IMG/VR virus record: IMGVR_UViG_3300025828_005303
Span: 1 to 64,000 of that record
Strand: one strand, 5' to 3'
DNA: 64,000 nucleotides
DNA from: a virus
The notes beneath the pieces were generated by a model. It saw only the letters and a list, made by a program, of their open reading frames with translations, was not told the DNA's origin and did not search any database. Position numbers and translations under genes: made by a program. Shown here piece by piece: positions 1-64,000 of the stretch (position 1 is the stretch's first letter; each line of letters starts with the position of its first letter).

Positions 1-594
1 GACACCATATTGCTGGCCATAAGGATAGCCACTTTTGGTGAGACCATGGATATCGAGGCACCCGTGCCCAAGGCAAACGAGATGCAGGTACACACGGTCA
101 ATCTACCACAGATGCTTGAAACATTGAAGAACATAGATATCAAGGACGAATTTTCCACCAAGTCGGGATTCAAGGTCAAGGTGTCTCCGCTTACCTACAA
201 GGAGTTGACAAAAAATCAATTGGCAACGTTCGAGCAACAGAAGATCTATGCCACTGTGTCGCAGACACAAATGGACGAAACGCAGAAGAGCAAGACATTT
301 GCCGAGAGTTTTAGAAAGTTGAGTGAGTTAAACTTTGATGTGTTGGTATCCAGCATAGTCAGTATCACCACCCCGGACGGAACTGCCGTCACGGACAAGG
401 AACAGATCAGGGAATTCATCAACAATGCCGATGTCAAGATAACAAATGACATACAGGAGGGACTGGGAGAACTGAGAACCCAGGGAAACCTCAAGCCTCT
501 CACTGTCAAGGCCAACGAAGAGCAGATCAAAAAAGGTGCTCCTGCAACATACGAGGTACCCGTAACTTTCGATAACTCAAATTTTTTCGGATAA
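1..594 (+). CDS. 26: gp26-like baseplate hub protein / tail assembly protein (5' partial)
   Basis: The reading frame is open from the first base, so the true start lies outside the window; the first in-frame TTG is at 10 and the first ATG at 46. The protein resembles the T4 gp26 family (T4_baseplate, Pfam PF12322): a mostly polar, helical protein with a central SPLTYKELTKNQ segment and a phenylalanine-rich end. In T4, gp26 belongs to the central baseplate hub, and genes 26 and 51 are neighbours. The same adjacency is seen here. The gene ends in ...AAT TTT TTC GGA TAA, which includes a T-TTT-TTC heptamer suited to -1 slippage into the downstream gp51-like frame. Family assignment is by motif memory and gene order. 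Confidence 0.75.
   Translation, partial: DTILLAIRIATFGETMDIEAPVPKANEMQVHTVNLPQMLETLKNIDIKDEFSTKSGFKVKVSPLTYKELTKNQLATFEQQKIYATVSQTQMDETQKSKTFAESFRKLSELNFDVLVSSIVSITTPDGTAVTDKEQIREFINNADVKITNDIQEGLGELRTQGNLKPLTVKANEEQIKKGAPATYEVPVTFDNSNFFG
582..588 (+). promoter_or_regulatory. candidate -1 ribosomal frameshift site (T TTT TTC)
   Basis: The heptamer TTTTTTC lies in frame with gp26 (codons TTT at 583 and TTC at 586), two codons before its TAA. A -1 slip here enters the next frame, which is open from 576 and encodes the gp51-like protein. That frame has no ATG, GTG or TTG near its beginning. The heptamer fits the classical X XXY YYZ rule. Alternatives are an AUA start at 591 or a sequencing error. 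Confidence 0.45.
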
Positions 595-818
595 AACTTC
601 TATCACTGTCGGATTCTGAAATTGTCACTTACCTCAAAGATCTCGAAAACGAAGGAAAAAATCTCAAACACGAGATACTGCGTATATGCTGGTATATGAG
701 GGGTGGCGTCACTTACCAAGAAGCACTCAACATGAGCAACGAAGAACGCAAAATGTGTGCGGACATAATAAAAGACAATCTGGAAACAGCCAAAAAAACC
801 GGTCAACCTTTCTTCTAG
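591..818 (+). CDS. 51: gp51-like baseplate hub assembly protein, no normal start codon
   Basis: From 591 this frame encodes about 75 residues, including a core reading EILRICWYMRGGV followed by EALNMSNEERK and ending TGQPFF. I associate this pattern with the small gp51-like hub assembly proteins that follow gp26 in marine T4-like phages. T4 gp51 is about three times longer and acts catalytically in hub assembly. No ATG, GTG or TTG precedes the conserved part. The codon in the expected start position is ATA, overlapping the gp26 stop as ATAA where relatives might have ATGA. The protein may therefore be made by -1 frameshifting from gp26, from an AUA start, or the base may be an error. The first ATG (699) would remove half of the domain. 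Confidence 0.6.
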   Translation: MKLLSLSDSEIVTYLKDLENEGKNLKHEILRICWYMRGGVTYQEALNMSNEERKMCADIIKDNLETAKKTGQPFF

Positions 819-830
819 ATTATAGTACAA

Positions 831-836
831 TATAAT
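831..836 (+). promoter_or_regulatory. possible -10 element before the 867 gene
   Basis: A TATAAT hexamer sits in the AT-rich gap between the gp51-like stop and the next start, 31 bases before the ATG at 867. No convincing -35 box lies 16-18 bases upstream, so this is a weak candidate. Confidence 0.25.
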
Positions 837-866
837 GATGATAAAAATTCAGGATAATTAAAGAAT

Positions 867-1163
867 ATGTCAGACCGAGATCTAGTACAGGAACTCCGTT
901 ACCACATCAAGGACCTCACCGACGAGAAGCAGTCCCTAAACACTGCCATTGCGAACAAAGAATCTCGTATCAAGCAGTTGCTCGTGAAACTGGACCAGGC
1001 CAACACAGAGACCAAGGCCTGTGCCAAAAAAATGGTGGAGGCACAAGAACAAGCATCAGTCCTGAAAGAAAAATTACAAAAACTTGAATCGATCAAGGAA
1101 AGAGTAAATCAGGAAGATGACATCGACGACACCAACACAGAAGATACAGCACTGGATCAATAA
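867..1163 (+). CDS. small coiled-coil protein of unknown function
   Basis: This 98-residue protein is almost entirely predicted helix. Residues 1-80 are rich in Glu, Lys, Gln and Leu with heptad-like spacing (DLVQELRYHIKDL, IKQLLVKLDQ), typical of a coiled coil. An acidic tail (QEDDIDDTNTEDT) follows. There are no catalytic motifs. It follows the gp26/gp51-like pair in the same direction and its 3' end overlaps the next gene by 47 bases in another frame, which suggests co-transcription. It could be a structural or assembly scaffold, but the family is not recognised. Confidence 0.6.
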   Translation: MSDRDLVQELRYHIKDLTDEKQSLNTAIANKESRIKQLLVKLDQANTETKACAKKMVEAQEQASVLKEKLQKLESIKERVNQEDDIDDTNTEDTALDQ

Positions 1164-1620
1164 TTTTGTGACCAAACCCAATCCGGTGTTTGGCAATCTA
1201 CCTCCCTGTCCGTTTGCCCAGAAGGCCATGGTGGATCGAAAAGTGAAATTCGTCGAGTTGAACGACACGGACAACTACGAACAACTGTGTCAACACATCT
1301 TGGATTGCGATTTTGACGAGAAAGATGTTTTGGTCTTGATAGCGGAACCTGCCTGGTTCACGGCCGCACAGACCCAGCAGTTGGCCGAACAGTTGAACAA
1401 CCATTTCATGGACAAAGACATTGTTGTCCTCGAGGATCATCCCGACGTGGAGGAATCGGTGAAGGGTGTGAAATTGAACAACGGTCATTACACACTGTTC
1501 CTGGCACAGAGATTGAGCAAACTCAACAGGTTCTCGAAGATGCTGGAGTCAGGTCCCTACTACCGGAATTGGTCTAAGACCTATCTGGAATCTGTGAAAG
1601 GTTGGAGATCTCGGAAATAG
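1117..1620 (+). CDS. conserved phage protein of unknown function with a PPCPFA motif
   Basis: This 167-residue soluble protein overlaps the preceding gene by 47 bases. It starts within that gene's acidic tail, so translation is probably coupled. Residues 26-37 read FGNLPPCPFAQK, a Pro/Cys motif resembling the beginning of a small marine phage and bacterial family of unknown role. The middle (DVLVLIAEPAWF) looks like a beta strand followed by a helix, and the end is basic (KGWRSRK). Composition is more GC-rich than most of the window. The last 47 bases overlap the convergent gene on the other strand. No function is assigned. Confidence 0.6.
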   Translation: MTSTTPTQKIQHWINNFVTKPNPVFGNLPPCPFAQKAMVDRKVKFVELNDTDNYEQLCQHILDCDFDEKDVLVLIAEPAWFTAAQTQQLAEQLNNHFMDKDIVVLEDHPDVEESVKGVKLNNGHYTLFLAQRLSKLNRFSKMLESGPYYRNWSKTYLESVKGWRSRK

Positions 1621-2329
1621 TCTGCACACGCGAATCTCGCCTGCACAACTTGTTGTACTGTTTACGGCTGGTGCTCCATTGTGTGCCGGTCCACCACTCA
1701 AAACCCTTGTACTTGCTCTTGTAGGCCGAACTGTTCTCGTAGCCACTGCCCAGCATATAGTAGTCCACTCCGGTGGTCCTCGCCCAGTTCAGTTCGATGT
1801 CCAGGGTGATGTGGCTGATGGGCAACGAGCAGGCGTGTATCACGCTCTCGTATCCGCTGGCCATTCCCTCCGAGAACCCGTATCCGTCGTCCCCGCCATA
1901 GCGTTTCTGTTTGGTGAAACCCACTATGTGGTCCGCACGGTCCACGTAGAAGATCATGAACTGGTCCCTGCGGTGGAAATTTTCAAATGGATTGTAGTCC
2001 GCGGTGAAATTTTTCTTTTTCATGTAGTCCCTGTATATCTTGGGCAGTCCCAACAGGGTCACCATCTCGTTGGCGTCTATTATCTTGAACTCTATCCTCT
2101 TGCCCTGGTATTCGTGCCTGGCGAATCTGGGTTTGTATGCCGAAAGGTCCACACGTGTGCTACGGCTCTGGTACCACATCTCCTTGCCATCCACGGGATG
2201 GTCCAGCGCCAGCCAACCAGTGGCGATCGCCTCTTCCTCTTCGTCCGGAGACACGCGGGCCATGGGATGGCACAGTACCAGATCCTGGTGTTCCTGTTTG
2301 CCGAAAAGGTGATTGAATATCAATTCCAT
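1574..2329 (-). CDS. putative acyl- or aminoacyl-transferase (GNAT fold, arginyl/leucyl-transferase-like)
   Basis: ATG at 2329 gives 251 residues; a TTG 30 bases upstream would add ten residues, but a GAG-containing leader (TGAGAAACAC) favours the ATG. The C-terminal half carries a DYYMLGSGY block followed by AYKSKYKGFEWW. This layout of strand, Gly-Tyr and 'YKxxYKGFE' recalls the C-terminal GNAT domain of arginyl/leucyl-tRNA-protein transferases (Ate/Bpt, where the motif is near 'MxYKxxFxPxE'). If that is right it could transfer an aminoacyl or acyl group to a protein or small acceptor. A plain GNAT acetyltransferase-like protein is the alternative. It is alone on the minus strand between plus-strand genes and is about 52% GC in one counted line, higher than the average of the window. 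Confidence 0.5.
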   Translation of the reverse strand: MELIFNHLFGKQEHQDLVLCHPMARVSPDEEEEAIATGWLALDHPVDGKEMWYQSRSTRVDLSAYKPRFARHEYQGKRIEFKIIDANEMVTLLGLPKIYRDYMKKKNFTADYNPFENFHRRDQFMIFYVDRADHIVGFTKQKRYGGDDGYGFSEGMASGYESVIHACSLPISHITLDIELNWARTTGVDYYMLGSGYENSSAYKSKYKGFEWWTGTQWSTSRKQYNKLCRRDSRVQTISEISNLSQIPDRS

Positions 2330-2359
2330 GTGTTTCTCACAATACTTAAGGCCAAACAA

Positions 2360-2378
2360 AGATGGCTTACAGCCATCT
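2360..2378 (-). terminator. hairpin terminator on the minus strand
   Basis: A perfect 8-bp inverted repeat (AGATGGCT, 3-base loop, AGCCATCT) is followed on the minus strand by TTTGTTTGG. This is consistent with a short intrinsic terminator at the end of the structured segment, 31 bases before the start of the minus-strand transferase gene. It could also act as an attenuator in that gene's leader. Confidence 0.5.
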
Positions 2379-2776
2379 GAAACTTCGCTTACGCTCGTTT
2401 CCTATTTCTTAATTTACGCTAAAGCAACAAAAAAACGTTTGCGCCTGCTGTGGCAGATGAGCAGTCACAATTCGGCTATTTCTAGCCGAACTGACTTGAT
2501 CCCCGTGTGGCGAGTATCGCAGTCACCATGCAACGCTGTCGTAACCGGGCGGTTGTGCTGTACCCGTTCGCTTATTCATACAACGCGAGCCTGTCCAATC
2601 TATGCATGATCATCCTGGACGGACCTGGGGTTGCTTTTTGCTCAGAGCCCCATCGTTTTTGCCTTTCGCATCAAGGGATTCACCTGTCGCATTACTGCCG
2701 CATTTCCCTGCTCACTTCTGAGATGCTATGTGTGCCTAATGAAGTTTTTTTGTTTTGAAAAATAGTGTGCCTATCG
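2360..2776 (-). ncRNA. candidate structured noncoding RNA (unknown class)
   Basis: About 400 bases without a convincing gene, about 53% GC over 2461-2700 against 33-40% in most flanking genes. GC-rich islands in AT-rich genomes often mark structured RNA. On the minus strand the segment contains a 14-bp hairpin with a 2-base bulge capped by a GAAA tetraloop (2463-2496). There are also smaller hairpins (GCGA-TAC-TCGC; AACCG-CC-CGGTT) and an 8-bp long-range helix (2708-2715 with 2457-2464) that would close the fold. A -35/-10 pair lies upstream and a hairpin-plus-T-run lies downstream. Rfam class is not recognised; tmRNA, RNase P and group I intron were considered and lack their hallmark sequences. 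The short open frames on the plus strand here have no homology I can see. Confidence 0.5.
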
Positions 2777-2782
2777 CACTTG

Positions 2783-2809
2783 TTTATATGAGTTTTCTTT
2801 CCGAGTCAA
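2783..2809 (-). promoter_or_regulatory. candidate promoter for the noncoding RNA
   Basis: Minus strand: TTGACT (2809-2804), 15-base spacer, TATAAA (2788-2783). Start would be near 2776, at the edge of the GC-rich structured segment. The spacer is two bases short of optimum. Confidence 0.35.
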
Positions 2810-2832
2810 TCTTTTTGGCTTTAAATACCACG

Positions 2833-3255
2833 ATGTCTTGGATTTACAAAGGAAACGCAGTGGAAGAATTACCAAAAGATTGTGAAGGTTTTGTCTATGA
2901 AATACTGAACAAAAACAATGGACGGAAATATATTGGTAAAAAACTGGCAAAATTCAAAAGATCAAGACCGCCGTTGAAAGGTAGAAAAAACAAGAGAAGG
3001 TTCAAGATAGAATCAGACTGGAGAGATTATTACGGCAGTAACGACGAGTTGCTCAAAGACATAGAGTCGCAAGGAACAAACAACATTGTAAGAGAAATAT
3101 TATTTTTCTGTAGGACCAGAGGAGAGTGCAATTACATCGAGGCCAGAGAACAATTTTCCAGGAAAGTTCTTGAAAGCGACGAATATTACAACGGACACAT
3201 AAGAGTTCGTATTCATGGTAATGTGATAAAAAAAGCCCCTACAAAAAAATTGTAG
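2833..3255 (+). CDS. SegE-like GIY-YIG endonuclease
   Basis: The ATG at 2833 gives 140 residues. The longer open frame from 2755 has no support, since the GIY-YIG core starts just after this ATG. The core is visible as GFVYEI...KYIGKK (residues about 18-34), a variant of the GIY...YIG pattern. It is followed by a basic linker and then SDWRDYYGS and CNYIEAREQF, which match the SegE-type phage endonuclease family as I know it. Such enzymes cut DNA and promote spread of themselves and adjacent DNA in T4-like phages. This one is free-standing and directly beside the candidate noncoding RNA. There is no clear ribosome site; a TTTAAATA late-promoter-like box ends six bases before the ATG. The last codons form part of a terminator hairpin. 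Confidence 0.75.
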   Translation: MSWIYKGNAVEELPKDCEGFVYEILNKNNGRKYIGKKLAKFKRSRPPLKGRKNKRRFKIESDWRDYYGSNDELLKDIESQGTNNIVREILFFCRTRGECNYIEAREQFSRKVLESDEYYNGHIRVRIHGNVIKKAPTKKL

Positions 3256-3260
3256 AGGCT
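3234..3260. terminator. bidirectional intrinsic terminator overlapping the endonuclease stop codon
   Basis: An 11-bp stem with one C·A mismatch (AGCCCCTACAA / TTGTAGAGGCT), a 5-base A loop, A6 before it and TTT after it. It can terminate the SegE-like gene from the left and the Hc1-like gene from the right. The TAG stop of the endonuclease lies within the right arm. Confidence 0.75.
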
Positions 3261-3287
3261 TTCTAAATTGGATCCAATTAAAATAAG

Positions 3288-3485
3288 TTACGCAGACGCT
3301 GATTCTTTCGCCGCGTTTTTTACTTCTTGGATTTCTTTTCTTCTTGCTTTTATTAATTTGCCTAATTCTGCAAGTGCCTTTCTTGCTCTTGTGGCACTAG
3401 CCTTCACACCTTTATCTGTGAACTTTGAGTTCTCCTCAGAGTAGGTTTGAATTGTAGACATTATTTGATCATGTGTCTCAGACAT
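3288..3485 (-). CDS. histone H1-like (Hc1-type) DNA-binding protein
   Basis: A 65-residue helical, basic protein with the stretch GVKASATRARKALAELGKL and then KARRKEIQEVKN. This pattern is shared by the short Hc1-like 'histone' proteins common in marine T4-like phages and resembles the N-terminal part of chlamydial Hc1 (Pfam PF07432). It is expected to bind or compact DNA, or to act in virion DNA packing; that role is inferred from the family. A good ribosome site (AAAGGAGATCAAAA before ATG) supports the start. The gene stands alone between a divergent oxygenase gene and the bidirectional terminator at 3234-3260. Confidence 0.75.
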   Translation of the reverse strand: MSETHDQIMSTIQTYSEENSKFTDKGVKASATRARKALAELGKLIKARRKEIQEVKNAAKESASA

Positions 3486-3524
3486 TTTTGATCTCCTTTG
3501 TTATTCACGCTAATTAATTAACGT

Positions 3525-4088
3525 ATGAACAATGATAGCACTAAATTCTTGGTCGAGTCAATACAAAAAACACCAATTACCAAAAAATCACAGTTTGTTT
3601 ACCAAGAATATGAAAACTTTTTCGATGAAAAGATGCTGGAACACATCAATTCCAACGTTGACAATTTGGAAAAATCAAAACTTCGCGGGCAAGAAAACCA
3701 AAACAGGCACAAGGCAGACTATTCCAATTTGCTGGTAAGAGAATTGACAATAATTTTTTCCAACGCAAAACTTATAAAGGCACTGGAAGAGGCGTTTGAA
3801 ACAGAGTTGACATTGTCCTCTTTGGACATTTGGTATGATCAACCGCCCTACGTATTGAAAACTCATGTGGATGACCCATCAATAAAGTTAAGCCTGCAGA
3901 TCTACCTGTCTACAGGTGTGCATCCAGGCACTGCACTCCACTACAGCGAAGACGACATGCCTTTCAAAATTTTTGATTACAAGGTAAACAGAGGATACAG
4001 TTTGTTGTGCGGCAAAAATACCTATCATTCCACGGCCTATCCTGTAAAATCCGGCGATAGGAAGAGTTTGTACGTTAGGTATCAATAA
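3525..4088 (+). CDS. 2-oxoglutarate/Fe(II)-dependent oxygenase
   Basis: The 187-residue protein has the jelly-roll dioxygenase signature: an HxD iron-binding pair in THVDDPS (about residues 114-120), a distal histidine in NTYHST (about 166), and an arginine ten residues further on that would hold 2-oxoglutarate. The intervening GTALHYSE and NRGYSLLCG strands fit prolyl-hydroxylase-type members (2OG-FeII_Oxy). Many marine T4-like phages carry several such genes; substrates are unknown (protein, DNA base or small molecule). Its start is 39 bases from the divergent Hc1-like gene and its stop overlaps the convergent SDR gene by seven bases. No strong ribosome site is visible. Confidence 0.8.
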   Translation: MNNDSTKFLVESIQKTPITKKSQFVYQEYENFFDEKMLEHINSNVDNLEKSKLRGQENQNRHKADYSNLLVRELTIIFSNAKLIKALEEAFETELTLSSLDIWYDQPPYVLKTHVDDPSIKLSLQIYLSTGVHPGTALHYSEDDMPFKIFDYKVNRGYSLLCGKNTYHSTAYPVKSGDRKSLYVRYQ

Positions 4089-4567
4089 GCAATGAAACGG
4101 TCTCTGGCAAGATCGTATATTTGATTTTTAGAATATTTCCAAGTATCTATATAATTCTTGAATTTTTGGGCCATGGTGTCGTAATCCTGTTCGGTGCCCA
4201 TATGTCCGGGTTCGACTAGTTGGCAGTTTTCGTGTTCCATGTTGAATCTGTAAATCATAAAATTCATCACAAGTTTTTCTATACCATACATCATGTTTCC
4301 GGGTTGTTTCCAATTCAAAAATGTGCCTTGTTTGCTGGTAAAGAGAAAAACTTTTTTGGCCTTGGTTTTATAAATCAAAAAAAGTAAATTCTGATTGACC
4401 GATGGTGTGCCCGTGGCCGTGTGTATTACACAATCGTATTCACTTAATTTAGCAATATCTTTTATGTTACCCAGGTCAAGTTCGTTTTTGCCAAGATAAT
4501 CACCGTTGAGGTATTTTTTTAGTTGAGAGGCAAACCTGCCGTTACCACCCGTGACTAGAGTTTTCAT
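4082..4567 (-). CDS. short NAD(P)-binding SDR / epimerase-like protein
   Basis: The protein is 161 residues and starts MKTLVTGGNGRFASQL, a Rossmann nucleotide-binding motif (GxxGxxx) of extended short-chain dehydrogenases. It later has VIHTATG and the YxxxK active-site pair in MMYGIEK (about residues 96-100). It resembles RmlD/epimerase proteins that work on nucleotide sugars but is only about half their usual length. It lacks much of the C-terminal substrate domain, so it may be a minimal phage version or a remnant. Its ATG overlaps the TGA of gp46 (ATGA), showing translational coupling with the recombination genes. Confidence 0.7.
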   Translation of the reverse strand: MKTLVTGGNGRFASQLKKYLNGDYLGKNELDLGNIKDIAKLSEYDCVIHTATGTPSVNQNLLFLIYKTKAKKVFLFTSKQGTFLNWKQPGNMMYGIEKLVMNFMIYRFNMEHENCQLVEPGHMGTEQDYDTMAQKFKNYIDTWKYSKNQIYDLARDRFIAY

Positions 4568-6333
4568 ATGACAATTTCCACGTCATTGGCGTAATTTGTA
4601 AAACCGTTTTCTTTGATCACTTTAAGCACAGAATTGACCCTGCTTACCAGTTCGTCTTTGTGTGAGATAAGGAATATATTTTTTTGTTGTGTACGTGCCA
4701 TTTCTTTTAGCACTGCCATTGAACTTTCCACGCCCGATGTATCCATACCTGCGTCTATCAATTCGTCTATGAACAGCAAGTTGATCTGTTGATACAGACT
4801 CTCCCATACGTCTCTGAATGCCCAGCTCATACTTAGAATCAATCTGTTCCTTTCGCCTCGACTCAAATTGTCAAAGTCTAATTCTCTGCCTAGCTCTTCT
4901 ATCTGCACTGTGAGGTCGGATTGGAAAATTACTGTGTGTGGCAGTTTTACTTGACTGAGGTACCAAGCCAAACGTTGATTTAGATATGTTAGGTTTTGCT
5001 CTATTATTCTTGTTCTCACAAAAGAATCTTTCGCCGTCAGTAGTTTATATAAGAAATCCTGGTGTCTCGATAGGTCTTCCAACTCATTTAGTTTGGTGTA
5101 ATCTATTTTCTGCAAGGCAGAATCTGTTAGGTCGTCTATCTGTTCTTGATAAGGATTTTCTTTTTTTTCTGTTTGCTCCAGTTGTCTTTTCAAATCCTTC
5201 AAGGTACCCTGATGATTGTATGCTTCATCGATTGAGTCATAAAAAGTGTCTGGTAAAGGACCAACATCACCTATTTTTTCTATCGAACTGTTTATTTCTT
5301 TCAATTCATTAGATAGTTTTTGTTCGTCTTTCTGTAGTTCTTCTAGATCGGTATTAAGTTTTTTTAACAGTTGTTGGTGTTTCTCGTCGTGCAGTGACTG
5401 TTCACAGGTTGGACACTTGGCATCATTTGCATAATCTATGTCTTTCTTTTTTAGATCCAGTTGTCTTACAGTCTTAGTAAGGCTATCTTCGTGGTATGCA
5501 CGTTCTTTTTCAAGACTTCTAAGGGATTTGAGATCATCCTGTTGCTTTTGTATTTTTTTGTGTAGTTCTAGTTCGTTCTTTATATCAACCTTTTCCAATT
5601 CCTCAATAGCAGAATTAAACTTTTTAATGTCCTCTTTCTGTGCTGACTGCCATGCCGAATTTCTTAATTTCAAATTTTTTATCGAGTCTTCTATTTTCTC
5701 ATTTGAAGCAATGGTGGAATCTATTTTATATTTTTCTTCGGTTGATTGAAGTTTTGTTGCTTTCATTTGCTCCTTGAGTATGTCTGCTTTTTCACTCAAA
5801 AGTGTTATTCCCAATAATTGTTCTATGATTTCTCTTTGTTCTGCTTGTTTTGTAGACAGGAACGGTTGGGAATAGGTATTTAGAGCCACTATATTTTTGA
5901 ACATAGCGTGAGTCATACCTAAAAGTTTGTTGATCTCTGCCTGAGTCTCCCTGTTCTCTCCTTGTGCCTCGTTGGATGCCTGCTCGATGTCGTTTGCGTA
6001 GAACCTCAAAACCTGAGGTTTTCTGCCTCTTTCGATTTTGTATTTGGTACCATTTTTTTCAAACTCCACTGCCACTAGCATTTCTTTGTTGTTTGTTTTG
6101 TTGACTAGATTGTCTTTCCTGATTTGCGTGAGAGCATCGCCAAAAAACACATAACTTATCGCATTAATGATTGTGGTTTTTCCTGTTCCGTTTCTGGCCC
6201 CTGCGTCATCACCGCCGAGGTCCATGTTTTCACCTATTACTAAAACTAAATTTTTGTTGTCAAAATTGATGGCCTGAGCCTGATTGCCAACAGACAAGAA
6301 ATTCTTTACAGTGAGAGTCCTAATTGTCAGCAT
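4564..6333 (-). CDS. 46: gp46 recombination endonuclease subunit (Rad50/SbcC-like)
   Basis: The ATG at 6333 (MLTIRTLTVKNF) gives 589 residues, close to T4 gp46 (about 560). Present are a P-loop with an inserted acidic segment (GENMDLGGDDAGARNGTGKTT region, about residues 34-54), a long coiled coil interrupted by a CPTC zinc hook near the middle, an ABC signature (LSRGERNRL) and a Walker B segment ending in DE (LLFIDE). With gp47 it forms the Mre11/Rad50-type nuclease that resects DNA ends for recombination-dependent replication and for host DNA breakdown. The upstream in-frame ATG at 6417 lies inside the small gene 6320-6496 and is not needed. It is co-directional with gp47 and gp55. Confidence 0.95.
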   Translation of the reverse strand: MLTIRTLTVKNFLSVGNQAQAINFDNKNLVLVIGENMDLGGDDAGARNGTGKTTIINAISYVFFGDALTQIRKDNLVNKTNNKEMLVAVEFEKNGTKYKIERGRKPQVLRFYANDIEQASNEAQGENRETQAEINKLLGMTHAMFKNIVALNTYSQPFLSTKQAEQREIIEQLLGITLLSEKADILKEQMKATKLQSTEEKYKIDSTIASNEKIEDSIKNLKLRNSAWQSAQKEDIKKFNSAIEELEKVDIKNELELHKKIQKQQDDLKSLRSLEKERAYHEDSLTKTVRQLDLKKKDIDYANDAKCPTCEQSLHDEKHQQLLKKLNTDLEELQKDEQKLSNELKEINSSIEKIGDVGPLPDTFYDSIDEAYNHQGTLKDLKRQLEQTEKKENPYQEQIDDLTDSALQKIDYTKLNELEDLSRHQDFLYKLLTAKDSFVRTRIIEQNLTYLNQRLAWYLSQVKLPHTVIFQSDLTVQIEELGRELDFDNLSRGERNRLILSMSWAFRDVWESLYQQINLLFIDELIDAGMDTSGVESSMAVLKEMARTQQKNIFLISHKDELVSRVNSVLKVIKENGFTNYANDVEIVI

Positions 6334-6496
6334 CGTGTCTTTCCTTTTTTGCTCTCCATCTCCAGTATTCCTGTAACCACTCTTTGTGTGTTCTTTTACG
6401 TGTGAAAAAATCGTCAATGAACCTGTGTTCTTCTGGAGTTTTTTTTAATATCTCCATTAATTTCTTTTTTGTTATTCTTTTTTTAGTTGTTGACAT
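6320..6496 (-). CDS. small basic protein nested between genes 47 and 46
   Basis: A 58-residue frame starts with ATG at 6496, overlapping the end of gene 47 by 14 bases, and ends with TAG at 6320, overlapping the start of gene 46 by 14 bases. Such double overlaps are strong evidence of a real, coupled gene. The product is very basic (MSTTKKRITKKK at the start) with an aromatic stretch KEWLQEYWRWRAKKER. It looks like one long amphipathic helix and might bind nucleic acid or the gp46/47 complex. No family is recognised. Confidence 0.7.
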   Translation of the reverse strand: MSTTKKRITKKKLMEILKKTPEEHRFIDDFFTRKRTHKEWLQEYWRWRAKKERHDADN

Positions 6497-7505
6497 CTAA
6501 GTTGTTGTAAATTGCCATTAAAATATTTTTATCAAAAGTTTTTGAATCAACGCTTTCCAACTGTTTGATCACAATCTGGTCAACTGAGTCAAATTTTTCA
6601 ACTTTTACAGGTTTTGCCTCTGCCTGATCCAATTGTTCGGGTATCAGTTGTAGTTCTCTCAATTTGTATTTTTCGATAAATGTTTCTCTTATGAAATTGG
6701 CTTCTTCGTAGGAAATTTTTATGTCTAGACCCACCCTTACATACATCCTTTCTTCCAACATCCTGTCGGTGTCTGCTAGTAGGTTGCTTATTTTATAGTG
6801 TCTATATTTTGGCATTCCGGGCCAATTAAAGTATTTGGGCTGACCGCCCCACTCAAGAATCATCATGCCACGTTCGTCGTCACCGGCATCTGCGTAGTTG
6901 TGCGGAAAAGCATTACCAATGTAGTGAATGTTTTTCCTAATTTGTCTTTTATGAAAATGTCCTGTAAAAACATATTCTTGGTTAACAAAATGATCGGCCT
7001 GGATTGTGCCCACGTCCGGCATTTCTACCATGGCATTCATTTTGAAATATGGCAATTCAAAATGTCCAAAGATATATTTCTGTTTCATTTCGGGTATTTT
7101 TTTATATTCGTCTTCGACTATCCAAGGAATAATAGCACATTCATCGTCGACAAGCCACTCGTTGACAATATGCACATTTGGAATATATCTTATAAATTCC
7201 ATGGAATTGATTTCTCTTTTTTCTCTGTAGAAAAGATCATGATTGCCCATTATCACATAAACTTTTTCAAATGCCGCACCTAGTCTTTCCATGTTTGACA
7301 CTGTGTAGTTCATTGTGGATACATTTGTGGAACTTCTGTGGTGATGCCAGTCGCCTAGAAAAATACAGGTTTCACAACCTTGTGCTTTGGCCTGTTGTAT
7401 GAACCATTTGATAAAAGATTCACAGTCGTCGTTGTGTACACGAGAATTTCCTTTTAGCCCAAAATGTATGTCTGTGAAACAGGCCGCCTTTTTGAATAAT
7501 GGCAT
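6483..7505 (-). CDS. 47: gp47 recombination endonuclease subunit (Mre11-like)
   Basis: This 340-residue calcineurin-like phosphoesterase matches T4 gp47 in length (339). All metal motifs are visible: DIH (residues 12-14), GDWHHHR (about 51-57), GNHD (about 86-89), a FGHFE segment and GHFHKR. It supplies the nuclease active site of the gp46/47 complex, used in end resection and recombination-dependent replication. It follows gp55 with a 3-base gap and overlaps the small 58-residue gene, so 55, 47, the small gene and 46 look like one transcription unit. Confidence 0.95.
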   Translation of the reverse strand: MPLFKKAACFTDIHFGLKGNSRVHNDDCESFIKWFIQQAKAQGCETCIFLGDWHHHRSSTNVSTMNYTVSNMERLGAAFEKVYVIMGNHDLFYREKREINSMEFIRYIPNVHIVNEWLVDDECAIIPWIVEDEYKKIPEMKQKYIFGHFELPYFKMNAMVEMPDVGTIQADHFVNQEYVFTGHFHKRQIRKNIHYIGNAFPHNYADAGDDERGMMILEWGGQPKYFNWPGMPKYRHYKISNLLADTDRMLEERMYVRVGLDIKISYEEANFIRETFIEKYKLRELQLIPEQLDQAEAKPVKVEKFDSVDQIVIKQLESVDSKTFDKNILMAIYNNLDVNN

Positions 7506-7508
7506 AGT

Positions 7509-8447
7509 TTATTTTACCTCTTCGAAATCGTTAGCAGAAATTTTACCTGTATTTTTTAACCTCTTATTCAACTCTTTAATTGCTTTTTTTGTGTAAGTTT
7601 TCACAGGCGCAACTTCTTGCTTTTCTTTTCTGTACTTGCCGGCAAATTTTTTTGCCTCTACTTCGTTTTGATTCTGTCTTGTGAAACTAGGCATCAAATT
7701 ATTCATCTCCATTATGTCGTCTCTGATATTTTGATTTTTCTTTTCAAGATTCAGTATTCGAGTAAATGAATTTGTGATTGCGGCGGTGTAGTACGCAAAT
7801 GGATTTTCAGATTTTGATTCATCGAATTGTAGTCCTATCTGGCTCAATTGCATCAACGCTTGTGACTGCATTTCGTCATTGTAGGTATAACCTCTCCAGT
7901 TTGACCTTGTGCCATATCTTTCGCACAGTTTCATGAACATCAATGCCAGTTTGTTAGTAATTTTACCGTGGTCGTGTTTAAATTCTCCGTTGCTCATTCC
8001 TCCCACCCAGTGACTTTTCCCCACACATCTTGGTTTTCCTTTTTTGTCAAGTTTGAAGTGTTGGAATGGAGGAAAGTTTATCTTCACGTGATGGTCCGCA
8101 CGTGTTTTTGGATTTTTCTTCCTTTCGGAATCGACCGGAATGTGATCAAAAGACATCACCCTAAAAATTAGATCAGTCTTGTCTATTTTTCTGGGAGAAA
8201 CTTCGTAGTCGCTCATTTTTGCTCTCTTGATGCCTTGAGACTTGGCTTCTTCCCATGCCTGTTGCGTCATTCTTTTGGCACGTGCTTTTCTGGCTTTGGC
8301 GATGTTTGGCTGATTAATTTTTTTCACATCGGTCAAGATAATATCGTATTGGTCGTCGCCTTCTCCGACGTATGAACAGTAGGTGTTCTTGCTCCTGTGG
8401 ATTTCGAGCATCAGGTCTCGATTGTTCAAATAGTTTACTTTTTTCAT
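7509..8447 (-). CDS. 55: gp55 late-transcription sigma factor
   Basis: The protein is 312 residues, longer than T4 gp55 (185) because of an N-terminal extension of about 130 residues rich in basic residues. The conserved part (about residues 155-245) contains ITNKLALMFMKLCERYG, EMQSQALMQL and ENPFAYYTAAITNSF, which match the sigma region 2-like core of T4-type gp55. It directs host RNA polymerase to TATAAATA late promoters, two perfect copies of which occur in this window before structural genes. The start is preceded by CGGAGAAAT. Its gene is divergent from the structural operon, with the late promoter at 8511 in the gap. Confidence 0.85.
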   Translation of the reverse strand: MKKVNYLNNRDLMLEIHRSKNTYCSYVGEGDDQYDIILTDVKKINQPNIAKARKARAKRMTQQAWEEAKSQGIKRAKMSDYEVSPRKIDKTDLIFRVMSFDHIPVDSERKKNPKTRADHHVKINFPPFQHFKLDKKGKPRCVGKSHWVGGMSNGEFKHDHGKITNKLALMFMKLCERYGTRSNWRGYTYNDEMQSQALMQLSQIGLQFDESKSENPFAYYTAAITNSFTRILNLEKKNQNIRDDIMEMNNLMPSFTRQNQNEVEAKKFAGKYRKEKQEVAPVKTYTKKAIKELNKRLKNTGKISANDFEEVK

Positions 8448-8510
8448 ATTTCTCCGTTTTATTAACGATTAGAGCCTGAAGGGGATATAAAGTGCGCCTA
8501 TAATTGTGCC

Positions 8511-8518
8511 TATAAATA
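8511..8518 (+). promoter_or_regulatory. T4-type late promoter (TATAAATA)
   Basis: A perfect TATAAATA box lies 41 bases before the ATG of the tail-tube cap gene, in the divergent gap opposite gp55. The start of transcription would be near 8524 and the transcript would run into the 30-kb structural operon. Confidence 0.85.
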
Positions 8519-8559
8519 CTATTGATTATACAAAATTTAAACATTTAAGTCAACGAAAA

Positions 8560-9459
8560 ATGAGTGAATCAAATTTGACAAACCCAGATGGTAAATCACT
8601 AGCCAATGTGATAGGCGGTGTAGCCTCGAATGTTTTCAACAGAACATTGGGCAGGTTACTGGGTGCCGGATTACAGCAAGGCGCAGAATCGCCTTTGAGG
8701 CAGAGAGCGGATGCGTCATGGACCCGAAGAGATTTTCAGACAGACTGGCGTGTAAGACTTACAGTTCCTACAGCGAACACATATCTGCGACAGGTAATGT
8801 TTGGAGACGGACAGAAACAGGACAAGACAACCGGTGGCACCAAATACAGCATACTTTCTAGATTATCAGATACTGGAGGAATTATTTTTCCATTGACGCC
8901 AAACGTGATTATACAGCACCAGGCCGCTTACAATCCAATGGCGATGGTCCACAACAATTATCCTTTTTACGCATACCAAAATTCAGAAACCAGCAACATG
9001 ACAATAGTTGGAGAGTTTCCAGTACAAAATCAAGACGATGCCCAGCATTGGGTAGCAACACTGCACTTTCTAAGAACAGTAACAAAAATGTTTTTTGGAG
9101 GAGAAGAAAATTTCAAAGGAAGTCCACCGCCTATATTGTTGTTAAACGGTTACGGTCAACACGTGTTCAAAAATATACCAGTGGTGGTCACTAACTTCAC
9201 GGTTGAAATGACAAACAACGTTGATTATATCTGCACCTCGCAAGGCGCAGATCTACCCGAAGCAAGTGAAGGATCGTATTCGTCTACTTCTACAAGGATT
9301 CCAGAAACCTGGGCACCAACTTCTAGCATCTTCACAGTGCAGATACAACCTATCTACAGCAGGGAAGCAGTAAAAGGATTCAGTCTGCAGGAGTTCGCAA
9401 ATGGAAAACTTACAGGTAAAGATTCTGGAAACAACATAGAACAAATAGGATTCATTTAA
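8560..9459 (+). CDS. 48: baseplate tail-tube cap / tube initiator (gp48, possibly gp54)
   Basis: The ATG at 8560 gives 299 residues; the frame is open upstream, but that region contains the late promoter. The sequence (DWRVRLTVP, ILSRLSDTGGIIFPLTPNV, HNNYPFYAYQNSE, IVGEFPVQNQDDAQHW) has the pattern I associate with gp48-type tube-cap proteins of marine T4-like phages. These share a tube-protein fold and start polymerisation of the gp19 tube on the baseplate hub. gp54 has a related fold and is the alternative. The gene is first in the structural operon, and its stop overlaps the gp53 start (TAATG). Confidence 0.75.
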   Translation: MSESNLTNPDGKSLANVIGGVASNVFNRTLGRLLGAGLQQGAESPLRQRADASWTRRDFQTDWRVRLTVPTANTYLRQVMFGDGQKQDKTTGGTKYSILSRLSDTGGIIFPLTPNVIIQHQAAYNPMAMVHNNYPFYAYQNSETSNMTIVGEFPVQNQDDAQHWVATLHFLRTVTKMFFGGEENFKGSPPPILLLNGYGQHVFKNIPVVVTNFTVEMTNNVDYICTSQGADLPEASEGSYSSTSTRIPETWAPTSSIFTVQIQPIYSREAVKGFSLQEFANGKLTGKDSGNNIEQIGFI

Positions 9460-9758
9460 TGGCAAAGTATAGCAATACCTCACCGTACGCTGTCACGCCA
9501 CAGAACAATTTAAATTTAGATTTTTTTGTTCCTAGACCAATAACTGCGAGAGACGACGACGTCAGTTATACCATAGACAGAATTTATGCTTACAGGCCGG
9601 ACTTGTTGGCATATGACTTGTATGGATCTCCGAGATTGTGGTGGGTTTTTGCACAAAGGAATCCAGACGAGATAGAAGATCCCATATATGACTTCTCTCC
9701 AGGAGTGACCATACAACTGCCAAAATTGTCTAGTCTAAAAGACGATCTGGGAATATAA
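9459..9758 (+). CDS. 53: gp53 baseplate wedge protein
   Basis: The 99-residue protein contains YDLYGSPRLWWVFAQRN followed by PIYDFSPGVTIQLP, the conserved core of T4 gp53 (a LysM-like fold that joins wedges into the baseplate). T4 gp53 is about twice as long; short versions are usual in marine relatives. It starts at TAATG overlapping the preceding gene and is followed closely by the hub-like gene, so all are translated from one message. Confidence 0.85.
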   Translation: MAKYSNTSPYAVTPQNNLNLDFFVPRPITARDDDVSYTIDRIYAYRPDLLAYDLYGSPRLWWVFAQRNPDEIEDPIYDFSPGVTIQLPKLSSLKDDLGI

Positions 9759-9764
9759 GATGTC

Positions 9765-12131
9765 ATGGTTACACGTTACGAAAAAAGACAGAAAATAAAA
9801 GATCAACAAAAGATCAAGATTCAAGAAGAAATCAATACTTTCAACGAAAATGCTTTCTCGAGCAAGACAGTTGTAAAAGTAGATTCGACACAACAAAGAG
9901 CAAAAATAAATTACGACAATCCGCTGGCACGTTTTTCTAGTTTTTCCAGCATATTCACCCTGAGTGCCCTGACCAGAGAAGAACTGGAGTCGGTGGCCTA
10001 TTTGAAGGGAGGATACAGGCCCAGGAATGTAATAGCAAGGACCGGTGGTATAAATGGCAGTCTAAACTTTATTGATCAGTCTAACAGCATTTTTCCAGAA
10101 GCACAGGTCAACGAGAACTCGGATGCCATGACCAGCGACGCATCGGCAAGAACAGTAGAACAGAGACAGATTACTGACTTTGCCAAATCAGTCCTTACAA
10201 GGGCTCATGATTTTTTTATTGAAACCTGTAATATCACAACAGTGCCTGTTGCCGACCCATCAAGGCAATTTACGTCAGTGACAAATATTGAAATGAGCAT
10301 CGCAGAACCATATGGTCTCAGCCTAGTGACAAAGGTCAGAGGCGCCGCAAACGCTTCGGGATTCAAGGATCACGTGACAGCACCGTTCCTGTTGACAGTG
10401 GAATACAAAGGGTACGACAGTCACGGAAAACCTTTGGTCAACGGCGATAACCTTAAACGTTCAATACCGATTCATATAACCCAGATGCAGATCGACGTCA
10501 ATCAAGGAGGCGCACAATACAACGTGAATGCCGTGCCTATCAACGAATACGCATTCATGAATAGATTCAATTACACAAGAAGTCCCATTAGTGTTGACAT
10601 CAAAAGTGGGGGCAAACTTTCCGATTACTGCAAAGACCTAACAAAAGCACTTAATGAAATGATAAAAATTGAAATAGACCAGAAACAATTTGGACCAGAC
10701 ACAGCAGACCAGTATTTGGTGACCTGCGATCCCACACTAGACGCAAGTTTTGTTATTGACAAAGCCAGCAACATCAATTACACGAGACTTTCACCCACAG
10801 ATGTAGACGACGACTCTTTGACCGAAAACAATGCAGATGAAAAAAAATTTAACACAAACAAACAACTGGCCAACAGATTAGCGACCATCGACAAGGGCAC
10901 GGGTATTAGTCAGCATCTTATCGAAGTAATGAAATTGATACCACCATACAACAATGATAAAGAAAGATTGAGAGATTGGGCAGTCAAGGCAAACGGTGAA
11001 CTAGGTGACACCATTGACAAATTAGTAAGCGAAGAGGCCAAAGCAAAATTTATAATGGATAATGAGGACAAATTTTATGTCAGGTATTTCAAGGTCACTA
11101 CAAACCTAAAACAAAAATCAACAATAGACATAAAAACAAAACAGCATTCAAAAATAATTCATTTCCATATTGAGCCGATCAAAATACACATTTTGAATTA
11201 CACACAGCCTGGTCTGCATTCTAAATTTAGGAACTTTGTTGCTATCAATAACAAATTTTTAGCAAGGAAAAAATATCAATATGTTTTCACTGGAGAAAAT
11301 ACAGAAATATTAAATCTAAATTTAAGATACAATGTGGCATACTACAATCCGAGATACAAGGCACTTGCTCCGCAACAGTACGCCACAGTGGTCAAGCCAG
11401 GATCGGGACAGACGGGAAACTTGTCCGATGACACAGAAAATGTTGAACCCGACTTGCCAAATGCCGCATATCCCGGCGGAGGAAAAACAGCAGGAACAGG
11501 AGTGTCGGGAGTAAATGAAAGTTTAGTACAATTCCAGGATGCATTCAGTAACCCCGAAGGTGACATGGTCAAGATAGAGATGGAAATATTGGGTGATCCT
11601 GTCTATCTAAGTAACAACCAATTCGCACCCTTGCTTACACCAAGCATAAATGATCTTTCTGGACCGGGAGTATGGAACAACAAAAACAGAAGCGTAAACG
11701 ATGGGTCATACAATGCGTTCGATGAAAATTCTCAAAGTTATAATTTGAACATGGCAGAACCATATGTGGCACTGGACTTTAGATTTCCTGTCGACATAGA
11801 CAGCGAATCAGGTACTTACAAATTGAATCAGGGAGACAGAATACCGTTCAGTGGGTTGTACAGGATTTTTAGAATAGAAAATATATTTGATAGGGGACAA
11901 TTTAGACAAATGCTTCACATGGCAAGATTTAGGAACCAAGGAATCAAGGTCAAAGATCCATTGCCAGACGAGTTTACTAAAACTAATTTTGGTAACGTAC
12001 CAACCAGCAAAGACAAATATTTAGACGCATGGCGGGGCATCGTGGACGATAGCGAGATTCCCGAAGGACCTAGCATACGTGATCTTTTCAACTCAATAAC
12101 CCAAAAAATTAAAAAATTTTTTAGTAAGTAA
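9765..12131 (+). CDS. large virion structural protein, candidate baseplate hub (gp27-like)
   Basis: The 788-residue protein sits between gp53 and the gp5-like spike, where the gp27-type hub partner would be expected. Its beginning is basic and helical (EKRQKIKDQQKIKIQEEI). The middle has beta-rich stretches such as LTVEYKGYD followed by ITQMQIDVNQGGAQYNV and NEYAFMNRF, which resemble hub proteins that form the tube-like ring joined to gp5 in T4. The C-terminal third (GLYRIFRIENIFDRGQFRQMLHMAR) also looks hub-like. T4 gp27 is half this size, so extra domains are present. The assignment rests on position and general fold resemblance only. It ends six bases before the spike gene. Confidence 0.55.
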   Translation: MVTRYEKRQKIKDQQKIKIQEEINTFNENAFSSKTVVKVDSTQQRAKINYDNPLARFSSFSSIFTLSALTREELESVAYLKGGYRPRNVIARTGGINGSLNFIDQSNSIFPEAQVNENSDAMTSDASARTVEQRQITDFAKSVLTRAHDFFIETCNITTVPVADPSRQFTSVTNIEMSIAEPYGLSLVTKVRGAANASGFKDHVTAPFLLTVEYKGYDSHGKPLVNGDNLKRSIPIHITQMQIDVNQGGAQYNVNAVPINEYAFMNRFNYTRSPISVDIKSGGKLSDYCKDLTKALNEMIKIEIDQKQFGPDTADQYLVTCDPTLDASFVIDKASNINYTRLSPTDVDDDSLTENNADEKKFNTNKQLANRLATIDKGTGISQHLIEVMKLIPPYNNDKERLRDWAVKANGELGDTIDKLVSEEAKAKFIMDNEDKFYVRYFKVTTNLKQKSTIDIKTKQHSKIIHFHIEPIKIHILNYTQPGLHSKFRNFVAINNKFLARKKYQYVFTGENTEILNLNLRYNVAYYNPRYKALAPQQYATVVKPGSGQTGNLSDDTENVEPDLPNAAYPGGGKTAGTGVSGVNESLVQFQDAFSNPEGDMVKIEMEILGDPVYLSNNQFAPLLTPSINDLSGPGVWNNKNRSVNDGSYNAFDENSQSYNLNMAEPYVALDFRFPVDIDSESGTYKLNQGDRIPFSGLYRIFRIENIFDRGQFRQMLHMARFRNQGIKVKDPLPDEFTKTNFGNVPTSKDKYLDAWRGIVDDSEIPEGPSIRDLFNSITQKIKKFFSK

Positions 12132-12136
12132 TTCAT

Positions 12137-14698
12137 ATGTCAACTCAATTCGGAGATTTTTCAACAATTAAACCAAGTCTTCAGTTACAGAAGATGGTGG
12201 AAAAAAACTCTGGTCCTTATGTGGGGTTGGTTACAAATAACAGAGACCCAGAAAGATTGGGTAGAATAGCGATAATAATAGAAGCATCGGTGGGAACAAC
12301 AAAAACCTACCAATCGCACGAAGTTATATGCAGATATATGACTCCTTTTTATGGAACCAAAGGTGCCGAACACACAGAAGGCAGTTATAACAACAGTGAT
12401 GCACCCGGTAGTTACAGCCAATCCAGGCACTCATATGGAATGTGGATGGTACCACCAGATGTGGGAACCAGAGTCATGGTTTTATTCGTCGAGGGCGACG
12501 CCAGCCAGGCCTACTGGATAGGGTGTATACCAGAACCAAACAACAATTTTATGACTCCTGGAATAGCGGCATCCACCAATACGCAAGTTGATGCCATGGG
12601 TGATTTTCAATTATCCAAAGAAGACTTGTATGGCACAGACAAGGTTCCGGCCGGAGAAATCAACACACGTCTTTTGGCGGACTCCCCCGGCAACATCAAA
12701 CAGCCTGTGCATCCTTTCGCTGAAACATTAAGGCAGGAAGGACTTATACAGGACGCGGTCAGGGGAACAACCACATCTAGCGCCAGAAGAGAATCTCCAA
12801 GCCAGGTCTACGGAATAAGCACACCGGGAAGGAAAGACCCGCGAGGCAAAAAACGAAAAATAGGCGGTGTTGATTCGATCAAGCAGGAGATAGTGGATAG
12901 ACTGACTGGTCACACTTTCGTCATGGACGATGGTGACAGTGCCGGAGAAAATCAACTAGTCAGGATGAGAAGTGCTTCAGGACATCAATTGCTTTTGAAT
13001 GACTCGGCCGGTGTTGTATATCTAGCAAATGGATCAGGAAATGTTTGGATGGAATTTTCCGCCAACGGAGCAATTGACATATACGCCGGAAACTCGGTAA
13101 ACATCAGGGCAGGCGGAGATCTAAATCTTCACAGTGATTCTGACATCAATATGTTTGCCAGGAATCAGATAAAATTACGTTCTCTGAACAAAATGGTTAT
13201 AGACGGCGGAGCGATACAGCAATACTCAGACACAGACATTCAGTTACAGGCAACCACAGGTAGCATCACTGAAAAAGCACCCAACGGCTCTATATTGAGT
13301 TACGCAGGACAACAACAGATACACATGGCATCAGGCCAACATCACTTGACGGGTGGTCAGGTGCATTTCAACAGTATTGGAACCAATTCTAGTCTTTTCA
13401 ATAACCTTGAAAGGACAAATGCCACAGATACAAATCCGTTTGGAACAGGAACGCGACACGTGTTCGTGCCAGATGTCAACCCAATGGAAAAATATCAAGC
13501 AGGTCCATTGGAAGTGACTGTGGAAGGAAACGTTTCAATGTCGGGTATGAGAGTGCCAACGCACGAACCTTTTCCTTATCACTACGATAAAATTGTTTCA
13601 TTCGTTGGATTGGGGCCAAGCCTAAATGACAAAATTCCTGGCACAGCAGAATTTATCGCTCAGAGAAATAGAACCAGCGAAAATCCCACAATCAGGATAG
13701 GACAGTTCCAGGCAGATCTCCAGGCGCACCTCGAAAGCATAGGATTAGGAACAGTAGATTCTGCCACAAGCAAAATTTCAAAAAAATCAACCAGTGTGGG
13801 CACCATAGCAAAAATACAAAAAGCCGCCGACGATTTCACAAACAGTTACAATACACTTTATAGTGTGACCAACAATCCCATGTCTCCGATAACGGCAGGA
13901 GTAAACGATGCCATCGACCAGACCATAAGTTCGATAAAAGGCGAGGTATCCAAAACTTTGAAAGACCAAATATTTGTCAAAGATTCCGGTGTGCTTTTCA
14001 CGGCAGGAAATCTTTCTCAGAAAGTCAGCAACACTGCCAGCAAGGTGATTGAGAGCCTTTCGTCTCCCACGTCGTCGACAAGCACCATCGCAGGAATATT
14101 CCAGGACAATGCGGGAATTCCAGATACTGCTTTGAGTTTCGTTGACACAGCCGCAGGTGCAGGCAAAATTGACAAAATTGGACTCACACAGGCCGGACTA
14201 GGAATACTCAGATCCAACTCTAGCAAATTCAATAAAGCGTACAATGCCGTGAACACAGGTCTGCAGATCGGAGCCAAAGGTGTAGAAGTAGCAAGTGCCA
14301 TAACAGGAAAATCACAATTAGAAATATATTCAAAAGGTGCTTCATTTGTACAAAACACTTACAAGAATATCATGGGAGGCAAAGTGACTGCGGTCACAAA
14401 TGTCAAATCAATGGTCAGCACCCTTGGCACAAATATAGGAAAAACTTTTGCATCTGTTACATCAGCGGTTGGAGGCTTTTTCTCTAAATGGAGCGACAAA
14501 AGGTTAAAAGAAGAAATTACACTTGTTGGAAAATCACCACGTGGAATTAACATCTATCAGTTTAAATACAAACAACAGCCTGGAACGTATCAGGGCGTAA
14601 TGGCACAAGAGGTTCCATGGGCAAGTGTAATGACTGATACAGGATACTATAAAGTAGACTATAGTAAAACAGATGTTGAGTTTAGGAGATTGAACTAA
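12137..14698 (+). CDS. 5: gp5-like central spike with C-terminal S74-type chaperone domain
   Basis: The protein is 853 residues. Residues about 27-140 form the OB-fold of T4 gp5 (GLVTNNRDPERLGRI, RVMVLFVEGDASQAYWIGC). Residues about 270-420 show short repeated beta-strands (ANGAIDIYAGNSVNIRAGGD...) of the trimeric spike helix. A long helical region follows. The last 70 residues contain SDKRLKEEI, SPRGINIYQFKY and YQGVMAQEV, the signature of the peptidase S74 intramolecular chaperone, whose Ser/Lys dyad cuts just before SDxRLK. The lysozyme domain of T4 gp5 is not visible. The protein therefore probably penetrates the outer membrane as a spike but leaves cell-wall digestion to another protein. 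Confidence 0.85.
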   Translation: MSTQFGDFSTIKPSLQLQKMVEKNSGPYVGLVTNNRDPERLGRIAIIIEASVGTTKTYQSHEVICRYMTPFYGTKGAEHTEGSYNNSDAPGSYSQSRHSYGMWMVPPDVGTRVMVLFVEGDASQAYWIGCIPEPNNNFMTPGIAASTNTQVDAMGDFQLSKEDLYGTDKVPAGEINTRLLADSPGNIKQPVHPFAETLRQEGLIQDAVRGTTTSSARRESPSQVYGISTPGRKDPRGKKRKIGGVDSIKQEIVDRLTGHTFVMDDGDSAGENQLVRMRSASGHQLLLNDSAGVVYLANGSGNVWMEFSANGAIDIYAGNSVNIRAGGDLNLHSDSDINMFARNQIKLRSLNKMVIDGGAIQQYSDTDIQLQATTGSITEKAPNGSILSYAGQQQIHMASGQHHLTGGQVHFNSIGTNSSLFNNLERTNATDTNPFGTGTRHVFVPDVNPMEKYQAGPLEVTVEGNVSMSGMRVPTHEPFPYHYDKIVSFVGLGPSLNDKIPGTAEFIAQRNRTSENPTIRIGQFQADLQAHLESIGLGTVDSATSKISKKSTSVGTIAKIQKAADDFTNSYNTLYSVTNNPMSPITAGVNDAIDQTISSIKGEVSKTLKDQIFVKDSGVLFTAGNLSQKVSNTASKVIESLSSPTSSTSTIAGIFQDNAGIPDTALSFVDTAAGAGKIDKIGLTQAGLGILRSNSSKFNKAYNAVNTGLQIGAKGVEVASAITGKSQLEIYSKGASFVQNTYKNIMGGKVTAVTNVKSMVSTLGTNIGKTFASVTSAVGGFFSKWSDKRLKEEITLVGKSPRGINIYQFKYKQQPGTYQGVMAQEVPWASVMTDTGYYKVDYSKTDVEFRRLN

Positions 14699-14700
14699 AA

Positions 14701-15105
14701 ATGGCAGACACAGGAAAAAACACAATACCAAAATCCAAAACATTCAAAGGTTTTAGCAGTCAGGCGTCAAGGACCAATTACAAACTGTATGATTTTGAAT
14801 TGGTCAAACAAAACTTGTTGAACCGTTTGAGTGTTCGTAAGGGAGAGCGTGTGGAAAACCCCGAATTTGGCACTATAATATATGATGTACTGTTTGAACC
14901 TCTGACCGAGGATCTCAGACAGGCCATAGCCGATGATATCACCAGAAATTTAAACGCCGATCCCAGGATCAACACAGAAGAAATATTGGTATCCGAAGAA
15001 GATCATGGCATATCAATACAGGCCACAATCAGTTATCTTCCTTACAATATCACCGAAAAGTTACAGTTAGATTTTGATCAAAATAGCACGATACGTCTAT
15101 CTTAA
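14701..15105 (+). CDS. 25: gp25-like baseplate wedge protein
   Basis: The 134-residue protein has the GPW/gp25 family core: RKGERVENPEFGTIIYDVLF (residues about 45-64) followed by EDLRQAIADDI. It carries the glutamate/arginine-type motif typical of the baseplate sheath-initiator lysozyme-like fold (no catalytic activity expected). It binds the gp53/gp6 ring and starts sheath assembly. The length is equal to T4 gp25 (132). It starts three bases after the spike stop, and a late promoter lies downstream of it, before gp6. Confidence 0.92.
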   Translation: MADTGKNTIPKSKTFKGFSSQASRTNYKLYDFELVKQNLLNRLSVRKGERVENPEFGTIIYDVLFEPLTEDLRQAIADDITRNLNADPRINTEEILVSEEDHGISIQATISYLPYNITEKLQLDFDQNSTIRLS

Positions 15106-15125
15106 TATACGCACATTTATAATCA

Positions 15126-15133
15126 TATAAATA
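15126..15133 (+). promoter_or_regulatory. T4-type late promoter (TATAAATA)
   Basis: A perfect TATAAATA box in the 43-base gap between gp25 and gp6. Transcription would start near 15139, leaving a leader of only about ten bases before the gp6 ATG at 15149. Confidence 0.8.
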
Positions 15134-15148
15134 TCTACATTATACATA

Positions 15149-18100
15149 ATGGCCACTACAGATAGACAAAATAGATTATTGATTGCAGAAGATTGGCGTA
15201 AGATCTATCAGGCGTTTCAAAAAGCAGATTTCAAATCATACGATTTTGAGACCATAAGAAGGACCATGGTGTCCTACATCAAGGAAAACTATCCAGATGA
15301 TTTCAATGATTTTGTTGAGAGTTCTGAATATGTTGCCCTGATCGATCTGATAGCCTATGTGGCACAGTCCCTATCGTTCAGAGTTGATTTGAATGCCAGA
15401 GAAAATTTTTTAGAAACCGCAGAAAGACGAAATTCTGTATTAAGATTGGCAAGACTTATAAATTACAATGCTCGTAGGAACCAGTGTGCATCTGGTTTGT
15501 TAAAGATAGATTCTGTTTCAACAACAGAAACAGTGACAGATTCGTCAGGCACTAATTTAGCCAATACCACAGTGGTATGGAATGATCCAACAAATGCCAA
15601 TTACAGAGAACAGTTTATCAGCATTTTCAACGCATTAAATTTTACAGATCAAAAATTCGGAAAGCCTTTGGAGTCGGCCATAATTGGTGGTATCACTACT
15701 GAAGTATACACATCCAACAGTATCAATACAGACCTTCCAATTTTCAAATTCATAAAACCGGTCAACGGAGTAACTAGAAATTTCGAAGTTGTGCCCGCAA
15801 CTGTATCTTCGAGCGAATCTATATATGAAAAGGCACCTCTACCGGGTGATGGTTTCAGTTATCTATACAGAACAGATGGCGCAGGAGACAGTTCGAATAA
15901 TACAGGCTTCTTTGTGTTGTTCAAACAGGGAGGATTGACAAACACCGAATTTTCTATCGAACAAGGCATTACAAATTTTGTGCAGAACATCAATGTCAAT
16001 GGCATCAATGACACAGATGTTTGGTTATACAGTCTTGACAACCTCAATCAGGTTTCAAAATTATGGACCAAGGTTCCGAGCGTTGCCGGAAACAACACAA
16101 TATACAACAGTTTGTCTAAAAGCGAAAGAGATGTTTACAATGTCATTACGAAAAATAACGACGCAGTTGATTTGGTCTTCGGTGATGGCAATTTTGCTAA
16201 CTTGCCATCGGGTGCTTTTAGGGTGTACCACAGAGTTAGCGACAACGAAAAGTATTCTATCCAGGCAACAGACATACAAAACGTTCAAATAGATCTTCCG
16301 TATCTTGACAAAAATGGTGGCAGTCAGGTGGCAACAATAAGTGTCAGCCTGAAACAATCAGTGTATAATTCATCGGCCACAGAATCAAACGATTCTATCA
16401 GGGAGAAGGCACCTCAGGTTTATTATTCACAGAATAGAATGATTACGGCAGAGGATTACAACATAGTTCCTTTGGGTGCATCCCAGGAAATAGTGAAAAT
16501 AAAATCAGTGAACAGAACAGCATCTGGCATTTCCAGGGCCAAGGATATCATTGATCCAACTGGTGCATATTCTCAGGTAAGCACTATTGCTGAAGATGGC
16601 ATAGTTTACAGAGAAGAAACATCACCTACTTTTACTTTTACTTTCACAAACAGGAATGATATTCTCAACACAATAAACACCAGCGTTGAGGCAAAATTAA
16701 AAAATGCGTATTCGAGGCAATTCTATTACTTGAAATATGATGCAAAAGATTTATCAAGCCTTACTGCGAGTTGGGTAAGCACAACAACCGGAACAAATAC
16801 AAACACAGGTTATTTTAATGCAGGCGGGCCTCTGGTTCTTGGGGAATTCAGCACAAGCAATCTGCAGTATGTAAAACCTGGATCTTTGGTGAAATTCACT
16901 TCGCCAGATACAAGAAAATTTTTAAACGGCAAGTTGGTCACCAGTGGCACAGACAATGCAGAAGATAGGTCATGGGCCAAAGTTACTTCGGTAGTGGCAG
17001 ACGGAGCAAATGGCGGAGTTGGAAATCTAGAGTCAGGGGTTGGTCCGGTTACTTTAGCGAATATTATTCCAGCAAACGCCGTGGCAAATGCGGTCATACC
17101 ACCTTTCCTTAACACATTCACCACAGCGTTGAAGCAAGACATACAAAATAGAATAGAAGCGTATGAGACATTTGGTTTGAGATTTGATTCAGAAAACACA
17201 GAATGGAAGGTGATCACATCATCCAACTTGAACACCTCAGATGATTTCAGTCTCGACAACGAGGGCGACACTTCCGAAACTAGTTTGGACGCCAGTTGGT
17301 GGTTTAAATTTACAAATGACGGAAATACATACACAGTTGAGTACAGATCTTTGAAATATATTTTCGAATCAGAAGGTCAAAACAAATTTCATTACGATAT
17401 AGATGAAAGAATCTATGATTATAAAACTGGAAGATTAGTAAAAGATTTTGTAAAAATATTAAAAAATAATTTGATATTATCAAGTTCAACATCTGTAGGG
17501 TATCCTATATATTGGCAAGTTGTAAACACCATACAAGAAGCAGACGGTTACCAGGACAATAGAAAAGTTGAAGTTGGCTTTTTCGATAGCGACGACGATG
17601 GCGTTGTAGATAATCCTGAAATTTTTGATATTATTGTTGAACCCACAACATCTCCCAACACAAAGTATGTGTTCTTTGAAAAATATTTGTCTTACAACAA
17701 CATAGAAAGATTCAGACCTTACGCTTCTACTAATTTTATTGTGACAGCAAATGAGTCAGATATAACTTTACCCGGAACATACGAAAATGGCCAACTTTTT
17801 TATTTTAGAGATCCCAGCGAAGACGTGATCAAAAAATATGATTCGTCCACACAAACTTTAAACACAACCACAGACTATATTGCCAGATCTGGTAGATCTA
17901 CTATCGATTTCCAGTACAAGCATCATGCAGGGCAAGGATCGAGAATAGATCCAAGTGTAAGCAACGTGATAGATATTTTCATGTTGGAAAGAACTTATGA
18001 TATCAATTTTAGAAATTGGCTTTCTGAAGGTGGAACACGGCCTACACCAAGCACAAGTGATCAGTTGAGAATAAGTTATGGAAGCAAACTTAATCCTGTA

Positions 18101-18640
18101 AAAAGTTTGAGTGATCAAATTATATACCGTCCGGTAAAATATAAAATCTTATTTGGCACAAATGCCAACGAAGAATTACAGTCAACATTCAAGGTTGTCA
18201 AAAATCCCGAAACAAATGTAAGCAATGCAATAATCAAAACAAAAGTCATTCAGGCAATCAATAGATTTTTTGCCTTAGAAAATTGGAACTTTGGTGACAC
18301 TTTCTATTTTACGGAACTTGCGGCTTACATACACAATCAATTGGCACCAGACCTACTCACGGTGGTCATCGTGCCTAATCAATCAGGACAAGGATTTGGT
18401 TCTCTGTTCCAAATCAGTTCAGCATCAGACGAAATTTTCATCAGTGGGGCCACCGTTGATGATGTTACAATCATAGATGCTCTAGGAGCCAACCAACTAG
18501 AGGCTTCTGGAACAGTTGTAACATCGACCACGTCAATAACAAACACAACAAGATCATCATCGGCAGTATCATCGGTTACCTCGACAACATACGGTTCTGG
18601 AAGCAACTCCAGTTCCGGCAGTAGTGGTACAGGATACTAA
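15149..18640 (+). CDS. 6: gp6 baseplate wedge protein (baseplate_J superfamily)
   Basis: The 1163-residue protein begins with the conserved gp6 N-terminus ([48 protein letters not shown]). It contains the central baseplate_J-type strands around residues 350-450 ([39 protein letters not shown]). T4 gp6 is 660 residues; marine versions are longer, and this one carries extra beta-rich insertions in the middle and a Ser/Thr/Gly-rich tail (last 50 residues). gp6 dimers form the inner ring that holds the wedges together and opens at contraction. The gene is driven by the operon and by the TATAAATA box at 15126. Confidence 0.92.
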
Positions 18641-18642
18641 AG

Positions 18643-21600
18643 ATGGCGGAAGATAACAAATCATCAAGAAATCTAGAAGTAGTCACAGACAAAGAGGGTA
18701 GGAACTACAGAAGAACAGTGGCTCATCTACCTGCCTACTACAGGACAGATGCCAACCAACGATTTTTATCAAGCACACTTGATCCTTTGGTCCAGAAAGG
18801 CAATCTACAAAGGTTAGACGGTTATATTGGAAGGCCATATGCTTACACAAGACAAAGTGCTGACAAATACGTAAGTGCCACAAGTGAACTAAGGAAAAAT
18901 TATCAATTAGAACCTACTGTCACGTATATCGACAAAGATACAAGCAGTGTGAATCCTGAAGATAGAGTAAAATTTACAGCAACTTATGATGACTTTATCA
19001 ATCAAATCGAATACCTAGGCGGTATAGTTGACAACCATGACAGATTGACCAAAGAAGATGTATACAGTTGGAACTCTGCGGTCGACCTAGATAAGTTGAT
19101 CAATTATAGAGAATACTATTGGTTGCCAGAAGGTCCAAATCCTATCCTTGTGTCAACGATAGGACCAGGTATCAGTTATGAGATAGATGTCACTGCCAAC
19201 GGTTCGACATCATACAGATTTGGAACACACGGCAACACCGACAATCCCCAGATAACACTTTACAGAGGAAACACTTACAAATTTGTCAAAGATACCACAT
19301 CTCATCCTTTTTACATCATGACGGAACCATTCAAGACAGGTATTGCTGTCGATGGCTCAACAAGTGTGCTGTATGATAATGGTGTTACAAACAATGGGGT
19401 AAAAAAAGGCACTTTAACTTTTGTGGTTCCGGAAAATGCTCCAGATACACTACATTATCAGTGTGGTTCTCATTCTGCCATGAACGGCATCATAAAAATT
19501 AAGGATATCAATGATGCAACCAAGATAGATGTAGCAGAGCAGATAGTAAATCTTAAAAATTATACTTTCAGCGGCGGCACAGCATTGTCCAATGGAATGA
19601 AGATCAAATTTGGCAACAATGTCTTAGACACAGAAACCTACGCTAACAAAGAATTTTATGTCGAGGGTGTTGGAGAAAAAATTACATTAACCGACACGAC
19701 CAAATTGATAACACCAGAATCCTATGCAGAAGAGACAACAACATTGTACGACGAGAGCGCCTATGATTCTCGACCTTATTCGATTGCATTTTATAGGCCA
19801 ACCGATCCTGATTACATCACTATCAAAAGAGATAGCATAGACGGCAATGCCTGGAGCAGGTACAATCGATGGTTCCATAGAGCAATGATAGAAGACACAG
19901 CGACCATTAACGGCCTGGAACTGGACCTTCTGGAACAAAACAGGGCCAAGAGACCCATAATTGAATTTGATTCTGGACTCTCTTTGTATGACCATGGAGT
20001 AGTTGCCAAGAACAGTGTAACAGTTATTGATTCTGTGACAACAGATGTTGGGTCTACAATCGTAAACAACACAGGTTACATTGTGGATGGCATCACCCTC
20101 ACAGACGGAATGCGAGTTTTGTTCACAGCAGATCCAGACAGCCAATATAAAAATAAAATTTACAAAGTGAATTTTGTTACATTCAACTCCACAAGTGTAA
20201 TCAATCTTACTTTAGAGTCAGATGGTACACCAACAAATGGTGACAATGTGTTTGTAGAATTTGGTACTGTGAATCAAGGAAAAACATTCTATTACAAGTC
20301 TGCTACAACCGAGTGGGCCACTGGACAGGAAAAAACAAAACTGAATCAACAACCGTTGTTTGGTATGTTTGATAATTCTCACATTTCGTTTGATAATTCA
20401 ACAACATATCCAAACAGTGATTTCATTGGAGCCAAGGTTTTTGAATATAAAATTTCTGATTCGGCACCATTAGACACAGTGTTGGGATTGAGGGTAAAAT
20501 ACAACACAGTGCAGAATGTGGGTGATATTGTTTTTACATCTGATCTTCTATCAGGTACATTCAAATATAAAAGTGGTGACCAGTTTGTAAGCAAATTTCT
20601 TGGATCCGGGCACTTACACTATACGACAGGACTGACAACTCACAACAGCAAAAATGGATGGATAAAAAGATCGGAACAAAGTAAACAACGGGTGATAAGA
20701 ACATATGATGTCACAGCGGATGAAAAACAACTTTTTGCTATTGACGTTTACAAAGACAGCAAAACATTGACCGACCTGGAAGTCAGTGTTGATGTCGACC
20801 ATCAAAGAAAAGATCTAAACACAGACTACACACTAGTCGATGGAACTGTCAACAAATATGTTAAATTTACTAAAGCACTTGCGGTTGGCAATCTAGTAAA
20901 AATTACGACACATAGTAATTCAAAAAAATTATCAGGCAAGGGTGTATACGAGGTGCCCGAAAACCTTTCTACTAATCCTTTGAACGCAAGTCTTGATGAA
21001 TTGACATACGGACAGATACTAAATCATCTGCATGACATTCATGAGAAAAATATTGATATAGTTGGCGCGGAGTTTCCGGGAAACACCAACCTAAGAGATT
21101 TGCCAGATGTAAGACTAAAGGGTGGAACAATTATTCAGCATTCGTCACCTTTGACAAATGCTCTGTTCAGTTTGATAGATACACCTAGCAATTTTATCAG
21201 TGCCTTGGATTATTGTAGTTCATCATATCAAAAATTCAAAGAAAGTATTTTGAATTATCAGGTTGGAACCGATTATGACGGAACCATATCACAAAGACTA
21301 GATGAAATAATTGAAAAACTTAAAGAAAATAAAAATAATACCTTTCCATTCTTTTATGAAGACATGATGGGGTATGGCGAAAACGTATCTGTTAGAACGT
21401 ACACGGTGCAGGATTCGTCAGAAGTGGATTATGCGATAGACAGCCAGTTTGATGTGACATCACTTTCCAACAGGGCAGTGTATGTTTACTTGAATGACAC
21501 ACAGTTGGTCAGGGATCATGACTTTACTTTTGACACAACCGACGATAGCATAAACATCACGACCACGCTCGCTGTGGGTGACAAGATAGTGATAAAGGAT

Positions 21601-24600
21601 TATGCAGACACAACCGCAAGTTTTGTTCCACCTACTCCTACAAAAATGGGTATGTATCCAAAATACAAACCTGAGTTGGTTAGCGACAACACCTACACAA
21701 CCACAAAGAATGTGATCATCGGTCACGACGGTTCGAGGACTATTGCCTATGGTGACTACAGAGACGACTTGCTATTAGAATTTGAAAAAAGAATTTACAA
21801 CAATATAAAAGTAGAGCACGACCCGACTCTGTTAGATGAGAGCGATGTCAAACCATCCGCCTTTACCGAAACAGAATACAGCAACAACGAAGTCGATAGT
21901 ATTCTTGCCTTGGATTTTTACAATTGGGCAGGAATAAATGCCGTACAATATCAGAAACAGAACTTTGTTGACGGTGATCCTTTCACTTACAATTATTCTA
22001 CAGCAAAGAGTTCTTTGGCAAATGAATTCCTTCCGGGACATTGGAGAGGCATTTTTAAATATTTTTATGACACAGATAGGCCGCATACTCATCCATGGGA
22101 GATGTTAGGGTATTCAGAAAAACCTTCTTCGTGGGAAACAAACTACGGCCCGGCGCCATATTCTGCAGGAAATACTGTGATGTGGCAAGATCTAGAGGCA
22201 GGGTTTGACAAGCATACTCAAACAACCAAGGAACGTTATATACGTGAAGGTTTGACAAATTACATTCCCGTAGACGAAAACGGCAATCTTTTAAATCCTA
22301 TAAAAGCAAAACTTTTACAATCATATGATGCTATAGGCATTAGGAAAAGTTGGGTATTTGGAGACCAAGGTCCGGGCGAGACAGCCTGGAGGAGAAGTGC
22401 TCAATATCCTTTTGCTGTGATGAGGATGTTGGCTCTTACAAAACCAGCACAATTCTTTGGGCAGTATTTGGACAATTCAGCACTGAGCACTAACACCGCT
22501 GGAAACCTAGTAGACTCTCGAACAGGAATAAGACAAAGATTATCCACTAGCAGATACCACCTTGAAACAGTTACCGATACTGTAACGGGGATCACAACAA
22601 GATATCAGACAGCGGGTTATCAACCTTTTGTTGTGAACTATCTCATAAAAAATAATTTGGATCCTGCTGTTTTCTTTTACGACAAAATGAAAAATTTGAA
22701 TGTCCAGTTGTCCTACAAACTAGGAGGATTCACAGACAAAGAAAATATAAAGATTTTGACCGATTCGGTGTCTCCTGCTTCCACTAGTGGGTCACAGTTC
22801 GTGCCAGACGAAAATTACAAAATAATATTTAGAACCTCGAACCCTGTTGACAGATTTGATTATTCGGGTGTCTTGATCGAAGCGAACACTGATATTGCAG
22901 ACGATGGGTCAACTTTAGTTGGTGGATACAAAGTGATAGGTTACAATAAATTAAGACCATATTTCCAATATTTTTCTCCCATCAAGAACAGCAACAGCAC
23001 AAAATTTGTTATAGGAAGTACAGAGGCAATATTCTATAACACCTTTGATACTACCGCAAAGCAACTAACTTACGGATCTGTCTTGAAAACCAAACAGGAC
23101 GTGGTTGATTTCTTGCTTGGATATGAGGCATATTTGAAAAGTCGAGGATTTGCGTTTGAGTCATATAGCAGAGAATTGAAAGAAGTAAATGAATGGAAAA
23201 CATCCGCTAGAGAATTTTTATACTGGACCACACAGGGGTGGGCGGCAGGTTCGGCTATTACAATGTCCGCTGGAGCAGATGGTTTTAGTGTTACCACAAA
23301 AAATTCTGTGGTCAACAAGTTGAATAATTTAGTAGGCGAGTACACAGTCCTTGATTCGCAAGGAAGGAATCTATCAACAAAAGATATCAGCACTAAACGA
23401 GTAGGAACAAATTTCGAGATAAAATCAACCAACGTTGAACAAGGCATATTCAATATTGTAATGAATGCTGTGCAGAAAGAACACCTAATACTTTTTGACA
23501 ATAAAACTGTGTTCAGTGATATCATATACGATCCTGCCACGGGTTTCAGACAGCAGAGATTGAAATTGGTAGGATGGAAGACCGGAGACTGGAACGGTGA
23601 TTATTATTCTCCGGGATTTGTTTTTGATGAGGCGAAAGTAAATTTATGGACAAACAACAAAGATTACAATATTGGAGACACAGTAGAGTACCAAAATAAT
23701 TTCTATGTAGCAAAAGTTAACCACAACAGTAGAGACAGTTTCGAGAACGAAAATTGGCAAATCAAAAAAGAGAAACCAAATGCTCAGTTGATACCAAATT
23801 TCGACTACAAAATTTCGCAGTTCAACGATTTCTATAATTTGGAAACAAACAATTTTGATGAGTCACAACAAACACTCGCCCAACATTTGATAGGCTATCA
23901 ATCTCGAGATTATTTAGAAAACCTTTTTGTCAATGATGTTACGCAATATAAATTTTATCAAGGCTTTATAAGAGAAAAAGGAACTCTTAATGCCATAGAC
24001 AAATTGGTCAAAGCACAGTTCAATGGCGAAAATATCAGTTTAGACATCTATCCTGAATGGATGATCAAGACCGGCGAAATAGGAAATGTTGATAATAAAA
24101 AATCAATACAGTTTGAAATGGATGACAACAAATTCCTTTACAACACTCAATCAATCGAACTTTTAGATTCGGATACGGAAAGTAAAAATTTTGCCAGATC
24201 TGCTGTTGTATTGAAAGAAAATTTTTATCAAAAACCAATAGATTACACAGCAGGAACAACCTTTGCTCAATACGATTATACCAAAGAAGGGTTTGACAGC
24301 GATGTTGTTCAAAAATATAAAACTGCCGGATATGCCAGACAGGAAGATGTACAGCACACAGCATTCAATATCAATGACTTGTTGAATTTAGATGTCAATA
24401 GAATATCAAACAACGATCTAATATGGATTGCTAAAAAAGAAAACACAGATTGGGACGTGCAACGAATCACAAACACAGGCGTCAACATTATTTCTATACA
24501 ACCTTTGAATAATCAGACCGAATTGAGATTGACCTTCAGTGACAGCCATGGCTTCAGCAAAAACGATTTTGTACTGATCAGTAACAGTCAGTTCACAGAA

Positions 24601-27600
24601 CTTAACGGAGTATACAAAATAACTTCGGTTCCAGACCATAAAAATATTGTTTTTGATTTTGAAGAAACAGGAATACAAACATTTGGCACGCTGGCAGACG
24701 GATCGACTTTGGACTCATATGGCAATGTGTACAAATTTGTTTCAGTAAGGTTGTCGTCAATGAACAACGTGAACTCTTTGTTGAGCTATAGCGAATACCA
24801 AGACAAAGACGATTTGAACTCAGTAAACGGTGACAGAGTTTTTGTAGACAATAACGGCAACAGCAAATGGTCGATATATGAAAAGTGTGATCCATATACA
24901 TTAAAAGTAATCGAAAGTCCTTCGACAACAAATGACCAAGAATTTGGATACAAAGTTGTGGCAAGAAATGATGGAAGATTTATGGCAATCAGTGCACCTA
25001 ATACAGGACAAGGAACAATTCATTTCTTATTTAGGAGAGACAATATTCCCGGTGACGCTTTTCAGATACAATCGTCTCTGACCATGACAGACAACAACGA
25101 TAACACCAGCAGACTGGGTGAGAGTTTAAGGATAAGCACAGATGAAAACTTCATTATGGCAGGAGCGCCATATACAAACACTATTGGTCTAGACGGAAGC
25201 ACAAGGTTCTCCGACTCGGGTCTGGTCAAAACTTATCTGTGGAACACCACAGCAAAGAATTACGCACAACTTAACACTATAACACCGCCTTCGGATGAAA
25301 CAGGACAGAATTTTGGTTGGGACATTGCCATGGCAGAACCGGGAGCCAACAGCACCCGTTCCACACAACAGAAATACCTTTTTGTGAGTGCTCCGGGCAA
25401 GACTTCAGATTCAGGTGCAGTTTATATGTACACGTGGGGTACAGGAAATGATGGTTCAACATATGATACCTGGACTCAGGATGTTACTATAACAAGTAAC
25501 GATCCAGGTTCTGGCAAACGTTTTGGAAACAAGATCGCAGTGAATGATAATGGTGATATCTTAGCAGTAGCATCGGTTTCGTCTGGCACAGCCGGCAAGG
25601 TAGAAATTTTCACAAGAGGTGGCACGAGCAATGATGGTAGCACACAGAACACCTGGACACATAGGCAAACATTGACAGCGGTCAGTTCGGACGGTAGCAG
25701 TCAGAACAATCAGTTCGGTTTTGACCTTGCCATGAGCAGAGACGGAACCAAACTTTTGATAACTGCTCCTGGTTTTGACAACGATCTACAAGACGATGCG
25801 GGTGTTGTTTACTATTACAAATGGAACGCCGATGGTTCTACGAACACATATACATTACAACAGACCCTGAATGCTCCCGAAACACAGACTAACATGAAAT
25901 TCGGAACGTCAATCGATATCACTCCTGACAGCAGTAGGATTATAATTGGCGCTAGTAAATTCAATACAAAAAGAAACATGAAATTTGACAACGGTGCGAC
26001 CACTTTCGACTTACAAGACACTCACATTGTTGACATCAACAAAGAATCGGGCGGTGTGTTCACAGCCACGATGTATGACACAGACTATGTGATAGATGAC
26101 AAGTTGGTCACAGCAAAGGTCACAGCAAATGATGAATTTGGAAAATCTGTTTTTGCCATAGACGGATGTGTGTTCGCCGGATCACCGTCAGACGATAGCG
26201 ACAGTGGAGTAAGCAACGACGGAACGGTGTCTAGTTTTGATCTTAACGAACTAGGAGTCTATGCCTGGAAACCTATAGTAACTGAACAAAATTTAATCGA
26301 CGACAGGAAATTAACATCGGCATTCGTTTTCGACAAAGCCAAAAGCCAAATTATAGATTACTTGGATTTGTATGATCCTGTGAAAGGAAACATATTGGGA
26401 ATAGCAGATAGAGAAATAAATGTTAAGTCCGAATGGGATCCTGCTGTGTACAATGTGGGAGGTGAAACCAATAATGTCAATGATTCGATATCATGGACAG
26501 ACGATCACATCGGTGAAGTGTGGTGGGACCTATCTACAGTAAAATGGTTATGGTATGAGCAAGGCTCCCAAGAATATAGGACCAAGAACTGGGGTAAAAT
26601 TTTTCCTGGGTCGCAAATAGATGTGTACGAATGGACAGAATCAACTATACTGCCTTCGCAATGGGCCATATTGGCAGACACACCTCAAGGATTGGCACAG
26701 AACATATCAGGTCAGCCTCTGAATTCAGATGACACTGTGTACAGTATAAAACAAAAATATGATTCTAAAATTGACACATTGGTCAATTATTATTATTTTT
26801 GGGTCAAGAACAGTGTCAATCTACCGGATCCAAATAAATCATCAGTGGTCAGGAAGAACACAACTTCTTTTGTAAGCAACATTATAAGAGACCCGTTAAC
26901 TTCAGGCAAAAAGTTTTATGCTATCACAGACACCAACAAATTGCTGACATTCAATGTAAAAAACATCTTGTTCAATGATAATATTATCTTGAACATAGAT
27001 TACAAAGAAAATTTGAGTGAGGCAGAATCAAATGCTGTCTGGAAGATAGTGCAGGAAGGCAACAAGGACGACAGGCCTAATCTAGAAATAGAAACTAGAT
27101 GGTGGAACAGCCTGGTAGGCAAGAACGAAGCGGGAGACAGTGTGCCTGACATCGACCTTCCGGTAAACCAACGTTACGGAAACAATTTGAGACCAAGGCA
27201 GAGTTGGTACGTTGATAGGTTCAGACCTCTCAAAGAGATCATAACATATACCAATTCTGTGTTGAAGAAAAATCAGATAGCAAACAGTATTTCTTACACC
27301 AATCTTGACAGCAAAGAACCAGAGCCCACAGCACAATCGGGACTATGGGACGAAAAAGTTGACACATATGCTGATCTAACTTACAAAGACACCAGAGACA
27401 TCAGTGGAACCGTTGACTTCTTGGTTAGTGCAGATGAAAATTCAAACGGGTATTGGGCAATCTATAGATGGGACGGAACATCATTTAGTCGTACCAGAGT
27501 TCAAACATACAAAACAGATACCTACTATAAACTAGTTGACTGGTACAAAGTCGACGGTTCGATGACACACGACGAAAACACATTTATAGACAAGCAGGTC

Positions 27601-30600
27601 AAGTACGAATATGAGCTAGATGAACTAGATTTGGAAGTAGGTAAACACGCCAAAGTGACCAATGCAGATACTGGTGGCTGGAAGTTGTACATGAAGACCA
27701 ATCAAGGTTGGGAGAACGTAGGAACAGAAAACGGAACGATACAGTTAGAAGCAAGTCTGTATGACTATTCCGTTCTTAACACTGGATACGCCGGAGACGA
27801 CACGTTTGATGAAAATTTCTTTGACGCAGAACCATCTATAGAAACAAGGAATGTGTTGAAGGCACTGAGAGATGACATATTTGTCGGAGACCTGAAAATT
27901 GAATACAACAACATTTTCTTCATATCTCTGAGGGAGGTTTTAGAACAATCGAACTATGTTGATTGGCTATTCAAATCTAGTTTTATCAATGTCCGTAACT
28001 CTTTTAGATCTTTGGATCAGCGTAAAACATACACTGTGGGCACAGATTCATATGTTGAGAGTTACATCAATGAGGTTAAACCTTTCCACACTAAAGTAAG
28101 AGAGTATAATCTTGGATACACATCTCTTGATACACAAGATTCAATAAACACAGATTTTGATAATCCTGCTTTCTATGACACAAACGAAGGAAAGATTAGA
28201 AGTATTGATCCAGATGGACCAGCAGACGCTACAAGAATTACACAGTATCCTTGGAAGTTCTGGAATGACAACTATAAAAGATTTGTTCAATCGGTAGTTA
28301 TTACAAATGCCGGATCTGGTTACACACAGACTCCGACTGTGACAATAACCGGTGGAGGTGGATCAGGAGCCACAGCAACAGCAGTAGTCAGTGATGGCAG
28401 TGTCAAAAGTATTTCGGTGACCAATGCGGGATCGGGATATACCAGCACACCAACTGTGTTGATAACAGGCGGCGAGAGTGGCGGAAGCACACCAACAAAC
28501 CAGGCCAAGGCATCTGTAAGATTAGGAAATGCCAAGGTCAGAGACATACAGACAACAATCAAATTTGATAGGATCAGCAAAACTGCCACGGTCCTTGACT
28601 GGACAAGCGATACGGTTTACGAGTATGGAACATTGATTAGATTCAACAACGAACTTTACCGTGCCACGAACAGATTCACCTCAACCACGGACTTCGACGA
28701 TAACGAAGGAAGTGTGCAGAAATTACGTGGTGACGAAAGTTATATCACGGCAACTGAAAGAACACTAGGACTTTACACACCAACAACAGAAATGCCAGGC
28801 AACGAACTTTCACAGTTGATGAAAGGAATAGATTATGGCGGAGTGATGGTCACTGGACTAGACTTCACTAATGACCAAGGGTGGGATAAATCGAACTGGT
28901 ATGAAAACCCATGGGACAATTATGGAACCAGCAGAAGCAAAACATTCTACGGCGATGGATCAACAGTAACATTCAGTTTTGACACCGCACCAGCAACCAC
29001 AGAAGTTTACACAGTGTACTTTGATGGAACAAGACAGACCAGCGAAGTTTTCAGAGGTGACGGAACAACAACTTCATTTACATTGAGTTCTGCACCAGGC
29101 AATGGTGTTAAAGTCGAATTCATTCCATTTGATGATGATAAAGTATTGACACCAACAGATGACAGGACTCTTGACACTCAATTATCTGGAGGTCTTTTCA
29201 GCAGTGTGTTAGGTCAAAGTCCATCGGACATAATTGTAGAAGGCGATGCCTTCGTCACGCCAGAAACAAGTTTTGCTCCAGAAGAGAACGTTCCTGGTTC
29301 AATATTTGATACTCTGGACATAAAAGTTTATACAACACCTCTTTCGGGTGTGCCGTTCATAGTCAATAAAACTTATTTTGGTGATGACAGCACTATTACA
29401 TTTAGCATTGGACAAAAACCCGGAACATCAGCGGGTGTTTTTGTAACAGTGAACAATACAATTCAAACATTGAACACTGATTTTACTGTAGATGTTGAAA
29501 ATGAAACAATAACATTAACAACCACTCCGGTGACTGGTGCTGTGATCAACGTTAGAAGTTTTGCTGTATCAGGATCAAATTATGTTGTGTTAAATGAATT
29601 TACAGGTGATGGATCAACAACTGATTTTGAAACAGCATCTCGAGACACATATCAATTAGACAGTGCATTACCTACTCTGTATGTTACAAAAAATGGAGTA
29701 CCTCAAACAGTTAGTACTGACTACACAACATCAGAATCGAACAAAAAAATTACTGTGTCTTTTACATCAGCACCTGCTTCAGGTGACAGTATACAGGTAG
29801 CAGGCTTCAATCAAGATTCAACAAGCAGAGCATACGCGGAAGTTAGAACACAAGAAATTGAGTATGACGGTTCTACATTGACTTATCCTTTGACGTATCC
29901 TGCCGGCGCTATTGGTCCATACGCAGGCCTTACATTGGTAGAACTGAACGGTTCGTTATTGAGAGGTCCAGATAACACCTATTATTCAGGTGATGGCAGT
30001 ACAGCAACATTCACCTACGGAGTGTCTACTATGTTAAGTGATGGCAGTACAGTGGATCCTGCCAAGACAATAACTTCAAATAGCCAGATAGAAGTTTATA
30101 AAAATGGAAGCAAACAATTACTCAACACAGATTACACTGTTGATATCGCACAGCAAAATGTGAGTTTTGTTTTGGCGCCAGCATCTGGCGACATTATTGT
30201 TATAGCAACAAAAGTTGACAAGCACTACACAGTCACAGGATCCGATCTAGTCATAGATACCTCACAAATTTCATCGGACTCTATCTCATTGAGTCAGGGA
30301 GACAAGTTTGTGGTCACCACATTCAATAATGCTTTTGGAATGAGGCAAAGGCGAGAGGTGCTCGAAGGCAGAACAAATGGAGAATTTTATCTTTCAGCAG
30401 ATCCGTTCAACAGTGATTACACATACGTGGCACTGAATCAAGAACTTTTAGTTGCCAATAATGATTACACTATTGAAAACAACAAGATAACAATTTTTGG
30501 CAAGACCATAACGACATCTGATAGATTGGATGTGATGTATTTCGCTATCGAGAGCAACACGGGTGCCACAGGATTCAGGATATTCAAAGATATGTTGAAC

Positions 30601-31239
30601 AGGACATTCTATAAAAGAATTAGCAAAACACACACAACAAAATTGACACAAGATCTTCTTGTTGACAGCACCACGATCACGGTGGAGGACGGAACAATAC
30701 TAGGACAACCAAATGTTTCCGCAAATATGCCTGGCGTAATTTTTGTCGACAAAGAAAGAATAGAATATTTCTCAAAAACAGGTAACACTCTTGGACAACT
30801 GAGACGTGGTACATTGGGAACAGGAATTAAGGTACACGCCAGTGGCGCAGACGTGGTAGACGCATCTGGACAACAAACGGTGCCTTATGCTGATACGATA
30901 TCATCTAAAACATATACAGGTGATGGTAGTACAGTTTCATTTGCCACAACTACGGCTCCGTCTTCCGCTAGTGAGTTAGACATATTCATTGGTGGCCAAC
31001 GATTGTTGCTCACAAGCGAGGACGGTAGCACAGTAAACTACATAGTTGATGGATCCACAGCAAATGTAACATTGATAACACCTCCTGCTTCGGGAGTACA
31101 AATAAAAATAATACAAAAAACAGGATCAGTTTGGTATGATGCTGGTGTTTCCACTGCCGCAAATGGTAAAGGACTACAAAAAGCCAATACCTACCAAGCC
31201 AGATTCATAGCAGGAGAACCAACAAATGCACCTGAATAA
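18643..31239 (+). CDS. giant 4198-residue baseplate/fibre protein in the gp7 position
   Basis: It lies directly after gp6, where T4 has gp7 (1032 residues), but is four times longer. The N-terminus ([32 protein letters not shown]) resembles large virion proteins of marine T4-like phages. Visible modules, by residue: about 180-285 a cupredoxin-like beta domain with TSHPFY and [12 protein letters not shown]; about 2100-2540 five or six FG-GAP-like blades ([55 protein letters not shown]), suggesting an integrin-type beta-propeller; about 3216-3280 two NAGSGYTxTPTVxITGG repeats; about 3430-4155 tandem domains opening with GDGST. It probably combines wedge attachment with long receptor-facing arms. 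The exact relation to gp7 needs structure comparison. Confidence 0.75.
28290..28480 (+). repeat. paired GSGYT fibre repeats inside the giant protein
   Basis: Two consecutive copies of a roughly 32-residue unit (NAGSGYT, TPTV, ITGG) encoded in tandem. This unit is common in phage fibres and may bind sugars or serve as a spacer. It is a protein-level repeat; the DNA copies have diverged. Confidence 0.7.
28950..31110 (+). repeat. tandem GDGST beta-domain repeats inside the giant protein
   Basis: At least five diverged units of about 80-110 residues begin with Y/F-x-GDGST-x-T/S-F and continue through VYx[13 protein letters not shown] and a TDYTVD-type strand, ending with PASGD. They look like stacked beta-sandwich domains making a rod at the C-terminal end of the 4198-residue protein. 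Confidence 0.7.
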
Positions 31240-31909
31240 ATACAACGAGATGCAAGAAAAGTCAGATAACAACGAAAAACAAAAAGATTCAAAAGATTCG
31301 ATGAGAGAAGAAAACGGAGTCATGATGCAGGGACACATTAAAATTTGGGATCCTGAGTCGGGAGAGGTACTGGTAGATAAAAGGAACGCTATTCATTACG
31401 AAAACATGAGTACAGCGTTAGCAAACAGCCTGGCCAATAAATCAACAGGATTTATTCACGAAATGGCTTTTGGAAATGGAGGCACAACTGTTGATCCCAC
31501 AGGTATAATAACATACCTCACACCAAACTCTACAGGAACAAACGCAACTTTATATAATCAATCATATTACAAAGTAATTGATGATAACTCGGCAACAAAT
31601 AAAGATACCTCACGTAACAAAATGGAAGTGAGGCACACAGCCGGCAACAAATATACAGACATTGTTGTAACCTGTACTTTGGATTATGGAGAACCAACAG
31701 GACAAGCGGCATTTGATAACACGACAAATTTCAATGGCGACTATGTATTTGACGAACTGGGTTTGAAGAGTTGGGAAGGAACGGAAAATGGCACAACAAA
31801 CAAATTGTTGACACACGTGATATTCCATCCGGTGCAGAAATCATTGAACAGATTGATACAGATAGATTACACAATAAGAATACAAAGTTTGACAACATTT
31901 ACGGAATAG
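31226..31909 (+). CDS. conserved virion structural protein after the giant gene (gp8 position)
   Basis: The 227-residue protein starts at ATG 31226 (AGGAG nine bases upstream), overlapping the giant gene by 14 bases. The charged, disordered first 35 residues precede [27 protein letters not shown], a segment found in virion proteins of marine T4-like phages as I recall. The remainder is beta-rich, ending [20 protein letters not shown]. The position would correspond to T4 gp8, but I see no decisive gp8 signature. A likely role is linking the baseplate wedge to fibres. Confidence 0.6.
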
Positions 31910-31914
31910 ACTAG

Positions 31915-33399
31915 ATGGCATACACAGTAAACAAAACAAACTCATCGGCATCACCAAACCAGTACACGGTACAAGACAATGTGATCAACACACAAACCGA
32001 TCTAAGCCTTGTGGGTAAAGGTTATGCAGGATATGGAGAAGTAATTGCCGAAAACTTTCTGCATCTCTTAGAAAACTTTGCCAACACATCAGCACCTAGC
32101 AAACCAATTATCGGACAGTTATGGTATGACTCGGCAGATAACAGGATCAAGGTATACAACGGTTCAACATTCAATCCATTGGGAGGTGCTAGGTATCAGT
32201 CTACGGCTCCGTCCAATCAACAGGCTGGAGATATTTGGATCGATTCAGACACTGGACAATTATATTTTTACAACGGAACAAATAATATATTAGTGGGCCC
32301 ACCGGCATCCACAGGAACAAACAACGGATTTATATACGAAACTATCAAGGATTCCACAGACGCAGATCAAAATATAACAAAATGGTACAATGATGGAAAT
32401 TTAATAGCAATAATTTCTGAAGATTCATTCACACCAAAATCTGCCATATCTGGATTTGCTTCCATCACAAAAGGAATTACACTTTCTACGGCAATAGCAG
32501 ATTTGAAATTTGCCGGAACAGCCACTGACTCGGACAAGTTAGGTGGTGTCGCCGCGGCAAACTATCTAAGATCTAATGCAAATGATACCACCACTGGTAC
32601 TTTAGGTATTGTAAACGACTCTGGTCTAACAGTTGGTGCGGACAATGATCTAAAGGTCACTGTGGACGGTTCGGGAGTGGTGATACAAAACGTTATCAGT
32701 GACGGTGATATTACATTCAAAGTAAACGACGGTGGCACGACGACCACTGTGATGACACTGGACGGAGCCTCGTCAAGAATTGGTATTGGTACCACAAGTC
32801 CTGCCACAAAAGTTGATGTCTCGGGTACAGTAAGAGCAACGGCATTTTCAGGACCATTGTCGGGTGCAGTAACAGATACCACAGGAGCCAGCACTTTGAA
32901 CACATTGTCGATGAACAGCACATTGACATCAAAAGATATCAAACCAGCGGCAGACGCCACGTATGATATAGGAACAAGTTTATTGGGTTACAACACTGTC
33001 TACGCCAAGGCAACATCGGCACAGTACGCTGACTTGGCAGAGATTTATAAATCTGATTATCCTTATCAGCCCGGCACTGTTGTGATATTCGGAGGACCAA
33101 AAGAAATCATGATATCCAACTTCGCAAATGATACAAGAGTGGCGGGGATCGTTTCCACAAATCCAGCCTACCTAATGAATGATAAGTCAGAAGGTGTTGC
33201 TGTCGCACTTGTGGGAAAAGTGCCTTGTAAAGTGGAAGGTATGATCGAAAAAGGAGATTTATTAACAACCAGTGGCAACAATGCGGGCCACGCCAAAAAG
33301 GCAATAGAACCAAAACTTGGATCTATTATTGGCAAGGCTATGGAAAACCACAAATCTGCGGGTCAGGGCGTGATCTTCGTATCTGTAGGAAAACACTAA
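31915..33399 (+). CDS. tail-fibre-type structural protein with peptidase G2-like C-terminus
   Basis: The 494-residue protein belongs to a set of three paralogs (also 33410 and 36464). Residues 1-125 form the shared attachment module: a start MAYTVN, then SLVGKGYAGYGE, ENFLHLLENFANTSAP, GQLWYDSADNRIKVYNGS and GDIWIDSDTGQLYFYNG. A Thr/Gly/Asp-rich beta shaft follows. The last 130 residues (AQYADLAEIY, GTVVIFGG, RVAGIVSTNPAYLMN, ALVGKVPCKVEG) match the peptidase G2 intramolecular chaperone (IMC) domain that helps fibres trimerise and may cut itself off. It is part of the late structural operon. Confidence 0.8.
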   Translation: MAYTVNKTNSSASPNQYTVQDNVINTQTDLSLVGKGYAGYGEVIAENFLHLLENFANTSAPSKPIIGQLWYDSADNRIKVYNGSTFNPLGGARYQSTAPSNQQAGDIWIDSDTGQLYFYNGTNNILVGPPASTGTNNGFIYETIKDSTDADQNITKWYNDGNLIAIISEDSFTPKSAISGFASITKGITLSTAIADLKFAGTATDSDKLGGVAAANYLRSNANDTTTGTLGIVNDSGLTVGADNDLKVTVDGSGVVIQNVISDGDITFKVNDGGTTTTVMTLDGASSRIGIGTTSPATKVDVSGTVRATAFSGPLSGAVTDTTGASTLNTLSMNSTLTSKDIKPAADATYDIGTSLLGYNTVYAKATSAQYADLAEIYKSDYPYQPGTVVIFGGPKEIMISNFANDTRVAGIVSTNPAYLMNDKSEGVAVALVGKVPCKVEGMIEKGDLLTTSGNNAGHAKKAIEPKLGSIIGKAMENHKSAGQGVIFVSVGKH

Positions 33400-33409
33400 A
33401 TATAGGTAT

Positions 33410-34849
33410 ATGGCGTACGTAATTAACAACACAAGAGGCACAGCAATCACCACAATCACTGATGGTACAGTGGATAACACCACTTCTTTACAGTTGTTCG
33501 GAAAATCATATTCGGGATTTGGTGAAGGCCTAAACGAAAACCTCGTCAAGTTACTAGAAAATTCAGCATCAAGTTCGGCACCTACTGCTCCGTTGGATGG
33601 AGAATTATGGTTCGACACCTCGACTCTTCAGTTGAAGGTATACGATGGCACAAGTTTCAAACCAACCGGAGGTGCTAAATCTCAGTCAGCACAACCAACA
33701 TCACCTAGTGCCGGTGACATATGGCACGACACAGATGACGATCAGGTATACATTTACACAGGCTCTGCCTGGGTGTTAGTGGGTCCGGTCTACACAAAAG
33801 GCCAAACACTCTCAGGTTGGAAAATAGAATCCATAAATGACTCGGGCGGTAATGCCAAAGTTATTTCATCAATGTATGTGGCCAACACAAGGACAGCGAT
33901 CCTATCTAAAGAATCTTTTACTCCTCAAGTGGCAATCACAGGTTTCAGCACAATAGGTGCTGGTTTCAATCTTAATTCAACACTAGGTGCCACATTCAGT
34001 GGTTCAACAACTACAACATCTAACGTAAACATCTCTGGCACGTCAAACACCAGTGCCAGTGTGATAGCAGGCGGTAATTTCATGAGGAAAGACACTGCCC
34101 AGACCACAGTGGGAGCGATCACTGTTGACGCAGATGCTGGTGTAATAATAGGTGACGAACAAGAACTAACAATTACGGCAAGTTCTGGAGATATCACGAT
34201 AGCACAAACTAGACAAGACAAAGATTTGAGTTTCACGGTCAATGATGGTGGATCAACAGTGACACCTATCAAAATTGATGCGGCAAATTCTAGAATTGGT
34301 ATATTCACAGCAAGTCCTACAGTGCCATTAGAAGTGACAGGTAACGTAAAAATTACAGGTAATTTGAGTGTAACAGGAGAATACACACAATTATCATCGG
34401 CAATCAATCTTATCGAAAATGCTTTCATTAAATTGAATTCAGGAAATTCGGAAGCAGACGCTGGAATCATTGTTGAAACTACAGACACAGATGATGCTAG
34501 ATTGTTTTATGACGTATCAGAGAACGATTGGGTAGCAGGAGAAAACGGAGTATACTCCCAAATCATAACTTTGTCGGATGCCACAACAGACGGAGATTCT
34601 AACAAAGAAAAAGTTTTGAAAACAGATTCAAATGGAAGAGTTACCGCAACATATTTCACCTTACCGGCTGTTGGCAGTATTACAACATCAAATACTACTG
34701 TTACAGACTTACCAACAACAGGCGCAGTAGTAAACTTAATCAACAGTGAGCAACCAAAATGGGGCTCATCTGCTAAGACCGTTTCCACTTCAGAACCAAC
34801 ATCTGGGGACGGAAGCGATGGGGACTTTTGGTTCGTTAGGGAGGCGTAA
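33410..34849 (+). CDS. tail-fibre-type structural protein (paralog without G2 domain)
   Basis: The 479-residue protein has the same N-terminal attachment module as its neighbours (SLQLFGKSYSGFGEGLNENLVKLLENSASSSAP, GELWFDTS, GDIWHDTDDDQVYIYTGSAW). A beta-shaft with TVDADAGVIIGDE-type repeats leads to a C-terminal domain ending GDGSDGDFWFVREA. It lacks the YADLAE chaperone segment of the 31915 and 36464 proteins and may hand over to the following glycine-rich protein, just as T4-like fibres rely on a separate adhesin. It starts ten bases after the preceding stop. Confidence 0.75.
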   Translation: MAYVINNTRGTAITTITDGTVDNTTSLQLFGKSYSGFGEGLNENLVKLLENSASSSAPTAPLDGELWFDTSTLQLKVYDGTSFKPTGGAKSQSAQPTSPSAGDIWHDTDDDQVYIYTGSAWVLVGPVYTKGQTLSGWKIESINDSGGNAKVISSMYVANTRTAILSKESFTPQVAITGFSTIGAGFNLNSTLGATFSGSTTTTSNVNISGTSNTSASVIAGGNFMRKDTAQTTVGAITVDADAGVIIGDEQELTITASSGDITIAQTRQDKDLSFTVNDGGSTVTPIKIDAANSRIGIFTASPTVPLEVTGNVKITGNLSVTGEYTQLSSAINLIENAFIKLNSGNSEADAGIIVETTDTDDARLFYDVSENDWVAGENGVYSQIITLSDATTDGDSNKEKVLKTDSNGRVTATYFTLPAVGSITTSNTTVTDLPTTGAVVNLINSEQPKWGSSAKTVSTSEPTSGDGSDGDFWFVREA

Positions 34850-34852
34850 CCA

Positions 34853-36259
34853 ATGCCTACCATTACAAAAACTTTCACGTACACAGGTACTACTCAAGTA
34901 TTAACAATTCCGCCAGGAACTACTTCTATGGACGTACACCTTTGGGGTGGCGCCGGAGGCGGTGGCGGTGGTGACCAAGGGGGTCCTGGTCGTGTCGGTG
35001 CTTCTGGAGGATATGTCACAGCAACCAGCATAGACATGACTTCTCATATAGGCAAAATTTTAAAAGTCGCTGTGGGCGGCGGTGGAGCAGGAGGTACCGG
35101 TGGAGGATCAGCACCAGGTGGAGGCAACGGAAAAAGTTTAACAGGTTATTCAGGCGGAGCAGGTGGAACATCTGGTCCTCGAGGATCATCAGGTTCTGGA
35201 GGCGGTGGCGGAGGAGCCACTGTTGTCACTATCAATGGTGGCGAAATAGCCATTGCCGCGGGCGGTGGCGGTGGTGCAGGTGACGGTCGTGACTCAGCAG
35301 GTAGTGCCGGAATCAATAGCAATTCAGCAACATCAAATTCTCCAGGTACACTGGGAGAGAACGGAGCCAATCATACCGGTGACGGTGGAGGTGGTGGTGC
35401 CGGTGGTGGCGGTGATGACGGAGGCCGTGGCGGTAACGGTGGTTCAGGAGATAATGGAGGTACTGGAGGATATTCGGGTTCTAACCTTGTACCATTAGGC
35501 GGAACAGGAGCCGCAGGTTCAGGAACAACACCATCAGGAACAGGATCTGGTTTCTATTCATCAGGAATTGCGGTGGGTGGCAGTGCTGGAAGCACAGGCG
35601 GTAACGGAAAAGCGGTAATTGTTTTGAACATCAGTGTACAGGCAAAATATAAAGTTTCAGGAGATTGGAAAAATATTAACACAATCAAATACAAAGTTAG
35701 CGGAGCATGGAAAAATATTACAGCGGCCTACTATAAGGTCGGCGGAGTATGGAAAGCATTGTTCAATTCAGGAGTAACGTTCACATCAACAGCGGCCGGG
35801 TTTGGAGATTCTTCGGGCGGATCTAGTTCGGGCACACCAGGATCAGGTGGCGGCGGTGGTGGTGGCGGACGTGTGATCTGTACTTGGTTACAGAACAAAG
35901 GAATGTTCTCAGCAGAAGATCTGCGGGTTGACACAGAGTACAGTGTGAAATACATTTCAAGAAATACCAAAATAGGATATTGGTTCTGGGCAGTGCCGTT
36001 GGTCAATTACATGACCAAAGCCGATAAAAACAACAGCAAATTTGGTAAATTAGTCATAAGAGTTATAAGGGCATTGGCCCAAGCAAGAGCAAACGAGTTG
36101 GCATATGCCATGGGAGTCAAGAAAAAGAGAGATATTTTGGGAATTTTCACAAGATTGATTGGTGAAAGTTTCTGTTGGACTGTGGGTGTGATAGTAAGAC
36201 CGTTTGTAGAACAAAGATTTGGAAAATGGTTGGAGATTTATGATCCCGACATCAATTAA
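34853..36259 (+). CDS. glycine-rich tail adhesin-like protein
   Basis: The 468-residue protein starts with a beta module (ITKTFTYTGTTQVLTIPPGTTSMDVHLWG). About 220 residues follow that are dominated by glycine runs separated by Ser, Asn and Ala, which resemble polyglycine-II sandwiches of gp38-type adhesins. Then come three short repeats (KYKVSGDWKNI, KYKVSGAWKNI, YYKVGGVWKAL), another Gly8-9 tract near 340, and a non-repetitive C-terminal domain of about 125 residues with three Cys and many aromatics. The C-terminal domain is probably a chaperone or anchor. A role at the fibre tip in receptor binding is inferred from composition and from its place between fibre genes. Confidence 0.7.
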   Translation: MPTITKTFTYTGTTQVLTIPPGTTSMDVHLWGGAGGGGGGDQGGPGRVGASGGYVTATSIDMTSHIGKILKVAVGGGGAGGTGGGSAPGGGNGKSLTGYSGGAGGTSGPRGSSGSGGGGGGATVVTINGGEIAIAAGGGGGAGDGRDSAGSAGINSNSATSNSPGTLGENGANHTGDGGGGGAGGGGDDGGRGGNGGSGDNGGTGGYSGSNLVPLGGTGAAGSGTTPSGTGSGFYSSGIAVGGSAGSTGGNGKAVIVLNISVQAKYKVSGDWKNINTIKYKVSGAWKNITAAYYKVGGVWKALFNSGVTFTSTAAGFGDSSGGSSSGTPGSGGGGGGGGRVICTWLQNKGMFSAEDLRVDTEYSVKYISRNTKIGYWFWAVPLVNYMTKADKNNSKFGKLVIRVIRALAQARANELAYAMGVKKKRDILGIFTRLIGESFCWTVGVIVRPFVEQRFGKWLEIYDPDIN

Positions 36260-36279
36260 ATAGTAAAAAAGGAGCAAGA

Positions 36280-36459
36280 ATGGCAACAACTAAACAAAAC
36301 GTGGCAGATTACATAAATGCCAATTATCAATCTGTTTTATCTTCGGAAGAGATTGCCGAATTGGATGAAATGTTGACTCCTGAGAGAGCAGAAATTTTGA
36401 TAAAATTACTTGGAGATGTAAGTTTCTTGGTGCACGTTAGAGATAACGCACCAAACTAA
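36280..36459 (+). CDS. small helical protein between fibre genes
   Basis: A 59-residue frame starts at ATG 36280, preceded by AAAAAGGAGCAAGA (strong ribosome site), and ends five bases before the next fibre start. The product is acidic and helical (SSEEIAELDEMLTPERAEILIKLLGD), with no membrane segment or catalytic motif. Position suggests a fibre assembly helper or minor virion protein. The family is not recognised. Confidence 0.65.
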   Translation: MATTKQNVADYINANYQSVLSSEEIAELDEMLTPERAEILIKLLGDVSFLVHVRDNAPN

Positions 36460-36463
36460 TATT

Positions 36464-38023
36464 ATGGCGTATACCATTAACAACACTTTTGGAACAACAC
36501 TGGTCACTTTGGCCGATGGCACGATCGACACGACCACTACAGACCTTACACTTTTTGGTAAAGGATACGCCGGCTTTGGAGAAAGGCTTAATGAAAACCT
36601 AGTAAAATTACTAGAAAACTTCGCAAACACTTCGTCACCACAAAACAAACAAAAAGGCCAGTTGTGGTATGATTCATTATCCAATCAAATCAACGTATGG
36701 AATGGATCAAAATGGAAACCGGTAGGTTCCAGCACTAATTCATCAACGTCCCCGACAAATGCCAACACAGGTGACACATGGTTCGACACAACCAACAACC
36801 AGTTGTACGTCTACAACGGAACTGCATGGACACTGATAGGACCAACCACAGTGGCAGGTTCGGGAGTGACACAAGTGGTCAGCGAAACAATCGCAGACAA
36901 TGTTGGAGTCAATAAATCCATACTTAAATTTGTAACCAACGACACGGTGGTGGCAATCGTAAGTGGAGAGGCATTCACTCCAGGTACAGCAATTTCAGGA
37001 TTTGCCACGATAAGTCAAGGTATCAATTTATCAACGGCGGTGGCGTCCAACAAGTTGACAGGCACATCAACCGATTCAGATGCACTTGGTGGAAACAGCA
37101 GTGCCAGTTTCTTGGTGTCAAATGCCAATGATACCACTACAGGTAGTTTGGGAGTATTGAACGACTCCGGATTGACTGTGGGTGCTGGTTCAGATTTCAC
37201 TATTACCGTAAGCGGTAGTGACGTCACATTACAAAACATCAACAGTGGTGGAGACATAATAATAGACCCCACAGGTACCGGCACAGTCAAAGTGAAAGGC
37301 AATCTAGAAGTACAGGGAACAACAACAACTGTCAACACTTCAAACCTTTCCATAGAAGATAACATAATTGAACTGAACAGAAATATTTCAACAGCGGCTG
37401 GAATGCCAAATTACACGGGTATGAAAGTAAACAGAGGTAGGACGTCATCTGCCACTGAACAGGATCTATACTGGGTATGGGATGAAACATTCGCAGACGA
37501 CGGAACCACAATCTACGGCAACGCCGGTGGTGCCTGGACAGCATTTAAATCAGGTGGTGGTGATGACGAATTATCCGCCGCTACATTGGTGGACATTAGA
37601 GCAAACATAGTTCACGCAACATCGACAGCGGCACAATATGCCGACCTAGCAGAAAGATACGAAACTGACACGCCACTTGAAGCGGGAGATGTTGTCATAT
37701 TGGGCGGTGATAAAGAAATTACTAAATGCGTCAAAGCATTAGACGACGCTGTGTTTGGCGTGGTGTCCGAAGCACCGGCATTTTTGATGAACAAAGACGC
37801 CGGAAATGATGACTCACATCCAATGATAGCACTCAAAGGGCGTGTAAGGGTCAAAATCAAAGGCACGGGCAAAGCAGGTGACCGTTTAGTAAGCGCCGGA
37901 AATGGCGAAGCCATGGTGGCAAATCTTGAGGAATGTACCGCTTTTAACACCCTAGGAAGGTTGCTCAAGGCTAAATACACACAACAAACAGAATTACACG
38001 AATGCGTGATAGGAGTTAAATAA
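36464..38023 (+). CDS. tail-fibre-type structural protein with peptidase G2-like C-terminus
   Basis: The 519-residue third paralog of the fibre family has the N-terminal module LTLFGKGYAGFGERLNENLVKLLENFANTSSP, GQLWYDSLSNQINVWNGS and GDTWFDTTNNQLYVYNGTAW. A beta-shaft follows, including TGTVKVKGNLEVQGTTTTVNT (a segment common in marine phage fibres). The last 140 residues (AQYADLAERYE, AGDVVILGG, VFGVVSEAPAFLMN, ALKGRVRVKIKG) are a G2-type intramolecular chaperone domain. It differs most from the 31915 protein in the shaft, as expected for receptor-facing parts under diversifying selection. Confidence 0.8.
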   Translation: MAYTINNTFGTTLVTLADGTIDTTTTDLTLFGKGYAGFGERLNENLVKLLENFANTSSPQNKQKGQLWYDSLSNQINVWNGSKWKPVGSSTNSSTSPTNANTGDTWFDTTNNQLYVYNGTAWTLIGPTTVAGSGVTQVVSETIADNVGVNKSILKFVTNDTVVAIVSGEAFTPGTAISGFATISQGINLSTAVASNKLTGTSTDSDALGGNSSASFLVSNANDTTTGSLGVLNDSGLTVGAGSDFTITVSGSDVTLQNINSGGDIIIDPTGTGTVKVKGNLEVQGTTTTVNTSNLSIEDNIIELNRNISTAAGMPNYTGMKVNRGRTSSATEQDLYWVWDETFADDGTTIYGNAGGAWTAFKSGGGDDELSAATLVDIRANIVHATSTAAQYADLAERYETDTPLEAGDVVILGGDKEITKCVKALDDAVFGVVSEAPAFLMNKDAGNDDSHPMIALKGRVRVKIKGTGKAGDRLVSAGNGEAMVANLEECTAFNTLGRLLKAKYTQQTELHECVIGVK

Positions 38024-38027
38024 ATTT

Positions 38028-39014
38028 ATGGCATATACAGCAGGTGACACAATACTAGATGACGAATACAACAATTTTGTGAACAGTTCAAGTTCACCAT
38101 ATGGCATCAACCATATTATCGGAACTGGTGATGGTGACCAGGGACTAGGACAAACTGCGGTAGCCACAGTCACAGCCGGCGACTCGATCACTGCGTCACA
38201 ATGGAATTCATTATTCACGGCAATGGACAACACTGCCAATCACACAAACGACAGTTTAACTTCAACAGCACAGAGATCAGCGGGCGACACGGTACAGGCC
38301 ATTGCGGCACTGGCAACCGATCTAGCCACATTGTCCACATCAGTGGGTGGTGGATCTACAAGCGCCACAGCAGTGTCTGAAGGTTCTGAAGATCTTTCAT
38401 TAGCGGCAACAGGACCGTTCGATACATCACACGTTGTCGAGGCAAGTTACACATTTGATGGTGGAGATGAAGCAAGATGGTTCTTCAACGCAGGTGGTAA
38501 ACTTAGAATCAAATTAACAAACACGGCAACAAACAGCACAGCCAAAGACACATCAATGAGTGCTTTGATCAGTGCCTTGGGAAATTTCGACATTGGTTCA
38601 AAAGTGTCAACAAGATCAGGGTCTGGTGAAACTGTTACAACAAACGGTCTGGCAAATGGCTATTACGATTTGGGTACTAGTTACACAACACTTTTAGAAC
38701 TGACTGAAGACTCAGGAACATATTCAGGAAACATCGCTATCAAGATAGAGGCGAAAGTGTCAACTGCTCACGCAGATGGCAGGAACAACAACGGTGAAGT
38801 CGTAACGGTAAAATGTTCTGCACTACAGAACGATGGCGTCACTGCTGACTACACATCCAACAACGTTGATGGTATTGCGGTAGAGGAAGAGGCAATCGGC
38901 CCAACTGATTTTGCTTTCCATACAGTGGATCCAACAACAGCAGAAGGACTTTCAACAGTATATACAAATGTTGTGGTTGCTTCAGTTTCCAACACAACTA
39001 ACAACGCAGATTAA
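38028..39014 (+). CDS. virion structural protein, probable fibre/whisker component
   Basis: The 328-residue protein starts MAYTAGDTILDDEYNNFVN. The GDxIxxxEYN and GDSITASQWNSLF motifs resemble a repeated motif in marine phage virion proteins. A short helical region (DTVQAIAALATDLATLSTS) is followed by a beta-rich C-terminal domain (ASYTFDGGDEARWFFNAGGKLRIKL...). It is the last gene of the long structural operon and has no cysteine or catalytic motif pattern. A receptor-binding or decoration role is inferred from position. Confidence 0.6.
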   Translation: MAYTAGDTILDDEYNNFVNSSSSPYGINHIIGTGDGDQGLGQTAVATVTAGDSITASQWNSLFTAMDNTANHTNDSLTSTAQRSAGDTVQAIAALATDLATLSTSVGGGSTSATAVSEGSEDLSLAATGPFDTSHVVEASYTFDGGDEARWFFNAGGKLRIKLTNTATNSTAKDTSMSALISALGNFDIGSKVSTRSGSGETVTTNGLANGYYDLGTSYTTLLELTEDSGTYSGNIAIKIEAKVSTAHADGRNNNGEVVTVKCSALQNDGVTADYTSNNVDGIAVEEEAIGPTDFAFHTVDPTTAEGLSTVYTNVVVASVSNTTNNAD

Positions 39015-39026
39015 TTTTTCCACAGG

Positions 39027-39055
39027 TTGAGAAAATCCATAATTAGTGTTATAAT
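39027..39055 (+). promoter_or_regulatory. sigma-70-type promoter with probable leaderless transcript
   Basis: TTGAGA (39027-39032), 17-base spacer, TATAAT (39050-39055). The expected start of transcription (39061-39063) coincides with the ATG at 39062, so the mRNA for the accessory operon would have essentially no leader. Confidence 0.7.
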
Positions 39056-39061
39056 ACTGTT

Positions 39062-39373
39062 ATGGATATTGGCAAAATTAAAGAGTATTCTGACCTCGCT
39101 CATGATCTGGCGCTGACCAAGAAAAATGCGTTGGAAAAATGCAGAGCAAACCAGATATTTGCCTACAATGGAAAACTATTCAAAGCGGATGCAGAAACTA
39201 TCAATCTAGTCAGCACACTTAAATCATATTCCGAGACCTTTACAATACTTGACACGAACCAAAATCCCTGCCAAATAGAAAATCCTGACAATTTCCTTGA
39301 AATTTTAATACAAAAAAATCAAGAAAGTCTCAACGCATACCGTAAACTTCTTGAACAACTGAAGAGAAGATAG
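39062..39373 (+). CDS. small helical protein, first gene of the accessory operon
   Basis: The 103-residue protein is mainly helical with a short central beta hairpin (NQIFAYNGKLFKADAETI) and a C-terminal helix (ESLNAYRKLLEQLKRR). The pattern faintly resembles tail-fibre-assembly or DUF4376-like helpers that follow fibre genes, but no motif is decisive. It lies right after the sigma-70 promoter and ends immediately before the glycosyltransferase-like gene. Confidence 0.55.
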   Translation: MDIGKIKEYSDLAHDLALTKKNALEKCRANQIFAYNGKLFKADAETINLVSTLKSYSETFTILDTNQNPCQIENPDNFLEILIQKNQESLNAYRKLLEQLKRR

Positions 39374-40138
39374 ATGACCAAGGGTGTGTTGTTGTATTGC
39401 TTTGACACCGACGAGGTGAAATATCATAGATTCCTTATCAAATGTGTGAGACAAATTGAAACTTTTCTAAAGTTACCCATAACTGTGGTAACAAATAGTG
39501 AAACGCACAATTTTGTTAAACATCTTGATGTTGGATTTAGGATTATCGAAAATAGAAAAGGCAACACAAGATATTATCGTGGAAAAAATATTTCATGGCA
39601 CAACCTTGAAAGGGTGAATGCGTTATCCCATAGTCCTTATGACCAAACTATCCTCATGGACATAGATTATTTTTGTTTCAGTGATAATCTCCTCAAGTAT
39701 CTGGATACCGACTATGATTTTCTGGTACACGACAAAGTTCTGGATATCACAGGAAAAAATGTAATATTGGGTACCAATGAATCGGTACTGCCTATAGTTT
39801 GGGCTACGGTGATTATTTTTAGGAAGTGTGAACGCACGGAGAGGATTTTCGCACTTGTCAAACACATACAACAAAATTATGAACACTACAGAAATTTGTA
39901 CAGGATCAGACATAGGAATTACAGGAACGACTTTGCTTTCGCGGTGGCCCTGCATCAGATGAATGGAATGATCCCTGTGGAAAATTTTATACCTGCGCCT
40001 ATGTTTATGTTGCCGCACGAGTACGACGTGTTGGACATAGATGATTCTGGACTGATGTTCAGATATGACAAAAGGGTAGGTTACCTGCAGGGAATCGATG
40101 TGCATCTATTGGACAAGGAGTTTGTAAATGGCCGATAA
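39374..40138 (+). CDS. glycosyltransferase-like protein (GT-A type)
   Basis: The 254-residue protein starts with a Rossmann-like strand (KGVLLYCFDTDEVKYHRFL) and carries ILMDIDYFCF (about residues 94-103), a DxD-type metal/nucleotide-sugar site in the expected position for GT-A enzymes. A C-terminal 'VHLLDKEF' segment with an end histidine is typical too. The acceptor is unknown; phage-modified LPS, fibres or DNA are all possible. The stop overlaps the next gene by 11 bases. Confidence 0.6.
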   Translation: MTKGVLLYCFDTDEVKYHRFLIKCVRQIETFLKLPITVVTNSETHNFVKHLDVGFRIIENRKGNTRYYRGKNISWHNLERVNALSHSPYDQTILMDIDYFCFSDNLLKYLDTDYDFLVHDKVLDITGKNVILGTNESVLPIVWATVIIFRKCERTERIFALVKHIQQNYEHYRNLYRIRHRNYRNDFAFAVALHQMNGMIPVENFIPAPMFMLPHEYDVLDIDDSGLMFRYDKRVGYLQGIDVHLLDKEFVNGR

Positions 40139-40922
40139 AGGTTTTATTTGGTTCGCAACCAACACCGACAGTGTTGACTATATCGATCTCAGTAGGAAAC
40201 TAGCAGAAAGCATCAAAAAGCACAACAGTATCAACAAGATCTGCGTGATCACAGACAAGAAAATACAACACGACAAATATTTTGATTACGTGGTCACTAT
40301 GAAAAATCCTTCACATCTGGCCTTCAACAATGAACACAGGATATTTGGCCTGTCGCCGTTTACTCATAGCATAAAATTGGAGGCGGACATGGTTGTGTGT
40401 GGCAATATAGATTGGTGGTGGAATTATCTATGTCGGCACGATATGGTGACAAGCAGGAATTGTTTGAACTACAAAGGCGAGGAAGTGGTGGACAAGCATT
40501 ACAGAGAATTGTTCAGACGCAACTCTTTGCCCAACATCTACAACTGCCTTACCTATTTTAGAAAAAGCAAACTGGCAGAAAATTTTTATAAACTGTGCGG
40601 AGCCATAACAAAAAACTGGAACACAATCAGAGAAGAATGTCTAGTGGGTTGCGACAACGATAGTCCCACTACCGACGAGGTATATGCTTTGGCGTACAAA
40701 ATGCTTGACCCATTGGATGAACACCACGTTGAATTTGACTGGTTCAAGATTGTACACAACAAAAATCTCATAAACGGTATCAGGCATTCCATTGACAACA
40801 ATGAATATTTGAATCCTATGTTGATCAATAATGACCTATATGTTGGAAGTCACAGGCTGTGTGGAATATGGCACTATCATCACAAAAAAACAATGGAGCA
40901 ATTAAATGCCAGGATTTTTTGA
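40128..40922 (+). CDS. glycosyltransferase-like protein (GT-A type), second copy
   Basis: The 264-residue protein has the same general order as its neighbour: GFIWFATNTDSVDYI at the start, KINKICVIT-type strand, and SIKLEADMVVCG (about residues 80-91), where ExD replaces DxD. The C-terminal NDLYVGSHRLCGIWHYH carries the late histidine. Low similarity to the 39374 product suggests an old duplication or two members of one phage family. The substrate is unknown. Overlaps on both sides show tight coupling. Confidence 0.55.
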   Translation: MADKGFIWFATNTDSVDYIDLSRKLAESIKKHNSINKICVITDKKIQHDKYFDYVVTMKNPSHLAFNNEHRIFGLSPFTHSIKLEADMVVCGNIDWWWNYLCRHDMVTSRNCLNYKGEEVVDKHYRELFRRNSLPNIYNCLTYFRKSKLAENFYKLCGAITKNWNTIREECLVGCDNDSPTTDEVYALAYKMLDPLDEHHVEFDWFKIVHNKNLINGIRHSIDNNEYLNPMLINNDLYVGSHRLCGIWHYHHKKTMEQLNARIF

Positions 40923-41193
40923 AGCATTAAACAACAGGAGTAAAAAGAGCAAACGTCATTTTGTTACCATACAAGGCAGGCAACACGAAGTCAGCCTTGA
41001 GAAAAAAATTGAAATTATAAAAAATGGCGAGGACAAGTACTTCGTGAAAGATTCGGTTATACAGTTGAAGAAACCCAAATCGGTTAGATATCCGTTGCTA
41101 CACAAAGACGACAAGGGTTATATTTTCTTTTCGAGAAATCCCTATTGGGTAAAATCTAACGGGCAAGGAGGATACAAATGGAAGGCAGAATGA
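40906..41193 (+). CDS. small basic protein of unknown function
   Basis: The 95-residue protein has a positively charged start (NNRSKKSKRHFVTIQGRQHEV) and several short strands (YFVKDSVIQLKK, GYIFFSRNPYWVKSNGQGGYKWKAE). The final aromatic/Gly segment resembles a small beta domain. It overlaps both neighbours (17 and 16 bases). No recognised family. Confidence 0.55.
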   Translation: MPGFFEALNNRSKKSKRHFVTIQGRQHEVSLEKKIEIIKNGEDKYFVKDSVIQLKKPKSVRYPLLHKDDKGYIFFSRNPYWVKSNGQGGYKWKAE

Positions 41194-42071
41194 GGACAAG
41201 CGATCTGGATTTTGTGTTCATAAGTTTCCGAGAGCCCAACAAGGAAGAGAACTGGGCGGACCTACTGGACAAGGTGCCATGGGCCAAGCGTGTTGATGGT
41301 GTTGTTGGATTCGATTCGGCACACAAGGCCGCGGCAGAACTGGCGGAGACCGACTTCTTCATTAGCGTGGACGGTGACAACGTCATAGACCCAAAATTTT
41401 TGATGGAAACACTAGATTTCGCAAAGACCGATCCCAAAGCGGTACACAGATGGCGTGCCAGGAACAGCGTGAATGGCCTGGTATACGGCAACGGTGGCCT
41501 GGTGGGTTGGCACAAAGACACCTGTCTTTCCATGAAGACACACGAAAATTCGGACAACGAGCAGAACGACATCGACTTCTGTTGGGGAGTGCCACACGAG
41601 AATTTACACAACGTCTACTCTGACACCGTGATAAACAGTTCTCCACAACAGGCCTTTGTCGCAGGATACAGGGAAGGTGTCAAGATGAGCCTGGACAGGG
41701 GCAAAGTGATTTCTCCATCGCAGTTCGTGAAAAATATACAGCCAACCAATCTTAGAACACTGACCACGTGGATGAGCGTGGGGGCAGATGTGGAACATGG
41801 TATGTACGCCATGCTGGGTGCCCGTATCGGATGCTGGATGACAGTGATCAAGGGAATGGATGTCAAACGCATCAGCAGTCTGGAACATCTAAATGACCTG
41901 TTTGGCAAACTACAGATACAACCAGAAGACGATATTAAAAAATATGGCAACAGCCTGAGGCAGAGATTAGGCGTACCCATAGCAGATTATGGCGAGGACG
42001 AAAGCAGATTTTTCAAGTTTTGCCAGGGAGTGTGGGTCAACAAAGGAGTTCAGGATCGTGAGTACCAGTAG
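41178..42071 (+). CDS. glycosyltransferase family 2-like protein
   Basis: The 297-residue protein starts after a perfect AGGAGG site. The motif FFISVDGDNVIDPKF (about residues 60-74) is the DxD site of a family 2-type nucleotide-sugar transferase. RWRARNSVNGLVYGNGGLVGW matches the acceptor-side segment common in marine phage members. The gene is strikingly GC-rich (about 58% in a counted line) compared with most neighbours. It may add sugar to a surface or DNA target; the acceptor is unknown. It overlaps the first radical SAM gene by 14 bases. Confidence 0.7.
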   Translation: MEGRMRTSDLDFVFISFREPNKEENWADLLDKVPWAKRVDGVVGFDSAHKAAAELAETDFFISVDGDNVIDPKFLMETLDFAKTDPKAVHRWRARNSVNGLVYGNGGLVGWHKDTCLSMKTHENSDNEQNDIDFCWGVPHENLHNVYSDTVINSSPQQAFVAGYREGVKMSLDRGKVISPSQFVKNIQPTNLRTLTTWMSVGADVEHGMYAMLGARIGCWMTVIKGMDVKRISSLEHLNDLFGKLQIQPEDDIKKYGNSLRQRLGVPIADYGEDESRFFKFCQGVWVNKGVQDREYQ

Positions 42072-43425
42072 GTATCAGTCAGATGCGGACAGGGCCAGGG
42101 TGAAACTGGATGAGGTATCACCCACAATGTGCCTGGCCAAGTGGAACCAGGTCAGCCTACACCTGCCCACGGGTCTGACAAACAGTTGCTACCACCCACC
42201 CCTGCACGAGATAGATGCCACAGAATTGAAAAACAATCCCGCGGCACTGCACAACACCCAGGAAAAACTGCGACAGCGTGAAGAGATGCTGAAGGGCGAC
42301 AGACCCACGGGTTGTAGTTACTGCTGGAAGATAGAGGACACAGGAGCCATGTCTGACAGGCACTACAGGAGCGGTGAGCCCTGGGCCATGCAGGACTTTG
42401 ACGAGATTTTACAGAATCCAATGACAAAAAGTTGGACGCCGAGATACGTGGAGGTGAACTTCAACAACGCCTGTAACTTCAGGTGCAGTTACTGTTCGCC
42501 ACAGTTCTCGACCAAGTGGGGGCAGGAAGTGGAAAGGTACGGCCAATATCCAACCACTCCTCCCCACAACGCACCCGAGCACTTCCAGGGCAGGCGAAGA
42601 CCCATACCAAACCGCGAGGATAACCCATATGTGAAGGCGTTCTGGGAATGGTGGCCAACACTGTACAAAAATCTCAAGCACTTCCGTATGACGGGAGGAG
42701 AACCCATGATGGACAACAACACCTACAAGGTATTTGATTACGTGATCAAGAATCCCAAACCCGACCTCCATCTCAACGTGACCAGCAATATGTGTCCGCC
42801 CGACGACAGGTTAAAGAACAAGTATTTCGACCAGGTGAAAAGGATATGCCTAGATGGCAGTGTGGAACATTTCATGCAGTTCGTCAGTGTGGATGCCCAT
42901 GGCCGGAAAGCGGAATACATCAGGAACGGACTGGACTACAACAGATTCATAGACAATGTTGACGAATTCCTGGACAGGATACCTGTACGCAACAGCGTCA
43001 CTTTTATTATCACATACAACAACCTCAGCGTAACCAGTATGAGGGACCTGTTGGAAGACATCAAACAACTGAGGCAGAAGCACTCCAGCACCTATCAGCG
43101 TGTGTGGTTCGATGTGCCACTGCTGAGGCAACCAGCCTGGCAACAGATAACGCTGTTACCAGAGGCATACCAGGCCATACATCAAAGCAACACAGAATGG
43201 ATGAGGGAGAATTCTGGAGAAGACAACTACAGTCAATTCAAGGACTTCGAGGTACAAAAAATGCTTCGCAATCTAGCGTACTGGAAAAAAAATTACGCAA
43301 ATAGCATAGAACAAAAAAAGAACTTTTACGCATTTTTTAACGAACACGATCGCAGACGCGGAACAAGTTTTGAAAACACATTTCCCGAAATGCTGGAATT
43401 TTGGAAGGAGTGTAAAAATTTATGA
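42058..43425 (+). CDS. radical SAM protein 1 with N-terminal cysteine (twitch/SPASM-like) module
   Basis: GTG at 42058 is chosen as the start (AAAGGAG nine bases upstream); the longer frame from ATG 41989 would overlap its neighbour by 83 bases. The protein has 455 residues. Residues 25-89 hold four cysteines (MCLAKW, NSCYHPP, GCSYCW), a SPASM/twitch-type auxiliary Fe-S site that here precedes the catalytic domain. CNFRCSYC (139-146) is the radical SAM CxxxCxxC motif, followed by MTGGEPMM. Proteins of this order are known in marine phages and bacteria, with unknown substrates. Codon/base composition is very GC-rich (62% in a counted line), unlike its paralog at 44146. Confidence 0.85.
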   Translation: MSTSRYQSDADRARVKLDEVSPTMCLAKWNQVSLHLPTGLTNSCYHPPLHEIDATELKNNPAALHNTQEKLRQREEMLKGDRPTGCSYCWKIEDTGAMSDRHYRSGEPWAMQDFDEILQNPMTKSWTPRYVEVNFNNACNFRCSYCSPQFSTKWGQEVERYGQYPTTPPHNAPEHFQGRRRPIPNREDNPYVKAFWEWWPTLYKNLKHFRMTGGEPMMDNNTYKVFDYVIKNPKPDLHLNVTSNMCPPDDRLKNKYFDQVKRICLDGSVEHFMQFVSVDAHGRKAEYIRNGLDYNRFIDNVDEFLDRIPVRNSVTFIITYNNLSVTSMRDLLEDIKQLRQKHSSTYQRVWFDVPLLRQPAWQQITLLPEAYQAIHQSNTEWMRENSGEDNYSQFKDFEVQKMLRNLAYWKKNYANSIEQKKNFYAFFNEHDRRRGTSFENTFPEMLEFWKECKNL

Positions 43426-44156
43426 TAATCACACATGGTTGCTCATTTACAAGGTATAGATGGGAGTGCTGGCCGCACTACATCAAATTTTTTGAAAAAG
43501 ATACACCTGTCAAAAACTTAGGAATGTCGGCAAGTGGAAACGAGACAATATCTCGTATGGCTGTGAATAGTTCAATGCGTTTCAAAAATATCAATAAGAT
43601 GTATATTATGTGGTCCGGATACAACAGATATGAAATTATAGAAAATCAATCACTGTTTGAAAAAGTTGCTGATGCCACATACTCGCGTTGGGATCCGGAT
43701 TTCCAGTGGCACGTTTGGTTCGGGGGACACCCTGTTAAAGAGCATCACAAATACTATCAAAAATATTTCTTGAACGAAGACCAAAATAGGTTCAGAACTC
43801 TCGAGAGAATTTGGTATACACAAAAGCATCTTGAATCAAAAAATATAGACTACACAATGATGATATTTAAAGAAGATGTCCTAGAACATAATCCAAAGTC
43901 TGTGGCAGAAAAAATGATATACAACGAAATCAATTGGGAAAAATTTTTGTTTTATGAAGACAAAAAAGGTTTGTGGGAATTTGCTCAAGAAAATTATCCA
44001 AATGATTATGTTGATGGTGACGAACACCCTTTACCTAAAGCACATTACGAATGGACAAAACAGATAATTTATGGAAACGAGAAAAAATTACCCGACGAAT
44101 ATGAACAATCAATAATTACTAGAACACAAGATATAAAAGACAAGTATGAAAGATAA
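43422..44156 (+). CDS. SGNH-hydrolase-like protein 1
   Basis: The 244-residue protein starts at an ATGA overlap with radical SAM gene 1. The beginning ITHGCSFTRYRW has a Ser in the place of the block I nucleophile of GDSL/SGNH hydrolases (GCS replacing GDS). GMSASGNETI supplies a block II Gly, MWSGYNR a block III-like segment, and DEHPLPKAHYEW (near residue 205) a possible catalytic Asp/His block. If active, it could remove or transfer an acyl group from a glycan. Similar order is seen in the 49218 protein. Family membership is inferred from motif spacing, not a search. Confidence 0.5.
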   Translation: MIITHGCSFTRYRWECWPHYIKFFEKDTPVKNLGMSASGNETISRMAVNSSMRFKNINKMYIMWSGYNRYEIIENQSLFEKVADATYSRWDPDFQWHVWFGGHPVKEHHKYYQKYFLNEDQNRFRTLERIWYTQKHLESKNIDYTMMIFKEDVLEHNPKSVAEKMIYNEINWEKFLFYEDKKGLWEFAQENYPNDYVDGDEHPLPKAHYEWTKQIIYGNEKKLPDEYEQSIITRTQDIKDKYER

Positions 44157-45492
44157 CGAATATCAGAAACAAGTATTAGATAAACTTTCTCCGAGTTTTT
44201 GTGGAGCCAAATGGTTCAATGCAACTATATGGTTAGGATCAGGTATGACCACAAGTTGCCATCATCCACCGGCTCATAAAATTGATGTAAATGAAATAAA
44301 AAACAATCCAAGTGCTCTGCACAACACCAAAGAAAAGAAAGAACACAGAAGGCAGATGCAGTGCGGAGAAAGGCCCAAAGGTTGTGAATATTGTTGGAAG
44401 ATCGAAGACATGAACAACGGTTCTGTGTCTGACAGGACCTACAAATCTAAAATATATCCAGAGTCGATATTGAGTGAGGCAAAATCCAGCAGTATTGATA
44501 CAGATTGGAATTTGAAAACTTTAGAAATTGCTTTTGATAGGACCTGTAATTTTGCCTGTTCGTATTGTAACCCAGCATTCAGTACCACATGGGTGAGAGA
44601 TATCAAAACAAATGGTCCATATACAGATTTAAAATCAGATGGTAGAAATCATTTTACACATCCTCATAATGCCGCTCAATTGTATAAACTAGAAGAAACA
44701 AATCCATATGTAGAAGCATTTTTTACTTGGTGGCAAACAGACTTACATAGAAGTCTAGACGAATTAAGGATCACAGGCGGCGAACCTATGATGTCTCCTC
44801 ATTTTTGGCGTTTGCTAGATTGGTTCGCTGACGAGAAGAATAGAGTAAATCCTCATATGAGATTTGCTGTGAACACTAACCTTGTGCCAAAACCAGATTT
44901 GTTTGAAAAATTTTTAGATAGATGTGGCCGGATTCCAAATCTTCATATCTACACATCAAATGAAGCCATGTTTGATCAGGCGGATTACATAAGAGATGGA
45001 ATGAAGTATTCAGAATGGTTTTCAAATTTTGTTAATCTTATGGTTCGTTTACAACCAAAAGGATTTCACGTGATGTGTACTGTGAATGCGTTGTGCTTGG
45101 AATCACTACCAGAATTTCTAAGCAGGATTGTGCAGTTCAAAAAATCCTATCGTCAAGCATTTGGCTCTGATGTCAATTTTACTCTTAACATTTTGAGGTT
45201 TCCTAGTTTCCAATCACCACTTGTCCTTCCAACAGAACTCAAAAAGAAATTTAGGCAAAATTTGATAGAATGGCTTTCAGATAATGAGAGCGATATTGAG
45301 CCGATGGAAAAAGAACACGTGAAAAGATTGATAGAATATTTACAAGAAGTAACATCACCACACGCGGGTGCGGCCGAAATAGACAAATTACAAAAAGATT
45401 TCAAAAATTTTTATGGGCAATATGATAAAAGACGAGGAAAAGACCTAGCAAAAACTTTTCCAATTATAGGAGAATGGTACAGTGGCATATGA
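44146..45492 (+). CDS. radical SAM protein 2 with N-terminal cysteine module
   Basis: The 448-residue protein is a clear paralog of the 42058 product. It has an N-terminal module with SFCGAKW, TTSCHHPPAHKIDVNEI and GCEYCWKIED (four Cys), then CNFACSYC (about residues 140-147) as the radical SAM site and ITGGEPMM. The identical order of INNPSALHNT-type segments shows common descent, yet this copy is AT-rich (33% GC in a counted line) and its paralog is GC-rich. The stop overlaps the next gene by 11 bases. The target molecule is not known. Confidence 0.85.
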   Translation: MKDNEYQKQVLDKLSPSFCGAKWFNATIWLGSGMTTSCHHPPAHKIDVNEIKNNPSALHNTKEKKEHRRQMQCGERPKGCEYCWKIEDMNNGSVSDRTYKSKIYPESILSEAKSSSIDTDWNLKTLEIAFDRTCNFACSYCNPAFSTTWVRDIKTNGPYTDLKSDGRNHFTHPHNAAQLYKLEETNPYVEAFFTWWQTDLHRSLDELRITGGEPMMSPHFWRLLDWFADEKNRVNPHMRFAVNTNLVPKPDLFEKFLDRCGRIPNLHIYTSNEAMFDQADYIRDGMKYSEWFSNFVNLMVRLQPKGFHVMCTVNALCLESLPEFLSRIVQFKKSYRQAFGSDVNFTLNILRFPSFQSPLVLPTELKKKFRQNLIEWLSDNESDIEPMEKEHVKRLIEYLQEVTSPHAGAAEIDKLQKDFKNFYGQYDKRRGKDLAKTFPIIGEWYSGI

Positions 45493-46777
45493 GTACGGGG
45501 CCAAAGAGCCTGAGAAATTAAAAATAAAAGATATGACTCCTAAAGAAAAGGAGTTGCTGATTGATTCGGAGACTTTTTGTATGTTGCCATGGATGCATTT
45601 ACATTCGTTTCCGGACGGTAGAGCATATCCTTGTTGTTTTGCTTTTGACAAATTTGATGTAGGAAATTTAAACAATCAAAGCATGGAGGAAGTATTCAAT
45701 GGTGAAAAAATGAAACAAATGCGATTGAATATGTTGAACAACAAAAAATCAAGAGAGTGTATAAAATGTTATGATCAAGAAAAGTCAGGTTTCTTTTCTT
45801 TACGTTTAAGTTCCAACAAACATTTTGGACATAATATTGGATTGATTAACAGTACCAAAGAAGATGGGTCAGCAGATTTTATAATCAAATATTGGGATAT
45901 CCGGTTCAGCAATTTGTGTAATATGGCTTGTCGTAGTTGTGGCACTTGGTTCTCGTCCAATTGGTATGAAGATCATAAAAAATTGACAGGACAACCACCC
46001 AATCATCCAAAAATTATGAGAGTAGGAAGAGACAGTGATGATATTTGGAAACAGATGTTAGAACAGTTCGAACACGTTGAACAGTTTTATTTTGCTGGCG
46101 GTGAACCTTTAATAATGCCTGAGCACTATAATATTTTGAAAGAATTAGATCGTAGAAAAATGTATCACGTAAGATTGATATACAACAGCAATCTCAGTAG
46201 AACCACATTCAAAGATATGGATGTGTTAGAATTATGGAACAAATTTGATTCAGTTTCAGTAGGAGCAAGTTTAGACGCTGAAGGTCCACGAGCAGAACTA
46301 ATGAGGAAAGGTACTGTATGGGAAGATATTGTAGCAAATAGAAAAAGAATGTTAGATGTTTGTCCGCAAGTAGATTTTTATATCAGTTCTACTGTAGGGT
46401 TGTTGAACAGTTTACACGTAACTGATTTCCATAAAAACTGGGTTGAGTTGGGTTTAATCAAACCACAAGATTTCAATTTCAATCTACTGCAATTTCCAAA
46501 TTGGCAAAGGATGGATTTGTTGCCCAACGAATACAAAGAACAAGTCAAAGAAAAATACGAATCTCATATAGACTGGTTGAAGCCATTAGACAAATTGACA
46601 AGGGCAACCATGGGTTTTGAAAGCGGTCTAGATTATTTGTTTAGGAGAGATATGTCAAAATTTCTACCTACATTTTTTGCCGAAACAAGAAAGTATGACA
46701 GTATAAGAAATGAAAACACAGTAGATGTTTTCCCAGAATGGAAGGAACTGTTCGAGGACTATGAAAATAAAGCCTAA
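45482..46777 (+). CDS. radical SAM protein 3 with N-terminal SPASM-like module
   Basis: The GTG at 45482 (AGGAG nine bases before) gives 431 residues. Residues about 30-105 look like a textbook SPASM segment: FCMLPWMHLHSFPDGRAYPCC, VGNLNNQSMEEVFNG, MRLNMLNN and ECIKCY. The catalytic motif CNMACRSC follows at about residue 140, and AGGEPLIMPEH soon after. The module order (auxiliary cluster first) is inverted from most SPASM enzymes. It belongs to a different subgroup from copies 1 and 2. Overlaps connect it to both neighbours. Confidence 0.85.
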   Translation: MAYEYGAKEPEKLKIKDMTPKEKELLIDSETFCMLPWMHLHSFPDGRAYPCCFAFDKFDVGNLNNQSMEEVFNGEKMKQMRLNMLNNKKSRECIKCYDQEKSGFFSLRLSSNKHFGHNIGLINSTKEDGSADFIIKYWDIRFSNLCNMACRSCGTWFSSNWYEDHKKLTGQPPNHPKIMRVGRDSDDIWKQMLEQFEHVEQFYFAGGEPLIMPEHYNILKELDRRKMYHVRLIYNSNLSRTTFKDMDVLELWNKFDSVSVGASLDAEGPRAELMRKGTVWEDIVANRKRMLDVCPQVDFYISSTVGLLNSLHVTDFHKNWVELGLIKPQDFNFNLLQFPNWQRMDLLPNEYKEQVKEKYESHIDWLKPLDKLTRATMGFESGLDYLFRRDMSKFLPTFFAETRKYDSIRNENTVDVFPEWKELFEDYENKA

Positions 46778-48077
46778 TCAAGGAAACAAAACATTCTGTA
46801 TGGCTCCGTGGACTCATACCTATCTTTCTCCACAGATGGAAAGAAGATTGTGTTGTGCTTCATTGGAAGAATCTCAAAATTTCAAACAGTATATTGATAC
46901 AAAAAATCCAGAAGGAAAACCTGTGGAATTTACAACTTTGGAAGAACACTGGAACAGTGATTATATGAAATCTGTAAGAAAAAAACTTATGGCAGGAGAA
47001 GAAATACCACAGTGTGCTACTTGTAATCATAAACTGTTGAACAGTCAAGTTTATCGTCAGCATTTCAACAGAATGTACAGTGGATTGATAGATGAGGCTT
47101 TTGAAAAAACCAACGAAAACGGACATACAGAATTACAAGTTACTAGTTTTGATTATCGATTTTCAAATCTATGTAACTTTAGTTGTAGAATGTGCGGCGA
47201 TATGTTAAGCAGTAGTTGGGAAACAGAAAACAAAAGGCACGATAATTTTGATTATGATAAAAACCCTTGGGGTAGAAAAGACATCAAAGAGCAGATACAA
47301 AAATTTACTGATCAACAAGTAATCAAAGAGTTTACAGAAGCCATAGAAGAAAAAAGATTACGTGAATTTTATTGGTGTGGCGGTGAACCTTTGATGTGGA
47401 AGATACATTGGGAGGCCATGCAGAGAGTGATTGATTTGGATTATGCCGACCAAGTGTATGCAAGGTATAACACCAATTTTAGCAAGATAGATTATTACGG
47501 AAAAAATCTGTTTGATGATTTACTTGTGAAGTTTCAAGACTGGCAAATCAATGCCTCGATTGATGGGACTGGTCATATCGGTGAATATATTAGAACAGGA
47601 TTGAAGTACGAGCAATGGCTTGAAAATATAAAGTATGCTAAAAAATTTATGAAACATCCAAGACAGTTGCAATTAGATCTGACAGTAACATTGCCTGGTT
47701 TATTTGATTTAGAAAATATGTACAATTTAAGTAAAGATCTCAAACTGATTTTATTGTGTAAAAAAGTTTTTAGTTTTACAGCAGACAATCTTTGGACACC
47801 TTTGTGCTTGCCAAAACATCTTTTACATTCTATTATTGATGGTGTATTGGAAAAAATTCAAGATAAAACAACAATGTTTAATTTGTCTTTCATAGAAGGA
47901 TTGAAAGATATAAAAAATCATAAAACTCTAGAAGAGAAATATTCCAAAGAGGAGTACAGTGAGGGATTGAAAAGAGGCAAAAAAAGAATATTATATTTGG
48001 ACAAAATTAGAGGAACAGACATTACAAAAATATTTGAAAAAAACACAGAGGTTTTAAAATGGTGGAACGATATCTAA
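46761..48077 (+). CDS. radical SAM protein 4 with N-terminal SPASM-like module
   Basis: The ATG at 46761 gives 438 residues and a 17-base overlap with the preceding gene; an ATG 36 bases earlier is possible. The N-terminus has FCMAPWTHTYLSPQMERRLCC, EEHWNSDYMKSVRKKLMAG and CATCNHK (SPASM-type cluster site). CNFSCRMC (about residue 139) is the radical SAM motif and YWCGGEPLMW the GGE segment. In contrast to the others it has an extra Cys before GGEP. AT-rich. The function is unknown; presence of five diverged copies suggests different positions on one substrate or different substrates. Confidence 0.85.
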   Translation: MKIKPNQGNKTFCMAPWTHTYLSPQMERRLCCASLEESQNFKQYIDTKNPEGKPVEFTTLEEHWNSDYMKSVRKKLMAGEEIPQCATCNHKLLNSQVYRQHFNRMYSGLIDEAFEKTNENGHTELQVTSFDYRFSNLCNFSCRMCGDMLSSSWETENKRHDNFDYDKNPWGRKDIKEQIQKFTDQQVIKEFTEAIEEKRLREFYWCGGEPLMWKIHWEAMQRVIDLDYADQVYARYNTNFSKIDYYGKNLFDDLLVKFQDWQINASIDGTGHIGEYIRTGLKYEQWLENIKYAKKFMKHPRQLQLDLTVTLPGLFDLENMYNLSKDLKLILLCKKVFSFTADNLWTPLCLPKHLLHSIIDGVLEKIQDKTTMFNLSFIEGLKDIKNHKTLEEKYSKEEYSEGLKRGKKRILYLDKIRGTDITKIFEKNTEVLKWWNDI

Positions 48078-49225
48078 AATCAAATATATGTCCTCTGCCA
48101 TGGACACATCTGGAAGTGGATGTAAATGGATCAGCATCACCTTGCTGTCTGTACAAAGGCAACATCGAAGATTTTAAAGTTTATGAAACTGATCTTAAAA
48201 CGATACAGCAAAGCGAATACATGAATTCCTTACGTAAGCAGTTCAAAAGCGGACAAAGACCAAACGGGTGCGAAAGTTGTTGGGCAGAAGAAAATGCTGG
48301 CAAAGTTTCTAAAAGACAAAACTCGATCTATAAACTGAGTAAAAGTCTCAAAGATTGGACACCCGATAGCGAGCCAACCTTGAAGTTCATTGACTTTAAA
48401 CTGGGCAACGTTTGTAATCTTAAGTGCAGGATATGTGGTTCTTGGTCCTCATCCAAATGGGCACAGGAAGAATTAGATTACGGAGAGAATCCAGTGGCAA
48501 GAAAAAATTTAAAAGAAGGCGGATGGCCGAAAAAACACCCGCAATTTTTTGAGGAAATAAAAGATGTATTGAAAGATGTAGAATATTTTGAGTTCACCGG
48601 AGGAGAGCCTTTCATGATACAAAATCATTTTAAAATTTTGGAATATTGTGTACAGCAGGGTTACGCCAAAAATCAAGACATACATTACAATACCAATGGC
48701 ACACAGTTGCCTCCGAAAAATGTATTTTGGTTGTGGAAACACTTTAAGAGAGTTGAGATAGCATTCAGCATAGATGATGTGGGAGAACAGTTTGAATATC
48801 AAAGGCACCCAGCAAAATGGAAAGAGGTGAATGAAAACATCCAGAAGTTCAAAGAATATAATCCGGGAAATATAGATTTCCAAATTTGTAGCACCATAAA
48901 CATCTTCAATATTTTCAGTCTGGCAAAATTGGCCTATTGGGTGAAACAGATTGATCCAAAATTTTTCTATGTGAACACTTGTTTTGATCCAGAATATTTT
49001 AACATACAAACCCTGCCGAGACAGATCAAAAATATAGCAACAGACAGATATATCCAGATAAAAGAATTCAAAGGCATAATTGATTACATGAACAGCAGTG
49101 ACAGGTACTCGGAGGAAATGAACAAACAGCGTCGAGATAGAATTTTACTGGCGGACAAACACCGTGGTGAAAAATTTAGTGAAGCATTTCCAATTTTAAA
49201 TAATATGTTGAAAGTTTATGAGTAG
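48059..49225 (+). CDS. radical SAM protein 5 with N-terminal SPASM-like module
   Basis: The 388-residue protein is the shortest of the five. The N-terminal module is NICPLPWTHLEVDVNGSASPCC, MNSLRKQFKSGQRPNGCESCW, very close to the canonical SPASM consensus. The catalytic motif CNLKCRICG (about residue 120) and FTGGEPFM follow. It begins inside the last codons of copy 4 and its stop overlaps the SGNH-like gene 49218. Its substrate may be a peptide, since SPASM enzymes often modify peptides, but other substrates are possible. Confidence 0.85.
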   Translation: MVERYLKSNICPLPWTHLEVDVNGSASPCCLYKGNIEDFKVYETDLKTIQQSEYMNSLRKQFKSGQRPNGCESCWAEENAGKVSKRQNSIYKLSKSLKDWTPDSEPTLKFIDFKLGNVCNLKCRICGSWSSSKWAQEELDYGENPVARKNLKEGGWPKKHPQFFEEIKDVLKDVEYFEFTGGEPFMIQNHFKILEYCVQQGYAKNQDIHYNTNGTQLPPKNVFWLWKHFKRVEIAFSIDDVGEQFEYQRHPAKWKEVNENIQKFKEYNPGNIDFQICSTINIFNIFSLAKLAYWVKQIDPKFFYVNTCFDPEYFNIQTLPRQIKNIATDRYIQIKEFKGIIDYMNSSDRYSEEMNKQRRDRILLADKHRGEKFSEAFPILNNMLKVYE

Positions 49226-50021
49226 TATAGGAAAAGAAACAGTTTTATCGGGCGGTTGTAGTTTCACTTATGGCAACGAGCTCAGCGATGACACAGGTAA
49301 AAATTACAGTAGCAAGACCTGGGCCGCTAGGTTGAATGATACAGTTGCAGGAAATTATTTTTGTGTGGCAAAAGGAGGTTTGGGAAATTCAGGAATTGCT
49401 AGGAGAGTCTTTGACTATGTGGCAAACAGAAAAGAAGAAAAAATAATTGTAGTTGTGATGTGGACATTCCTCAGCAGATACGATTGGGCAATGGCAAGGA
49501 ACAGCAACCTGGAAAGGACAAGATGGGCAACAATAACACCATGGGATACAAATCTACGACAAAAAGAAGTAGAAAACACAATCGGCCACAGTGAACCTGT
49601 GATGGACGAATTCAAAAAGAGACAGCATCTTTACAAAGAAACAGGAATAGGACCGTTCGCTGACAGTCTGTACAAATATGCCGCCAACCAATACCACGAA
49701 GCATATCTCAGTTGGAAATCTATTGTTTGGTTGCAGAACATTTTGGAGAAAAAGAAAATACCATATATGTTCACACTTGCCGATAACAGCCTTTTTTACA
49801 ATGACAAAAAGCCTATCCACAAAGAGGACAGTCTTTTGACCGCACTGTATAACGAAATAGATTTTACCAGATGGTTCAGTTTTGGTGAAAGAATGATGGG
49901 TTTTAACCAATGGGCCAAAATGAATGAATATCCGTACGCCACGACTCATCCACTAGACGAGGCGCACCAAGATGCTGTAAAATTAATGAAGGAGACTTTT
50001 TTAAAATGTTTGAAAAACTAA
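49218..50021 (+). CDS. SGNH-hydrolase-like protein 2
   Basis: The 267-residue protein begins VLSGGCSFTYGNELSDD (block I-like GCSFT) and continues with KGGLGNSGIARR (block II Gly and Asn), VVVMWTFLSRYDW (block III-like) and THPLDEAHQDAVKLM (possible Asp/His pair near residue 250). The order is the same as in the 43422 protein, so the radical SAM run is bracketed by two related SGNH-type proteins. The activity is predicted, not proved: the usual catalytic GDSL Asp is replaced by Cys. It overlaps the first microprotein gene by 16 bases. Confidence 0.5.
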   Translation: MSSIGKETVLSGGCSFTYGNELSDDTGKNYSSKTWAARLNDTVAGNYFCVAKGGLGNSGIARRVFDYVANRKEEKIIVVVMWTFLSRYDWAMARNSNLERTRWATITPWDTNLRQKEVENTIGHSEPVMDEFKKRQHLYKETGIGPFADSLYKYAANQYHEAYLSWKSIVWLQNILEKKKIPYMFTLADNSLFYNDKKPIHKEDSLLTALYNEIDFTRWFSFGERMMGFNQWAKMNEYPYATTHPLDEAHQDAVKLMKETFLKCLKN

Positions 50022-50113
50022 TTGCCAAAATAAAAAAATACCTAAGTGACATTACATACAAAAGAAAACTTAAAAAGTTAAGGAAAAAGAAGGATCCGTA
50101 TCTATACAGATGA
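50006..50113 (+). CDS. basic microprotein A (35 residues, DPYLYR end)
   Basis: A 35-residue frame starts at ATG 50006 within the end of the SGNH-like gene and stops at an ATGA overlap with the methyltransferase. GGAG lies 11 bases before its ATG. It reads MFEKLIAKIKKYL... and ends KKKDPYLYR. It is strongly basic and amphipathic. Microprotein B (50798) is its paralog and sits on the other side of the methyltransferase, so this is very unlikely to be a chance frame. Possible roles: a peptide substrate for the nearby radical SAM enzymes, or a small nucleic-acid- or membrane-binding factor. Confidence 0.7.
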   Translation: MFEKLIAKIKKYLSDITYKRKLKKLRKKKDPYLYR

Positions 50114-50805
50114 GCAAAGTAAAAACATTCTATGACAGAAATCCTTTTCCGGGCAATTACTCGGTAAAAAATTTCCTGACACAGCAAAAACACAGAGATA
50201 ACAAATATATAAATTTTATTGTTGATCAAACCAAAGGTCGAAAAACTTTGCTTGATATAGGATGTGGAACTGGATATATTTCAAACTTTTTGGCCTACAC
50301 AAACAAAGACATAAAAATAACCGGTGTTGATTTCAGCAACGGTGTAGCGATTGCCAAAAAAATTTCTGATAAACTAGGCAACAAAAATATCAAATGGATG
50401 CAGAAAGATTTTATTGAAATGGAAAAATCCAAAAAATATGACGTCATTCTATGCCAGGGTGTGTTACACCATATGCCAGATTACAAACTGGCTGTAACCA
50501 AAATCAAATCTTTGTTGAAGCCAAACGGAATCATACTATTGGGCGTCTATAATAAATGGGTAAAACTTTTACAAAAGATTGCTCCTTTGTCTTTTTTTGA
50601 AAGCAAGATATTAAAAAAAGATCAAATGGAATGCCCGTTTGAAATTGGTTTTGACCACAAAGATGTTCAGGATATGTTTGACGACTACAAAGTGACAGCA
50701 TCGTATCCGATCATATCAAAAATATTCCCTAACTTTCATCTTGTATGGAAGGCAAACAGTGGAGGATTAACAACTTACAAACTTGAAAGGAGAAAATATG
50801 TTTAG
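50110..50805 (+). CDS. class I SAM-dependent methyltransferase
   Basis: The 231-residue protein has the Rossmann methyltransferase order: LLDIGCGTGYISNFL (motif I, about residues 43-57), ITGVDFSNG (acidic end of strand 2), KDFIEMEKSKKYDVILCQGVLHHM (motif IV region) and LKPNGIILLGVY. The N-terminal FYDRNPFPGNY segment resembles methyltransferases linked to surface sugars or lipids. It overlaps microprotein A at the start (ATGA) and microprotein B at the end. The acceptor is unknown. Confidence 0.85.
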   Translation: MSKVKTFYDRNPFPGNYSVKNFLTQQKHRDNKYINFIVDQTKGRKTLLDIGCGTGYISNFLAYTNKDIKITGVDFSNGVAIAKKISDKLGNKNIKWMQKDFIEMEKSKKYDVILCQGVLHHMPDYKLAVTKIKSLLKPNGIILLGVYNKWVKLLQKIAPLSFFESKILKKDQMECPFEIGFDHKDVQDMFDDYKVTASYPIISKIFPNFHLVWKANSGGLTTYKLERRKYV

Positions 50806-50902
50806 TTGGATTAAAAAAATATATCTCAAAATAAAACAAGAGATTGAGTATAGGAAAAGAATAAAAGAACTTAAAAAGAAAGATCCTTTTATCTACAAGT
50901 AA
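50798..50902 (+). CDS. basic microprotein B (34 residues, DPFIYK end)
   Basis: A 34-residue frame starts at ATG 50798 with an excellent ribosome site (AAAGGAGAAAAT), overlapping the methyltransferase by 8 bases and ending 3 bases before the next ATG. It begins MFSWIKKIYLKI and ends ELKKKDPFIYK. With microprotein A it shares the MF start, an I-x-Y-[KR]-[KR] stretch, an [KR]-x-L-[KR]-KK segment and the closing DP-aromatic-[IL]-Y-[KR]. The conserved C-terminal Tyr and Asp-Pro are the most striking part. Function unknown. Confidence 0.75.
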   Translation: MFSWIKKIYLKIKQEIEYRKRIKELKKKDPFIYK

Positions 50903-50905
50903 ACC

Positions 50906-51493
50906 ATGAATACACTTGCGGAAATAAAAGACAAATTCAAAAACTGGTTCAAAAAAGACCAACGATTTGATCTGAAAGAATTAGTGGAAATAGATGTGCA
51001 GGAAGATCCTGTAAGACCCGAATTGGATTTGGAATTCAGAACATCATATGGACGCAAAATTTTTGGATTGCTCGATCAGGATAAAAACCTAATGGCTATA
51101 ATATGCATCGCCTTTACAAACGAAATTCCTAAAAGTGTTAAGGAGTTAAAAGACATGAGCAAGGACGCACATCTGCAGTCGGTGTTGAGAAATAATCTCG
51201 TGGGTAGAGTCGCTGTGGCTTACACAGTATGGGCCAAGATGAAGGGAGGAGGCAAACACATCCTGAATGAGATATATAAAAAATTTAAAAGAGAAAATCA
51301 CATAGATCGTTTGGTGACTTTATCTCCCATCACAGAAATGGCAGAAAAGTTTCATCTCGGAAACGGAGCAACCTGTCTGCAACAAAATGCCACAACGGTG
51401 AATTATGAATACGACATCACACTAGAGGAATGGCAAGAAAGGGTAGAAAAATTGAAAGAAAAATTCAGTAAAATTAAGTGGAGTATCAAATGA
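50906..51493 (+). CDS. putative acyltransferase (GNAT-like) of unknown substrate
   Basis: The 195-residue protein starts with a basic helix (EIKDKFKNWFKK). A strand ICIAFTNEIP and the segment VGRVAVAYTVWAKMKGGGKHILNEIY are followed by DRLVTLSPITEMAEKFHLGNGA. The Gly-rich turn before a helix (GGGKHIL) and the TLSP...FHLGNGA end look like a GNAT-type CoA-binding fold related to the malonyl-CoA decarboxylase C-terminal region. Similarity is only at the pattern level. It overlaps the DNA glycosylase-like gene by four bases (ATGA). Confidence 0.45.
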   Translation: MNTLAEIKDKFKNWFKKDQRFDLKELVEIDVQEDPVRPELDLEFRTSYGRKIFGLLDQDKNLMAIICIAFTNEIPKSVKELKDMSKDAHLQSVLRNNLVGRVAVAYTVWAKMKGGGKHILNEIYKKFKRENHIDRLVTLSPITEMAEKFHLGNGATCLQQNATTVNYEYDITLEEWQERVEKLKEKFSKIKWSIK

Positions 51494-51888
51494 GAGATGA
51501 CCTAATGGTACAACAACAGGTTAATAGCGTGTGGCAACACATGGTGGGCGTGATATGTCTCAATCAAACCTATAGGAAACAGGTCAAAGAGATACTTCCA
51601 AAATTGTTCAAGAGATATCCAGATCCTGTAAAATTTATTAGGGGTCGAGCGAAAGCACAGGAAAAGATGTTGAAACCGTTGGGTATGTGGAGTGTGAGAG
51701 TAAAAAGGTTGAGACAAATGAGCGTAGATTATCTCACCTGGGACGGAAAAGAGGCAAGTGACCTTTATGGTATAGGAAAATATGGAAGTGACAGTTACAA
51801 AATATTTTATAAGAATGAAATACCGAATGATGTACAGGACAAAGAACTTAAAAAATATATAGAATCTATAGAGGACATTAGAGGATGA
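51490..51888 (+). CDS. HhH-GPD-type DNA glycosylase, MBD4-like
   Basis: The ATG at 51490 overlaps the TGA of the preceding gene; GGAG lies just upstream. The 132-residue protein is a near-minimal glycosylase domain: HMVGVICLNQT, LFKRYPDP, MLKPLGMWSVRVKRLRQMS, YLTW, LYGIGKYGSDSYKIF (helix-hairpin-helix, about residues 91-105) and an Asp before KELKKY that fits the catalytic residue. Segment by segment it resembles the C-terminal domain of MBD4, a thymine/uracil mismatch glycosylase. It might remove or edit a modified base, or act on host DNA. It lies next to a carbamoyltransferase gene, with ATGA overlap. Confidence 0.75.
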   Translation: MRDDLMVQQQVNSVWQHMVGVICLNQTYRKQVKEILPKLFKRYPDPVKFIRGRAKAQEKMLKPLGMWSVRVKRLRQMSVDYLTWDGKEASDLYGIGKYGSDSYKIFYKNEIPNDVQDKELKKYIESIEDIRG

Positions 51889-53351
51889 GAATACTGGGAA
51901 TTAACTGCATGAACCACGACGCCGCTATGTCTGTTGTGGATTTTAGCAACGGCAAAGGAGAAATACTATGGGCCGCACACTCGGAAAGATACTCCAAAGT
52001 CAAAAACGATCACTACCTCAACTGGGGTATAGTGAACGAGGCAAACACTTACGGACCTTTTGACAAGGTTGTGTATTATGAAAAGCCTTTTTTGAAGAAG
52101 ACAAGACAGTTCTACGCAGGACAGTATGGGTTGGCAATGAGTTATACAGAAATGCCACAATGGCACCTGGATCATTTCAATATTAAGATAGATGAGTATG
52201 TCAAACATCACGACTCACACGCCGCGGCCGGATATTACACCTCGCCTTTTACTCATGCCACTATCCTCACAGTGGATGCGATAGGTGAATGGAACACTGT
52301 TTCCATATCCACGGCCGAAGGCACACAAATCAGGACACAAGAAACAATAAATTATCCCGACTCTATAGGAGTTTTATATTCGGCGTTCACACACCGTTGT
52401 GGATTGAAACCAGCAGAGGAGGAGTATATCCTCATGGGTATGGCCGCTTACGGCAAGCCAAAATACAAAGATGATATCTACAACGACTTTGTGGAACAGT
52501 CACCTTTCAGGCTGAAAAAGAATCTACACAGGGGTTTGGGAGAATGGCACCCCGAAGCAGACGTAATGGACATCGCGGCCAGCATACAACAGGTCACAGA
52601 AGAATGCCTGGCAGATTTGTGGATGAGGGCATCTAGATACTCATCAAGGAATCTTGTTTATGCGGGAGGAGTTGCTTTGAACTGTGCCGCAAACAGAGTT
52701 CTAGCAGATATGAATCTTTTCGATAACATTTGGATAATACCCAATCCCGGTGACGCAGGATCAAGTTTGGGTTGCATAGCGGCCAATGAGAAAATGTTCT
52801 TGAACTGGCAACATCCTTTTCTGGGACACAACATAGACGGCGAGTATCCTGTTGACAGTTTGATCAAAGAACTAAAGGAAAACAAGATGGTGGGAGTGGC
52901 AAGTGGCAGGGCGGAATTTGGCCCAAGGGCACTTGGTAATAGATCACTGTTGGCAGACCCTAGAGGACCCGAGATAAAGGATTTGGTAAACAGTATCAAG
53001 AAAAGACAGAAGTTCAGACCGTTCGCACCAGCCATATTAGAAGAGGATGTGAACGACTATTTCACCCTTCCTAAAGCCGTTAAAAACACCCCTTATATGC
53101 AATTTACAGCGCCTTGTACTGCTGGTAAAGACTTTCCTGCTATAATACACCATGATCACACAAGTAGGGTTCAAACCGTGCGTAAGACGGATAATCCAGG
53201 GTTCCACGCACTGCTCACAGAATGGAAAAAACAGACTGGTTGCCCCATACTTTTGAATACCAGTTTGAACATAAAAGGACAACCAATCGTGAACGATAGA
53301 GAGGATGGTAAAGCATTTACCAACAAGTACGGAGTTAAAGTACTAGGATGA
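51885..53351 (+). CDS. NodU/TobZ-family carbamoyltransferase
   Basis: The 488-residue protein has both family domains. The N-terminal one includes GINCMNHDAA, HHDSHAAAGYY and LMGMAAYGKPKY (metal-binding and carbamoyl-adenylate site), and the YAGGVALNCAAN segment sits near residue 260. The C-terminal one includes EFGPRALGNRSLLADPR, RPFAPAIL and LLNTSLNIKGQPIV. Such enzymes transfer carbamoyl from carbamoyl phosphate to hydroxyls of sugars, antibiotics or nodulation factors. It is slightly shorter than most (about 550) but complete in motifs. Common in marine T4-like phages with unknown target. Stop and the next small gene overlap as ATGA. Confidence 0.9.
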   Translation: MRILGINCMNHDAAMSVVDFSNGKGEILWAAHSERYSKVKNDHYLNWGIVNEANTYGPFDKVVYYEKPFLKKTRQFYAGQYGLAMSYTEMPQWHLDHFNIKIDEYVKHHDSHAAAGYYTSPFTHATILTVDAIGEWNTVSISTAEGTQIRTQETINYPDSIGVLYSAFTHRCGLKPAEEEYILMGMAAYGKPKYKDDIYNDFVEQSPFRLKKNLHRGLGEWHPEADVMDIAASIQQVTEECLADLWMRASRYSSRNLVYAGGVALNCAANRVLADMNLFDNIWIIPNPGDAGSSLGCIAANEKMFLNWQHPFLGHNIDGEYPVDSLIKELKENKMVGVASGRAEFGPRALGNRSLLADPRGPEIKDLVNSIKKRQKFRPFAPAILEEDVNDYFTLPKAVKNTPYMQFTAPCTAGKDFPAIIHHDHTSRVQTVRKTDNPGFHALLTEWKKQTGCPILLNTSLNIKGQPIVNDREDGKAFTNKYGVKVLG

Positions 53352-53497
53352 GATATCTAATTATTTTTTTATTCTGTCTAGGTTGTGGTATAAAACCTTC
53401 TGCCACGTGTGGTGTTGATCTAAAAAAGGAAACGATGAAAGAGATCAAGGATAGTTGTATTGAACATCCTCAAGTGGGAGTAAAGGCAGAATTCTAA
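53348..53497 (+). CDS. tiny lipoprotein-like secreted protein
   Basis: A 49-residue frame begins at an ATGA overlap and ends at TAATG with the next gene, so it is coupled on both sides. The N-terminus MRYLIIFLFCLGCGIKP is a short signal peptide followed by a lipobox-like LGC (Cys13). Further Cys at 21 and 37 could form a disulphide. The mature part is about 36 residues. A cell-envelope role such as a superinfection or lysis helper is possible, but there is no family match. Confidence 0.6.
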   Translation: MRYLIIFLFCLGCGIKPSATCGVDLKKETMKEIKDSCIEHPQVGVKAEF

Positions 53498-54783
53498 TGT
53501 ATGATTGTGTTTGTGTGGATTTCAATATTGACAGCAATCGACAAAAAATAGAAAAAATATTTCCACACGCAAAATTTACTCCTTTTGTTGATTCCTACTT
53601 TGATATATTAAAGTCTTACATATCCGAAATAAAAACATCTCACTTTTGGTTTTTGACAACACTAGATGACCTTTCAACGTTTGATTTTGATTTTGTCCCG
53701 GAACAGCATCAAGATAGTCAAATACATCTCTGGCACAATGCCGAACAGAAAGAAGGCAATTTGTTCCTGATACCAACAAACGAATTCAAGAAACAGTTAC
53801 CCCAACTGAAACATCTCAGAGATTTTGCTGACATAAATTACCACCAAGTGGAAATCAAATCACATAAATGGCCAGAGTACAAATTTGAATATTCTAATTT
53901 GTACCAAAAGGTAAAAAATCAAAAAAGTTTGTACGCTCATTATTTTTTCGAATCCACGTCTAAGTCCGAACCTAGCCTGTGGGAAGACAAAAAACTCTAT
54001 GTCAACAATCATGAGCATACCTGTCTCACCATTCCCAAATTAAAGTTTCAAAAAGAATTGTACGAGTATGAAAGGATATATTTTGTTGATAAATTTGATA
54101 AACCACCCAAATTTGATATTTTTTTCTTACACAACAATGAACCACAGGCCCTTGCTAATCTCAGTGTGCTAAAGGAACATTTAGGCCATATAGGAAGGGA
54201 ACCTAAAGTTGTATCGGGTATCAATGGAAGAGATAATGCCTTAAGGCATTGTGCCAAAAATTCTACCAGCGAGTACTTCTACGTGGTGCCCGCCAAACTA
54301 GAGATAGATCCAGAATTCAAATTTAATTACACACCATCCACACTCAAATCAAATAGACATTACATTTTTGGATGTTACAATAGACTAATAAGTTATATGT
54401 ACGGACATCAGGCAGTGGTGCTCTACTTTAAAGAGGCAGTGTTAAACACGCCTTCTGGAGTTTTGGATTTCACACTTCATTCACCACACGAATACGTTAA
54501 TGAAAGGTCAGGCTACACTAATTTTTTCAAAGATTCTAAAGTAAATTATAGGACTACTTTTAGAGAAGTGGTTAAACTTTTGTATCAAAAACATACCAAA
54601 CCCACAGTTGAGGGTGATTTTATACTGGAACAATGGAAGTCGGTAGACAATATTTTTACCAAAAAGGCCTGCACTGATGCTGAAACTTTCTGTAGCAGAC
54701 ACAATTATAGTCTAGATAAATTGCTTGAAACGTTTGATTGGGAATTCGTAGACAGATTATTTCTTGAAAGTTTTGGTCAGTAG
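53497..54783 (+). CDS. large protein of unknown function, possible glycosyltransferase
   Basis: The 428-residue protein starts at TAATG. It has alternating aromatic-rich strands (SHFWFLTTLDDLSTFDFDF, IHLWHNAEQKEGNLFLIP), then FDIFFLHNNEPQALANL and KNSTSEYFYVVPAKLEIDPEF. This last part resembles the DxD-bearing segment of marine phage GT-A-type proteins. No complete catalytic set is visible. It ends the plus-strand accessory operon; the last 27 bases overlap the convergent gene on the minus strand. Confidence 0.45.
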   Translation: MYDCVCVDFNIDSNRQKIEKIFPHAKFTPFVDSYFDILKSYISEIKTSHFWFLTTLDDLSTFDFDFVPEQHQDSQIHLWHNAEQKEGNLFLIPTNEFKKQLPQLKHLRDFADINYHQVEIKSHKWPEYKFEYSNLYQKVKNQKSLYAHYFFESTSKSEPSLWEDKKLYVNNHEHTCLTIPKLKFQKELYEYERIYFVDKFDKPPKFDIFFLHNNEPQALANLSVLKEHLGHIGREPKVVSGINGRDNALRHCAKNSTSEYFYVVPAKLEIDPEFKFNYTPSTLKSNRHYIFGCYNRLISYMYGHQAVVLYFKEAVLNTPSGVLDFTLHSPHEYVNERSGYTNFFKDSKVNYRTTFREVVKLLYQKHTKPTVEGDFILEQWKSVDNIFTKKACTDAETFCSRHNYSLDKLLETFDWEFVDRLFLESFGQ

Positions 54784-55110
54784 TTTTTCTGTTTTACTTT
54801 CCATGTCCGATTTGAGACGCTGAATATTGAACTTCATCTGTACTGCCTTGATGTTTTTTCTATTCTGTAAAATGTGCTGTCTAAGTGTGCGAACTATTCT
54901 GGATTGATTATTATTTTTGAGATCGTTTTCGATATCAAATTTTATAGTGATCTTGTTTTTTAGATGTAGTTCGCACCACTTGACATACTTGATTGGCAAG
55001 TTTCTATATTCCAGTCCATCTAAAATTTCTGGCCATTCCTTAACAAAATCTTTTGTAAGTTCTACCCAGGTCGGACTACTTTTTGGTTTTTGCTTTCTTT
55101 TTGGAGTCAT
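54757..55110 (-). CDS. conserved phage protein of unknown function, basic
   Basis: The 117-residue, basic, helical protein (LPIKYVKWCELHLKNKITIKFDIENDLKNNN in the middle) resembles a small family I recall from marine T4-like genomes. The first 12 residues (TPKRKQKPKSSP) overlap the upstream gene by 35 bases. A nucleic-acid-binding role is possible from the charge. It is the last gene of the unit starting at the promoter at 55957. Confidence 0.55.
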   Translation of the reverse strand: MTPKRKQKPKSSPTWVELTKDFVKEWPEILDGLEYRNLPIKYVKWCELHLKNKITIKFDIENDLKNNNQSRIVRTLRQHILQNRKNIKAVQMKFNIQRLKSDMESKTEKLLTKTFKK

Positions 55111-55600
55111 CCGAATCTTTACTAGTCTTTGGTTTTGCCTCGCTTGACTCTACAAATGCAAGATCAGAAATTTCTACTTTTCTTTCCTTGGCAATAAGTT
55201 TGTTCAATTCGTCCAGTTGAACTTCACCTTGGTTGCCAGCACCCATTGTGACTATTACGTCTTTGGTTGGCATTTTTTTAAGAAAATTGTTTTGGTGTAA
55301 GTATGGCAACATTTCCACACCATCGCTGAATCTCGATCTAGATAAAAAAGTACCAAGTTCAAAACTAGCCTGGCCCTCTGGAGATTCAAGCACTTTCATG
55401 AATGAATCGTGATAGTTGTTGTCTAAAAATTTAGGACCCATTACCAAACAGTTTGTTGGTTCGTCTGGAACAGTTCTAAATATTATAGCAACATTGGCAC
55501 CACTGTCTTTCAATTTTCCTATGTGTTTGATCTGCTTTCTGTTAGAAGCCACAGTTTCTTTTGTGCCTTCAACATCCATTGGCATCATTTGTTGTACCAT
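55076..55600 (-). CDS. conserved phage protein with lysine-rich tail, function unknown
   Basis: The 174-residue protein has an N-terminal globular part (residues 20-110) with strand/helix segments ANVAIIFRTVPDEPTNCLVMG and FMKVLESPEGQASFELGTFLSRSRF. A linker follows and then a highly charged Ser/Lys-rich tail (SSEAKPKTSKDSDDSKKKAKTKK). It follows the 55610 gene at nine bases and shares its promoter. Marine phages have similar proteins; the role is unknown. Confidence 0.55.
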   Translation of the reverse strand: MVQQMMPMDVEGTKETVASNRKQIKHIGKLKDSGANVAIIFRTVPDEPTNCLVMGPKFLDNNYHDSFMKVLESPEGQASFELGTFLSRSRFSDGVEMLPYLHQNNFLKKMPTKDVIVTMGAGNQGEVQLDELNKLIAKERKVEISDLAFVESSEAKPKTSKDSDDSKKKAKTKK

Positions 55601-55609
55601 TGTGTTCTC

Positions 55610-55921
55610 CTATTTCTTTGCTTCGGCAGTTGCTGGTGCTTCTGCTTTGGCATCTTCTGGTTTTTGTTCTGGCGCCACTTTGGCCAAGAACTGTTGTAAT
55701 TTATTAAACATCGCTCCAACGGTAGCCATTTCGTTTGCTCTGAAGGCACCTCTTGTTGAAGCCACGTCGATGATTGTTGCTAGATTTCTCAAATCACCTA
55801 CAGCCAACGTACCAGGATCAGACTGGATATTTGCCTGTTGTCCTGCCGGTGCCTGTTGCGGTTGCGCCTCTGTTTTTGTTTTGGCGGAACCTTTTTTAAG
55901 TTGTTTCTTTTTACTTGCCAT
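55610..55921 (-). CDS. conserved phage protein with disordered charged ends
   Basis: The 103-residue protein has a basic start (ASKKKQLKKGSAKTK), a Gln/Ala/Pro linker and a structured helix region (DLRNLATIIDVASTRGAFRANEMATVGAMFNKLQQFLAKV, about residues 42-83). It ends in an Ala/Glu/Pro/Lys-rich tail. Strong ribosome site (TAGGAGAAATAAAA) and the consensus promoter at 55957-55986 suggest high expression. A DNA-binding or replication accessory role is a guess only. Confidence 0.6.
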   Translation of the reverse strand: MASKKKQLKKGSAKTKTEAQPQQAPAGQQANIQSDPGTLAVGDLRNLATIIDVASTRGAFRANEMATVGAMFNKLQQFLAKVAPEQKPEDAKAEAPATAEAKK

Positions 55922-55956
55922 TTTTATTTCTCCTATAATTGCAATTATATACGTAT

Positions 55957-55986
55957 ATTATAATATAAATTAGTTAGTGCTGTCAA
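55957..55986 (-). promoter_or_regulatory. consensus sigma-70-type promoter
   Basis: Minus strand TTGACA (55986-55981), 18-base spacer, TATAAT (55962-55957). Both hexamers are perfect. Start of transcription would be near 55950, giving a leader of about 29 bases before the 55921 ATG. Confidence 0.85.
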
Positions 55987-55995
55987 ATGATGTTG

Positions 55996-56259
55996 TTATT
56001 GTTCTTGAGCCAGGCCACTTAGATAAAACAATGTCAGGTCACTGGGTATTTCGAAAGCAATTCTGGTAATTGTTTTTACACCACTTCGATCATAGTGTAC
56101 ATCTTTTTTCATACAGAATCTTCCATTGCAGTTGTTGAAGATCCAGTTGGCTATCTGTTGTTCTTTGTATTCACCCTGTTGTTTGGTAATAGTAGATACC
56201 CAATTGTCTTGGAATTCATCTATCCTTCGATTAAAAAAATTTTTTGGATTTATTTTCAC
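55996..56259 (-). CDS. small conserved protein of unknown function
   Basis: The 87-residue protein starts with GTG at 56259 (AGGA ten bases before). It is a compact alpha/beta protein with FCMKKDVHYDRSGVKTITRIAFEIPSDLTLFYLSG as its C-terminal half. One Cys pair (NCNGRFC). It follows two tiny membrane-protein genes and precedes the strong promoter at 55957. No family recognised. Confidence 0.55.
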   Translation of the reverse strand: MKINPKNFFNRRIDEFQDNWVSTITKQQGEYKEQQIANWIFNNCNGRFCMKKDVHYDRSGVKTITRIAFEIPSDLTLFYLSGLAQEQ

Positions 56260-56266
56260 TCGTGAA

Positions 56267-56353
56267 TTATCCTAACCCTATCTGCATTATCAACAATGAT
56301 ATGCCGACGATTATGACGGCCAACACTATTGGGTTTTGAAAAAAATTTCTCAC
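56267..56353 (-). CDS. tiny single-pass membrane protein (28 residues)
   Basis: GTG at 56353 overlaps the TGA of the 41-residue frame upstream. The product MRNFFQNPIVLAVIIVGISL... is almost entirely one membrane segment (residues 8-27). Being coupled to another tiny membrane protein and to the VWA gene suggests a real gene. Role unknown (envelope, superinfection or assembly). Confidence 0.5.
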   Translation of the reverse strand: MRNFFQNPIVLAVIIVGISLLIMQIGLG

Positions 56354-56475
56354 GTGAGATAACTCCAAAGTGCTATTATCAATAATCCAAAACTCATTAT
56401 TGATATTGATACCTCATTGAAGAACCAATCCTTGAAGGTCTCCCAAAGCAATGATAACAGTTGTCTATTAATCAT
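56350..56475 (-). CDS. tiny membrane protein (41 residues)
   Basis: The ATG at 56475 lies inside the last codons of the VWA/metallopeptidase gene (overlap of 8 bases) and the TGA overlaps the next GTG. The product starts with a charged helix (INRQLLSLLWETFKDWFF) and has one membrane segment (SISIMSFGLLIIALWSYL). Overlaps on both sides favour translation. Confidence 0.55.
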   Translation of the reverse strand: MINRQLLSLLWETFKDWFFNEVSISIMSFGLLIIALWSYLT

Positions 56476-57682
56476 CGTACTGTACCGTTAGTCCGAAAGG
56501 AGCCTCGATGTTCCTTTCGTATGGATTGTTTATCAAAAATACTGTGTCGCAGTAGTCGGGATCACCCCAACTGTCAAATGGCCAACCGTCAGTGAACATA
56601 ATGAATTTTTTAGGTTCGATACCTTCCTCTTTCATATATTCCCAATTACATTCAAATTCTGTACCACCGCCTGCTCCTAATTGGTATGATTCTAATTCAT
56701 CCATATTGTCAGGAGTGAACACTTTTGGATTGAAAACTTTTGTGTCAAAACTCCAAAGGTGGATGTTGAAATCTTTGTATTGTTCCATTATACCTTTTAC
56801 CTCAGACAAAAATTCTTTACACTGCTCTTCTGATATAGAACCAGATGCGTCCAGAGCCAAACAGATATCTATTTTATCAGTGTTAATCATTCCTGGTAGA
56901 ACTGCATCCATATGCCAACTCCTTCTACTAGGTTTCGTGAATGTGTAATCTGATTTCATTGTTGAAACTATTTGTTGTTGGATTATCTCTCTCCAGTTCA
57001 TTTTAGGTTCGGTAAGGTCACCTATCAATCTTTGGATAGCACCAGGCAAGTTTCCAGCGCCTGTCGATTGTGCGGCACTGATCATTGCTTCTTTTAATTC
57101 GTCTTTGATCTTTTTTATTTCTTCTTTGGAATATTTAGGCTTGCCTTTTTCACCTTTGCCGTCTGCTGGTGTTGAAGATTCGCCATCTACATCAATGTGT
57201 TCGTCCAACAGTTCTCCCAACTTTTTTAAGTCGTATCCTTGCTTCTTTGCTTTCTTGTAGATGTCGTCGTAGATTTTTTCTGCCGGCCAGTCCTTGTATT
57301 TGTCATCATGGAAACCTTTGTCCTTGCCTTTGTCATCTTTGGGCATCTCGCCTATTCCACTTTCTATGAGAATTTGGTTCACGGCATAGTCCGCCGCTAT
57401 GTTCCATAACTGATGGTCACGGTTTTGTTTTCTGCCTAGGAAATGATCAAAAACACAGTGCAGTACTTCGTGTCCAAAAAGGAACTCTGTTTCTTTCGGG
57501 GTAAGACTGTCGATAAATTTAGTATTGAAATAAAATTTTCTACCATCGGTTGCCGCTGTAGGACACCATTCATCGGCATTCACTATCTGCAGTCTTGTTG
57601 CCAGGTTGCCGAAGAAAGGGTGTTTTAGTAAAAGTCCTATTCTAGCGGTAACAAGTTTGTCTATTATTCTTGCGTCTGACAT
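56468..57682 (-). CDS. VWA-like metallopeptidase (DUF2201-type), partner of MoxR
   Basis: The 404-residue protein has an N-terminal zinc-peptidase-like part with GHEVLHCVFDHF (HExxH, about residues 70-81) and NIAADYAVNQ after it. A charged linker (residues 140-200) leads to a C-terminal von Willebrand A-like domain, with the MIDAS-type DASGS (about residue 285) and FTDGWPFD. This is the VWA-like / DUF2201 N-terminal domain pair usually found beside MoxR ATPases. Together they are thought to act as chaperone or protease for protein complexes. The gene starts one base before the MoxR stop ends, showing coupling. Confidence 0.85.
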   Translation of the reverse strand: MSDARIIDKLVTARIGLLLKHPFFGNLATRLQIVNADEWCPTAATDGRKFYFNTKFIDSLTPKETEFLFGHEVLHCVFDHFLGRKQNRDHQLWNIAADYAVNQILIESGIGEMPKDDKGKDKGFHDDKYKDWPAEKIYDDIYKKAKKQGYDLKKLGELLDEHIDVDGESSTPADGKGEKGKPKYSKEEIKKIKDELKEAMISAAQSTGAGNLPGAIQRLIGDLTEPKMNWREIIQQQIVSTMKSDYTFTKPSRRSWHMDAVLPGMINTDKIDICLALDASGSISEEQCKEFLSEVKGIMEQYKDFNIHLWSFDTKVFNPKVFTPDNMDELESYQLGAGGGTEFECNWEYMKEEGIEPKKFIMFTDGWPFDSWGDPDYCDTVFLINNPYERNIEAPFGLTVQYDD

Positions 57683-58782
57683 TATTTAGACTCCATAGCA
57701 GTTATGACGTACTTGCCAAACTTCTTATGGAACCTGTCGAATGATTTCAACTTGCTAGGATCGAATGGTAATTGATAGTTTGTAAGTGCTATCTTGGCAC
57801 CCATCACCACAAGTTCTGTTTCGAAGTTGTCCATCATATAGTTGAAGAATCTATCAGCCATATCGTTCCAGTTTTTTGTTTTGTTTTCGTGAGCCTGTCT
57901 TAACTCATAACACAATGAAACTGTGAGTGAATACATTGCCGATATTTCTTTTGTTTTTAGATCTTTTACCTTGCCGCTCAATATGTCTGATGGATTAGGC
58001 AACTGACCGCTAACCTTACGATGATTCATAAACTTAACGGCCAGTCCTTCTCCTACTGCGCCTGCTACGAGGTCAGTGAGCGTACTTTCAGGCAGGTCAT
58101 CAGTTAGAAGCTCTGATACGAAACTCCAACTTCTTGGAGTTGCGAATGATCTTGACGATCCTTTTGGGTCAAAATCATATAAATCTTGTTTGGCGAATGT
58201 CACATAACCAACAACATCTGGGTGAATTTGGTTGTTTGTTGCCCATATCATCCAGTCGTCGTAGTCCACTCTAAGTTCTACGTGTACGAATCTGTTTGCC
58301 AACGGAGCCGGCATTCTGTAAGTGACACCTTTGTCTGCGTCTCTGTTACCAGCGGCCACTATTGCTACACCGTCTGGCAGTTTGTATTGCCCCACTCTTC
58401 TGTTTAAGATAAGTTGATAAGCCGCGGCCTGTACTGCCGGAGCCGCCGAGTTCAACTCGTCCAAAAACACTATGGCGTTTGACTTGGGATCAGTTGGCAA
58501 TTCTGCCGGTGATGCCCATACCATATTGTTTTCTTTCTGATTGTAATAAGGAATACCTTTGATATCAGTTGGCTCCCATAATGGAAGTCTGATATCTATC
58601 ACTTCTCTTTTCTGTTCGTCACCTATCTGTTTAACGATATCTGATTTACCAATACCTGGTGCTCCCCACATCATTATGGGTCTCTTCAATTTTATACAAT
58701 GTTGTAATGCTGATTTGGCCTCGTTCGGCGTCACAGTTCTTGTTTGTGTGCCTACTGCTTGTTTTTCTTTTTTGGTTACCAT
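57682..58782 (-). CDS. MoxR-type AAA+ ATPase
   Basis: The 366-residue ATPase shows Walker A (WGAPGIGKSDIVK, about residues 39-51), Walker B (AIVFLDELN), sensor 1 (IVAAGNRD) and an arginine-finger region (APLANRFVHVEL). The sequence ATPRSWSFVSELL follows. MoxR proteins work with VWA-domain partners, here encoded directly downstream. AGGAG precedes the ATG, and a sigma-70-type promoter is just upstream. In marine phages the client is unknown; virion maturation or host takeover are possibilities. Confidence 0.9.
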   Translation of the reverse strand: MVTKKEKQAVGTQTRTVTPNEAKSALQHCIKLKRPIMMWGAPGIGKSDIVKQIGDEQKREVIDIRLPLWEPTDIKGIPYYNQKENNMVWASPAELPTDPKSNAIVFLDELNSAAPAVQAAAYQLILNRRVGQYKLPDGVAIVAAGNRDADKGVTYRMPAPLANRFVHVELRVDYDDWMIWATNNQIHPDVVGYVTFAKQDLYDFDPKGSSRSFATPRSWSFVSELLTDDLPESTLTDLVAGAVGEGLAVKFMNHRKVSGQLPNPSDILSGKVKDLKTKEISAMYSLTVSLCYELRQAHENKTKNWNDMADRFFNYMMDNFETELVVMGAKIALTNYQLPFDPSKLKSFDRFHKKFGKYVITAMESK

Positions 58783-58815
58783 TTAGTACACTCCTGTTTA
58801 AATGTTTATAATACC

Positions 58816-58843
58816 ATTATAGCAGAAATGTGTTATTGGTCAA
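58816..58843 (-). promoter_or_regulatory. sigma-70-type promoter for the MoxR/VWA unit
   Basis: Minus strand TTGACC (58843-58838), 16-base spacer, TATAAT (58821-58816). Transcription would start near 58809, 27 bases before the MoxR ATG. Confidence 0.8.
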
Positions 58844-58865
58844 CCTCGAAAAAGTCGCTATTTTG

Positions 58866-59258
58866 CTAGGTTTTTTGCTCGTCCGCCTTGCTCATTGCCC
58901 TTGCTAGACCATATTTTGTGATATCTCCTGCGAACATCATCAGTTGCAGAGCCATTTTTTCTAGTGTTACTACTATCTTTTTCTTGTCAACAAAATAGGG
59001 ACAATCCACAAATTCATCCAACCAAAGATATGTTTGTGGTGTAAAAATAATCTTGTCTGGAAACTTGATCTCGTATGTTTTGATGTCAAGTTTTTCTATG
59101 ATACCTATGCCATCTTTTGTCAGTCTCAAACTTCGTGCCTGGTAACTTTCACGTACATTCTGCCACCAAGTGTAGTAGTTGGTCTTGATGCTCTCGTCGT
59201 GTATGGGTTGTTCCAACAACTCCATGAAGGTACGAGTGTAGGCAGTCTTGGTGTCCAT
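58866..59258 (-). CDS. conserved phage protein of unknown function
   Basis: The 130-residue protein has a helical start (TFMELLEQPIHDESIKTNYYTWWQNVRESYQ), a beta middle (LRLTKDGIGIIEKLDIKTYEIKFPDKIIFTP) and a helical end (IVVTLEKMALQLMMFAGDITKYG). Similar proteins occur in marine T4-like phages as I recall, without known role. It ends 23 bases upstream of the -35 of the MoxR promoter. Confidence 0.6.
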   Translation of the reverse strand: MDTKTAYTRTFMELLEQPIHDESIKTNYYTWWQNVRESYQARSLRLTKDGIGIIEKLDIKTYEIKFPDKIIFTPQTYLWLDEFVDCPYFVDKKKIVVTLEKMALQLMMFAGDITKYGLARAMSKADEQKT

Positions 59259-59266
59259 ACTCGTAA

Positions 59267-59554
59267 TTATCTTTTATAGATATCGCCTGATTTTAAAATG
59301 TGTACAGCAAACTTGTCTGTCTTGTGCTGTGCGTTCAATTTTTTTGCCAGGTTTTCCGCGTGACCTGGATTTGAGAAAGACACCTTCTTGTATTTTGGAC
59401 CTGGATAATTCGAAACCAAACTCGATGATTTCAAGTTGATGGGTTTACCATCGTAGAAAACCGCCCAGATGCCCTCTGCCGCCAGGACTTCTTCCTGTTT
59501 GTAGGTCTCTTTATTGCTGATTGATAACAGCACTGTAGGTTTTGGTCTGCTCAT
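59267..59554 (-). CDS. small conserved protein of unknown function
   Basis: The ATG at 59554 gives 95 residues (MSRPKPTVLLSISNK); a TTG 18 bases earlier would add six. It looks like an alpha/beta domain with EEVLAAEGIWAVFYDGKPINL and a C-terminal KKLNAQHKTDKFAVHIL. The start codon is partly inside an 8-bp hairpin (59554-59575), so translation may be controlled. No ribosome site is obvious. Confidence 0.55.
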   Translation of the reverse strand: MSRPKPTVLLSISNKETYKQEEVLAAEGIWAVFYDGKPINLKSSSLVSNYPGPKYKKVSFSNPGHAENLAKKLNAQHKTDKFAVHILKSGDIYKR

Positions 59555-59575
59555 AGTTGTAAAAATATACAACTA
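59554..59575 (-). promoter_or_regulatory. hairpin covering the start of the 59267-59554 gene
   Basis: A perfect 8-bp inverted repeat (TAGTTGTA / TACAACTA) with a 6-base AT loop lies between two minus-strand genes; its last base is the A of the ATG. It could hide the start codon or mark an RNA-processing site. Confidence 0.4.
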
Positions 59576-59578
59576 TAT

Positions 59579-60172
59579 TTACCAGATATTATCTTGTTCG
59601 AAGTGTTCCTTGTACAGTTGATGGCTCCAAACCGGGTCAGCCTGGGGGAATGCCCGATCAAAATCCTGTAGGAATTGTTGTTCGTTGTAGATGTTTCGTA
59701 TGTCAAAACGGTGTTTAAACTTATGGAAATCCTGCCATCTCACAATGTCCTGAGCATAATCAGACACAAAGTCACCTGTGTCTTCTTTGAGATATGTCTT
59801 CGCTTCGTCGCTCACCTGTTTCCTGTGTAGCCTGTAGAATCTTTCCGCAAACTTGGTCAAAATGGTTTGGTCACTGCACACAAGTTGTATGGTTTGATCA
59901 GGATAGTTCTTGCTGAAATCGGTGTCATGAGTCACTATGTAAACATCACGTTCAAATTTCGTGAATCTACTGTAGTATATCTCTTTTTTGATCTGGGTGT
60001 AATTGCTGAATTTTTTCTGTTGCGTTCTTGTGTACTTTATGTGATACCCACCCACTGTGTTCTTTTTGTAATCTTTTTGGTATATTGATTTTTTTTGAAG
60101 TGCTGTTGGATCCAGCATACCAAGGATGAGGTCTCCAAACATTCCGCCTCTGAATAATATCGGTCTAAGCAT
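59579..60172 (-). CDS. phage protein of unknown function
   Basis: The 197-residue, basic and aromatic-rich protein begins LRPILFRGGMFGDLILGMLDP, a hydrophobic glycine-containing start that might form a nucleotide- or cofactor-binding loop. It continues with RDVYIVTHDTDFSKNYP and helices rich in Phe, Arg and Lys. No known domain is identified. It overlaps the upstream gene by eight bases. Confidence 0.5.
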   Translation of the reverse strand: MLRPILFRGGMFGDLILGMLDPTALQKKSIYQKDYKKNTVGGYHIKYTRTQQKKFSNYTQIKKEIYYSRFTKFERDVYIVTHDTDFSKNYPDQTIQLVCSDQTILTKFAERFYRLHRKQVSDEAKTYLKEDTGDFVSDYAQDIVRWQDFHKFKHRFDIRNIYNEQQFLQDFDRAFPQADPVWSHQLYKEHFEQDNIW

Positions 60173-60854
60173 AATTTATTTTAAGATATTCTCTGTTTTT
60201 GGCAAAAATAAATTTGATGTTTCCATTGGTAGTATCGGGGTTCTCGTCCATGGCAAATGGATTGGTCCTATCTGCAAATTTTATATCCTTCCACACACAG
60301 TGCATACCAGTCGTCTTCCATATGTTGATTGCCCAGTCAAAGAAGTAATCGTAATGATTGGTTGTAAGCCTGTTCCATTCTGGGATCTGGGTATCTCGGA
60401 AAGTGTAAAATAACAATCCGTCTTCCTTGATAGTCTTGGCGTAAAAGCCTATGTGTTCTTCTAGTCCATCGAGATTCACCCAATGATCACCCCTGGCGTT
60501 CGTCACGATGAAATTATCAAAACTACAACCAAATGTATTGAAAAGGTCTTTCCTTTGTTTGATGATGTGCGCCTTTGGATAAATTTTCTTTACGATGTCC
60601 CACTGTTCTACGACAGTGAGATCCTTGATCCAATCCTCTAGATAATATCCTGCACACCCATAAACACAGGTATTGCCCGGTTTTAAATTTTTGATTACAA
60701 AATTATCAAAACTATCAAGCAATTTTTCTTGTTTATTTTTTCTATTTCTCAACCAATATTCGTGTTTTATTCTGCCTATGCGATATCTGATATAATTGTG
60801 ACGGTCATTGTTAAGCATAGGGTATTGATCAAAATGTTCTATTAATTTTTCCAT
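60165..60854 (-). CDS. putative SAM-dependent methyltransferase-like protein
   Basis: The 229-residue protein carries TCVYGCAGYYLEDWI (about residues 62-76), which could be a variant of methyltransferase motif I, then TVVEQWDIVKKIYP. NTFGCSFDNFIVTNARGDHW and KEDGLLFYTFRDTQIP fall in the places of motif IV and the later strand. The N-terminus is a positively charged helix. Class I methyltransferase fold is plausible, but the glycine motif is imperfect. It overlaps both neighbours by 8 and 13 bases. Confidence 0.45.
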   Translation of the reverse strand: MEKLIEHFDQYPMLNNDRHNYIRYRIGRIKHEYWLRNRKNKQEKLLDSFDNFVIKNLKPGNTCVYGCAGYYLEDWIKDLTVVEQWDIVKKIYPKAHIIKQRKDLFNTFGCSFDNFIVTNARGDHWVNLDGLEEHIGFYAKTIKEDGLLFYTFRDTQIPEWNRLTTNHYDYFFDWAINIWKTTGMHCVWKDIKFADRTNPFAMDENPDTTNGNIKFIFAKNREYLKINYA

Positions 60855-61360
60855 ATATAATAATGCTTGTCAGGCACACTCCAGGTAAAATGTTTGCCTT
60901 TGTCTATGTATCTATCACTTAATTCCTGCACAGTGTAATTTCCGAGACTCTGTTGAAGCCATTCAAGGATGGCAGTTTGATAGTCATCCGACAGTTTGAG
61001 AGGAATTTTGGAATTGTCAATGTTCAAATAATGCCTGTTAAGGCATATGTAGAGGTGTTTTCCGTTATTGGTCCACTGTTTTATCTGTTTTATTAGTCCA
61101 CTACAACTGAATCTGCTGTAGCCCTGGTGTGTGACCAATACAAGGTCGCATTCTTGAAAGGATTTGCAGGCAGGTATATTGATATCCAATCTTGTTTGCT
61201 CGACGTGATACACTCTCTTGAATTTTTTTTCCACAATAAATTGTTCAATGTCGTGGATACGTTTCAGTTTGTATTTTTCAGCGTAGAATTTGCTTTGTAG
61301 ATTGGCAAAATTTTTTGTCCATTTGTATAATGATGTGTTGCTAACAATTTTTGTTCGCAT
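60842..61360 (-). CDS. phage protein of unknown function
   Basis: The 172-residue basic protein contains FKRVYHVEQTRLDINIPACKSFQECDLVLVTHQGYSRF, which looks like alternating strands, and then KHLYICLNRHYL. Lys, Tyr and His are abundant. It could be a partner of the adjacent methyltransferase-like gene. No domain is recognised. It starts one base from the stop of the upstream gene. Confidence 0.5.
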   Translation of the reverse strand: MRTKIVSNTSLYKWTKNFANLQSKFYAEKYKLKRIHDIEQFIVEKKFKRVYHVEQTRLDINIPACKSFQECDLVLVTHQGYSRFSCSGLIKQIKQWTNNGKHLYICLNRHYLNIDNSKIPLKLSDDYQTAILEWLQQSLGNYTVQELSDRYIDKGKHFTWSVPDKHYYIWKN

Positions 61361-61611
61361 TATTTTTTAGAAAATCCACCACCGTCCATTTCTATATTGA
61401 TAGTCTGTGCCTCTTTGGCGGATTTATAAGCCTCTAATATCTCTTCCTGTATACCAGCCAGCCTGGTCATCGTCTGTGCAAGACTGTCTGACAATTTTTC
61501 TGCTTCTCTAATGGGCAAAGTAATAGTTTGGTCTTGCCTTGTCTTGGCTGTCCTTACTCTCCCGATGAAATCCTCAATTGGTTGTGTCTGTATTTTGTTC
61601 TTTGATTGCAT
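61360..61611 (-). CDS. small helical protein of unknown function
   Basis: The 83-residue protein is nearly all helix (REAEKLSDSLAQTMTRLAGIQEEILEAYKSAKEAQ, about residues 35-69) and ends with a Gly-rich tail (EMDGGGFSKK). It overlaps the upstream gene by 38 bases. It may act as an oligomerisation or virion accessory protein; there is no recognised family. Confidence 0.55.
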   Translation of the reverse strand: MQSKNKIQTQPIEDFIGRVRTAKTRQDQTITLPIREAEKLSDSLAQTMTRLAGIQEEILEAYKSAKEAQTINIEMDGGGFSKK

Positions 61612-62083
61612 TGTTAAGTACCTGTTGCATTTCTAATTTTGTTTTAATCGGTCCCTTATAAGGATATCTCTGCAGAGTGATCAATTTTGGGCAATATGCT
61701 TTCCTCCATCCCTTTTCAAAACAGATTATGTAATAGCCTGCACAAAAAAGGCTTTTTGATTTTGGAGTTTTGGTGTATATGGGTAGATGTTTTTGAACAT
61801 TGAACATAGAATTGTAAGGCTTTTGATTACAAGCAAAGCCGTGTACTTCAAAACCAGACTCCTCTGTTTGTTCTGGTGTTTTTGTTATGGTGATATCGTT
61901 TGCGAACACCCCGGCACCAAATTTTTCATAGATGCTGTCCATTGTTGGAAATTCGAGTCTTTTTGTTTTGCCTAAAAATATCCAACCGTTGTCTTCCTGT
62001 TTTTGAAGTGTTCCGATCTTCTGGCCGTTTTCTTCAACGATCCAAAATTTATCTTTTACAAGTGTTTTAGCATTTATTCCCAT
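61574..62083 (-). CDS. conserved marine phage protein of unknown function
   Basis: The 169-residue protein has a beta-rich first half (FWIVEENGQKIGTLQKQEDNGWIFLGK) and a distinctive second half. The latter reads EVHGFACNQKPYNSMFNVQKHLPIYTKT, KSKSLFCAGYYIICFEKGWRKAYCPKLITLQRY and GPIKTKLEMQ. I recall the second half from many marine T4-like phages, always without function. It overlaps its neighbours by 10 and 38 bases. Confidence 0.6.
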   Translation of the reverse strand: MGINAKTLVKDKFWIVEENGQKIGTLQKQEDNGWIFLGKTKRLEFPTMDSIYEKFGAGVFANDITITKTPEQTEESGFEVHGFACNQKPYNSMFNVQKHLPIYTKTPKSKSLFCAGYYIICFEKGWRKAYCPKLITLQRYPYKGPIKTKLEMQQVLNNAIKEQNTDTTN

Positions 62084-63231
62084 AGTTCTATTATACTTTC
62101 TTTGAGACTTTTTGCCAAGTTTTTTCTCTTGAAAAAAAGCACATCATAATTGTAATTGAGATTGTATTCCACCTTCTTTACCATTTCTTTCAATTCATCC
62201 AAAGGCTTTTTTGATATTTCCAAGACCATGGACATCAATCTGGTCATTCTCTCATTTGGGTCGCGGATCTGATCGTATGTTTCGTCAAATATGTCTTCGA
62301 ATGTCTTGAAGCCTAGACATTTCAAGTGCGTGAGCGTTCTTGCTGGTCCGATAACTATGAATGGTCGTTTGGCGGTAATTGCCTGCATCAACTTTTCATT
62401 AGGGTTTGGATATGTGTAGTCAAACAATGTTTCACAAACAAAATGTATACAGGCCTTTTGCAAGAATGGTTGCGTGGGATAATTGTCAGGAAGATTATCC
62501 TCAATATCTTTATTTTTGTGATCAAACAATTCAACCCTTTCATAAAGATCTAACATTTGATGAGAATAATTCCAGTCGTCTTTAGTCCATAAAGGAAATG
62601 TTATGAATTCATTGTTGGTTTCAAAACTTTTTTTGAGATTGTTTTTTTCACCTGCTATTTTTCCGTTTGTAAAACTGACAAGATTTTCTTGATAAAGATT
62701 CTTTTCAATTAGATATTTGCTGAATAGTTTTCTATGCATTCTGTGATTGTGCCCCATATAACTGAAATTATATTTGCATTGATCTAGATTAATATTGACC
62801 TTGCTGTCTACAAGTTCGTTGAAATGGTGAAAGTAATCTACGTTGATATGATAAAATTTATTACTGGTATTAAAGTGTCCACAATACTCTGTCATTAATT
62901 TTTCTGCTTCGTGATAACCAACTATAAAAAAATCTGTAGAGTATATACCGGCTTTGACGACTGCATCTCTTAAATTGATTGCCTGCAGGCTGACTTTAGA
63001 TCCAGGCACGAAATATTGTGCTTCTCCTTGATACAAAATGATTGCGGTTTTTTTATATTTTTCTTTGATGTGATTTTCAATGTTTAAAGAACAAAGTTTG
63101 TTGTATAACTTGTTAGGAGTAACACCAAATTTGTCCCCCCAAAATTCGGTTCCTATAAAGTGTACATCTGTGTAGTAGTTTTTGAGGATGTCTTTGAGTA
63201 TCTGTGGTACTGCTTCGTCTGTCGATATCAT
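62074..63231 (-). CDS. putative glycosyltransferase-like protein
   Basis: The 385-residue protein starts at ATG 63231, overlapping the flap-nuclease TGA. The middle has NFSYMGHNHRMHRKLFSKYL. The region about residues 255-320 reads KACIHFVCETLF, PNEKLMQAITAKRPFIVIGPARTLTHLKCLGFKTFEDIFDE. An 'E-K-x-x-x-A-x-x-x-RPF' segment followed by GF-x-TF is typical of retaining or fucosyl-type GT-B proteins in marine phages. The function is inferred from this pattern only. Confidence 0.5.
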   Translation of the reverse strand: MISTDEAVPQILKDILKNYYTDVHFIGTEFWGDKFGVTPNKLYNKLCSLNIENHIKEKYKKTAIILYQGEAQYFVPGSKVSLQAINLRDAVVKAGIYSTDFFIVGYHEAEKLMTEYCGHFNTSNKFYHINVDYFHHFNELVDSKVNINLDQCKYNFSYMGHNHRMHRKLFSKYLIEKNLYQENLVSFTNGKIAGEKNNLKKSFETNNEFITFPLWTKDDWNYSHQMLDLYERVELFDHKNKDIEDNLPDNYPTQPFLQKACIHFVCETLFDYTYPNPNEKLMQAITAKRPFIVIGPARTLTHLKCLGFKTFEDIFDETYDQIRDPNERMTRLMSMVLEISKKPLDELKEMVKKVEYNLNYNYDVLFFKRKNLAKSLKESIIELWE

Positions 63232-64000
63232 TGGTTCAATCTAGCATTGAACGGCTCTACATAAAGTTGTGCCTGTTCGCTGATTTTATTTAAATCATAC
63301 TTGCCACAGAACTTCATGAATCTGATTCCCACTTGCGATATACTTTTGTTTTCTGCCTTTGCTTGTTGTATTGTTTGATCTAGTGTCTCGACTATTTCGT
63401 TTGGTTGGGCGTGTAGGTCTATAAGTTTTAGATTTCTAGTGTAATCATCCAATACTGTGTGTTCTTTTCCATCTGCGTCTAGCCATTTGCTCAGCATAAG
63501 ATTGTTCCAGGCAAATCCTTTGTTTTCTTTGTCTTCGAATGCTTCCATAAGGCCGACTTTGTTTTTAGTACCTTTTTTCCTTACACCGGGATAGGCAGAA
63601 AAAATATTGTCAGATGGATCACCTCTCATTGCCTTTTCAAAAATCATCCAATCTTTTGACGGCATCTTTTTTTCTAGTTTTGTTTTCTTATCTATTACTG
63701 GATTGCCTTTTTTGTCGAACACACCGTCGACGGTCATGGTTTCTTCAGTAATACCGTTGTATTGTTTTACATTAGGTGCTATCAATTGGTTTAAATCTTT
63801 GTCGGTGCTGAGTATCACGTGTTTTGTGTCTGGATGTTTATCTATCCAACGAGCTATTAAGTCATCTGCTTCTACCACAGGATTCTGTAACACTGTGGCA
63901 TTGGTTTTTGTTTTTATGAATTCACAAAAATCATCATAACATTCCCAGAACACATCATTCTCTTCTTTTTCCGTTGGTGTCATTGCGTCTATGGTTTCTT
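63228..64000 (-). CDS. rnh: T4 RNase H-like 5'-3' flap exonuclease (5' partial)
   Basis: The minus-strand frame is open to the end of the window; an ATG at 63983 is internal, and about the first 60-80 residues, including the first catalytic Asp, lie outside. The visible part carries EADDLIARWI (acidic metal site), VILSTDKDLNQLI and the helix-hairpin-helix segment MRGDPSDNIFSAYPGVRKKG (here FEKAMRGDPSDN...). These match the XPG/FEN-type family to which T4 RNase H belongs. It removes RNA primers and 5' flaps during lagging-strand synthesis. It is co-directional with, and overlaps, the glycosyltransferase-like gene. Confidence 0.88.
   Translation of the reverse strand, partial: ETIDAMTPTEKEENDVFWECYDDFCEFIKTKTNATVLQNPVVEADDLIARWIDKHPDTKHVILSTDKDLNQLIAPNVKQYNGITEETMTVDGVFDKKGNPVIDKKTKLEKKMPSKDWMIFEKAMRGDPSDNIFSAYPGVRKKGTKNKVGLMEAFEDKENKGFAWNNLMLSKWLDADGKEHTVLDDYTRNLKLIDLHAQPNEIVETLDQTIQQAKAENKSISQVGIRFMKFCGKYDLNKISEQAQLYVEPFNARLNQ

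Follow-up and report, generated by a model that had tools for sequence, protein, structure and literature searches.

In gtr-type serotype-conversion cassettes, phage glycosyltransferases alter a surface glycan. The locus described here lies in a 64,000-nucleotide stretch of viral DNA (IMG/VR record IMGVR_UViG_3300025828_005303; "the window" is this whole stretch) and shares with such cassettes its putative phage-encoded glycosyltransferases. It differs from them in that no GtrA-type flippase was matched in Pfam among the 17 operon genes searched, and in its far larger number of tailoring enzymes, radical SAM proteins included.

Which phages with radical SAM genes come closest? The literature found to bear on the cluster consists of PMC7029224 and PMC5332604, whose accessible text reports radical-SAM genes in islands of T4-like marine phages and gives no function for them. 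The host recognition cluster of PMC7029224 belongs, according to the same text, to pelagimyophages, the phages of SAR11; by comparison, the window lineage has a fixed gene order, five types of N_Twi_rSAM gene and a separate promoter. The accessible text of PMC5332604 describes TARA_ERS488813_N000010, a T4-like genome that has, besides 12 radical SAM genes, one for an A-type Fe-S carrier. The likeness is that of large, radical-SAM-rich, T4-like marine phages with an Fe-S carrier, a gene for which occurs in six of 15 records here; that text does not name an N-terminal twitch, the operon structure or a link with sugars. The cluster is not described in the accessible parts of PMC9301287 and PMC12619734, and the literature search found no account of this five-gene organisation or of a function. 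An earlier note on this DNA had held that so dense a cluster has no described role; this stands as far as function goes, but radical-SAM genes in such phage islands are already known, and what was not found in the literature is this organisation. At the level of the protein family, all five proteins resemble the model NF033640 (N_Twi_rSAM), which provides a name without a function; here five types occur in one phage operon together with sugar-type genes.

Judged from its sequence, the window phage is T4-like, with a baseplate protein nearest to those of jumbo phages, which sets it apart from the pelagimyophages in the accessible text of PMC7029224. Two proteins were placed, and jumbo phages stood at the top, with no pelagiphage among the best 20 of 61 records and the best 15 of 816. 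N_Twi_rSAM was absent at E 0.001 from P-SSM2, S-PM2, SCTP-2, T4 and the pelagimyophage isolate HTVC008M, and Atu_ph07 had one weak partial match. A cyanophage or pelagiphage identity was rejected, as P-SSM2, S-PM2 and HTVC008M have no such match and the nearest phages listed are jumbo phages. The isolates that do resemble the window are Vibrio phages: K566 has six N_Twi_rSAM matches, two over the cut-off, interleaved with two GT8 genes over theirs, and KVP40 has four, none over the cut-off, one of them two genes away from a gene annotated as PF00534. The likeness is limited to this proximity; identity to the window proteins is 22-24% for K566/K567, KVP40 was not found by tblastn with the window proteins, and these phages have no relative of gt41, the gene that usually precedes the first radical SAM gene. 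The features of the window locus are as follows.

31915..39014, + strand: fibA, fibB, a Gly-rich gene, fibC and then g38, tail-fibre or virion-type genes directly 5' of the operon; fibA, fibB and fibC match PHROG tail-fibre and virion families, g38 no family in PHROG or Pfam
39027..39055, + strand: sigma-70-type promoter TTGAGA-17-TATAAT, with 6 nt between the -10 box and the ATG of the first gene
39062..39373, + strand: g39s, small first gene of the operon, recurring at the same place in relatives; no match in Pfam or PHROG
39374..40138, + strand: gt39, glycosyltransferase-like by a conserved DxDY motif only (D96 and D98 invariant in the alignment); no match in Pfam or PHROG
40128..40922, + strand: gt40, glycosyltransferase-like by reading only; PHROG 1903, to which no function is attached, and no Pfam match
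40906..41193, + strand: g40s, small gene found in many but not all relatives; no PHROG match, Pfam match at chance level only
41178..42071, + strand: gt41, glycosyltransferase-like, predicted GT-A fold
42058..43425, + strand: RS1, N_Twi_rSAM radical SAM protein; GTG start, AAAGGAG at 42042-42048, 14-nt overlap with the preceding gene, frame open from 41989
43422..44156, + strand: SGNH1, SGNH-hydrolase-like by motifs, with no Pfam family over its cut-off
44146..45492, + strand: RS2, N_Twi_rSAM, paralogue of RS1
45482..46777, + strand: RS3, N_Twi_rSAM, PF13186 SPASM N-terminal to the core
46725..48077, + strand: RS4, N_Twi_rSAM, start uncertain
48059..49225, + strand: RS5, N_Twi_rSAM, PF13186 SPASM N-terminal to the core
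49218..50021, + strand: SGNH2, conserved and SGNH-hydrolase-like by motif (GCS towards the N-terminus, DxxH towards the C-terminus); no Pfam match, and PDB matches by sequence profile at chance level only
50110..50805, + strand: class I SAM-dependent methyltransferase (PF13847 3.3e-24, PF08242 3.4e-19)
50906..51493, + strand: AT, possible acyltransferase, by a sub-threshold PF05292 match only
51478..51888, + strand: HhH-GPD-like protein of the base-excision glycosylase superfamily (PF00730 25.8 bits, cut-off 26.2)
51885..53351, + strand: CarbT, carbamoyltransferase of NodU/TobZ type, over both cut-offs (PF02543 145.3 against 24 bits, PF16861 185.1 against 27); phrog_1601
53497..54783, + strand: gt53, which closes the block and recurs at the same place; glycosyltransferase-like by reading only, no match in Pfam or PHROG

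The methyltransferase and carbamoyltransferase genes that the earlier note had placed in the cluster both lie downstream of the five radical SAM genes and are supported by Pfam; its SGNH and acyltransferase genes are present as motifs and as a sub-threshold match, respectively. The glycosyltransferase-type genes before RS1 and the separate promoter had no place in that note's account of the five genes.

The assignment of the five proteins is firm. RS1 to RS5 score 324.6, 299, 400, 309.5 and 375.8 bits against NF033640 (curated cut-off 170 bits), over nearly the full length of the model, and all five exceed the cut-off of the radical SAM core PF04055; the N-terminal-twitch class that the earlier note had mentioned thus exists under that name, and both profile checks came out positive throughout. 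The PF13186 check was positive in part: RS3 (48.4) and RS5 (31.0) lie over the cut-off of 21.5, with the SPASM match N-terminal to the core, RS4 (17.8) lies below it, and RS1 and RS2 have no match. Among distinct orthologues in the fetched loci (at least 36% identity and 85% length), CxxxCxxC with GGE[P/T] was present in 352/352, and the N-terminal four-cysteine module preceding CxxxCxxC and GGEP in 350/352 (RS1 84/84, RS2 74/76, RS3 65/65, RS4 66/66, RS5 61/61), bearing out the arrangement first read from the window. Since shuffled N-terminal parts gave the module in just 5 of 7,040 cases, all five from RS5, its near-universal presence is far beyond chance. Seven cysteines are invariant across 28 alignment rows of RS1/RS2 type, and the predicted model of RS1 is confident over most of the N-terminal cysteine stretch.

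What do these proteins act on? The solved structures nearest to the RS1 model are mixed, with the peptide maturases SkfB and SuiB beside the sugar and nucleoside enzymes DesII, BlsE and viperin. The top neighbour is SkfB, a RiPP maturase (VIA-align Z 14.5), and in RS3 the N-terminal module gave matches to the anSME and StsB models, in their SPASM part. Both would fit a modification of peptide or protein, in which the N_Twi_rSAM proteins would act on a fibre, the Gly-rich protein or a small peptide in the manner of SPASM-type RiPP maturases or anSME. However, most of the RS1 matches are confined to the shared core: the VIA-align rows mostly cover residues 122-435 and barely include the N-terminal module, SkfB and a few others starting from about residue 46-67. 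The three gaps of the operon (88, 100 and 145 nt) do hold open frames of 35, 39 and 49 aa, but these lie downstream of the five genes and no gap adjoins a radical SAM gene, so that a precursor gene in a gap next to them was set aside. As the conserved neighbours are glycosyltransferase-like and sugar-nucleotide genes, a peptide substrate seems unlikely.

Have the five genes arisen by duplication, or were they brought together? They follow one another directly except for one gene between RS1 and RS2, as the near-consecutive order in the earlier note implied. Its description of them as five diverged copies did not survive the tree, in which RS1 and RS2 are sisters and an old pair, RS4 stands separately, RS3 falls in with proteins of bacteria and RS5 with those of other phages (a quick method with several long branches, in which the placements of long rows are unsure). 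A single tandem duplication is rejected as their origin. RS5 had no match among plasmids.

Their mixed origin would suit a set of unrelated, moron-like insertions without joint function, as would the presence of only one to three types in 18 divergent loci, of which none has all five, six have RS1 alone and some stop soon after RS1, and the swapped order of RS4 and RS5 in a more distant group. Relatives were gathered in two scans (the best 80 of 109 and the best 80 of 103) as 158 loci, merged through shared identical 300-mers into 86 contig groups, one of which (L001/L081) nearly duplicates the window. All five types are present in 45/45 spanning groups, a count conditional on gt39, RS1 and CarbT lying within one fetched stretch, and 35 keep the order of the window. 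The reading frames overlap, and in comparisons with three relatives RS1-RS5 appear to be under strong purifying selection (pN 0.13-0.24 against a near-saturated pS of 0.64-0.93). Independent insertions were thus not found in the close lineage, where that reading is already disfavoured and highly improbable; the divergent loci hold subsets only. The conserved block bears out the view of the five genes as one unit, and a single multi-step pathway for the five proteins and their neighbours is plausible. Other places vary: that of SGNH1 is empty in many relatives or taken by another family, and orthologues number 66 for AT and four for the methyltransferase among the 158 loci.

The gene that most often accompanies the five is gt41, directly 5' of RS1 in 75/84 contig groups and two or three genes 5' in five of the remaining nine. 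Its AF2 model (pLDDT 90.7) has a predicted GT-A fold: the top Foldseek rows and VIA-align point to glycosyltransferases (B4GALNT1 Z 10.3, 3.0 A over 142 residues; ThuS and WrtF Z 9.1; the PBCV-1 capsid glycosyltransferase Z 8.3). Because nucleotidyltransferases sharing the fold also score Z 8-9, this is evidence of fold and not of activity. Sequence profiles of gt39 and gt41 gave chance-level matches only against the PDB. No relative of gt41 occurs in 50,697 phage records, and it therefore serves as a marker of a common lineage from which that collection has no isolate.

Sugar-nucleotide genes recur in the relatives. In 18/34 groups a DegT-type aminotransferase gene stands between CarbT and gt53, and 22/34 have an NAD epimerase; PF01041 is matched in 13 of 15 records, and inserts of UDPG/GDP-mannose dehydrogenase (UGDH-type) and FkbM genes are found. 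Fourteen related records hold 5-12 N_Twi_rSAM genes over the cut-off each. Genes for Fe-S supply speak for the glycan reading given below: besides the A-type carrier, IscU occurs in two of 14 records; in G010 it adjoins an N_Twi_rSAM gene just below the cut-off.

The HhH-GPD-like gene, 72-82% identical where other phages have one, raises another possibility, since phage radical SAM enzymes are known in base hypermodification: the glycosyl-, carbamoyl- and methyltransferases, the HhH-GPD protein and the radical SAM proteins might build a modified base that protects the DNA. The carbamoyltransferase and a thymidylate synthase in five of 15 records would agree with this. The constant linkage, however, is to tail-fibre genes, and no Tet_JBP match was found in the 15 records, a weak point as the search controls were equally silent. 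Such a role is rather improbable.

The reading that we prefer, with a probability of about one half, is that this is a phage operon for glycan assembly and tailoring, which most likely serves to make a sugar coat and to alter it chemically, either on the infected cell or on the virion. At the level of sequence it draws on the conserved block with its own promoter, the fold of gt41, the five N_Twi_rSAM proteins, the methyltransferase and carbamoyltransferase, and the sugar-nucleotide genes of relatives. Against it count the lack of any matched family of known function for gt39, gt40 and gt53, the absence of a DegT match in the window record itself, and the genes adjoining many N_Twi_rSAM genes outside the cluster, which by eye are not sugar-related; one in Paenibacillus lies among genes that, again by eye, are ACP/ketosynthase-like. 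The mixed structural neighbours of RS1, the chance-level PDB matches of the gt39 and gt41 profiles and the 18 divergent loci with one to three types also weigh against this reading.

In the proposed pathway, cytoplasmic glycosyltransferases (gt41, probably with gt39 and gt40) would assemble a short glycan. Each N_Twi_rSAM protein would generate a 5'-deoxyadenosyl radical at its CxxxCxxC cluster, the radical would remove a single hydrogen from a carbon of the sugar, and the predicted [4Fe-4S] site of the N-terminal four cysteines would then accept or donate an electron. The outcome would be serial epimerisation, deoxygenation or dehydrogenation beyond the reach of ordinary NAD-dependent enzymes, and the products would receive methyl and carbamoyl caps, probably acyl ones too. 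The glycan may then remodel the surface of the infected cell and so mask the receptor of the neighbouring fibres.

When would the operon be expressed? The first ATG follows the -10 box by only 6 nt, so the transcript is predicted to be leaderless; the spacing is exactly 6 nt in 44/57 groups. A site of at least 10/12, wholly past the g38 stop and with an ATG close behind, is present in 49/73 contig groups; the 24 that fall below 10/12 count against the glycan reading. A looser count gave 50/73, against about five expected from base-shuffled sequence, and a count restricted to the 120 nt before the g39s start as called gave 27/60, a lower figure because the promoter lies downstream of some of those starts. 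Upstream of RS5 such a site is found in 12/61 groups. The promoter resembles that before the opposite-strand genes, which are probably early, and its type is rare before fibre genes. A late promoter, TATAAATA, was rejected for the window, where its two matches are not above chance; CTAAATA occurs 10 times, 8.65 being expected. With one mismatch allowed, the motif precedes g38 in 48/74 groups and SGNH2 in 38/53.

This promoter type bears on the target of the glycan. The same pathway might decorate the virion, the acceptors being the phage's own Ser/Thr-rich fibre-region proteins, so as to shield it or alter adsorption. A fibA/B/C or Gly-type gene lies within five genes upstream of gt39 in 75/75 groups, and Ser plus Thr reach 25-26% in fibB and g38 against 7-13% in the proteins that the operon itself encodes, although marine phage fibres are commonly Ser/Thr-rich. 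The missing flippase match would suit this target too, and among mycobacteriophages glycosylated virions are known, which the accessible text of PMC12619734 cites. The rarity of the operon's promoter type before fibre genes speaks against it, and virion decoration is possible but doubtful. Because the promoter is probably of early type and yet the linkage with fibre genes is constant, the most likely target of the glycan operon is the surface of the infected cell, with the phage's own fibres as the next choice.

More tentatively, N_Twi_rSAM may be a carbohydrate-editing class with its auxiliary cluster in front, of which an uncultured lineage of large aquatic phages would use five in series behind an early-type promoter, for a heavily edited glycan that hides the receptor to which its linked tail fibres bind. 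The usual pairing of NF033640 proteins with a glycosyltransferase-fold gene in these phages, together with the GT8 interleaving in an isolated vibriophage, turns radical chemistry on sugars into a testable proposal. If true, it would add a class of glycan-tailoring enzymes and suggest why 14 related records hold so many N_Twi_rSAM genes and some of them Fe-S carriers; the genes for receptor binding and for surface remodelling would then be linked in one heritable block.

The earlier note had placed five radical SAM genes (RS1 to RS5) at 42058-49225, and this was confirmed; they lie on the plus strand. RS1 starts with a GTG at 42058, preceded by AAAGGAG at 42042-42048 and with an overlap of 14 nt with the preceding gene; its reading frame is open from 41989 on. 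All five proteins score above the cut-off of PF04055 and, in the profile search proposed in the earlier note, above the 170-bit cut-off of the N-terminal-twitch model NF033640 (N_Twi_rSAM, NCBIfam), with 324.6, 299, 400, 309.5 and 375.8 bits for RS1 to RS5 and nearly the whole model covered. For PF13186, also proposed there for a profile search, the matches in front of the core differ: RS3 and RS5 are above the cut-off, RS4 is below it, and RS1 and RS2 have no match. The four-cysteine N-terminal module, followed by CxxxCxxC and GGE[P/T], is present in 84/84 distinct orthologues of RS1, 74/76 of RS2, 65/65 of RS3, 66/66 of RS4 and 61/61 of RS5 (counting proteins from the fetched loci that are at least 36% identical and reach at least 85% of the length). 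Among 7,040 shuffled N-terminal parts, 5 carry the module. All seven cysteines are invariant across 28 aligned rows of RS1/RS2 type. Comparison with three close relatives gives a pN of 0.13-0.24 and a pS of 0.64-0.93 for RS1-RS5, a sign of strong constraint.

Are the five genes independent insertions? Viral contigs hold 109 relatives of RS3 and 103 of RS1, and the locus set comprises the best 80 of each; 158 loci were merged into 86 contig groups. Among the groups that span the operon from gt39, a glycosyltransferase-like gene 5' of RS1, to the carbamoyltransferase gene CarbT, all five types occur together in 45/45. The order gt39-gt40-gt41-RS1-RS2-RS3-RS4-RS5-SGNH2-CarbT, other genes disregarded, is found in 35 of these 45; in the remainder RS4 and RS5 are swapped, and some have extra copies. 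The glycosyltransferase-like gene gt41 lies directly 5' of RS1 in 75/84 groups, and two or three genes 5' of it in five of the remaining nine. At most five genes upstream of gt39, 75/75 groups have a gene of fibre type, namely fibA, fibB, fibC or the Gly-rich gene.

Eighteen divergent loci have at most three RS types each: RS1 alone in six, RS1-RS2-RS4 in five, RS1-RS3 with or without RS5 in six and RS1-RS2-RS5 in one, a few of the stretches ending soon after RS1. Since most of them keep gt39-gt40-gt41 5' of RS1, the five-gene set looks like an elaboration of a gt41-RS1 core. Across 14 related genome records, N_Twi_rSAM has 136 matches at E 0.001; 114 of these exceed the cut-off, 5 to 12 per record. 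An HhH-GPD-like operon gene (51478-51888) shows 72-82% identity where present and is missing in many relatives.

The description of the set as five diverged copies did not survive phylogenetic analysis. In a tree of 113 rows, made by a quick method and with long branches, RS2 and RS4 each form one clade (support 100 for both), and RS1 and RS2 together form another (support 100). The main RS3 group falls with bacterial proteins of Elusimicrobia (support 98), and RS5 lies among N_Twi_rSAMs located elsewhere in phage genomes. A single tandem expansion is ruled out by these placements; the set appears to have been assembled and then retained. One Elusimicrobia MAG (contigs CAIRTQ01, 2.9 Mb) has at least 48 N_Twi_rSAM places above the family cut-off (81 of 114 candidates scored), many of them within open frames of 600-1200 aa. 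One locus of this MAG (L177) has six long frames in succession, by eye resembling TPR-type repeats fused to N_Twi_rSAM.

How is the operon expressed? One candidate site lies before its small first gene, g39s:

39027-39055, plus strand: sigma-70-type promoter, TTGAGA-17-TATAAT, between the stop of the upstream gene g38 (39014) and ATG 39062

Only 6 nt separate the -10 box from the ATG, and this spacing is exact in 44/57 groups. A site of at least 10/12 that lies entirely 3' of the g38 stop and is closely followed by an ATG occurs in 49/73 groups (at least 11/12 in 23/73); a looser count gave 50/73 groups, against about 5 from base-shuffled sequence. In the window it is the sole site of at least 11/12 shortly 5' of a plus-strand gene, and five opposite-strand genes have sites of 10/12 to 12/12 at most 36 nt from their starts. 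Such sites are rare in front of most downstream operon genes; before RS5 one occurs in 12/61 groups. This geometry points to a leaderless transcript made from a host-type promoter, and hence to expression of the operon apart from, and probably earlier than, the late fibre genes. Opposite-strand genes starting at 62083, 60172 and 56259 have sigma-70-type matches like that at 39027-39062, with 5-6 nt from -10 box to start codon; such sites perhaps form a class of leaderless promoters in this phage. By eye, the promoter of g39s looks palindromic in close relatives.

What might the operon make? We put the chance of glycan assembly with radical tailoring at about 0.5. The RS1 model (pLDDT 91.2, pTM 0.88) aligns through its core with SkfB (Z 14.5), BlsE (14.0), DesII (14.0), SuiB (13.8), anSME (13.3) and viperin (13.1); these predicted alignments fit peptide, sugar and nucleotide substrates alike and do not choose among them. 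Viral structure models include nearly full-length RS1 matches (best TM 0.78/0.89). Peptide modification by the N_Twi_rSAM enzymes is unlikely: there are small frames in operon gaps further downstream and a fibre could serve as substrate, but no gap that could hold a precursor gene adjoins the radical SAM genes. DNA hypermodification is less probable again. At two loci (L160 12711-13598; L162 2049-2936 and 3538-4188), genes that by eye are QueE-like, and one for a YhhQ-like transporter, lie near extra N_Twi_rSAM genes, possibly for 7-deazaguanine DNA modification in these phages.

The case for glycan assembly draws on the neighbouring genes. The gt41 prediction (pLDDT 90.7) has GT-A glycosyltransferases as its best solved relatives, by Foldseek too, led by B4GALNT1 (Z 10.3, 3.0 A, 142 residues); ThuS (Z 9.1), WrtF (Z 9.1) and a PBCV-1 capsid glycosyltransferase (Z 8.3) follow. 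Because nucleotidyltransferases of the same fold reach Z 8-9, the predicted fold by itself does not prove sugar transfer. The PF00535 match of gt41 is sub-threshold; gt39 has an invariant DxDY, and for gt39, gt40 and gt53 neither Pfam nor PHROG gave a family of known function. Between CarbT and gt53, relatives carry an NAD epimerase (22/34 groups) and a DegT-type aminotransferase (18/34); PF01041 occurs in 13/15 records, with no match in the window's own record. Other inserts include UDP-glucose/GDP-mannose dehydrogenase, FkbM methyltransferase and an APS-kinase-like protein. In the window, the gap of 145 nt that separates CarbT from gt53 (53348-53497) is occupied exactly by a 49-aa open frame. 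Of the 46 insert-family representatives, one matches alternative oxidase (PF01786, 9.4e-79) and one an aspartyl/asparaginyl hydroxylase.

Similar associations are found elsewhere. At a second place in one related genome (G004), an epimerase gene and a sub-threshold PF00534 glycosyltransferase gene are flanked by two N_Twi_rSAM genes. In the isolated Vibrio phage K566, six proteins match N_Twi_rSAM, two of them above the cut-off; those at 0303, 0305 and 0306 surround the GT8 protein 0304, and a fourth, 0308, adjoins another GT8 protein, 0309. The two GT8 proteins exceed the PF01501 cut-off. KVP40 has four N_Twi_rSAM matches, all below the cut-off, and one lies two genes away from a gene annotated with PF00534. 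The setting is another one in a Paenibacillus sp. locus (L182, 6256-16645), which holds an N_Twi_rSAM gene amid ACP, ketosynthase, ligase and SDR-like genes (by eye), possibly a lipid or polyketide pathway with the same enzyme class.

Iron-sulfur supply genes are also present: an A-type carrier (PF01521) in 6/15 records and an IscU-type protein (PF01592) in 2/14. In a 354-kb record (G010:C1:256604-258602), an N_Twi_rSAM gene that narrowly misses the cut-off lies between genes of IscA and IscU type, the IscU match being spread over two frames. PMC5332604 describes a T4-like genome from the ocean that carries 12 radical SAM genes as well as an A-type carrier.

The whole record holding the window has 70,487 bases, and related virus records reach 354 kb. 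Structural genes are T4-like; among the matches listed, the baseplate protein (15149-18640) is nearest to jumbo phages (Phosso 37.0%, Atu_ph07 35.8% and SCTP-2 36.5% identity over 87-95%) and has 43.8% identity over 59% with PA5oct-type phages, with which the ATPase (57682-58782) shares 51.5%, also among the matches listed. An open frame of 4198 aa (18643-31239) lies 3' of the baseplate wedge gene. A search of 50,697 phage records gave no match for gt41, weak matches of RS1 and RS3 to two Vibrio phages only, and weak matches of RS5 to three records. Given the many relatives in viral contigs, this lineage is common, with no close isolate in that collection. Five contigs with 75-76% identity to RS3 (L171-L175) lie in MAG bins of Pelagibacter, Verrucomicrobia, Betaproteobacteria, Rickettsiales and Flavobacterium; they are probably phage contigs within bacterial bins, whose identities perhaps hint at the host.

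Both the name of the N_Twi_rSAM family and the occurrence of radical SAM genes in phage islands of this kind are already known. Passages of PMC7029224 note radical-SAM cassettes in pelagimyophage islands and propose surface alteration for the glycosyltransferases there. Full-text literature searches did not turn up the fixed operon of five types with gt41, its separate promoter or its sugar context, which, within that scope, appear to be new. If the operon does assemble a glycan with radical tailoring, the promoter type and the fibre linkage would make remodelling of the host surface somewhat likelier than decoration of the virion.
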